From assembly GCA_020630175.1 (NCBI GenBank), contig JAHDBW010000011.1:14081-47509 (forward strand): DNA of 33,429 bases, in the 5' to 3' direction. The stretch comes from Anaerolineales bacterium (GTDB taxonomy: Bacteria > Chloroflexota > Anaerolineae > Anaerolineales > UBA6668). Made by a program: the position numbers and the translations under genes. Shown piece after piece: positions 1 through 33,429 of the stretch (position 1 is the first letter of the stretch; every line of letters starts with the position of its first letter). The notes beneath the pieces were generated by a model, which saw nothing but the letters and a program-made list of their open reading frames with translations, was not told where the DNA came from and did not search any database.

Positions 1-1121
1 GTCGGCGTTGGCGTGTTTGTATTTGCTGCGTTTTGCTGTTGTTCAACAGGTGTTGCAGTTGGATCAACAGTCGTTGTGGCTTGGGTCGTTGCCGTTACGG
101 TTGCGGCTACAGTAGCTGTTGTCTCAGCGCTTTGTGTTGGGACGGCGGCAACTTGTGCAGGCGTTGCTGTCGCGTCAAGCGTTGGTTCTACAATAACAAC
201 ATTGTTGTCTGCAACAGCGTTTGGATCTTTGGTTGGTGTTGCATTATTAGCAACAGCCGGGTTTGGCGAGTCGACAATGCCAGCAACAGTTTGGACATTT
301 TCAACATCGGTTGTCATTGTCAATTCTTGCGTATCATCGTTGACTGCCAATGTTGTGCGCAATGCAGTTTGGGCGACTTCATCGTAAGTGGCACCAAATA
401 AGGTAAGCAGCGTTTCACTAAATGAGATGTCAATATCACCACCGTTGGCAGCGATGTATTTGCGCATGTTTTCTAGCACAACATCGTTTAGTTCAGAGAT
501 AACAATATCTGTTTTACCTGTGTCTGGGTCTGTATTGATTGTGACTTTGATTGGAAAACTTTGCGAGGTGCGCACGCCGCTGCCTTGGCTGACTGCATCT
601 GCCATCAGTGCGCCAACAGCGTCTTCCGTACGGCCTTCAGATAGTGAGGCTAGTACAAAGCTGCTGAGTTCATCGTTTTCATCAGTGCCTGATTGCGCGT
701 TGAAGTTGCCCTCTTGCACAGTTGTGGGTGGTTCTTCTTCAATCATTTGTTCTGACGCGGCTAATGCGGCGCCCAGCACGTCTGTTTGAATAGTTTCTTC
801 AACTGGTGCAGCTTCTGCAGCGCTAGCGACCACGGCGGGGCTAACTGGGTCTACAAGTGACATGTTGCCCGTTTGCGCAGTTTGTGCGGTTGGCGCAGAT
901 GGTTCTTGCGGTTCTACAAATGCAATTTCTGGCTGAATAACAATTGTCGGTGGGGCGCTATTGAGGGCAACTAATGTATCAAAACTGGTCAGTGCTAGGA
1001 AGCCTACTGATGCAATAAAGAACGTAAAGAAAGCAACCCCGACAACCAAGACGATTGCCTGGAGCCAATAGCCAGCGCCAAGCCGATTGCTATTCCGTTG
1101 ATTGGATACTCGTTTTTTCAT
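1..1121 (-). CDS. membrane-anchored protein with long extracellular stalk, probable sortase N-terminus (partial)
   Basis: This reading frame is missing from the ORF track because it runs off the left edge. I translated it from an ATG at 1119-1121 (MKKRVSNQRNSN...) and it stays open for 373 codons. Residues about 17-47 form one membrane segment after a basic N-terminus. An Ala/Pro/Thr/Glu-rich stalk follows. Residues roughly 145-260 are less biased (for example FPIKVTINTDPDTGKTDI) and may fold. A second Thr/Pro/Ala-rich stretch ends in TNTPTP at the edge. The neighbouring sortases have the same order: membrane helix, low-complexity stalk ending in TPTP, then the catalytic domain. I therefore infer that the sortase domain lies just outside the window, but no catalytic residue is visible. 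The gene has its own leader carrying the shared two-part element. It could instead be a non-sortase stalk protein. Confidence 0.6.
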   Translation of the reverse strand, partial: MKKRVSNQRNSNRLGAGYWLQAIVLVVGVAFFTFFIASVGFLALTSFDTLVALNSAPPTIVIQPEIAFVEPQEPSAPTAQTAQTGNMSLVDPVSPAVVASAAEAAPVEETIQTDVLGAALAASEQMIEEEPPTTVQEGNFNAQSGTDENDELSSFVLASLSEGRTEDAVGALMADAVSQGSGVRTSQSFPIKVTINTDPDTGKTDIVISELNDVVLENMRKYIAANGGDIDISFSETLLTLFGATYDEVAQTALRTTLAVNDDTQELTMTTDVENVQTVAGIVDSPNPAVANNATPTKDPNAVADNNVVIVEPTLDATATPAQVAAVPTQSAETTATVAATVTATTQATTTVDPTATPVEQQQNAANTNTPTP

Positions 1122-1410
1122 AAATCAATAATTCAAACAATAAAGTGCAATGTTCAACCGTATTGAACATTTACAACGCTGCAAACGTGCGCGCTACGGG
1201 TTGCAAACTGCAAGCCCATAAACAACAGCTCACGCCGCGATATGTGACGCGAGGCTGTATATGTATTTTGGATTGTGGCAATGTTGAATGTTGTTCTGAT
1301 TCCGAGTGTGCATCTTCCCGGAGTGTTGTCTATATTCTTCAGTCAGTAATTTGTCGCTAAAAAATATAGATGAACGTCTTCAACTCTATTGGAACATACC
1401 CAGGTTTTAG

Positions 1411-1442
1411 TGTCGATAAAAGATTGGTATCAAAAGGGTTAG
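1411..1442 (-). promoter_or_regulatory. shared two-part element, copy A
   Basis: Read on the minus strand this is CTAAC, 15 nt, then CTTTTATCGACA. It lies 289 nt upstream of the left-edge gene. It has exactly the same spacing as the copies at 8509, 10037 and 11183; only the first block differs by one base (CTAAC for CAAAC). The geometry resembles a promoter with two boxes, but the sigma factor or regulator is unknown. Confidence 0.55.
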
Positions 1443-1491
1443 AATATTTACCAATCTGGATAACACCCTGTGTAAACTTTGCGTAAAACAT

Positions 1492-1529
1492 AAAAACGCC
1501 TAGATGATAATGACCATTTAGGCGTTTTT
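1492..1529 (-). terminator. rho-independent terminator after the giant surface protein gene
   Basis: The arms AAAAACGCCTA (1492-1502) and TAGGCGTTTTT (1519-1529) pair perfectly. Pairing continues inward through TAGATG/CATTTA with one G-U. Both flanks give a U-run, so it could work in either direction. It lies about 140 nt past the stop of the giant gene, the only nearby gene that reads into it. Confidence 0.85.
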
Positions 1530-1666
1530 GAGTAGAAATTAGGTATATGTAATTTAGATTACAGTGTAATGTAAGCTGCTTTACCTAAGCGTAGCATCGC
1601 GTCAAAGCACAATTTGACAACTCTTTTTGTTGCCAACTGCTTGCGTGCGCGGCTAACGGTTGTAAT

Positions 1667-4600
1667 TTAGTTTACGGGCTGTTCGCGTATAAATTCTGCG
1701 GTAGCCAGTAAGCGTTCTGCGAAGGTTTCGTTTTCTTCATCCCAATTGCTACAGGTGACAAGCAGTAACGTTTTGCCATCTGGGATGTAAAGCGATTCAA
1801 CTGCGCTTGGATCAACGTATTCACTGCTGCTGAATTGATAGACATAGTCCACGTTGTTCCAGCGGTACACAATCTCATCGCCGTCTTGCAACTGGTCTAA
1901 GTTGAGAAACGGCCCCGGATCAGTAGAGCCTAGCGTGACATGCGCAGCAAAGACCATTGCATACTTGTCATAAGGCTCAGCGCCTGTCGTGTGCAGCCAT
2001 CCAATTTGCCCGCCAAGGTCATCCAAATTCCATGTGACACCTTCGATTGGAATATCCGTAATCGCTTCATTGATTTCCAGCCGTGGAATAATCAGGTGCG
2101 GAATACGCGGGTCGGCTGGATCAACGATGACATCATCGGTTTCGGCGCTAGTTGTGTTGTCTGTGGCGTTTGCATCAGCATTCGTTGCTGCGCCTTCTGC
2201 ATCAGATTCAGCTTCTGCAACGGTTACGTTTGCTTGTGTCGAATCAGTCTCGATTACGTCAGTGGCTCCAGTGGTGTCATCATCGGCTAATGGAAGCAGT
2301 GCTGAGTCTTCAGCGTTGTCACGGGTGATTTCTTCCGGCTCTAAGACAATCACTGTTGAAGCCTCTTCTGAACCCACATCGCCGTCAGTTGCTGTTTCGG
2401 CGGCCTCTTGCAGTTCTACTGGTGCTAGCGCCACGCCAGCAACATCGGTTTCTAAATCTGACCGATAGTTGCTATCGCTCCAGCGCAGAATACCCCAGCC
2501 TAAGACGCCGAAAATCATCACAAATACTAGTCCAAGTGCGAAATACAGTCGTGAGGCGCGGGCCGGGCTGGCAGCCGCATACGCATCGTCTTCCTCACTG
2601 CGGCCGCGTGACACAAACCAGAGCACAGCAACGGTTACGAGTAGTAAGCCGAGCAGTAGCAGCACATCACGCACAACGTTCAGTGATTGGAATTGATCAA
2701 CCCCAGTGTTTGGAATTTCTTCTGGGATAACGGTGACCGTATCGCTATCTTGTGCGTTCCCAGCGGAACTGGTGACAGATGCAGTGTTGTTGATCACCGT
2801 GCCGGGCAGGGTGCTTGTTTTGACAATAACTTTGACCGTTACAGTGACCGATTGCTGCGGTGGAATACTCGCAACTGTCACCATTAGCATGTTAGTTGCC
2901 GCGTTGAAGGTTACTGTGCCGTTTGGCGAAGCCGTTGCACTTTGGTAAATGAAGCGATCTGACAACGTGTCTGTAATGGTGACATTGCGCAGGTCGGTTG
3001 TATTTGGATTGTTGACAACAATGTCAAAGTCAATGGCTTTGCCAGAGCGGGTAATGTCTGGATTAGCATCTTTGGTAATCGTTGGTGGATTTTGTGCAAT
3101 TGGCGTTGGCGTAATGCCTTGAACGTTTGTGCCTTTCAGGCCAGCATCAATATCTTCAACGTTGTCACCGCTTTGCACCGTAAACTCAGCAGTCCGCCCA
3201 GTTGTGGGGTCCGCATCGCTATCGATTGTGTCATCAAGACCCGCGTCTTGCGCGACAAGTTCAAAATCTGCCCCAGGAATGAAGCGCACTAGGTAGCTGC
3301 CGGGAGTTAGATCCCCAAACATGTACATGCCGCTAGCATCTGTAGTGGTGGTGCGGATGACGTTACCGGCTTGGTCTAACAAGTCAACGCGGATGCCTGC
3401 AACGCCGCCTTCAGCGTCTTCTTGCAGTGCGTTGTCATTGTCATCAAGGAAGGCTTCCCCTTTGACCTTGATCGGGCGGAACACACCGGCGTCAATGTCG
3501 TCTTTGTCGGTGCCATCCACAACAAAGCGTGGTGAGAGACCCGTGTCTGGGTTGGCGTCACTGTCTTTGGCGTCGTCATCCCCTTGATCACTAGCTGAGA
3601 ACTTGTAGTCATCACTAATGTCAAAGCGCACTTGGTATGTGCCCGGACGCACGCCGGTAAATTCGTAGCGGCCGCTCAGGTCGGTAATGGCGGTTTCAAG
3701 CACGTTGCCTTGATCGTCCAGTAATGTGACAACTTGATTGCCAATTCCCGGTTCGCCATCTTCTTGGATGCCGTTGCCGTTTAGATCATTGAATAACAAG
3801 TCGCCAATTGTTGAGAGCGGGACTAGGCCAGCGTCAACGTCCATGTTGTCTTCGCCAGAGTCGAGATCAATCAAATCGGTTTGGGCTGATGTTGGATCAA
3901 CGTCACTGTCTTTTGTGTCGTCTGTGCCTTGATCTTGAGCGCTGAATGCAACTGAGCCATCCGTTGGCAAGGTAACTTCTACGCGATATTGCCCCGGATT
4001 TAGACCAGTAAATTTGTAATCACCGTTTTCATCGGTTGTGGTTGTGGCGGCTTCAGTGCCATCTGCGTTTCGCAAAATGACGGTAATCCCAGCGATGCCG
4101 GCTTCACCATCATCTTGAACGCCATTGTCGTTAGCATCACTGAAGACACGATCACCAATACTGGCGAGTTTATAAATACCCGCGTCAATAGTGTCGTTAT
4201 CTTCGCTGCTTGCTAGTGTAATAACTGGCGAACGGCGCGTGTCTTGTGCAAAGTCACTGTCTGCCGCGTCATCGTCCCCTTGGTCTGCGCTTGTTAGTTG
4301 ATAGTCTGTTGGCAGGGTAATCTCAACAATGTAATTGCCCGGATCCAGATTGACAAAGCGATAGTTACCGTTTTCATCGGTGGTGGTGCTGTCTAGTTCA
4401 TTGCCGTCTTCATCTAGCAGTTTGACAACAACGCCAGCCACACCGTCTTCATCGGCGTCTTGAATGCCGTTTAGATTGTCATCTTCAAATACGCGATCAC
4501 CAAGCGAAGTGCCTTTGAAGATCCCCGCATCCACTGTGTCGTTATTGTCACCAGACTTCAGCTCGATTGGATCGGTGCGTCCGGTGTCGACTTTGGCATC

Positions 4601-7600
4601 ACTGTCTTTGGTGTCGTCATCGCCTTGGTCAACGTCAGAGATGGTGTAGCCATCTGGTTTTACAAACTCAACGATGTAAGTCCCAGGTGCTAAGTCGGTG
4701 AACTTGTAGTCGCCGTTTTCATCGGTGGTGGTGCTGTCTAGGCTGTCACCATTTTCATCAAGCAAGTTGACGGTAACACCAGCGACACCAGTTTCGCCCG
4801 CATCTTGGATGCCATCTGCATCTTCATCGTCAAAGACACGGTCACCAAGCATTGCTTTTTCAAAGATACCGGCGTCAACGTCATCGTTGTCTTCACCGGC
4901 GCTGAGGGCAATCACGGTCGTCATGCCGGTTGTCGGGTCAGCGTCACTATCTTTAGTGTCGTCATCACCGCTGTCTTGGCTGGTGAACATTTGCGTGTCA
5001 CCGGCTACGAACATGACTTTATAGTTGCCCGGTGCTAAATTGGTGAAGTCGTAATTCCCGTTTTCATCGGTCGTTGTGCTTGCCAATTCTGTATCTTGAT
5101 CGTCCAGCAATTTGACGGTTACACCGGCTACGCCAGCTTCATCCGCGTCTTGGATGCCATTGCCATTGCTATCAAGGAATACGGTATCGCCTAGTGCGGC
5201 GGCACCTAATATCCCAGCATCGACATCATTATTGTCTTCATTTGACGTTAGCTCAATGACGTCAGTGCGACCGGTTGTGGGGTCAGCGTCACTGTCTTTG
5301 GTGTCATCATCGCCGGTGTCTTTTGTTGTGAGCGTTTGGTCTGCAGTTGTTACAAACTCAACAATATAGCTGCCCGGTTTCAGGTCGGTGAAATCGTAAG
5401 CGCCATTTTCGTCAGTGGTTTGGCTGTCTAGCTCAGTGCCTTGGTCGTCCAATAATTTGACAGTTACACCGGCTACGCCAGCTTCATCCGCGTCTTGGAT
5501 GCCATTGCCATTGCTATCAAGGAATACGATGTCTCCTAGTGAAGCAGGTTTATAGACACCAGCATCAACGGTTTGGTTGTCATCACCTTCTGTGAGGGTG
5601 ATGGTTGCCGTGCGACCGGTTGTTGGGTCAGCATCACTGTCTTTGGTGTCATCATCGCCAGCGTCTTGCGCGGTGATGGTGTAAGCGTCTGGCACCATGA
5701 ATTCGACAATGTACGTGCCCGGAGCAAGCTGCGTGAATTGATAGTTACCGTCTGCATCGGTGGTTGTGCTTTCTAATTCCGTCCCATCGGCGTCCAGTAA
5801 TTTCACAACAATGCCAGCAATGCCGGGTTCATCTGTATCTTGAACGCCGTTTGCATTTAGGTCTTCAAAAACCAAGTCGCCTAAGGTATTGCGCGTTATT
5901 ACGTTTACAGTTGCATCGTCTTTGTCATCGACAGTGTTTCCAAGCGGATCCTTGGCTGTCACCATTGCGGTGTTCACAAAGTCTTTGACTACGCCCGTAA
6001 TCACACAGGTGTATTCTTCTGATGCTTGCGCGGCCAGCGTTGCAAATGTTCGGTCACAGTCTGGTGCGGTTGGATCGGTGACGACAACGTCAGTCAGATC
6101 AACATCGCCGGTGTTCGTCACCTTGATTGTGAATGTCACGTCATCACCTGCCAACACATCTTGAGTGTCTGGTGATTTTTCAATTTCGATGCTTGGGCGA
6201 ATAATCTTTACTTCTGCATCATCGTCGTCAGTGACAGTTTTGCCCGTTGTGTCTTTTGCTTCAACGGTAGCCACATTTACAAAGTCCTTCACAACCCCAG
6301 TCACTGTACAGGTGTACTCTTCAGAGGCGTTAGGTGCCAAGGTTGCAAATGTGCGTTCACATGCGGGCGATGTTGGGTCTTTGACTTCAATGTCGGTCAA
6401 AGCGATATCACCCGTGTTGGTGACTTTGATGGTGAAGGTAACGTCACTTTCGGCTAATACGTTTTGCGTGTCTGGTGATTTTTCAATTTCGATCCCAGAT
6501 GTGCCCGCAAAATAGTGGCTGATGCCGTCATCGGTGACAGGATCAATCGGATCGCCGCCGAGGTCTTCTAAAATTGGATCGCCATTGCTATCAGCAGGGA
6601 CGCCAGTTACGCTGGCTGGGCTGCTGTATTGACCAGCAACCGCAGTGACTGTTTCTGTACACACTGAGCTTGCGCCAACGGCTAAGAATGGAATTTCACA
6701 AACGGTGCCAAATGTTGGGTCAGTCACAACAACGTTGATCAGATCAACATTGCTGGTATTAGTAACGGTGTAATCAAATTCAACCGTGCTATCGACTGCC
6801 ACAACTGGGCCAGTTGGCTCAGGCGCTGGTTCGTCGTTGACGGTGACATCTAAGGTAATGCCGGTGGTGTAGCCAAAGTAGAAGCTAGGGTCGCTGGCTG
6901 TTAGCGTTTGATTTGGAATAAGCGCGGTGCCGGTTGCGGTACCGATATTGCTGTATTGGCCGGTGATGGCGGTGCCCGTAACGGTACACGTAAAGCTTTG
7001 ACCAGAGCCTAAGCTAGGGATTGCGCCTTCATTACAGTTGTAAACTGGTGGGTTTGCTGCTGGGTTGTTGATGACGCCAAGTTGGTCATCTTCCAACACA
7101 ATGTCGCTGATTTCAGAACCGGCTGTGTTGGCAATAATAAACGTCCAAGTCACAGCACTTTCTGCGGGCACATAAGCACCGGGTGCTAAGTTGGCGTCTT
7201 GTGGCAATTGGCCAGGGCCGTTTGTATATTTTTGAATGGCTAAGAAGGCTGGGGCGGTCAAACAGCCTAAGGCTTCATAGTCTTGACCACCGGCTGGGAA
7301 AGCGCCAATAACCGTTGCGTTCCCGGTTGTTTCATCAATCCGGAATAGCTGATCTTTGTCGTTATCATCTGGGCCATTGTTGCCGCTGCTGCCGTATAGC
7401 TGCCCATCATTGAAGAAGGCAAGCCCTTCAATATCATCAACAACTTCGTCTGTGCCTTGATAGAAGGTTGGGCCAACAATCCCCGTGTTGCCGTTTGGCA
7501 GTTCAATCACACCGGTGTCTTTGTTGATAATTACCAATGTGCCGCCGGTGCCACCATTGTTTGCAGCGCCGTACAGTACCCCATCCACTGGATTGATGGC

Positions 7601-8263
7601 AATGTCGTCGATGTCATCTTCTTCAGTTGGGAAGCCAGAAATTTCTACGTAGTCTGCCGTTCCGCCCAGAAAGCTGTTCGGGATATATTTACCGGTATCA
7701 ACATCGATCTTGATGAGCACATCTGGCGCGCCGCCGTTGCGGCGTTGTACGCCATAGAGCGTAGCCGGATTGGTCTTGATATCGAAAGAGAGCGAGTCAA
7801 TGTCATTGAAGATGACTGTACCGGCGCTACCGTTTGTGCTGCTGCCAATTGGCCCGATCGCGGTAAATTGGCCTGCTGTTGCTGAGGTTTGCAAGTAATC
7901 GATTGTGCCTAAGGTGCCACCATCGACCGCATAAAGCACATCACCACCGGGGCGAAATGCCATTGTTTCAATGTCATTTGTGCCAGTCGTGCCAACTTGC
8001 TGTGTGCTGCCATCGGCTTTGATAAGCATTACAACAGAGTCTGAATTGCCGTTGGCGCTTGTTTCATCTGCAATTGCAAAACAACTGTCAGAATAATCAG
8101 GTTGTGCCTCTTGCAGTGCGCCACTTGCGAAGGTGGGCATGGCTGAGACCAAGCTGATGATGAGTGCCAGACTCAAAATAAGCGCAGCGCGAACGCTACG
8201 TTTTGGATGTGCAACAACTGCACGATACGCGATATTACCCACAAGGATTCCCCATGTATTCAT
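1667..8263 (-). CDS. giant SdrD-B repeat surface protein with internal sorting signal and C-terminal sortase domain
   Basis: The ORF track opens at 8359. I start at the internal ATG at 8263 (MNTWGILVGN) because it is followed by a signal peptide (hydrophobic 26-42, likely cut near TFA/SG at 46) and preceded by a purine-rich GGGAAAGAAG stretch. The protein has 2198 residues. Residues 50-335 carry recurring DIETMAF/DIDSLSF/DIDDIAI/DIEGLAF strings, suggesting a beta-propeller. Residues 338-790 are DUF11/DUF7507-like Ig modules. Residues 793-1707 are eight SdrD-B repeats with EF-hand-like Asp-rich loops. Residues 1726-1845 are another DUF11 module. IPNTG at 1850-1854 is followed by TM1 (1865-1885), an RGR loop, TM2 (1906-1926), an acidic linker and a sortase domain (2051-2198). 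The catalytic triad is His2108, Cys2171 in LLLVTC, and Arg2184. Both extracellular parts fit an out-in-out topology. It is probably a wall-linked adhesin or matrix protein that brings its own transpeptidase. Confidence 0.9.
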   Translation of the reverse strand: MNTWGILVGNIAYRAVVAHPKRSVRAALILSLALIISLVSAMPTFASGALQEAQPDYSDSCFAIADETSANGNSDSVVMLIKADGSTQQVGTTGTNDIETMAFRPGGDVLYAVDGGTLGTIDYLQTSATAGQFTAIGPIGSSTNGSAGTVIFNDIDSLSFDIKTNPATLYGVQRRNGGAPDVLIKIDVDTGKYIPNSFLGGTADYVEISGFPTEEDDIDDIAINPVDGVLYGAANNGGTGGTLVIINKDTGVIELPNGNTGIVGPTFYQGTDEVVDDIEGLAFFNDGQLYGSSGNNGPDDNDKDQLFRIDETTGNATVIGAFPAGGQDYEALGCLTAPAFLAIQKYTNGPGQLPQDANLAPGAYVPAESAVTWTFIIANTAGSEISDIVLEDDQLGVINNPAANPPVYNCNEGAIPSLGSGQSFTCTVTGTAITGQYSNIGTATGTALIPNQTLTASDPSFYFGYTTGITLDVTVNDEPAPEPTGPVVAVDSTVEFDYTVTNTSNVDLINVVVTDPTFGTVCEIPFLAVGASSVCTETVTAVAGQYSSPASVTGVPADSNGDPILEDLGGDPIDPVTDDGISHYFAGTSGIEIEKSPDTQNVLAESDVTFTIKVTNTGDIALTDIEVKDPTSPACERTFATLAPNASEEYTCTVTGVVKDFVNVATVEAKDTTGKTVTDDDDAEVKIIRPSIEIEKSPDTQDVLAGDDVTFTIKVTNTGDVDLTDVVVTDPTAPDCDRTFATLAAQASEEYTCVITGVVKDFVNTAMVTAKDPLGNTVDDKDDATVNVITRNTLGDLVFEDLNANGVQDTDEPGIAGIVVKLLDADGTELESTTTDADGNYQFTQLAPGTYIVEFMVPDAYTITAQDAGDDDTKDSDADPTTGRTATITLTEGDDNQTVDAGVYKPASLGDIVFLDSNGNGIQDADEAGVAGVTVKLLDDQGTELDSQTTDENGAYDFTDLKPGSYIVEFVTTADQTLTTKDTGDDDTKDSDADPTTGRTDVIELTSNEDNNDVDAGILGAAALGDTVFLDSNGNGIQDADEAGVAGVTVKLLDDQDTELASTTTDENGNYDFTNLAPGNYKVMFVAGDTQMFTSQDSGDDDTKDSDADPTTGMTTVIALSAGEDNDDVDAGIFEKAMLGDRVFDDEDADGIQDAGETGVAGVTVNLLDENGDSLDSTTTDENGDYKFTDLAPGTYIVEFVKPDGYTISDVDQGDDDTKDSDAKVDTGRTDPIELKSGDNNDTVDAGIFKGTSLGDRVFEDDNLNGIQDADEDGVAGVVVKLLDEDGNELDSTTTDENGNYRFVNLDPGNYIVEITLPTDYQLTSADQGDDDAADSDFAQDTRRSPVITLASSEDNDTIDAGIYKLASIGDRVFSDANDNGVQDDGEAGIAGITVILRNADGTEAATTTTDENGDYKFTGLNPGQYRVEVTLPTDGSVAFSAQDQGTDDTKDSDVDPTSAQTDLIDLDSGEDNMDVDAGLVPLSTIGDLLFNDLNGNGIQEDGEPGIGNQVVTLLDDQGNVLETAITDLSGRYEFTGVRPGTYQVRFDISDDYKFSASDQGDDDAKDSDANPDTGLSPRFVVDGTDKDDIDAGVFRPIKVKGEAFLDDNDNALQEDAEGGVAGIRVDLLDQAGNVIRTTTTDASGMYMFGDLTPGSYLVRFIPGADFELVAQDAGLDDTIDSDADPTTGRTAEFTVQSGDNVEDIDAGLKGTNVQGITPTPIAQNPPTITKDANPDITRSGKAIDFDIVVNNPNTTDLRNVTITDTLSDRFIYQSATASPNGTVTFNAATNMLMVTVASIPPQQSVTVTVKVIVKTSTLPGTVINNTASVTSSAGNAQDSDTVTVIPEEIPNTGVDQFQSLNVVRDVLLLLGLLLVTVAVLWFVSRGRSEEDDAYAAASPARASRLYFALGLVFVMIFGVLGWGILRWSDSNYRSDLETDVAGVALAPVELQEAAETATDGDVGSEEASTVIVLEPEEITRDNAEDSALLPLADDDTTGATDVIETDSTQANVTVAEAESDAEGAATNADANATDNTTSAETDDVIVDPADPRIPHLIIPRLEINEAITDIPIEGVTWNLDDLGGQIGWLHTTGAEPYDKYAMVFAAHVTLGSTDPGPFLNLDQLQDGDEIVYRWNNVDYVYQFSSSEYVDPSAVESLYIPDGKTLLLVTCSNWDEENETFAERLLATAEFIREQPVN
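2702..2716 (-). other. internal sortase recognition motif IPNTG
   Basis: The codons ATT CCA AAC ACT GGG encode Ile-Pro-Asn-Thr-Gly in the frame of the giant protein. Ten residues later a 20-residue hydrophobic helix begins, followed by SRGRSEED. This is the standard layout of an LPXTG-type C-terminal sorting signal: motif, helix, then positive charge. Here the chain continues for about 310 more residues instead of ending. Confidence 0.8.
3141..5890 (-). repeat. eight tandem SdrD-B-like repeat units (about 112-116 codons each)
   Basis: Each unit begins with a [T/S/A]xGDxVFxDxNxNGxQD string. The order is: core with GV(A)GVxVxLLD, then TTTDENGxYxFxxLxPGxY, then QDxGDDDTKDSDADPTTG, ending DAG. 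Units 2 and 3 are the most alike; unit 8 (KVKGEAFLDD) is the most diverged. SdrD-B domains in Gram-positive surface proteins bind calcium through such Asp-rich loops. Calcium binding here is inferred. Confidence 0.88.
5118..5528 (-). repeat. 66-bp perfect direct repeat inside SdrD-B units 2 and 3
   Basis: Positions 5118-5183 and 5463-5528 are identical over 66 bp. The offset is exactly 345 bp (115 codons), one repeat unit. The match covers the segment encoding DSNGNGIQDADEAGVAGVTV. Synonymous sites are also identical, so the two units were duplicated or gene-converted recently. Confidence 0.85.
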
Positions 8264-8614
8264 CTTTCTACTTCTTTCCCAATACTGTGCGTCGCAGTAA
8301 CCTGAGCGCGACGCAGCTCTACCTAATACAAATTGATAAATAAAAAATAATTGGTGCATTTAGCAACAGTTACCCGTGACATCAACCCAATTGATGCCAC
8401 CTGTTGTGCTCTAAATTTGCAAATGATGTCTGTGTTATTTCAGGCCAAGGCGGCGCTGAACAGCACGTACATAAATACCCACTATATGTAATCAGACGGC
8501 GTGAATTCTGTCGATAAAGTAACCGTTAGTACTTTGTTTGCAGCGCGTTATAAGTTTTGCAATTCACGTAATCTTGAGTTTTTAGCCGATTGCAACACAG
8601 ATTGTTGACTGTGA
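8264..8614. other. gene-free leader region upstream of the giant surface protein gene
   Basis: The 351 bp include the first 96 bp of the track ORF (8264-8359), which I do not consider coding. They also hold one copy of the shared two-part element at 8509-8540. I see no convincing terminator for the upstream sortase gene, so read-through into the giant gene is possible. Confidence 0.5.
8509..8540 (-). promoter_or_regulatory. shared two-part element, copy D
   Basis: The minus strand reads CAAAC, 15 nt, then ACTTTATCGACA. It is 245 nt upstream of the chosen ATG of the giant surface protein. The first two bases of the second block differ from the CTTTTATCGACA of the other copies; the spacing is the same. 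Confidence 0.55.
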
Positions 8615-9940
8615 TTATTGTGACGGACCTTCGTGCACAAGTCGGAAATTTGTCAGCAAACGTTCGGCAAATACGCGGCTGTTTTGGTCCCACGTGCCAC
8701 ACGTAATGACAATGAGATTTTTGCCGTCTTCCACATAGAGGCTTTCGACTGCTGAAGGATCAACCGACTCAGCACGATCGAGCACATAGATGTAATCGAC
8801 GCCTTTCCAGCGGTAAATTGCAATGTCGCCCGGCTCTAGCCGTGAGAGTTGCAGGAACGGGCCGGCTTGCGTTGCTGAGAGCGTTACGTGCCCGCCAATC
8901 ACCATGCCGTATTGATCATGTGGTTTTTGGCCAATGGTTGGGAGTAAGCCAATCCGGTCGCCAAGATCGCCTGTGTCCCAAACGCCATTGCGGATTGGGA
9001 CTGTGCCAACCGGTAAATATAAATCTAGCCTTGGAATGAACAGATACGGTACTTCTGAGTACTGCGCCGGTGGTAGCTGTGGAATTGGTAACCCGCTTGG
9101 ATGGGTGTTCTGGACAGGCGCCGGGGCTGCATTCTGTGCTGGTGCAGATGTTGGCACCGGCGTTGGGGCGACAGGCTCAGCTGCGCGGCCAAAAATACTG
9201 CCTAAAAACTGTTGTGCTTGGTCACCAAGGCTTTCACGCTCAATGACTGGCGGTGGCGTTGGCTGGGGCGCAGCAATTGTTGGTGCTGGCGCATTATTGA
9301 CAACTGCAGGTGGGTCAGTTGGTGTTGGCGGGACGGCGGTTGGCTGTTGGACTGCTTGTTCAACGACTGTAACTGGTGTTGCCGTTGCCGCAGGTAATTG
9401 CGCTGCTGCCACCGCTGCTTGACCGTCTTGCGTGGGGTCGGGCGTTGGTACAACTGGGGTTGCACTTTGAGGGGCAAGGCTGGCGGACTGTGCTGCAGAA
9501 AGTAGCTCCGCATTAGCGTCTGGTAGCGTGTCAGAAAAGACAGGTAGCTCTAAGTTCGGGTTGCTGCTTGAGAATGAGCCGCGCCCAGCTTCAAATTGCG
9601 TTTCAGCACTGTTCGGTTGGCTGTCTGCAATTGCGCCTGTTTCACCTTCGCTTTGCACAGACACTGCAAATGAAGCAGCTCTTTCACCGTCCGCGTTGGT
9701 AACGGGGTTGACCTCTGTAATAAAGGCCGGTGCGTCTTCGATAACTAATCCACTTGCGATGGCTAGCGGTTCGTCTACAGCGGGTGCAATCTGTGTCACT
9801 TCGGTCGTCGCAGACTGCATCACCGCCCAATTGCTATACATAATTCCTGCGATGCCAATAAATCCGGCAATCAACACGAAACCACACATAAGAACTGCGG
9901 CTAAAAATAAATATTTGAAATAATTACGTTTGCGTACCAT
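8615..9940 (-). CDS. membrane-anchored sortase with long Pro/Thr/Ala-rich stalk
   Basis: This 441-residue transpeptidase-type protein has a basic N-terminus, one membrane helix (about 11-34), a stalk of about 270 residues rich in Ala, Pro, Thr and Gln, and a sortase domain (PF04203-type) from about residue 294. His351 (GGHVTLS), Cys414 (VITCGTW) and Arg427 (FAER) form the expected triad. Sortases cleave an LPXTG-like motif between Thr and Gly and join the protein to a cell-wall amine. The catalytic domain is closest by eye to that of the giant protein (both have SVDPSAVESLY or YVDPSAVESLY). The stalk would hold the enzyme away from the membrane. The gene has its own leader with the shared element. 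No separate substrate gene lies beside it. I do not assign a sortase class. Confidence 0.93.
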   Translation of the reverse strand: MVRKRNYFKYLFLAAVLMCGFVLIAGFIGIAGIMYSNWAVMQSATTEVTQIAPAVDEPLAIASGLVIEDAPAFITEVNPVTNADGERAASFAVSVQSEGETGAIADSQPNSAETQFEAGRGSFSSSNPNLELPVFSDTLPDANAELLSAAQSASLAPQSATPVVPTPDPTQDGQAAVAAAQLPAATATPVTVVEQAVQQPTAVPPTPTDPPAVVNNAPAPTIAAPQPTPPPVIERESLGDQAQQFLGSIFGRAAEPVAPTPVPTSAPAQNAAPAPVQNTHPSGLPIPQLPPAQYSEVPYLFIPRLDLYLPVGTVPIRNGVWDTGDLGDRIGLLPTIGQKPHDQYGMVIGGHVTLSATQAGPFLQLSRLEPGDIAIYRWKGVDYIYVLDRAESVDPSAVESLYVEDGKNLIVITCGTWDQNSRVFAERLLTNFRLVHEGPSQ

Positions 9941-10036
9941 TACTACTTTACAAACAAGCTAAGGTGCCGATATTCGGTATAAAAGGACAGACATTGTGAC
10001 CGGCAATACTAAAACTGTAGTCCAGACATGCTTGAA

Positions 10037-10068
10037 TGTCGATAAAAGGGCTGTTTGCAATCTGTTTG
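10037..10068 (-). promoter_or_regulatory. shared two-part element, copy B
   Basis: The minus strand reads CAAAC, 15 nt, then CTTTTATCGACA, 96 nt upstream of the sortase start at 9940. The first block is embedded in the palindrome GTTTGAA-T-TTCAAAC at 10064-10078, which the other copies lack. Confidence 0.6.
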
Positions 10069-10082
10069 AATTTCAAACTAAC

Positions 10083-11051
10083 TTACCCTGAGTCTGGTCC
10101 TGTAGTCCGGATGAGCTTAGCGTACGCAATAACGCGTTCTGAATAGTTGCCAGCGCCAGCATTCCAGTTAGTACAGGTGATCAGCAGTGCATAAGACCCA
10201 TCATTGATATATAGCTTGTCTACCGCGCCTGGGTGCACGACTTCTTTTTCTTGGATTTGATAGACGTAATCGGTGCCTTGCCAGCGATAGGTGAATTCTG
10301 AGCCGGGCGGTAGGCTGCCTAGTTCATAAAAGGGGCCATGTGAGCCGTCGTAGTCCGTAACATGCGCAGCGAATACCATGGCAAAGTCATCACCGGGGTG
10401 AATGCCGGTGGTTGGTAGCCAACCTATTCGGTGGCCTAAGTTGAGTAGATCCCACTCATTGTTGCGAATAGGTGTGTTGACCACGTATTGATTGACGCCA
10501 ATGCCGGGAATAATAAGTTGGCCGGGAATGAATGGCTTAGGTGTGGGGGTGGGAGCAAACGTTGGGCTCGCATAGACGCGAGGCGTTGCTGTCGCTTGAA
10601 CTGGGATTGCCGTGGCGGTTGGAACCACCTGTGTTGCAGTTGGTTGAACGCTTGTTGGCGTCGGTGTTGGCGTTGCGGTTTGTAGTGCAACGTCTGGATT
10701 GTTGGCAGAAAGTGAGGCTTGCTCAGACTCTATGTTTGCTTCAGATGGGTAACTTGAAAGTGGGCCGCTTTCGCCAATCTGACTTTGTACTGGCGCGGAT
10801 TCAATAGAGAAGGTTTGTTCACGGCGGGCAGCCAATACTTCTGCCTCAGCAACTTCGCCAGACACCGCAATTGGAAATGGTGTGATTGGCAATTCCAACA
10901 CTTGTGTTTCAGGCGTTGGATTTAGATTGATGGCAAGGGCGTCTTGATAATGCAGTCCGGCAACGGCAAGAAAGCCGAGGCCAAAGACCATGCACCCCAT
11001 TAATGACAATAGTGCCAAGATTGCCGGTAATATATAACGGCTATTATTCAT
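10083..11051 (-). CDS. membrane-anchored sortase (paralogue of the next gene)
   Basis: This 322-residue sortase has an N-terminal membrane helix (about 9-32) and a variable stalk up to about residue 170 with TPTPTPTS and FAPTPTPKPF segments, followed by the catalytic domain. The triad is His230 (FAAHVTDYDG), Cys293 (LLITCTNW) and Arg306 (YSER). The region GVNQYVVNTP...NNEWDLLNLG is nearly the same in the neighbouring sortase at 11287-12276, so the two catalytic domains come from a tandem duplication, while the N-terminal halves do not resemble each other. ATG AAT AAT is taken as the start because the helix follows at once. The leader of about 235 nt has the shared element and, further up, the terminator of the previous gene, so it is probably transcribed from its own promoter. 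Confidence 0.93.
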   Translation of the reverse strand: MNNSRYILPAILALLSLMGCMVFGLGFLAVAGLHYQDALAINLNPTPETQVLELPITPFPIAVSGEVAEAEVLAARREQTFSIESAPVQSQIGESGPLSSYPSEANIESEQASLSANNPDVALQTATPTPTPTSVQPTATQVVPTATAIPVQATATPRVYASPTFAPTPTPKPFIPGQLIIPGIGVNQYVVNTPIRNNEWDLLNLGHRIGWLPTTGIHPGDDFAMVFAAHVTDYDGSHGPFYELGSLPPGSEFTYRWQGTDYVYQIQEKEVVHPGAVDKLYINDGSYALLITCTNWNAGAGNYSERVIAYAKLIRTTGPDSG

Positions 11052-11182
11052 ATATATAAATACTAAAAAATGGTTAGCACCACAAAAATTGATGCAAGTT
11101 CAAGTGCTGAATCAGAAAACTAAAAAACGACAGTTTGATTCATGCTTTATAACGTTTCAACCATAGCGAATGACTTCAGTAG

Positions 11183-11214
11183 TGTCGATAAAAGACCCGT
11201 AGTAAATTGGTTTG
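11183..11214 (-). promoter_or_regulatory. shared two-part element, copy C
   Basis: The minus strand reads CAAAC, 15 nt, then CTTTTATCGACA, 131 nt upstream of the sortase start at 11051. It lies just after the terminator at 11236-11264, where a promoter for the next gene would be expected. Confidence 0.62.
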
Positions 11215-11235
11215 AACTTTCGGCGAAGGTTAGAA

Positions 11236-11264
11236 TCAAAAAGCCCGCTGTTTAGGCGGGCTTT
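11236..11264 (-). terminator. rho-independent terminator after sortase gene 11287-12276
   Basis: AAAGCCCGC (11240-11248) pairs with GCGGGCTTT (11256-11264) around a 7-nt loop. On the minus strand the stem is followed by TTTTT. It lies about 20 nt past the stop codon. Confidence 0.88.
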
Positions 11265-11286
11265 CGTTTTTGAAGGGGATTTAGGG

Positions 11287-12276
11287 CTAACCGTTTGTGG
11301 GGGCGGTTCTAACCAATTTTGCGTAAGACAGGACTCGGTCTGAATATGTGCCAGATCCTGAATTCCAGTTTGTGCAAGTGATTAGCATGGCGTAGGTGCC
11401 ATCGTTGATATACAGCTTTTCCACAGCGCTAGGGTGCACGATTTCTTTTTGTAAGATCTGATACGTGTAGTCTGTGCCTTGCCAGCGATAGATGAATTCT
11501 GTGCCAGCTGGGATGTCTCGCAAGTTGAAGAATGGGCCACGCACGCCGTCATAGTCTGTCACGTGGGCGGCGAACACCATCGCGAAGTCATCGTTTGGAT
11601 GCATACCGGTTGTTGGCAGCCAGCCGATCCGTTTGCCTAGGTTCAATAGATCCCATTGGTTGTTATAAAGCGGCGTGTTGACAACATACTGGTTGACACC
11701 AAGGCTCGGCATAATCAACTGACCGGGGACAAAAGTTTTGGGTGTTGGGGTTGGCGCAAATGTTGGCGTTGGAAAGGGCGTTGGTGTGGATTGCACTGTG
11801 CTGTATTGCGGTTGCGCCACAGATGGCGCTAAAAAGTCTTCCGCACTAAGCGTGCTTTCCGCAATTGTTTCCGGTGCTAATACCGATTCGAGAGCCTGCT
11901 GGGAGTCGTTGAGGTCAATCCCGGCAAAGCTTGATTCATTTTCTGACCCGGTGATTGGAATGCCGGGGGCGTCATTTGCAACGACATCTGGTGCTGGGGC
12001 CATAATTTGTGGATTGTTAGCCGCTGGCGTGGCGATGATGGGCGTCTCCCCAACAAAGCCCCACAAGCCCCAAATCACGCCGATCAGCATAACGCCAAAG
12101 GCTGAAAGAACGGTAATTGCTGTCACTGCTTGATAAACATATTGCAGCGCGGCTTTGCGTTTGTCTTTTGGATTGTCTTGGAGCCGCAATTTACTTGCTG
12201 CGAACCAAAGGAGCCCGAGTGAGCCGCTCATGACGATCATGAGCAGGCAAAGAATGGGCAGGGTATAACTTGTCAT
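11287..12276 (-). CDS. two-TM sortase with an IPITG motif in its stalk
   Basis: This 329-residue sortase has two membrane helices (about 5-25 and 49-73) joined by a basic loop (DNPKDKRKAA). The topology is then out-in-out, with the sortase domain outside. The triad is His238 (FAAHVTDYDG), Cys301 (LITCTNW) and Arg314 (YSDR). The stalk (75-185) contains IPITG at 106-110, which fits the LPXTG-type pattern although no membrane anchor follows it. The end of the stalk, TPTPFPTPTFAPTPTPK, matches the neighbouring paralogue at 10083-11051. Its upstream region lacks the shared two-part element, so its control probably differs. A strong terminator follows the gene. Confidence 0.93.
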   Translation of the reverse strand: MTSYTLPILCLLMIVMSGSLGLLWFAASKLRLQDNPKDKRKAALQYVYQAVTAITVLSAFGVMLIGVIWGLWGFVGETPIIATPAANNPQIMAPAPDVVANDAPGIPITGSENESSFAGIDLNDSQQALESVLAPETIAESTLSAEDFLAPSVAQPQYSTVQSTPTPFPTPTFAPTPTPKTFVPGQLIMPSLGVNQYVVNTPLYNNQWDLLNLGKRIGWLPTTGMHPNDDFAMVFAAHVTDYDGVRGPFFNLRDIPAGTEFIYRWQGTDYTYQILQKEIVHPSAVEKLYINDGTYAMLITCTNWNSGSGTYSDRVLSYAKLVRTAPTNG

Positions 12277-12414
12277 AATTACCTAAAACTGAATTGCATT
12301 ATCAATCTGCAATAGTTACCGAATGAATACCTCAAGCATAAATTAGAACGCGAACCAGCATTGTTAGACTTAATAAAGGAATTGTTGGGATGGTTATGAC
12401 TTGTAACAATTGTT

Positions 12415-12447
12415 AAATAAAACAAGCCCGCAAATTGCAAGCTTGTT
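12415..12447 (-). terminator. possible terminator after the 48-residue membrane ORF
   Basis: AACAAGC (12421-12427) pairs with GCTTGTT (12441-12447) around a 13-nt loop. On the minus strand it is followed by TTTATTT. It lies 25 nt past the stop of the small ORF. The large loop makes this a moderate call. Confidence 0.5.
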
Positions 12448-12471
12448 GAAAGGTATTGATTGGCCTAACAC

Positions 12472-12618
12472 TTAGTGTGCGGCGGAACGTTTTAGCTTTT
12501 GTCCGATATAAAGTAATCCACATCCGGCGATGAAAAGCAAACCGCTTGTCCATCCAAAATTGCCGATACTTTCTACTAATCCAATGCCTGTACTGATACC
12601 TAATACTGTTGTCATCAT
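12472..12618 (-). CDS. small membrane protein (48 aa), unrecognised
   Basis: The ORF is too short for the supplied track. It starts at tandem ATGs (12616-12618 and 12613-12615) and encodes 48 residues starting MMTTVLGIST. A glycine-rich hydrophobic half is followed by a helix SGLLFIAGCGLLYIGQ and a basic tail KLKRSAAH. It sits alone in the 444-bp gap between two sortase genes, is read in the same direction, and has a hairpin terminator candidate just downstream. The upstream sequence (AACAAGATAGT) gives only a weak ribosome site. A hydrophobic helix with a basic tail would suit a single-pass membrane peptide. I assign no function. The plus-strand frame 12530-12724 over the same bases has no signal-like features. 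Confidence 0.5.
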   Translation of the reverse strand: MMTTVLGISTGIGLVESIGNFGWTSGLLFIAGCGLLYIGQKLKRSAAH

Positions 12619-12667
12619 ACTATCTTGTTTATTCAGTTTTTTACGAGTACGGCCACCTTACATTTAC

Positions 12668-12702
12668 ATAAAGCGGATGTTGGTGGTGCACATCCGCTTT
12701 AT
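12668..12702 (-). terminator. hairpin terminator after sortase gene 12721-13704
   Basis: A perfect 13-bp stem, ATAAAGCGGATGT (12668-12680) with ACATCCGCTTTAT (12690-12702), encloses a 9-nt loop. The U-run on the minus strand is short (CTTTATG). It starts 18 nt past the stop codon, so a terminator is the likeliest role. Confidence 0.7.
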
Positions 12703-12720
12703 TTCGTCTCTAATTGAAAT

Positions 12721-13704
12721 TTAGTTGGTATTTGTGGTTGGGGCTGGCACTTCTTCAACCAATGTTGCTTCTGCCAATACCCGTTCTGAGTAGGCTTCTA
12801 ATGAAGGATCCCACGTGGTACAGGTGACCAAGATTAGCTTGCTGCCATCTTCTACGTACAAGTCACGTACTGCATCTGGAGAAACGACGCGCTTAGCACC
12901 CATTTCGTAGATGTAGTCTACGCCGTCCCAGCGATAGGTGAAGCGTTCGCCCGGTGCCAAGGTTGCCAATTTATGGAAGGGGCCAGTTTCGTTTGCGGTT
13001 AGCGTTACGTGTGCAGCCAATACCATTGCAAAGTCGTCGTTTGGTTTTGAGCCGGTGCTAGATAACCAACCAATGTTGTGGTCTAGGCCAGTCAGATCCC
13101 ATTCACCATTTGTAATTGGTACGGTGACAACTGAGCGTTCTAGGTCAAGACCTGGAATGATCAATTCTGGTGGGGCAGTTGAGGCTAAGTCAGATTGGCC
13201 GCCAAGTTGGCTTGGGGCAACTGCTTGTGCATTGCCATTGTCTTCAATAACGTTGCCGTTTGCGTCACGAATAGTTACGCCAGGGGCTGCAACTGCTTCG
13301 CTGCTGTCTTCGGCTGCTGATGTGGTCAAGTCTTCATTGCCACTAACAGCGATTGGGGCATCAATTAGCCCGCCTTCTGCTAGGGTTGCTGTGCTTGATG
13401 AGCTCATTAGGCTCCAGCCGCCAAGGCCGAACATGGCCAGTGCAACTGCGAACATGACACCAGACATTAGAACCCCGCGTTTGCGTGAGTCTTCGTCTTG
13501 TTCATCGCGATATTGTTTGAAGTGGCGGAAGCCAAATAACGCGAGGGCTAAACCAACGATGAGTGCGACTGCACCCATAATCATGAGGGAGCTACCTTCG
13601 CCTTGCGCGTTGTTTGCTGCAAAGGTTAGGTTCAGTGGGATACCTGCTGCGATGCCAGAAATTACCAGGGCGTGTGACAGCTTGGAGATGCGTGTATATT
13701 TCAT
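12721..13704 (-). CDS. membrane-anchored sortase with signal-like N-terminus and two TM helices
   Basis: This 327-residue sortase starts MKYTRISKLSHALVISG. A signal-like hydrophobic stretch (10-30, ending TFAANNA) is followed by two helices (39-59 and 78-100) separated by a charged loop (QYRDEQDEDSRKRG). A short acidic stalk with no TPTP repeats leads to the sortase domain from about residue 175. The triad is His232 (LAAHVTL), Cys295 (LVTCTTW) and Arg308 (YSER). It is the most diverged stand-alone member of the array in its N-terminal half. I see no copy of the shared two-part element in the 221 bp upstream. The LCP-family gene lies beyond that gap on the same strand. Confidence 0.92.
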   Translation of the reverse strand: MKYTRISKLSHALVISGIAAGIPLNLTFAANNAQGEGSSLMIMGAVALIVGLALALFGFRHFKQYRDEQDEDSRKRGVLMSGVMFAVALAMFGLGGWSLMSSSSTATLAEGGLIDAPIAVSGNEDLTTSAAEDSSEAVAAPGVTIRDANGNVIEDNGNAQAVAPSQLGGQSDLASTAPPELIIPGLDLERSVVTVPITNGEWDLTGLDHNIGWLSSTGSKPNDDFAMVLAAHVTLTANETGPFHKLATLAPGERFTYRWDGVDYIYEMGAKRVVSPDAVRDLYVEDGSKLILVTCTTWDPSLEAYSERVLAEATLVEEVPAPTTNTN

Positions 13705-13925
13705 AATGATTACCTATAAATAAAATCAATACCTTACCGTTGAGTATTACCATATAACTCATAACGTGTACTTACATAAATAGATTATCAATTGCAAAAA
13801 TTTAAGCGATATAGAATTAATTGAGATTTGATTGGCAAAGGTTTGTATACGGATGGCGCTGAATTAACTAGAGGTTAGTCAAGCTTTGGCCGTCAGTGTG
13901 CGCGAGGTCAGGCGTAGGGTAAGGT

Positions 13926-14855
13926 TTATTTGCTGAGGTGTGTTTGCAGGAACGGCTCGATTGCATCCCAGCGGGGGAGTAACACGGAAGCGCCGCCGCT
14001 GGTTCTGTAGGGCTGTACCATGTCGCCTTCAATCACGTGGCGGTTCAACCCATTGCGGCTAGCGCTATAGATGAAGGGAATACTCCGCGCAGCGAGTAAC
14101 GGTGAAACGTCGTGCTCAATGTTCGTTTGTAGCACTGCCATAATTGATGGTAGCCGAAACACAATTAATGGGGACGCCAATTTTGAAAATAGCGCGTCTA
14201 AAATTTGCTGTTGGCGTGCTGCGCGGACAAAGTCACTTGACCCATGCCGAATGCGGGCATATTTGAGGGCGCGATCGCCATCGACAACATAAGTGCCCGG
14301 ATCAAACTGGACAACTTCGGTTTGGTAGTTGTCAGTTGGGTAGGCGTAGTCGATAATTACGCTGTCTACGGTGATTTCAACCCCACCGACGGCGTCAATC
14401 AGGGCTGTAAAGGCTTCAAAGTCAATGCGTACGTAATGATCAACCGGCACACCAAAATTCTGTGAGACCGTGTTCATTGCTGCCGTAGGGCCAGACCCAA
14501 TTGCGTTGTTTTCTGCGAAGAAGTGTGCGGTGTTGATGCGGTTTTCTCCAACACCTGGAATGGTGACCCATAGGTCACGCGGAATAGACACCAGTTGGGG
14601 CGCATCTTTTTCATGATCAAGATGCATAATGATCATGGTGTCTGTTCGGGCAATTGTGCTCTCGCCAGGACGCCGATCTAGGCCTAAAATAAGAATATTC
14701 GTGTTTTGAATTGGGAATGCCCAACTCAGAATGCCAATTAAAAGCGCTATCGCACCGAATCCGGCCAGCATGCCACCTAGATATAGGAACAGAACATGTA
14801 AGCAACCGGGGCGGCGATAGTTTTTTTGCTGAATTGATCTTGACGAGACTTGCAT
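13926..14855 (-). CDS. LytR-CpsA-Psr (LCP) family cell-wall glycopolymer ligase
   Basis: LCP proteins transfer undecaprenyl-linked glycopolymers onto peptidoglycan at the outer membrane face of monoderm bacteria. This 309-residue protein has a basic N-terminus, one membrane helix (about 20-47) and the LCP domain from NILILGLDRR. The signature motifs are visible: ARTDTMIIMHLD, VSIPRDLWV (the arginine contacts the lipid pyrophosphate), GENRINTAH, VGGVEI, and DGDRALKYARIRHGSSDFVRAARQQ. It lies upstream of the sortase array on the same strand, with a 221-bp gap, which fits a block for wall attachment. The gene is divergent from ffh, only 58 bp away. The length is normal for a minimal single-domain LCP protein. 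Confidence 0.92.
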   Translation of the reverse strand: MQVSSRSIQQKNYRRPGCLHVLFLYLGGMLAGFGAIALLIGILSWAFPIQNTNILILGLDRRPGESTIARTDTMIIMHLDHEKDAPQLVSIPRDLWVTIPGVGENRINTAHFFAENNAIGSGPTAAMNTVSQNFGVPVDHYVRIDFEAFTALIDAVGGVEITVDSVIIDYAYPTDNYQTEVVQFDPGTYVVDGDRALKYARIRHGSSDFVRAARQQQILDALFSKLASPLIVFRLPSIMAVLQTNIEHDVSPLLAARSIPFIYSASRNGLNRHVIEGDMVQPYRTSGGASVLLPRWDAIEPFLQTHLSK

Positions 14856-14913
14856 ATGGCGTCTATACTCTCAAAGTTACGCTAAGCTTGAAGTCTAGCA
14901 TAGTAAGACCTAA

Positions 14914-16251
14914 ATGTTTCAAAATTTAACTAGTCGACTAACCGGTGTTTTTGATGATATCTCGCGGCAGAGCAAGCTCTCTGAGGCAGATGTTGATGCC
15001 GCCTTGCGTGAAATACGTTTGGCTCTCTTAGAGGCCGATGTTCACTTTAAGGTCGCGAAGAAGTTTTTGAAGCGAGTTCGCGTTCGGGCCGTGGGGACGG
15101 AAGTCTCTAAGGCGCTGAATCCGGGCCAACAAGTTGTCAAAATTGTAAATGAAGAGCTAGTCGAAACGCTTGGCAACGCCGAGCGGCTCAATTTGTCTGG
15201 CCAACCGCCGCGTGTCATTATGCTGGTGGGGTTACAAGGTGCGGGTAAGACCACAATGTCGGCCAAGCTGGCAGCGCGGTTACGCAAGCAAGGCCAAAAG
15301 CCACTGTTGGTTGCGGCTGACCCTTACCGTCCGGCAGCGGCAGATCAACTAGAAACGTTGGGTGGGCAAATTGATGTGCCTGTCTTCCGTGGGGCAGATA
15401 GCCCGCCGATCTTGGCTGAAAAAGCAGTGGCGCATGCCCGCTCAATCGGCTTAGATGTGGTAATTCTTGATACTGCCGGTCGTTTGCAAATTGACGAATC
15501 GATGATGCAAGAAGTTGCGTCCATCAAGGAAAAGACCCAACCGGGTGAAGTGCTACTCGTTGCGGATGCAATGACGGGGCAAGAAGCGGTTGAAATTGCC
15601 ACTGGCTTTAATGAAGCGGTTGGCATTACTGGTCTGGTTCTGACAAAAGTTGATGGTGACTCACGCGGTGGGGCGGCGATTTCAATGCGTGCCGTAACCG
15701 GCGTGCCGATCAAGTTTTTAGGGACAAGTGAAAAACTTGATGGTTTAGAAGTCTTTACGCCAGAACGGCTCGCCAATCGTATCCTCGGATTAGGCGATGT
15801 TGTTGGGCTTATTGAAAAGGCCGAAGAAGCGTTTGATGAACAACAAGCTGCAAGGCTTGAAGAGAAACTGCGCAAGGCCGAATTTGATCTGGAAGATTTT
15901 CTTGAACAGTTACGCCAGATCAAAAAGATGGGGTCCGTTACTTCCTTAATAGGGATGGTCCCCGGAATGAACCGTGCGGCAGCTGACTTAGACGAAGAAG
16001 AAGTCGATAAGCAGTTCCGTCGGACCGAAGCAATTATTACGTCGATGACCCGACACGAGCGTCAGAACCCTAAGGTGATGAACGCTAGCCGTAAGCGGCG
16101 TGTCGCGGCTGGGTCAGGAACGTCTGTGCAAGAGGTCAATCGGTTATTGAAGCAATTCCGTAACATGCAGGATATGATGAAACGCATGGCACGGGGTGGC
16201 AGAAAAGGAAAACGAGCTGCTATGGATATGTTCGGTGGCGGCTTTGGTTAA
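14914..16251 (+). CDS. ffh: signal recognition particle GTPase Ffh (SRP54)
   Basis: Ffh binds 4.5S RNA and signal sequences of nascent membrane and secreted proteins and delivers ribosomes to FtsY. The 445-residue length is normal. The N domain (1-90) is followed by the G domain with LQGAGKTT (P-loop), AADPYRPAAADQL, LDTAGR and LTKVDGDSRGG. The methionine-rich M domain contains SLIGMVPGM, GSGTSVQEVN and MQDMMKRM. It opens a plus-strand operon with rpsP, khpA and rimM, the order common in Gram-positive-type genomes. It is divergently oriented from the LCP gene. The start fits the N-domain beginning MFQNLTSRLTGVFDDI. Confidence 0.98.
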   Translation: MFQNLTSRLTGVFDDISRQSKLSEADVDAALREIRLALLEADVHFKVAKKFLKRVRVRAVGTEVSKALNPGQQVVKIVNEELVETLGNAERLNLSGQPPRVIMLVGLQGAGKTTMSAKLAARLRKQGQKPLLVAADPYRPAAADQLETLGGQIDVPVFRGADSPPILAEKAVAHARSIGLDVVILDTAGRLQIDESMMQEVASIKEKTQPGEVLLVADAMTGQEAVEIATGFNEAVGITGLVLTKVDGDSRGGAAISMRAVTGVPIKFLGTSEKLDGLEVFTPERLANRILGLGDVVGLIEKAEEAFDEQQAARLEEKLRKAEFDLEDFLEQLRQIKKMGSVTSLIGMVPGMNRAAADLDEEEVDKQFRRTEAIITSMTRHERQNPKVMNASRKRRVAAGSGTSVQEVNRLLKQFRNMQDMMKRMARGGRKGKRAAMDMFGGGFG

Positions 16252-16290
16252 AATAGATACTTACAAAATCTCAAAATAGGAAAAATTTCC

Positions 16291-16602
16291 ATGCTTCGTA
16301 TTCGCTTGCGCCGTGTTGGTGCGAAAAAGAACCCTTCATACCGTATTGTTGTTGCTGACGCAAAGTCACCACGTAATGGTCGCTTTGTAGAAAACATCGG
16401 TACCTACAACCCACATGCAACCTCAGCAGAAGCTGTAAACTTGCAAGAAGATCGTGCGTTTTACTGGTTGGGTGTTGGTGCACAACCAAGTGATTCAGTT
16501 GCCCGCTTGTTCAAAGCAAACGGCACCACAGAACGCTTTGAAGCAATCAAAAGCGGTCGTCCAGTAGAAGCCGCGGCTGAAGAAGCTGCAGCAGACGCTT
16601 AA
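16291..16602 (+). CDS. rpsP: 30S ribosomal protein S16
   Basis: S16 is a small-subunit assembly protein. The start MLRIRLRRVGAKKNPSYRIV and the segment SPRNGRFVENIGTYNP are diagnostic. At 103 residues it has a typical core of about 80 plus an alanine- and glutamate-rich tail. A ribosome site AGGA precedes the ATG by about 9 nt. It lies 39 bp after ffh and 13 bp before khpA. Confidence 0.98.
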   Translation: MLRIRLRRVGAKKNPSYRIVVADAKSPRNGRFVENIGTYNPHATSAEAVNLQEDRAFYWLGVGAQPSDSVARLFKANGTTERFEAIKSGRPVEAAAEEAAADA

Positions 16603-16615
16603 TTACGAAACCACT

Positions 16616-16846
16616 ATGCAGGATTTTGTAGAATATCTAGCTAAGTCGCTGGTATCTGATCCGGATAGCGTAGAGGTCAAAGTTGATGAAGATCCGGGCC
16701 GCCACGTGCGCTTGGAACTTTATGTAGATGCTGATGACACCGGTCGGATTATTGGCAAACAAGGGCGTGTTGCAAACTCAATTCGCACCTTGTTGCGCTC
16801 AATGGCTGCCCGGGATGGCGTGCGTGTAACGCTCAACATCCAATAG
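16616..16846 (+). CDS. khpA: KH-domain RNA-binding protein KhpA
   Basis: This small single-KH protein (76 residues) has the RNA-contacting GxxG loop in RIIGKQGRVANSIRTLL. The N-terminal part MQDFVEYLAKSLV and its position between rpsP and rimM are typical of the YlqC/KhpA family. In Firmicutes KhpA pairs with KhpB and affects cell elongation and RNA stability. A partner is not visible in this window. Confidence 0.93.
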   Translation: MQDFVEYLAKSLVSDPDSVEVKVDEDPGRHVRLELYVDADDTGRIIGKQGRVANSIRTLLRSMAARDGVRVTLNIQ

Positions 16847-16865
16847 CCGTTAGGATACTAACAGT

Positions 16866-17414
16866 TTGAATAGCAAAACTCCTGGCTCAGACGTAAACGC
16901 GTCTGGGCCAGATTTATTTCTGATTGGTAAGCTCACAAAGCCTCATGGGCTGAATGGTGAGATTACTTTATATTATTCTTCACCGCACCCAATCTATTTA
17001 GACGGTGTGGATGTGCTGTACATTGGGCGCAAGCAAACCCCAATGACGTTGTTAAGCTTTCGTCCGCATCAAGGCCGCAGTTTATTGCGACTTGAGGGCG
17101 TGAAGTACCGTGATCAGGCTGAAGCGCTTCGGGGCGCGGAAGTCTATGCCGATCGTAACCAGCTTGGTGATCTAGAAGAAGATGAATTCTATGTCCGCGA
17201 CCTGATTGGGGCTACGGTGACATTGGTAGACGGGGCGCTATTAGGTACGCTCAAGGATGTGATTTACACCGGTGCCAATGACGTGTATGTGGTTGCGCGT
17301 GAAGGTAAAGCTGACGCCTTACTGCCTGCAATTCATCAAGTTATCAAGCGCATTGACCTTGAAGAAAACGTGATTGAAGTTGCGCTAATGCCGGGGCTGC
17401 TGCCCGACGACTAA
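16866..17414 (+). CDS. rimM: ribosome maturation factor RimM
   Basis: RimM assists assembly of the 30S head and binds S19. The 182-residue frame begins at a TTG. An AGGA lies about 10 nt upstream and no better start precedes the conserved LIGKLTKPHGLNGEI segment, so TTG is accepted. The N-terminal RimM domain (to about 105) is followed by the PRC-barrel domain (EFYVRDLIGATVTL...). The usual next gene, trmD, is absent; a terminator follows at 17656. The roughly 18 residues before the conserved core are a slight extension. Confidence 0.95.
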   Translation: MNSKTPGSDVNASGPDLFLIGKLTKPHGLNGEITLYYSSPHPIYLDGVDVLYIGRKQTPMTLLSFRPHQGRSLLRLEGVKYRDQAEALRGAEVYADRNQLGDLEEDEFYVRDLIGATVTLVDGALLGTLKDVIYTGANDVYVVAREGKADALLPAIHQVIKRIDLEENVIEVALMPGLLPDD

Positions 17415-17655
17415 GTCATTTGCTAATGCAAATGTTCTATGGTTGCGTTGACATCAACTTTTAGGCTGTGATATTCTTCGCGAGGCTAGTGCATTTAGAA
17501 TTTAGACCTTTATCAAAAAAATTGATACATCAATCTAAAAGTTAATGCGTTTCGTTTGGGTGTTTGGTACACGCAAGCGTCTGTATTACTTGTAAAAGTG
17601 TTTGGGTAGTGTGATTTTAGAGAACGCTTTTCATAAATCGCTTTGAACAACAAAA

Positions 17656-17681
17656 AGGCCGTTTTACGGCCTATTTTTTTT
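17656..17681 (+). terminator. rho-independent terminator of the ffh-rpsP-khpA-rimM operon
   Basis: AGGCCGT (17656-17662) pairs with ACGGCCT (17666-17672) around a TTT loop, followed by ATTTTTTTT. It lies inside the first codons of the track ORF beginning at 17643, which argues that the true dprA start is further downstream. Confidence 0.88.
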
Positions 17682-17690
17682 CAATTCCCA

Positions 17691-18782
17691 ATGACAACTT
17701 CTACAAATTATTGGTTAGGATTCAATCTTACAAAAGGGCTTGGCCCAGCGCGTATCCGGGCGCTTATTGACTATTTTGGCTCTGCTGAATTGGCTTGGCA
17801 GGCTAGCGAGACCGATCTTGTTACGGCTGGCTTAGATAAACGCACGCGCAATTCGCTGCTAAAAGCACGTGACGCGCTAGATCTAACGCTGGTGCGTGAT
17901 CGGGTTGATCAAATTGGGGTCAATCTATATCACTGGCAAAAAGCTGACTATCCCGTTCGGTTACGCGATGTTGTGGATAGCCCGCCGCTGTTATATGCCA
18001 AAGGGGCACTAACAGATGCTGATCAGTGGGCTGTTGCACTGGTTGGCACACGCAATGCCACCCGTTACGGGCGCGACGTGGCGCGAGAATTAGCAATGGC
18101 GCTCGCCAAGCAAGGCGTGACGATTGTGAGTGGCTTAGCACGGGGTATCGACACAATTGCCCATCAGGCTGCCTTAGATGCAGGTGGCCGAACGGTGGCC
18201 GTTTTAGGCTGTGGTGTGGATGTTGACTATCCACCAGAAAATCGCAAACTCGCGGCTGCGATTGCACAGTCCGGCGCGGTGATTAGTGATTATCCGCTGG
18301 GTACGAAGCCAGATGCAAAGAATTTCCCACCTCGCAATCGCATTATTAGTGGGCTTTCACTGGCCACGGTTGTCATTGAAGCCGGTTCACGCAGTGGGGC
18401 GCTCATTACCGCCGACTTTGCCGCTGAGCACGGCCGCGATGTGTTCGCGGTGCCGGGTAGTATTTATAGCAAGCAGAGCGCTGGTCCAAATCGGTTGATC
18501 CGATCTGGCGCAACGCCAGTGCTTTCCGTAGACGATATTTTGAATGAATTGGATCTGCGGGCTGCAACTGAGCACAAAGCAGCGCGTGAAAAATTACCAA
18601 CAACAGATATTGAAAATATTCTCATTGAATGTCTGCGGGCAGAGCCTTTACAAGCTGATGAATTGAGTATTTTGGCCGGTTTGCCAATCGCAGATACGAC
18701 CAGTACCTTGACAATGCTTGAATTAAAAGGATATGTTCGTAATCTAGGTGGGATGCAATATGCGCTAATCAATTGGCGCTAA
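17691..18782 (+). CDS. dprA: DNA processing protein DprA
   Basis: DprA binds incoming single-stranded DNA and loads RecA during natural transformation. The track opens at a TTG (17643), but those 16 codons contain a terminator hairpin, so I start at ATG 17691 (MTTSTNYWLGF), giving 363 residues. An N-terminal helical SAM/HhH-like part (FNLTKGLGPARIRALIDYFG) is followed by the Rossmann-like core. The core motifs are VGTRNATRYGR, VSGLARGIDTIAHQ, DYPPENRKL, FPPRNRIISGLS, VIEAGSRSGAL and PNRLIRSGA. The C-terminal winged-helix DML1-type domain is short. The gene is followed by a sugar-nucleotide gene and topA; the pairing of dprA and topA is common in bacteria. Confidence 0.96.
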   Translation: MTTSTNYWLGFNLTKGLGPARIRALIDYFGSAELAWQASETDLVTAGLDKRTRNSLLKARDALDLTLVRDRVDQIGVNLYHWQKADYPVRLRDVVDSPPLLYAKGALTDADQWAVALVGTRNATRYGRDVARELAMALAKQGVTIVSGLARGIDTIAHQAALDAGGRTVAVLGCGVDVDYPPENRKLAAAIAQSGAVISDYPLGTKPDAKNFPPRNRIISGLSLATVVIEAGSRSGALITADFAAEHGRDVFAVPGSIYSKQSAGPNRLIRSGATPVLSVDDILNELDLRAATEHKAAREKLPTTDIENILIECLRAEPLQADELSILAGLPIADTTSTLTMLELKGYVRNLGGMQYALINWR

Positions 18783-18828
18783 GCAGTCTTTTATTAAAGA
18801 AGCACGCATCATATATAAAAGAAAAACT

Positions 18829-19914
18829 ATGAGTAAAAATCCAATTTACGCCGTTATTATGGCGGGTGGTACTGGCACACGCTTATGGCCACTATCGCGT
18901 CAAAAAACTCCAAAACAAACGCTTGCCGTTAATTCAGACCGCAGCTTGTTCCAACTGGCCGTTGACCGAGTAATGCCAATTTTGCCAGTTGAGCAAATTT
19001 TGGTGATCACTGCCAGCAAGATGGCCGCAATTCTGGCGGAACAAGTGCCAGAGATCCCAGCGCAAAATTACATTATTGAGCCTAGCGGACGCGGGACGGC
19101 TCCGGCGATTGCGCTTGGCGCTGCGGTTGCAGAGCACCTAGCTGGCCAAGACGCCACAATTATTTGCCTCGCGGCTGATCACTATATTGAAGACGTTGCT
19201 GGCTTTCAGCAGGCCTTGATGGCTGCCGTAGAAGTGGCAGAACGTGGGTCAATTGTTACACTAGGTATTCAGCCAACGCATGCCGCGACCGGGTTTGGCT
19301 ATATTGAATCGGGTGCTGAATTAGAAAGTGCCAACGGGCAGGGCGTGCTGGAAACGGTCAAGTTCAAAGAAAAACCAACATTAGATGTCGCGCAAGCGCT
19401 GGTGGCAGACGGTAAACACTTCTGGAATTCAGGGATGTTTATTTGGTCTACTGCGCGTGTTAAGGCTGAATTCGAACGACAGTTGCCTGAAACGGCAGCA
19501 CTCGTTGATAAAGTGCGCGATGTGATTGGCTCCGATGCGTTATATCCAGTACTCAATGCGCTTTGGCCAAATGTGCCCAATGAAACCATTGACTATGGCA
19601 TTATGGAAGGGGCAGATGACATTGCCGTTGTGCCAATCAACGTTGGTTGGAATGATGTGGGTAGCTGGTCAGCTATTTTTGACGTCATGGACCGTAGCGC
19701 CGCCGACAATGCTGTGCGCGACGGTGAACACATTGCAATTAACACAACAAACACCTTAGTGCAGTCTAAAAAACTGATTGCAACCATTGGTGTAGACAAC
19801 TTGGTCATTATTGATACTGACGATGCGCTACTAATTTGTGCTAAAGATCAAGCACAGAATGTCAAACAGGTTGTCGATCAACTCAAAGCAAACAAACGAA
19901 CAGACCTCTACTAG
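18829..19914 (+). CDS. manC: mannose-1-phosphate guanylyltransferase
   Basis: The enzyme makes GDP-mannose from GTP and mannose-1-phosphate for glycan synthesis. At 361 residues it has only the nucleotidyltransferase domain, without the C-terminal isomerase domain of bifunctional forms. Visible motifs are MAGGTGTRLWPLSRQKTPKQ, PSGRGTAPAIALGA, FKEKP, WNSGMFIW, IDYGIMEGAD and VGWNDVGSW. It lies between dprA and topA on the same strand, 46 bp after dprA. GDP-mannose could feed surface glycans, in line with the LCP ligase upstream, but that link is inferred. The symbol is by family only. Confidence 0.93.
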   Translation: MSKNPIYAVIMAGGTGTRLWPLSRQKTPKQTLAVNSDRSLFQLAVDRVMPILPVEQILVITASKMAAILAEQVPEIPAQNYIIEPSGRGTAPAIALGAAVAEHLAGQDATIICLAADHYIEDVAGFQQALMAAVEVAERGSIVTLGIQPTHAATGFGYIESGAELESANGQGVLETVKFKEKPTLDVAQALVADGKHFWNSGMFIWSTARVKAEFERQLPETAALVDKVRDVIGSDALYPVLNALWPNVPNETIDYGIMEGADDIAVVPINVGWNDVGSWSAIFDVMDRSAADNAVRDGEHIAINTTNTLVQSKKLIATIGVDNLVIIDTDDALLICAKDQAQNVKQVVDQLKANKRTDLY

Positions 19915-19972
19915 TTTTTGTGAACTAGATGCGTGTTGAAAAGTTCGTAAATTAAAAAAGCAGCTAAATTAA

Positions 19973-22318
19973 ATGGAAGCATATTGCGTAAAGTGTAAAA
20001 CCAAACGAGAGATCACTGAAGCGGAAGCAACGTTTACTAAGCAAGCAGTCGCGGCAACGCGTGGTGTTTGTGGCGTTTGTGGCACAAAGGTCTTTAGAAT
20101 GGGGCGCACCCCGGCTCATGAAGGGCTAACCCCACCTGTTGTGGTTTCAAAGAAATCTAAAAAAGCACCACCACGCCGTAGTGGCAACTTGGTGATTGTG
20201 GAATCTCCAGCCAAAGCCAAAACCATTGGCCGTTACTTAGGCAAAGGCTACAAAGTAAAAGCTTCCATGGGGCACGTGCGCGATTTGCTGCGCTCGCAGC
20301 TTTCTGTTGATGTTGATAACAACTATCAGCCAAAGTATCGGGTGCCAAATGAACGACGCGACACGATCAAAGAATTGAAAGCTGATGTTCAGAAAGCAAA
20401 GCTTGTGTATCTCGCAACTGACCTTGACCGCGAAGGGGAAGCAATCGCGTGGCACCTAATGGAAGCCACCGAGTTAGAACCGGAGCGCGCAAAACGGGTC
20501 AAGTTTGATGAAATTACACCAGACGCCATTAAGGCCGCGTTCGATAAGTCAACTGACTTAGACATGAACCTTGTCAATGCACAGCAAGCGCGGCGCATTT
20601 TGGACCGTTTGGTAGGGTACTCACTTAGCCCATTGCTTTGGGCAAAAGTTCGTGGCCGGCTGTCTGCCGGGCGCGTGCAGTCGGTTGCCGTGCGTTTGAT
20701 TGTTGAACGCGAACGCGAAATTGATAACTTCAACCCAACTGAGTATTGGTCGATTGGCGCAATGCTTGATAAATTGCCTGGTGCAGCAGGCAAGCACAAG
20801 CCATTCTTGGCTCGCTTGCGCCGTGTGGGCAAAAAGACTGTCGGCATGGAAAAAGACGTGCCGCTAGGATCTGAAGCTGAAGTGTTGCCAATTTTGGCCG
20901 ACCTTGAGAAAGCGAATTGGCATGTTGGTAAAGTAAAACGTGGTGAACGTCAGCGCCGTCCGTCAGCGCCGTTTACTACGAGTACATTGCAACAAGAAGC
21001 GGCGCGTAAGCTCAACTTTACAACCCGCCGCACTATGGCAATTGCGCAACAACTGTATGAAGGGATAGACGTTGGTGCCGGTGAACCGGTTGGTCTTATT
21101 ACCTACATGCGTACAGATAGCGTCAGCATTAGCAAGCAAGCACAAGGCGAAGCTAAAGATTACGTTGTAAAACGTTTTGGCAAGGGCTTTGTTCCAGCTG
21201 AACCGCCAGAATACAAAACGCGGGCAAAATCTGCGCAAGAAGCGCACGAAGCGATTCGCCCAACGTCTGTATTACGCGATCCAGCAGCAATCAAAGATAA
21301 ACTTTCACGCGATCAGTTCCGGTTGTATCAACTGGTTTGGCAGCGTTTCTTGGCTAGCCAAATGTCAAATGCCGTTTATGACACGCTCAGCGTGGACATT
21401 ATGGCAAATAACGATGCGGAATATACGTTTCGGGCCAGTGGTTCCTATATCAAATTCCAAGGCTTCCTAATTGTCTATGAAGAAGCTGTAGATGAAGATG
21501 CCGTCAAGAAACAAGACGAAGACACCGGTGCCATTCCGCCGTTGGATGAGCAAGAAGTGCTGGGCCTCAACAAATTGCTGCCAGAACAACACTTTACGCA
21601 ACCACCACCACGCTTTACAGAAGCATCGCTAGTGCGGGCGCTTGAAGAGCATGGCATTGGCCGTCCTTCTACCTATGCACCGATTATTTCTACAGTGCAA
21701 AACCGTGGGTATGTGACTCGCGAAGATAAGCGTCTGTATCCAACGGAAACCGGCATGGTTGTAAATGACTTGCTTGTTGACCACTTTGCAAATGTGCTTG
21801 AAATGGGCTTTACGGCTGAAATGGAAAGCAATTTAGATAAAGTTGCCTCAGGCGAACGCGAATGGCAACCGTTGATCCATGAATTCTATGCACCATTTTC
21901 TGCGCAGGTTGAAGTTGCCCGCGAGAAAATGCCAAAAGTGGCTGCGGAGCCAGAAAAAGTTGGGCGCGCCTGTCCGAAGTGTGAACATGATCTGATTGTG
22001 CGCTTTGGCCGCTATGGCAAGTTCATTGGCTGTTCTGACTTCCCGAATTGCCGTCACATTGAACCATGGCTAGAAAAGATCGGTGTCAGTTGCCCGAATG
22101 ACAAAGGCGAGATTGTAGAGCGTAAAACCAAGAAAGGGCGCATCTTCTACGGATGTGCAAATTATCCAGAGTGTGAATGGAATTCTTGGAAGAAGCCGCT
22201 TCCAACACCGTGCCCAAATTGCCAAGGATTGTTGATTATCAAAAATCGTCAAGAAGCAATTTGTGACAACTGTGAAAACCGATATCCGCTGGGTGAAGTC
22301 ACACCAGAAAAAGCGTAA
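19973..22318 (+). CDS. topA: DNA topoisomerase I with an extra N-terminal zinc module
   Basis: This type IA topoisomerase relaxes negative supercoils. It has 781 residues. Residues 1-45 form an extra Cys4 module (YCVKCKT... GVCGVCGTKVF), like DUF5679. The Toprim domain follows (LVIVESPAKAKTIGRYLG, ATDLDREGEAIAWHL). The active tyrosine is Tyr378 in GLITYMRTDSVS. The C-terminus has three zinc ribbons: CPKCEHDL...CSDFPNC, CPNDKGE...CANYPEC and CPNCQGL...CDNC. The N-terminal zinc module is the unusual part; I associate it with Chloroflexota TopA proteins. No start nearer the Toprim domain is needed because the module is clearly folded and conserved-looking. Confidence 0.97.
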   Translation: MEAYCVKCKTKREITEAEATFTKQAVAATRGVCGVCGTKVFRMGRTPAHEGLTPPVVVSKKSKKAPPRRSGNLVIVESPAKAKTIGRYLGKGYKVKASMGHVRDLLRSQLSVDVDNNYQPKYRVPNERRDTIKELKADVQKAKLVYLATDLDREGEAIAWHLMEATELEPERAKRVKFDEITPDAIKAAFDKSTDLDMNLVNAQQARRILDRLVGYSLSPLLWAKVRGRLSAGRVQSVAVRLIVEREREIDNFNPTEYWSIGAMLDKLPGAAGKHKPFLARLRRVGKKTVGMEKDVPLGSEAEVLPILADLEKANWHVGKVKRGERQRRPSAPFTTSTLQQEAARKLNFTTRRTMAIAQQLYEGIDVGAGEPVGLITYMRTDSVSISKQAQGEAKDYVVKRFGKGFVPAEPPEYKTRAKSAQEAHEAIRPTSVLRDPAAIKDKLSRDQFRLYQLVWQRFLASQMSNAVYDTLSVDIMANNDAEYTFRASGSYIKFQGFLIVYEEAVDEDAVKKQDEDTGAIPPLDEQEVLGLNKLLPEQHFTQPPPRFTEASLVRALEEHGIGRPSTYAPIISTVQNRGYVTREDKRLYPTETGMVVNDLLVDHFANVLEMGFTAEMESNLDKVASGEREWQPLIHEFYAPFSAQVEVAREKMPKVAAEPEKVGRACPKCEHDLIVRFGRYGKFIGCSDFPNCRHIEPWLEKIGVSCPNDKGEIVERKTKKGRIFYGCANYPECEWNSWKKPLPTPCPNCQGLLIIKNRQEAICDNCENRYPLGEVTPEKA

Positions 22319-22336
22319 TTAAAACGAAACGGCTGT

Positions 22337-22362
22337 AAATCCTAGCTTTGACGTTGGGATTT
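22337..22362 (+). terminator. weak hairpin after topA
   Basis: AAATCCTAGC and GTTGGGATTT pair with two G-U or mismatched positions around a 6-nt loop. It is followed by GGTTTGAG, not by a clean U-run. It is the only hairpin I see shortly after the topA stop, so termination here is uncertain. Confidence 0.3.
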
Positions 22363-22573
22363 GGTTTGAGTTGCACTGAATTGTTGCGAATTTCAGCTAA
22401 ATCAGTATCATAGGGTAGGCTGAGGCGCTGTCCTTAATTGTTGTGGTCTTTTTCTTGCAACATAGTAGAGCGCAGTGCTGAGTCAAACATCAGCGAAAAT
22501 CTGTTTAGAACCTTCAATCGTATTGGTATCTAAACACAAAAATGTGGAGTAATCATTTTTACTGAGGAAAATT

Positions 22574-23698
22574 ATGGAGCGACTAAAAACCTTTATGGAA
22601 AGTAAGTTTGGTCTGGCACCTGGACTCGCTGGTGTTGTGCTTGGCTTGATTTTTGGCCTGATTATTGGGTGGGGCGTATGGCCTGTCCAATGGGTTGATG
22701 CTGGCCCAGAACACTTACGCTCAGATTTCCAAAGCGATTGGGTTCGTTTTTCTGTTGATGAATTTCAACGCACTGGCGACCAAGAAATGCTAGCCAAGCG
22801 GATTGGCCGGTTTGGCGAAGACTCTAATGAAGTTTTTGAAGCTGCCAAAAGCAGCGCCTCACCAGAAGAGCTTGGCCGCTTAGACGCCGCAATTTCTGAT
22901 GTCAATGCGACTTTAGAAAACGCCGGTGCTGGAATGGTTGATGATGTACAAGCAACAGGTGAAGGCCTGATGAGCCGCTTGCGGTTGCCGCTCTTCCTAT
23001 GTGGCTTATTGATTTTCCTTGGGTTGCTTGGTGTAGGGGGCTGGTTCCTGGCGTCTACCAATCGCAACCGAACGCGCCGTAGTAGCCGTCCGTCTGCATC
23101 TTCAACTGAGTATCCAAGTGATAACGGGCTGGAATCGTTTGAATCTGACATGACAGATATTGATTACGATCTGCCACCAGCTGATGACGCCATGGCTGCC
23201 CCTTATGACGACGCTGTTACCAGCGCTCCGGCTGTACCAGCTGCCGTTGGGCAAGACGTAAAACAATTTATGACCACCTACATGCTAGGTGATGATCTAT
23301 ATGATGACTCATTCACAATTGATGACGCAACTGGCGACTTCCTAGGTGAGTGTGGCGTTGGGATCTCCGAAACCGTTGGCGTCGGCGAACCAAAGAAAGT
23401 CTCTGCGTTTGAAGTCTGGCTGTTTGATAAAAACGATATTCGCACCGTTACCAAGGTTGTGATGAGCGAACATGCGTATTTGGATGAAGGTCTGAAATCA
23501 AAATTGTCTGCCAAGGGTGAGCCAATCTTGGCACAACCGGGTGAAACAATCATGCTGGAAACAGCGACCTTGCAAATTGCGGCACGGATTGTAGAAATGG
23601 ATTACGGCGCTGGCCCATTGCCAGATAACTCTTACTTTGAGCGCATGACTGTTGAACTGTCAGCGTGGAAGAAAGACGGCGTTGAACCAACCGCATAA
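22574..23698 (+). CDS. two-TM membrane protein with conserved-looking C-terminal cytoplasmic domain, unrecognised
   Basis: I do not recognise a named family. The 374-residue protein has a first helix at about 15-39 (GLAPGLAGVVLGLIFGLIIGWGVW), an extracytoplasmic helical section (40-135, FQSDWVRFSVDEFQRTGD...) and a second helix (about 139-160). A basic stretch (NRNRTRRSSR), a low-complexity acidic linker and a C-terminal domain (222-374, with DDLYDDSFTIDD, ECGVGISE and KVSAFEVWLFDKNDIRTV) follow. The basic stretch after helix 2 places the C-terminal domain in the cytoplasm. Start ATG 22574 has AGGAAA 5 nt upstream. It is a single gene with its own 255-bp leader and a strong terminator. It could be a membrane-stress or envelope sensor, but nothing in the sequence shows this. 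Confidence 0.85.
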   Translation: MERLKTFMESKFGLAPGLAGVVLGLIFGLIIGWGVWPVQWVDAGPEHLRSDFQSDWVRFSVDEFQRTGDQEMLAKRIGRFGEDSNEVFEAAKSSASPEELGRLDAAISDVNATLENAGAGMVDDVQATGEGLMSRLRLPLFLCGLLIFLGLLGVGGWFLASTNRNRTRRSSRPSASSTEYPSDNGLESFESDMTDIDYDLPPADDAMAAPYDDAVTSAPAVPAAVGQDVKQFMTTYMLGDDLYDDSFTIDDATGDFLGECGVGISETVGVGEPKKVSAFEVWLFDKNDIRTVTKVVMSEHAYLDEGLKSKLSAKGEPILAQPGETIMLETATLQIAARIVEMDYGAGPLPDNSYFERMTVELSAWKKDGVEPTA

Positions 23699-23718
23699 GC
23701 AGTAGTCTTGTAAAAAAC

Positions 23719-23749
23719 AAAAGGCCGATCAGTTGTGATCGGCCTTTTT
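23719..23749 (+). terminator. bidirectional terminator between convergent genes
   Basis: AAAAGGCCGATC (23719-23730) pairs perfectly with GATCGGCCTTTT (23737-23748) around a 6-nt loop. T-runs lie on both sides. It serves the membrane protein gene on the plus strand and greA on the minus strand. Confidence 0.92.
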
Positions 23750-23783
23750 GCTTTAAGTGCGTCGTGTTTTGCTAAGCGGGGGG

Positions 23784-24245
23784 TTATTCTATCTTTAGAA
23801 CTTTGAACTTGATTTTGCCGCCGGGCGTTTCAGCGACTACTTTTTCGCCTTTCTTTGCACCGACTAGTGCTTTGCCAATGGCCGATTCGTTTGAGATCAA
23901 ACCGGCAGTTGGGTCGGCTTCAGTTGCGCCAACAATTTTATAGACTTCAGGCTCTTCGCCGCTTTCCCGAATGGTTACGGTGTTGCCAATTGAGACCATG
24001 TCTGGATCTGCATTTTCAATAATCACTGCTGAAAGGATCATCTCTTCAATTTCTTGAATGCGGCCTTCTAAAAACCCTTGCTCCTCTTTACAGGCAATGT
24101 AGTCGGCATTTTCTTTGAGATCACCCATTTGAATGGCTTCTCGCAAGCGAACAGATAAATCAGGGCGCTTTACGTTAATAAGCTCTTCTAATTCTGCTTT
24201 GATATTTTCAAGCCCTTCGGGCGTTAGGTATACGTCTTTACGCAT
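23784..24245 (-). CDS. greA: transcription elongation factor GreA
   Basis: GreA rescues stalled RNA polymerase by stimulating transcript cleavage. The N-terminal coiled coil (YLTPEGLENIKAELEEL...LKENADYIACKEEQGFLEGRIQEIE) carries the acidic tip; the C-terminal FKBP-like domain follows (VTIRESGEEPEVYKIVGATEADP, ISNESAIGKALVGAKKGEKV). The track begins one codon earlier at 24248. AGGAG is only 2 nt from that ATG but 5 nt from the second, so I take ATG 24245 (153 residues). It ends in the shared terminator. Confidence 0.97.
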   Translation of the reverse strand: MRKDVYLTPEGLENIKAELEELINVKRPDLSVRLREAIQMGDLKENADYIACKEEQGFLEGRIQEIEEMILSAVIIENADPDMVSIGNTVTIRESGEEPEVYKIVGATEADPTAGLISNESAIGKALVGAKKGEKVVAETPGGKIKFKVLKIE

Positions 24246-24250
24246 CATTA

Positions 24251-24255
24251 CTCCT
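24251..24255 (-). promoter_or_regulatory. greA ribosome binding site
   Basis: AGGAG on the minus strand lies 5 nt before ATG 24245 and 2 nt before ATG 24248. The spacing favours the downstream ATG. Confidence 0.7.
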
Positions 24256-24336
24256 ACAATCGGCTGCTTATAAATCGGTAGAACAATACAGCTCTTACCT
24301 GTGGCAGCCAGATAAATTACAAACTAAATAAACCAC

Positions 24337-25515
24337 TCAGGCGCGGGTGTTTGGGTCGAACATTTTCGCGTGCTCTTGCAGTGCATAACGGTCTGTCATG
24401 CCTGCTAAGTAATCACAAACGGTTCGTTCTAGACCACGTTTGGCAATATGTGCCTGTGCGCTTGGTGGTAATTGACTAGGTTCGCTCACAAACGCGTGAA
24501 ACAACTCAGATAAAAACTTTTCAGCTTTTTTCTGCATTCTGACGACGCGCCAATGGCGATACATATTCTGGTATAGAAATCGTTTTAACTCTCGGTGTGC
24601 TGTCCTAATTTCCTCCGAGAGGCCAATTACATTATACGGCAGTTCCTGTAGTTCTAGGGCTGACGTTGCGCCGCTTTCCGCTATACGGCTGGCGGTTGTG
24701 TTGATTACATCACTCACAACAATACCAACCAGCTTGCGAATAACGCGGTGCCGATCTAGTTCTGTCAGCCGTTGGCTCGATAAGCCTAGCTCATTCAGCA
24801 CCCGATCCCACAAAATAACGCCATCAATTTGCTCGGCTTGCAGCACGCCAGAGCGTAAACCATCGTCGAGATCAGACGTGGTGTAGGCCAGTTCGTCTGC
24901 TAAGTCAGCAATTTGCGCTTCAATGGTGGCGCGCAATTCTGGGTTGAATTTAGCAGCATTCTTTTTCTTGGCCGCGTTTTCATGTTTGACAATGCCTTCC
25001 AGCACTTCCCAAGACAGATTTAGCCCATCGTAAAACGGATAGCGTTTTTCAAGCTTGGTGACAATGCGTAGGCTTTGCTTGTTGTGTTCAAAGCCGCCGT
25101 GTCCTTGCATCAGCGCATCCAACACATACTCGCCGGAATGCCCAAAAGGCGGGTGGCCTAGATCATGGGATAGACAGATGGCTTCGACCAAATCTTGATT
25201 GACGCCTAAAGCGCGCGCAATGCTGCGCCCAAACTGGGCCACTTCTAACGTATGCGTGAGGCGCGTGCGGTAATAGTCGCCTTCAGAATTTACAAAGACT
25301 TGCGTTTTGTATTCCAAGCGCCGAAACGCAGTGGTGTGCAAAATGCGTTCTCTATCGCGTTGAAAGCGCGTGCGATAGGCAGGCTCTTCTTCGGCGTAAG
25401 CGCGGCCCTGCGAGGCGCTGCTCTTGAAGCCAAACGGGGCAAGCGTCAAGACTTCGTGTTGTTCGAGATCGGTGCGTGAAAAGTACATGGTCTGTAAATG
25501 CAAACCGAGTTTCAC
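24337..25515 (-). CDS. dgt: dGTPase-like HD-domain deoxynucleoside triphosphate hydrolase
   Basis: HD-type dGTPase-like proteins split dNTPs into deoxynucleoside and triphosphate. Visible motifs are RDRERILHTTAFRRLEYKTQVF, RTRLTHTLEVAQ, the metal-binding HDLGHPPFGHSGE, GGFEHNKQSLRIV and a later DELAYTTSDLDDGL, all typical of the short (about 390-residue) subgroup. The start is a GTG at 25515 backed by GGAG 4 nt upstream. An internal ATG at 25488 (residue 10) has no ribosome site. It sits between uvrB and greA on the same strand, 88 bp before greA. Whether it prefers dGTP cannot be told from sequence. Confidence 0.93.
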   Translation of the reverse strand: MKLGLHLQTMYFSRTDLEQHEVLTLAPFGFKSSASQGRAYAEEEPAYRTRFQRDRERILHTTAFRRLEYKTQVFVNSEGDYYRTRLTHTLEVAQFGRSIARALGVNQDLVEAICLSHDLGHPPFGHSGEYVLDALMQGHGGFEHNKQSLRIVTKLEKRYPFYDGLNLSWEVLEGIVKHENAAKKKNAAKFNPELRATIEAQIADLADELAYTTSDLDDGLRSGVLQAEQIDGVILWDRVLNELGLSSQRLTELDRHRVIRKLVGIVVSDVINTTASRIAESGATSALELQELPYNVIGLSEEIRTAHRELKRFLYQNMYRHWRVVRMQKKAEKFLSELFHAFVSEPSQLPPSAQAHIAKRGLERTVCDYLAGMTDRYALQEHAKMFDPNTRA

Positions 25516-25611
25516 AGTTCTCCGAAACGGACTGGAAACTCGGGCACTTTCAGTCTAGCACTCTGCTGATTTTGTTGTCAACTTAGTGCAATGTGCGTTG
25601 CGAACGCCTGT

Positions 25612-27663
25612 TTATGCGTCTTCTAGTTCAGAAAGTTTGCGGTGTTTTTGCCATTCTGGAATAGTCGGATCTTTATCAACCATGACGCGCCGCAGTTCAA
25701 TAATTTGATCGCGCAGCAAGGCGGCCTTTTCATATTCCAGCGACTTAGCGGCTGTTTTCATTTGGCCTTCTAGCTCGCGTACCATGCGCGCCAATTCTTG
25801 CTTTGGCAGTTCAGCTGGAGATAAGGTCTCGACTGGCGTGGTGTTATAGTCGGCTTGCTCTTCGGCCACGGCAACCCGTGAGGTAATATCCCGCACCGAT
25901 TTCACAATAGAGGCTGGCACAATGCCGTTTTCACGATTGTAGGCAATCTGAATTTCACGCCGCCGGTTGGTTTCGCCGATGGCCGCTTTCATTGAGTCGG
26001 TCATTTTGTCGGCATACATGATGACTTGCCCCTCAACGTGCCGGGCTGCCCGCCCAATGGTTTGGATCAGCGCAGTTGTTGAACGGAGGAAGCCTTCTTT
26101 ATCTGCATCTAGAATGGCGACCAGCGAAACTTCTGGCAGATCTAACCCTTCCCGCAGCAAGTTGATGCCAATCACAACATCGTAAACGCCCAGCCGTAAA
26201 TCGCGCAAAATTTCCACGCGCTCTAGCGATTGAATTTCAGAGTGTAAATAGGTCACTTTGATGCCCAATTCCAGTAAATAGTTGGAAAGGTCTTCAGACA
26301 TGCGCTTGGTCAGGGTGGTAACCAAGACGCGTCGTTTTTGACTAACGCGGATGTTGATCTCTTTGACCAAATCATCCACTTGTCCTTTTACAGGGCGGAC
26401 TTCAATCTCTGGGTCAATCAAGCCGGTCGGGCGAATAATTTGCTGCGCTTCGTTTTCTTGATGCTCGCGTTCATAAGGGCCGGGCGTTGCGGAAACGTAG
26501 ACCAATTGCTTGACGCTGTTTTCAAACTCGGTGAAATTGAGCGGGCGATTGTCTAATGCTGACGGTAATCGGAAGCCATAATCAACCAGCGTGGTCTTAC
26601 GGGCTTGATCACCGGCGTACATGCCGCGAATTTGCGGCAACGACATGTGGCTTTCATCAATGAACATCAAATAGTCTGGCGGGAAAAAGTCTAACAGCGA
26701 CCACGGATGCGTACCTGGCGCACGTTGATCCATATGCCGGGAGTAATTTTCAATGCCAGAGCAATAGCCAGCTTCGCGCATCATTTCAAGGTCAAAGCGC
26801 GTGCGTTGTTCAATGCGCTGTGCTTCCAAGAACATATCGCGTTCGCGGAAGAAGGTGAGGCGCTCTTCTAGTTCCTCTTCAATATCCTTAATAGCAGCTT
26901 GTAGCTTGTCGTCTTCAGTAACAAAGTGCCGGGCGGGGAAGACATCCACAAAATCTAAGAAAGCGATCACTTCACCCGTAACGGCGTGAATTTGCATAAT
27001 GCGCTCAATTTCATCGCCAAAGAAGTCAATGCGGAACAGCACTTTTTCGTGCCCCGGCATAATTTCCAAGGTGTCGCCACGTACAGCAAATTGACCGTGT
27101 TCAAGGTGCGTGTCGTTCCGGTTGTAATGAATTTGCACCAAATCACGCAGCAGATTGTTGCGGCGGTATTCATCGCCAACTTTGAGCTTGATGACCGCGT
27201 TGCCGTAGGCAATTGGGGAGCCTAGCCCGTAAATACAAGACACGGAGGCCACAATAATTGTGTCGCGGCGGCTAAATAGGGCGCTGGTGGCCGCCAGTCG
27301 CAAGCGCTCGATTTCTTCATTGATGTCGGTTTCCTTTTCAATAAAGAGATCATGCCGGGGCACATACGATTCTGGTTGATAGTAATCGTAGTAACTTACA
27401 AAGTATTCCACCGCATTGTTTGGGAAGAACTCGCGAAATTCGGAGTAGAGCTGCGCGGCCAACGTTTTGTTGTGTGCAAAAATGAGCGCCGGGCGGTCTG
27501 TGCGTTGGATAACCTGCGCCATCGAAAAGGTTTTACCGGTGCCGGTTGCACCAAGCAGAGTTTGATGCCGCAGACCTTGGTTGACACCGTCTACTAACGA
27601 TGCAATTGCGGTAGGTTGGTCGCCTCTGGGCGAGAAAGGAGCTTGTAAATCGAAGAGTGCCAT
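25612..27663 (-). CDS. uvrB: excinuclease ABC subunit UvrB
   Basis: UvrB is the damage-verifying helicase-like subunit of nucleotide excision repair. It works with UvrA and UvrC. The 683-residue length is normal. It shows [11 protein letters not shown], Walker [10 protein letters not shown], the beta-hairpin segment [16 protein letters not shown], the helicase motif [37 protein letters not shown] and IGRAARH. The C-terminal UVR motif is [25 protein letters not shown]. It is divergent from miaA, 69 bp away. Confidence 0.98.
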
Positions 27664-27732
27664 AGTATCTCTAATTTTAGAACATTTTATCGATTGTGGC
27701 AGCCGTGATATTATGAAAAACTGTAAATCGTT

Positions 27733-28674
27733 ATGAATCCTTTGATCCCACTCCTTGTCATCATTGGGCCAACGGCTGTTGGTAAAACAGCATTGAGCCT
27801 AACACTAGCTGAATTGCTAAACGGCGAAATTATTTCGTCTGATTCACGCTTGCTCTATAAAGGTATGGATATTGGCACTGCCAAGCCTAGCGCGGCAGAA
27901 ATGGCACAAGTCCCGCATCATCTGATTGATGTGACTACGCCAGATGTAACTTGGTCGCTGGCACAATACAAAGCTGCGGCGATGGCTAAAATCGAAGAGA
28001 TTCATGCCCGTGGTAAGTTGCCAATGTTAGTCGGCGGTACTGGTCAGTATGTGCGGGCCTTGCTTGAAGGGTGGCAAATCCCACCGCAGCCTAGCGATCC
28101 GGAACTGCGCGCGCGGTTAGAGGCGCGCCTTGCTGCTGAAGACGGATTACAAGACTTAGTGACTGAGTTGACGACGCTTGATCCGGCTAGCGCAGAGTTA
28201 GTCGATTTGCAAAATCCACGGCGTGTGATTCGCGCTTTAGAAGTTTGTTTGAGCTCAGGTGAAAAGTTTAGCGATTTGCGCCGCAAAGAACCCCCACCGT
28301 ACAAGGTCTATCAGCTTGGCCTGAACCGTCCACGCCCCGAATTGCATGAGCGGATTGGGTTGCGGGTTGACTTGATGCTGGAAGCTGGCCTCATTGCTGA
28401 AATTCAAGCGTTGTTAGACGCCGGTTACGATTGGTCACTACCGGCCATGTCTGGCCTTGGTTACAAACAATTCCGCCCCTATTTTGCTGAAGATTGTAGC
28501 TTGGCCGATGCGGTGGAAATCGTAAAACGCGATACGCGGCGCTTTGTGCGTCGGCAGGCAAATTGGTTTTCACCCAATAATCCTGACATCCGTTGGCATC
28601 ATCCGGCAGAGATCGATTTGAAGCAATTGGTGACTGAAATTAACACATTGCTTGGGTTATCCATCGCATGTTGA
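27733..28674 (+). CDS. miaA: tRNA dimethylallyltransferase MiaA
   Basis: MiaA adds a dimethylallyl group to A37 of tRNAs reading UNN codons. The 313-residue protein has P-loop [11 protein letters not shown], the [19 protein letters not shown] motif, [40 protein letters not shown] and the C-terminal [13 protein letters not shown]. The start ATG 27733 places the P-loop near residue 11-20, as usual. It is divergent from uvrB and probably monocistronic, because 121 bp separate it from the next gene. Confidence 0.97.
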
Positions 28675-28742
28675 TTCTTAAAGCGTTTAACTTCGGTTTA
28701 CAACAGGATATAACTACAATATTGCCAGTGTTTATCGGCAAA

Positions 28743-28779
28743 TGTCTGTAAGTCAGTCACTATCTTGTATTGACAGACA
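28743..28779. repeat. inverted repeat upstream of the GH3-like gene
   Basis: TGTCTGT (28743-28749) and ACAGACA (28773-28779) are perfect inverse copies 23 nt apart. The second copy ends 16 nt before the ATG at 28796. It could form a hairpin in the leader or be a repressor site. No Shine-Dalgarno sequence is visible at this start. Confidence 0.45.
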
Positions 28780-28795
28780 GTTGTAGAATAAAGCA

Positions 28796-31696
28796 ATGCG
28801 ACTATGTAAATTATTGCTGGTCGCGCTCTTTCTGCTAGTCCTACCATTACCCGTCTCGGCCACCACGGCTAACATGCGGCAGGATGATGAGCTAGATCCA
28901 GAAGTTGCGCGTATTCTTGACCAACTAACCCCTGAAGAGCGGGTGGGTCAGTTATTTGTCGTATCTTTTGACGGTACCAATACGGATGAGAACAGCGGTA
29001 TTTATCGGCTGATCACCCGTTACCACATTGGTGGTGTGACGCTATCCTCTCAAAACGGGAACATCACTGACTTAGAACCTGCACCAGACTCGGTTGCGCA
29101 GGTTGCCCGTTCTCTCCAAGAACTCAATTTCAGCACTTTCATTGAAGATACAGATGAAGTGGTCAACGTGCCGCTGCCAGATGAAGGGCGCTTCCCGCCG
29201 CTGTTAGTGGCAATGACCGTGTTTGATGAAAATAATGTGATGCAGGTGCAAACCGGCGTGACAGATATTCCAACCCCGCTTTCGCTTGGCGCAACGTGGG
29301 ATCCCACAAATGCCCAACTCGTGGGTGAAATTGTTGGCGCAGAATTTGCGGAGATGGGCATCAACATGATGCTCGGCCCATCTTTAGATGTCTTGGCCGC
29401 GCCAAGACCGGGCAACACTGGTGATTTAGGCGTCGCCACTTTTGGCGGTAATGCGTATTGGGTAAGCCAAATGGCAAATGCCTATATTGAAGGCGTACAC
29501 ACAGGCAGTAATAATAGCGTTGCTGTTATTGCGAACCGGTTCCCTGGGATTGGGGATGGTGACCGCGATGAGACGCAAGCCTTAACCACGGTAAACAAGA
29601 CGCTTGAAGCCTTACAAGATGTCGATTTGTACCCATTCCAGCAGGCAACCAGCCTCGACGCGGGCTTAGCAACGTTAGATGGTGTGCAAACCTCAAGTGC
29701 GCGCTACGTCGCGCTGCAAGGCACAACCTCTAGTGACACGAAGCCGTTTGGCTTTGATAGCCAAGCTTTAGGCAGTTTGTTGGCCGAACCGGAATTTGCT
29801 GAATGGCATGCGGGCAACAATGTTGTTGTGAGTTCTTCGCTTGGGGCAAACAGCGTCCGTTCTTTTTATGATCCAACTGGCGAGGGATTTCCTGCCTTTG
29901 TGATTGCGCGTGATGCGCTGTTGGCAGGCAACGACTTGCTGCTACTTGATAACTTTGGCTTAGAGCCAGAAGTTGATCAGGTTGACACGGTAATCGCTAC
30001 CATCGAAGCCTTTGTACAGAAATATGAAGAAGACCCCGCGTTTGCGACGCGTGTTGATCAGGCTGTTGCAAAAATTATTGGTTTCAAGCTGGACTTATTC
30101 GATAGCGACTTTAGCTTAGAAAATATTGTGGGGCCAAGCCCGGCTGAAGGCGAAGAACTGCCACCGCTTGAGATTGAAGTTCGTAATCAAGAAATGTTTG
30201 CGATTGCGCAAAGTGCGGCCTCGCTTATTCACCCTAGTGCAGATGAACTTGCCGACCGCCTGCCGCGCCCACCGAGCGCAGATGAGCGAATTGTGTTCCT
30301 GACAGACACGCTTACCAGTACGCAATGTCTTGAGTGTGGGTCTAAGTTTGAACTTTCCGCAAATGCAATTGAGCAAGCCGCGTTGCGGCTGTATGGCATC
30401 AATGGCACCGGGCAGATTAATAGTAACAATTTGCTTAGCTACTCTTTCCAAGAGTTAGATGGCTTTCTCAATGGGATTGCTGATGAGCAAGCGCAACAGG
30501 CCGATGTTGACAAGCCGCAAGTTGGCGATGCAATTGCCAATGCCGATTGGCTTGTGATTGGGTTGCGGGGCGCTAGTGACGTTGAAACCAGTAAGTCAGT
30601 GTTTCAGGAGTTTTTGGCAGAACGGCCGGATCTCGTCAACGGCAAAAAGGTCGTTGTCTTCGCATTTGACGTGCCGTATCTTTTTGATGCGTCAGAAATT
30701 ACGCAAGTGACAGCCTATTACGGGTTGTACAGCACTATTCCGCCGTTTGTAGAAGTGTCGGCGCGTTTGCTGTTCCAAGAGTTATCGCCAACTGGCGCAC
30801 CACCCGTGTCTATTCCGGCGGTCTCTTATGATCTTGAGACCCGCCTACTGCCGCAAGAAGGGCAGATGTTCACGATTATGCGTGATGATGCGGCGTTAGA
30901 AGTTGCTCCCACTGAAGCACCTGAAGACAGTGATGACGTTGCGGCTGACGCAACCGCGAGCGCTCCTGAACTTGCCACCGGTAACGTGCTAGAAATTGTG
31001 ACGAGTGAATTGCTAGATTACAACAATAACGTTGTGCAAGATGGCACCGAAGTTGAGTTTATTGTGACGTATATTTCTGATGGCAATATCACAGAAATAT
31101 TTGCGACAAACACCACGGTTGATGGTGTTGCGCGGGCAACGTTGCCTGTGAACCGCGTCGGCGTGATTGAAATCCAAGCCCGTAGCGGGTCTGTTTTCTC
31201 ACAGCAGCTACAGTTCAATGTGCCAGACCCTACAGAGGGCTCAGGCGGGATTACTGAGGTGCCAGCTGGGCAAACGGTAACGCCGGTTTTACCAACCCAA
31301 ACGTCAACGCCTGTGCCAGAGCCGACTGCTACGGCCACGCAAGCGCCAGAACCGACGGCTTTACCAGCTGCGAATGACCCTGTCAATAGTCCTCCGGTTG
31401 CAGTAGGGCTGGATTTGTCCGACTTGTTCTCTGCGTTCTTTGCACTCGTGACTATAGGAGGCGTGGGCTTCTGGTGGTCTAATAGTAGAGGACAAGCGAT
31501 TTCAGGCGGCGTTAAACTAGTGCTGTTGGTTGCGATCGGTGTATGGCTAAGTTACAACTACTATGCAGTGTCGGGACCAGGGGTTTCTAGCCTCAGCAGT
31601 ATTGCTGGCATTGCGCCAACATTGTTGTCTTGGGGGGGCGGCCTCATTGGCCTTGGGCTAGGTTGGTTGTTGTTTGTCTGGCGTAGCGAAGAATAA
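28796..31696 (+). CDS. secreted, membrane-anchored GH3-family protein lacking catalytic residues
   Basis: This 966-residue protein has a signal peptide (1-22, LPLPVSA). The GH3 N-terminal TIM-barrel-like domain covers about 38-435 (LTPEERVGQLFVVSFDG, YHIGGVTLSS, NMMLGPSLDVLA), followed by a GH3 C-terminal-like domain (about 500-680, KKVVVFAFDVPYLFDASEI). A Big-1/Ig-like domain (740-815), a Pro/Thr/Glu stalk and three membrane helices (about 877-893, 905-922, 940-960) complete it. Active NagZ-type enzymes have KHFPGHG with a downstream D-x-H, and an S-D-D nucleophile strand. Here these read NRFPGIG, DRDETQ and VVVSSSLG, followed by the expected AGNDLLLL. Nucleophile and acid/base are therefore missing. 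It may bind muropeptides or glycans without cutting. The stop codon is 5 bp from the convergent kinase gene. Confidence 0.85.
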   Translation: MRLCKLLLVALFLLVLPLPVSATTANMRQDDELDPEVARILDQLTPEERVGQLFVVSFDGTNTDENSGIYRLITRYHIGGVTLSSQNGNITDLEPAPDSVAQVARSLQELNFSTFIEDTDEVVNVPLPDEGRFPPLLVAMTVFDENNVMQVQTGVTDIPTPLSLGATWDPTNAQLVGEIVGAEFAEMGINMMLGPSLDVLAAPRPGNTGDLGVATFGGNAYWVSQMANAYIEGVHTGSNNSVAVIANRFPGIGDGDRDETQALTTVNKTLEALQDVDLYPFQQATSLDAGLATLDGVQTSSARYVALQGTTSSDTKPFGFDSQALGSLLAEPEFAEWHAGNNVVVSSSLGANSVRSFYDPTGEGFPAFVIARDALLAGNDLLLLDNFGLEPEVDQVDTVIATIEAFVQKYEEDPAFATRVDQAVAKIIGFKLDLFDSDFSLENIVGPSPAEGEELPPLEIEVRNQEMFAIAQSAASLIHPSADELADRLPRPPSADERIVFLTDTLTSTQCLECGSKFELSANAIEQAALRLYGINGTGQINSNNLLSYSFQELDGFLNGIADEQAQQADVDKPQVGDAIANADWLVIGLRGASDVETSKSVFQEFLAERPDLVNGKKVVVFAFDVPYLFDASEITQVTAYYGLYSTIPPFVEVSARLLFQELSPTGAPPVSIPAVSYDLETRLLPQEGQMFTIMRDDAALEVAPTEAPEDSDDVAADATASAPELATGNVLEIVTSELLDYNNNVVQDGTEVEFIVTYISDGNITEIFATNTTVDGVARATLPVNRVGVIEIQARSGSVFSQQLQFNVPDPTEGSGGITEVPAGQTVTPVLPTQTSTPVPEPTATATQAPEPTALPAANDPVNSPPVAVGLDLSDLFSAFFALVTIGGVGFWWSNSRGQAISGGVKLVLLVAIGVWLSYNYYAVSGPGVSSLSSIAGIAPTLLSWGGGLIGLGLGWLLFVWRSEE

Positions 31697-31701
31697 ATTA
31701 G

Positions 31702-32706
31702 CTACACGCCGGACGGCAAGAATGTGACCACTAGGGCAATGATCATTAACAATCCGGCAACAACCATCAGTATTCGCTGAAGCGGATCTGAAAACGCTCG
31801 CAATACCCACTCACCAGGGTTTTCAGGAATAAAGATCGGCCGACCTTCTGGGTCTGGAAAAACACCATTGAATAATGCTTCACGCGCAATGTGCACGTCA
31901 GCAGGACGTTCATCTGGGTGTAAGTTCAATAGCCAGTGAATGGCCCGCTCAACCCGTTCTGAAACCTTCTTATTGATTTCCCGCACCATCGGTAAACGCT
32001 CCATATTAATAAAGCGTAATTTAGCCTCTAGTGGCGTTTTATTTGTAAGTAGGTGGTATAACGTTGCGCCAAAAGAGTACAGGTCAGAGCGGCCATCAGT
32101 ATGGCCGGTGTCGCCACCGTATTGCTCAAGCGGCGTGTAAGAGACAGATCCACGGCCTTGCACAACCGTTACCGTGCGTTCATCTGGTGCCATCAACTTC
32201 ACGAGACCAAAATCTACCAGTTTGATGATGCCATCTGGCGTTAGTTTGAGGTTACTGGGCTTGATGTCACGGTGCAAAATTGCTTGCTCTTGACTGTGAA
32301 GATAGTCAAGCGCATCTAGGATTTGCTCTGCCCAAGACAAGACATCAGCTTGTTTGAGATGCTCGTCATTTTCCATGGCTTCATCAATCAAGTCTTTGAG
32401 GTCTTTACCGGGCACGTAGTCCATCACCAGAATGTCTGAATCTTCAGTTGCGAAGTAGTCAGACACTTTTGGCAGGTTCTTGTGGTCTAGACGCGCTAAA
32501 ACAGAAGCTTCTCGAAAAAACTGCTCTCGCGTTTGTTCGATGCTTTCTTCTGTGGCATCCGGGTCACCTTTAATGACCTTCATTGCACATTTGCGGCCGT
32601 CTAGCCGTTGATCTTCTGCGAGGTAGATCGAACCCATGCCACCTTGACCAATCGGGTTGATGATCAGGTAGCGCTCGTTCAAAATGTCGCCAGGTTTAAA
32701 TATCAT
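31702..32706 (-). CDS. PknB-like serine/threonine protein kinase
   Basis: This 334-residue Hanks-type kinase has the glycine loop IGQGGMGSIYLA (19-30), Lys43 (AMKV), Glu66 in the alphaC helix (FFREASVL), HRDIKPSN (145-152) and DFG (165-167). An activation segment SVSYTPLEQYGG and SDLYSFGATLYHLLT follow. All catalytic residues are present. One membrane helix (about 312-330) lies at the very C-terminus with only a few residues beyond it, so there is no extracellular sensor domain such as PASTA. It is divergent from an FHA-domain gene, whose domain type binds phosphothreonine, so the pair probably forms a kinase-effector module. That link is inferred from the families. Confidence 0.95.
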   Translation of the reverse strand: MIFKPGDILNERYLIINPIGQGGMGSIYLAEDQRLDGRKCAMKVIKGDPDATEESIEQTREQFFREASVLARLDHKNLPKVSDYFATEDSDILVMDYVPGKDLKDLIDEAMENDEHLKQADVLSWAEQILDALDYLHSQEQAILHRDIKPSNLKLTPDGIIKLVDFGLVKLMAPDERTVTVVQGRGSVSYTPLEQYGGDTGHTDGRSDLYSFGATLYHLLTNKTPLEAKLRFINMERLPMVREINKKVSERVERAIHWLLNLHPDERPADVHIAREALFNGVFPDPEGRPIFIPENPGEWVLRAFSDPLQRILMVVAGLLMIIALVVTFLPSGV

Positions 32707-32794
32707 TTACCGGTAACTTGTAACATCAAAAAATGATTAAAGCATTTGAAGTGATTTTTCAAATTGCAAAAACAATCGTAACATGAAATGTATC

Positions 32795-32829
32795 GATCTG
32801 AAATTATCTTACTGTAAGAATATCAGATC
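32795..32829. promoter_or_regulatory. long inverted repeat in the divergent kinase/FHA promoter region
   Basis: GATCTGA (32795-32801) and TCAGATC (32823-32829) are perfect inverse copies. Between them CTTAC-T-GTAAG (32808-32818) forms a nested palindrome nearly on the same centre. It lies 136 bp from the FHA start and 88 bp from the kinase start. A dimeric regulator site is the simplest reading; a transcribed hairpin is possible. There is also a perfect palindrome TTACCGGTAA directly in front of the kinase ATG (32707-32716). Confidence 0.5.
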
Positions 32830-32965
32830 AAGTTGGTTAGTGCATATTGCTCGATATTGGCCCAAATCGGTGGTTTCACCGTAAAAATAGGGCGAGTTAT
32901 CTTGAGCTGTGCCACCAACAAAATAAAATAAACATATAAAACACCTTATTCATAGGAGAAGATCT

Positions 32966-33429
32966 ATGACATTCCAAGAAGATATTCCAGTCTTAATTGC
33001 CCAAAGTGGCACCTTGCGCGGCCAGCGTTGGAACCTGCTCGGCCCTGAACTTCGCATCGGACGCGACGGTCAATGTGACATCATCGTCAACGATAAAACC
33101 GTTTCACGCCGCCATGCGCGCCTCTTTCATGAAGGCGACCACTGGTTCCTAGAAAATTCATCTAAAAACGGCACCCACGTCAATGACGTGCTAATCAATG
33201 ATGTCACAATGCTGCAAGACAGCGATGTCATCACGATTGCAACCGCTATCAAGTTGGTTTTTGTTGGCTCAGACGCAACCGTGCCATTGGCAATTGATGC
33301 CAGCCCATACGGCAAATTGCGCATTGATGCTGACGCCCGCCGCGTTTGGATTGGTGAAGTGGAAATTGATCCGCCGCTGTCACTGCCGCAATATCGCTTG
33401 ATTTCATTGCTGCACGACAAAAGCGGCCA
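32966..33429 (+). CDS. FHA-domain protein with winged-helix DNA-binding domain (partial)
   Basis: The frame is absent from the track because it runs off the right edge; I translated it from ATG 32966, with AGGAG ending 7 nt upstream. The 154 visible residues begin MTFQEDIPVLIAQSG. An FHA domain (about 28-95) has the phosphothreonine-binding RIGRDGQCDIIV, SRRHARL and NGTHVND motifs. From residue about 115, LRIDADARRVWIGEVEIDPPLSLPQYRLISLL resembles the start of an OmpR-type winged helix, whose recognition helix would lie beyond the edge. A DNA-binding protein that reads threonine phosphorylation is implied. The adjacent divergent kinase is the obvious partner. Confidence 0.88.
   Translation, partial: MTFQEDIPVLIAQSGTLRGQRWNLLGPELRIGRDGQCDIIVNDKTVSRRHARLFHEGDHWFLENSSKNGTHVNDVLINDVTMLQDSDVITIATAIKLVFVGSDATVPLAIDASPYGKLRIDADARRVWIGEVEIDPPLSLPQYRLISLLHDKSG

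Follow-up and report, generated by a model that had tools for sequence, protein, structure and literature searches.

Sortase sorting is taught as the work of an enzyme acting on other proteins. In the canonical LPXTG (sortase A) pathway, the substrate combines a signal peptide with a C-terminal sorting signal, consisting of an LPXTG-like motif, a helix and positively charged residues, and the His-Cys-Arg sortase is encoded by a separate gene and usually serves many substrates (PMC3237569). Dedicated gene pairs, as found for the class GN sortases (TIGR03784) with their neighbours or for AbpA-SrtB, place one enzyme beside one substrate, as two polypeptides. A sortase and an LPXTG motif have been united in a single chain in the man-made BISOP fusions, in which the sortase lies N-terminal to the motif and chains carrying LPETG cut themselves intramolecularly (PMC2901362). 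No report of a natural sortase-substrate fusion was found in the open-access literature.

In the window analysed here (33,429 nucleotides of an Anaerolineales genome, contig JAHDBW010000011.1), the elements of the canonical pathway all occur in one gene (Table 1), but the chain does not end at the sorting signal and runs on for a further 344 residues into the enzyme. Like the dedicated gene pairs, it puts one enzyme next to one substrate, but in one polypeptide instead of two; it resembles the BISOP fusions in the intramolecular cut that we propose, but is natural and carries its sortase C-terminal to the motif. The original prediction that a substrate and a complete sortase share one chain is confirmed by the single reading frame, which contains no stop or frameshift between positions 2500 and 2700, as well as by Pfam matches, the motif and the catalytic residues. 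An ATG further upstream, at 8359, provides an alternative start that would extend the protein to 2230 aa (frame 1667-8359, minus strand). The IPNTG motif follows the final DUF11 domain (residues 1729-1841, Pfam), and Thr1853 lies exactly where the cut had been placed, the predicted scissile bond being that between Thr1853 and Gly1854. The predicted topology likewise bears out the expectation that both the sorting motif and the sortase reside outside the cell. The catalytic His is separated from IPNTG by 258 residues that include both helices, as well as an acidic linker (32 D/E versus 2 K/R in 117 aa).

Table 1. Features of the fused gene and of the adjoining array in the window.
Feature	Position in window	Strand	Basis
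Fused adhesin-sortase ORF, 2198 aa	1667..8263	-	single frame; orthologues and paralogues
Signal peptide, residues ~1-47 (KR..., hydrophobic core, FASG)	8123..8263	-	sequence, hydropathy
Surface modules DUF7507/DUF11 with 8 SdrD_B stretches (~1800 aa)	2717..8122	-	Pfam
IPNTG sorting motif, residues 1850-1854	2702..2716	-	kept in orthologues, paralogues and family f14
Helix 1 (sorting-signal helix), residues ~1867-1886, then RGR	2606..2665	-	hydropathy, AlphaFold2
Short loop between helices, predicted cytoplasmic	2549..2605	-	helix positions and charges
Helix 2, residues ~1906-1927	2483..2548	-	hydropathy, AlphaFold2
Acidic linker, predicted disordered, fast-evolving	2129..2482	-	sequence, AlphaFold2, substitution rates
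Sortase domain with catalytic His2108, Cys2171, Arg2184	1670..2128	-	Pfam, alignment, AlphaFold2, Foldseek
N-terminal part of next array sortase gene (843 aa, crosses window edge, partly masked N)	3..1121	-	
Stand-alone sortase, N-terminal helix and long linker	8615..9940	-	Pfam, hydropathy
Stand-alone sortase	10083..11051	-	Pfam, hydropathy
Stand-alone sortase, two N-terminal helices, linker IPITG (orthologues IPNTG)	11287..12276	-	Pfam, hydropathy
Stand-alone sortase	12721..13704	-	Pfam, hydropathy
LytR-CpsA-Psr (LCP) glycopolymer transferase, array head	13926..14855	-	profile match

The enzyme belongs to the PF04203 superfamily, as illustrated both by its profile score (residues 2058-2190, E 7.8e-15, 55.2 bits versus a cut-off of 26.6) and by a His-Cys-Arg set located in the predicted barrel. 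H2108, C2171 and R2184 (codons at 1940-1942, 1751-1753 and 1712-1714, respectively) align with invariant columns, and the AlphaFold2 model shows a pair of helices, then a linker without order and finally a sortase barrel, the latter with block means of 84-98 pLDDT, mostly above 92. The best 50 PDB matches found with Foldseek are all sortases. The window sortase reaches no curated sortase class: it scores below the cut-off for class C (NF033745; 23 versus 160 bits), class E (24.7 versus 160) and SrtD (19.4 versus 140), and no class F match is listed for it. A transmembrane helix following the barrel, which is a class C trait, was found neither by hydropathy nor in the model. On the substrate side, the complete cell-wall anchor triad of IPNTG, helix and RGR is present, and in a loose first-look search of the genome the IPNTG-helix segment was absent from the TIGR01167 anchor profile matches at E<=10. 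No pilin-type YPK motif occurs within the fused ORF. The MSCRAMM SdrC and SdrD profiles score 530 of 1700 and 539 of 2500 bits, respectively, from B repeats alone, and identity with these adhesins is ruled out by scores so far under the cut-offs.

Fused orthologues are present in two congeneric genomes (G001, 2166 aa; G002, where the gene ends at a contig edge), and a further fused paralogue, whose motif is IPVTG, occurs in each of the three genomes (L017, L098 and L099); the possibility that substrate and sortase are always separate genes in homologues was not borne out. Orthologues compared with one another are almost saturated at synonymous sites, whereas their nonsynonymous difference amounts to 0.39-0.46 in the linker, 0.06-0.18 in the motif and helices and 0.05-0.09 in the sortase; by this measure, purifying selection on the sortase part is strong. 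In two of the species, the paralogue (L098, L099) has an extra IPLTG in the linker past helix 2, which is degenerate in L017, from the genome of the window.

The architecture was also found to recur more widely, in two forms. The form seen in the window, designated type 2 ([LI]PxTG-helix-helix-linker-sortase), was found at 24 of 25 loci in families f1 and f14, the exception being L249 (G595), which has LACTG in place of LPxTG. The motif of family f14 is LPGTG, and the P, T and G are invariant across a 12-row alignment of two-helix proteins with identities down to ~21%. In shuffled sequences, [LIVMF]Px[TS]G arises anywhere within ~360 aa in 11% of cases, versus 0.2% for a fixed slot of five positions. 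LPTTG-like strings are also found, by homology, in the barrels of related sortases, 18 aa ahead of the His, which means that the pattern counts as evidence only in combination with its position or context; where such a string occurs in neighbouring proteins it was set aside as a second site, being homologous barrel sequence. The motif is absent from the three neighbouring stand-alone relatives examined, and among stand-alone controls motif-like strings occur in 6 of 21 complete ORFs, and these six belong to just two orthologue groups, both in the same array; the contrast with the fused proteins is strong, although the controls are few and related to one another. A chance motif is ruled out by the column conservation, the spacing and the shuffles.

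Both forms emerged from a PF04203 search of 100 relatives, which returned many sortase matches in frames of 500-4000 aa. In the second form, type 1, the order is adhesin, LPx[T/S]GF, ~20 residues and sortase, with no helix between motif and enzyme. When loci were collected with a sortase-internal pattern (G[WY]L[ED][GN]T[AP][FY]P), which is independent of the motif, LPx[T/S]GF was present in 78 of 78, with T in 71 and S in 7, and it lies 77-81 residues ahead of the catalytic His in the 65 loci for which the distance was counted. Column identities are 97% for L, 100% for P, 24% for X, 91% for T (the remainder being S) and 100% for both G and F, compared with just 14-45% for the 20 preceding columns; fixed L, P, T/S and G around a free X are what one would expect where a sortase recognises its substrate. 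Matches to the type-1 profile (E<=1e-50) were obtained in 153 of 301 sampled Anaerolineales genomes, including 114 of the 174 of good quality. Across 400 sampled Chloroflexota genomes, matches better than 1e-55 were confined to this order, and outside it the same phylum sample gave a single stand-alone match of 203 aa in the same class, at 1.7e-55. The design as a whole recurs in dozens of Anaerolineales species. Two tandem type-1 fusions of 3.3-3.5 kaa (L123; G039:C14, L031 and L032) have near-identical sortase ends and differing adhesin parts, which look as if the LPxTG-sortase module had been copied like a cassette.

The gene in the window is one of a run of seven sortase-domain genes that follow one another on the same strand; five of these lie in or overlap the window (3-14855), and two more are on contig C134 (C134:11051-15204). 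The run is headed by an LCP gene, and so many sortases in one array are unusual. It is largely kept in G001 and likewise, split across contigs, in G002. Two stand-alone sortases (window 11287-12276 and L018:11051-12484) retain IP[NI]TG or IPASG between their helices and the barrel in three species, although the linker there varies in other respects, and may themselves be sortase substrates. The remainder of the window (14914-33429) is ordinary, encoding Ffh, RimM, DprA, a mannose-1-phosphate guanylyltransferase-like protein, topoisomerase I, an HD phosphohydrolase, UvrB, MiaA, a GH3-family protein and a protein kinase.

In trees of the sortase domain, type 1, the f14 type 2 proteins and the f1 type 2 proteins fall in separate groups. 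Approximately unbiased (AU) tests reject a single clade of all fused sortases (p 4.4e-5) as well as a joint f1 and f14 type 2 clade (p 1.5e-4), whereas uniting the two f1 fused groups is not rejected (p 0.28); the final tree excludes two spurious frames with a branch length of 10 and retains a long-branch warning (type 1 with L227/L228). These phylogenies thus suggest three or more origins of the fused design. Repeated splitting of one ancestral fusion would be compatible with the topology alone, but the differing type-1 and type-2 layouts favour repeated joining. The window sortase nests within a set composed only of sortases of this array (support 97/95), some of which share the layout of the fused protein's C-terminal third, with a pair of N-terminal helices followed by a linker and the barrel, and the two helices of the fused protein match this N-terminal hairpin. 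Because of this placement and shared layout, the simplest history is a local one, in which an adhesin with IPNTG was probably joined to a two-helix sortase, helix 1 now doubling as the sorting-signal helix.

On this evidence, we consider it rather probable that the fused proteins are cis-acting substrate-sortase pairs, in which the sortase cuts its own chain and passes the adhesin to an amine of the envelope; cleavage, action in cis and the nature of the acceptor are what we infer from the arrangement. In such a scheme, the signal peptide would export the protein, and the helix hairpin would hold it in the membrane with IPNTG and the C-terminal sortase both outside. The tethered sortase would then bind its own IPNTG, Cys2171 would cut between Thr and Gly, and the adhesin, held as a thioacyl intermediate, would be transferred to an envelope amine, which may belong to the side chain of lipid II or peptidoglycan or to a different surface subunit. 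MraY is present, so lipid II is a plausible acceptor. The cut would leave behind a sortase still bound to the membrane and now starting with Gly; in type 1, which has no helix there, the leaving group would be the sortase module itself. Feasibility is supported by the man-made chains with sortase and LPETG that cut themselves (PMC2901362) and by the class C lid described below, the position of which indicates that a segment N-terminal to the sortase can reach the groove. As the motif of the window protein is two helices as well as 258 residues away from the His, cis geometry of this kind rests on the flexible linker. A more specific reading, which we put forward tentatively as perhaps somewhat short of an even chance, is single-turnover self-anchoring: a chain cut by its own sortase, which is discarded or left as the leaving group, in a design with three or more origins from different sortases and with the type-1 LPxTGF at the place of a class C lid.

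Several alternatives to processing in cis were weighed. The first is processing in trans, whereby the IPNTG of the fusion is cut by other sortases of the cell, or the enzyme in the fusion works mainly on other substrates and is joined to the adhesin only so that both are delivered to one place. The genome provides the components, encoding ~15 sortase-domain genes, of which six lie beside the fused gene in the seven-gene array, as well as five or more stand-alone LPxTG proteins of the ordinary kind. In one case (L020, G000:C74), a stand-alone LPxTG protein with a C-terminal LPTTG is directly followed by a separate sortase gene, which demonstrates that the classic two-gene layout coexists with the fusion in the same genome. 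The cis reading is weakened to the extent that other sortases may cut IPNTG and that this sortase may serve the stand-alone LPxTG substrates. However, the repeated fusion of one substrate with one enzyme, drawn from separate sortase lineages, together with the fixed and short spacing between motif and sortase in type 1, which lacks a membrane anchor, fits cis action better, and we regard trans processing as unlikely.

The second alternative stems from the class C (pilin) sortases, which are among the nearest solved structures by sequence. The type-1 example, in addition, has class C among its best, albeit sub-threshold, profile matches (61 bits versus 160, compared with class F at 48 versus 166, E at 44 versus 160 and D at 42 versus 165, all below cut-off). 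The class C lid begins 72-73 residues ahead of the His (Asp84/His156; Asp90/His163), and its DP-aromatic segment overlaps a bound LPAT peptide (PMC3493515). The type-1 LPxTGF, covering ~72-81 residues ahead of the His, lies near this slot, which indicates that an N-terminal segment of such length can reach the groove. The motif, in type 1 at least, could then be an uncut pseudo-substrate that blocks the groove like a lid until displaced. In agreement with this, the residues directly past the type-1 motif are confidently placed in the AlphaFold model (block 31-40, mean 91), with the adhesin tail (11-22) below 50. In contrast to the DP-aromatic of class C lids, however, the type-1 segment is a real LPxTG, a full consensus substrate with T/S and G retained at every one of the 78 loci, and the fused sortases have no C-terminal helix. 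A lid is also inapplicable to the protein in the window, the motif of which precedes the helix hairpin. A pseudo-substrate is accordingly judged quite improbable.

Very improbable, in our estimation, is self-release, by which the sortase would hydrolyse its own chain and the adhesin would be shed into the matrix rather than anchored. Sortases can hydrolyse acyl intermediates, and type 1 has no membrane anchor past the motif, but the presence of peptidoglycan and LCP genes and the coexistence of standard LPxTG proteins imply that an acceptor is likely to be available. Finally, although the source is a draft metagenome assembly of 500 contigs, an error of assembly or gene calling, or a chance fusion in decay, is practically ruled out: the orthologues, paralogues and nonsynonymous constraint leave no room for a missing stop or an assembly frameshift as explanation, and type 1 is encoded both in the complete genome of Leptolinea sp. 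HRD-7 (with LPSSG) and on the complete plasmid CP069395.1 (with LPQTG), where it is annotated merely as a 'DUF11 domain-containing protein'.

Processing in cis, the reading that we prefer, points to surface proteins capable of self-attachment or self-processing. If true, widespread natural cis sorting would add a new way of attaching surface proteins, and would explain how very large adhesins are displayed by a little-studied phylum. The fused modules also offer natural templates for self-ligating protein tags, and for annotation they mean that many Anaerolineales 'DUF11 domain-containing proteins' are also sortases.
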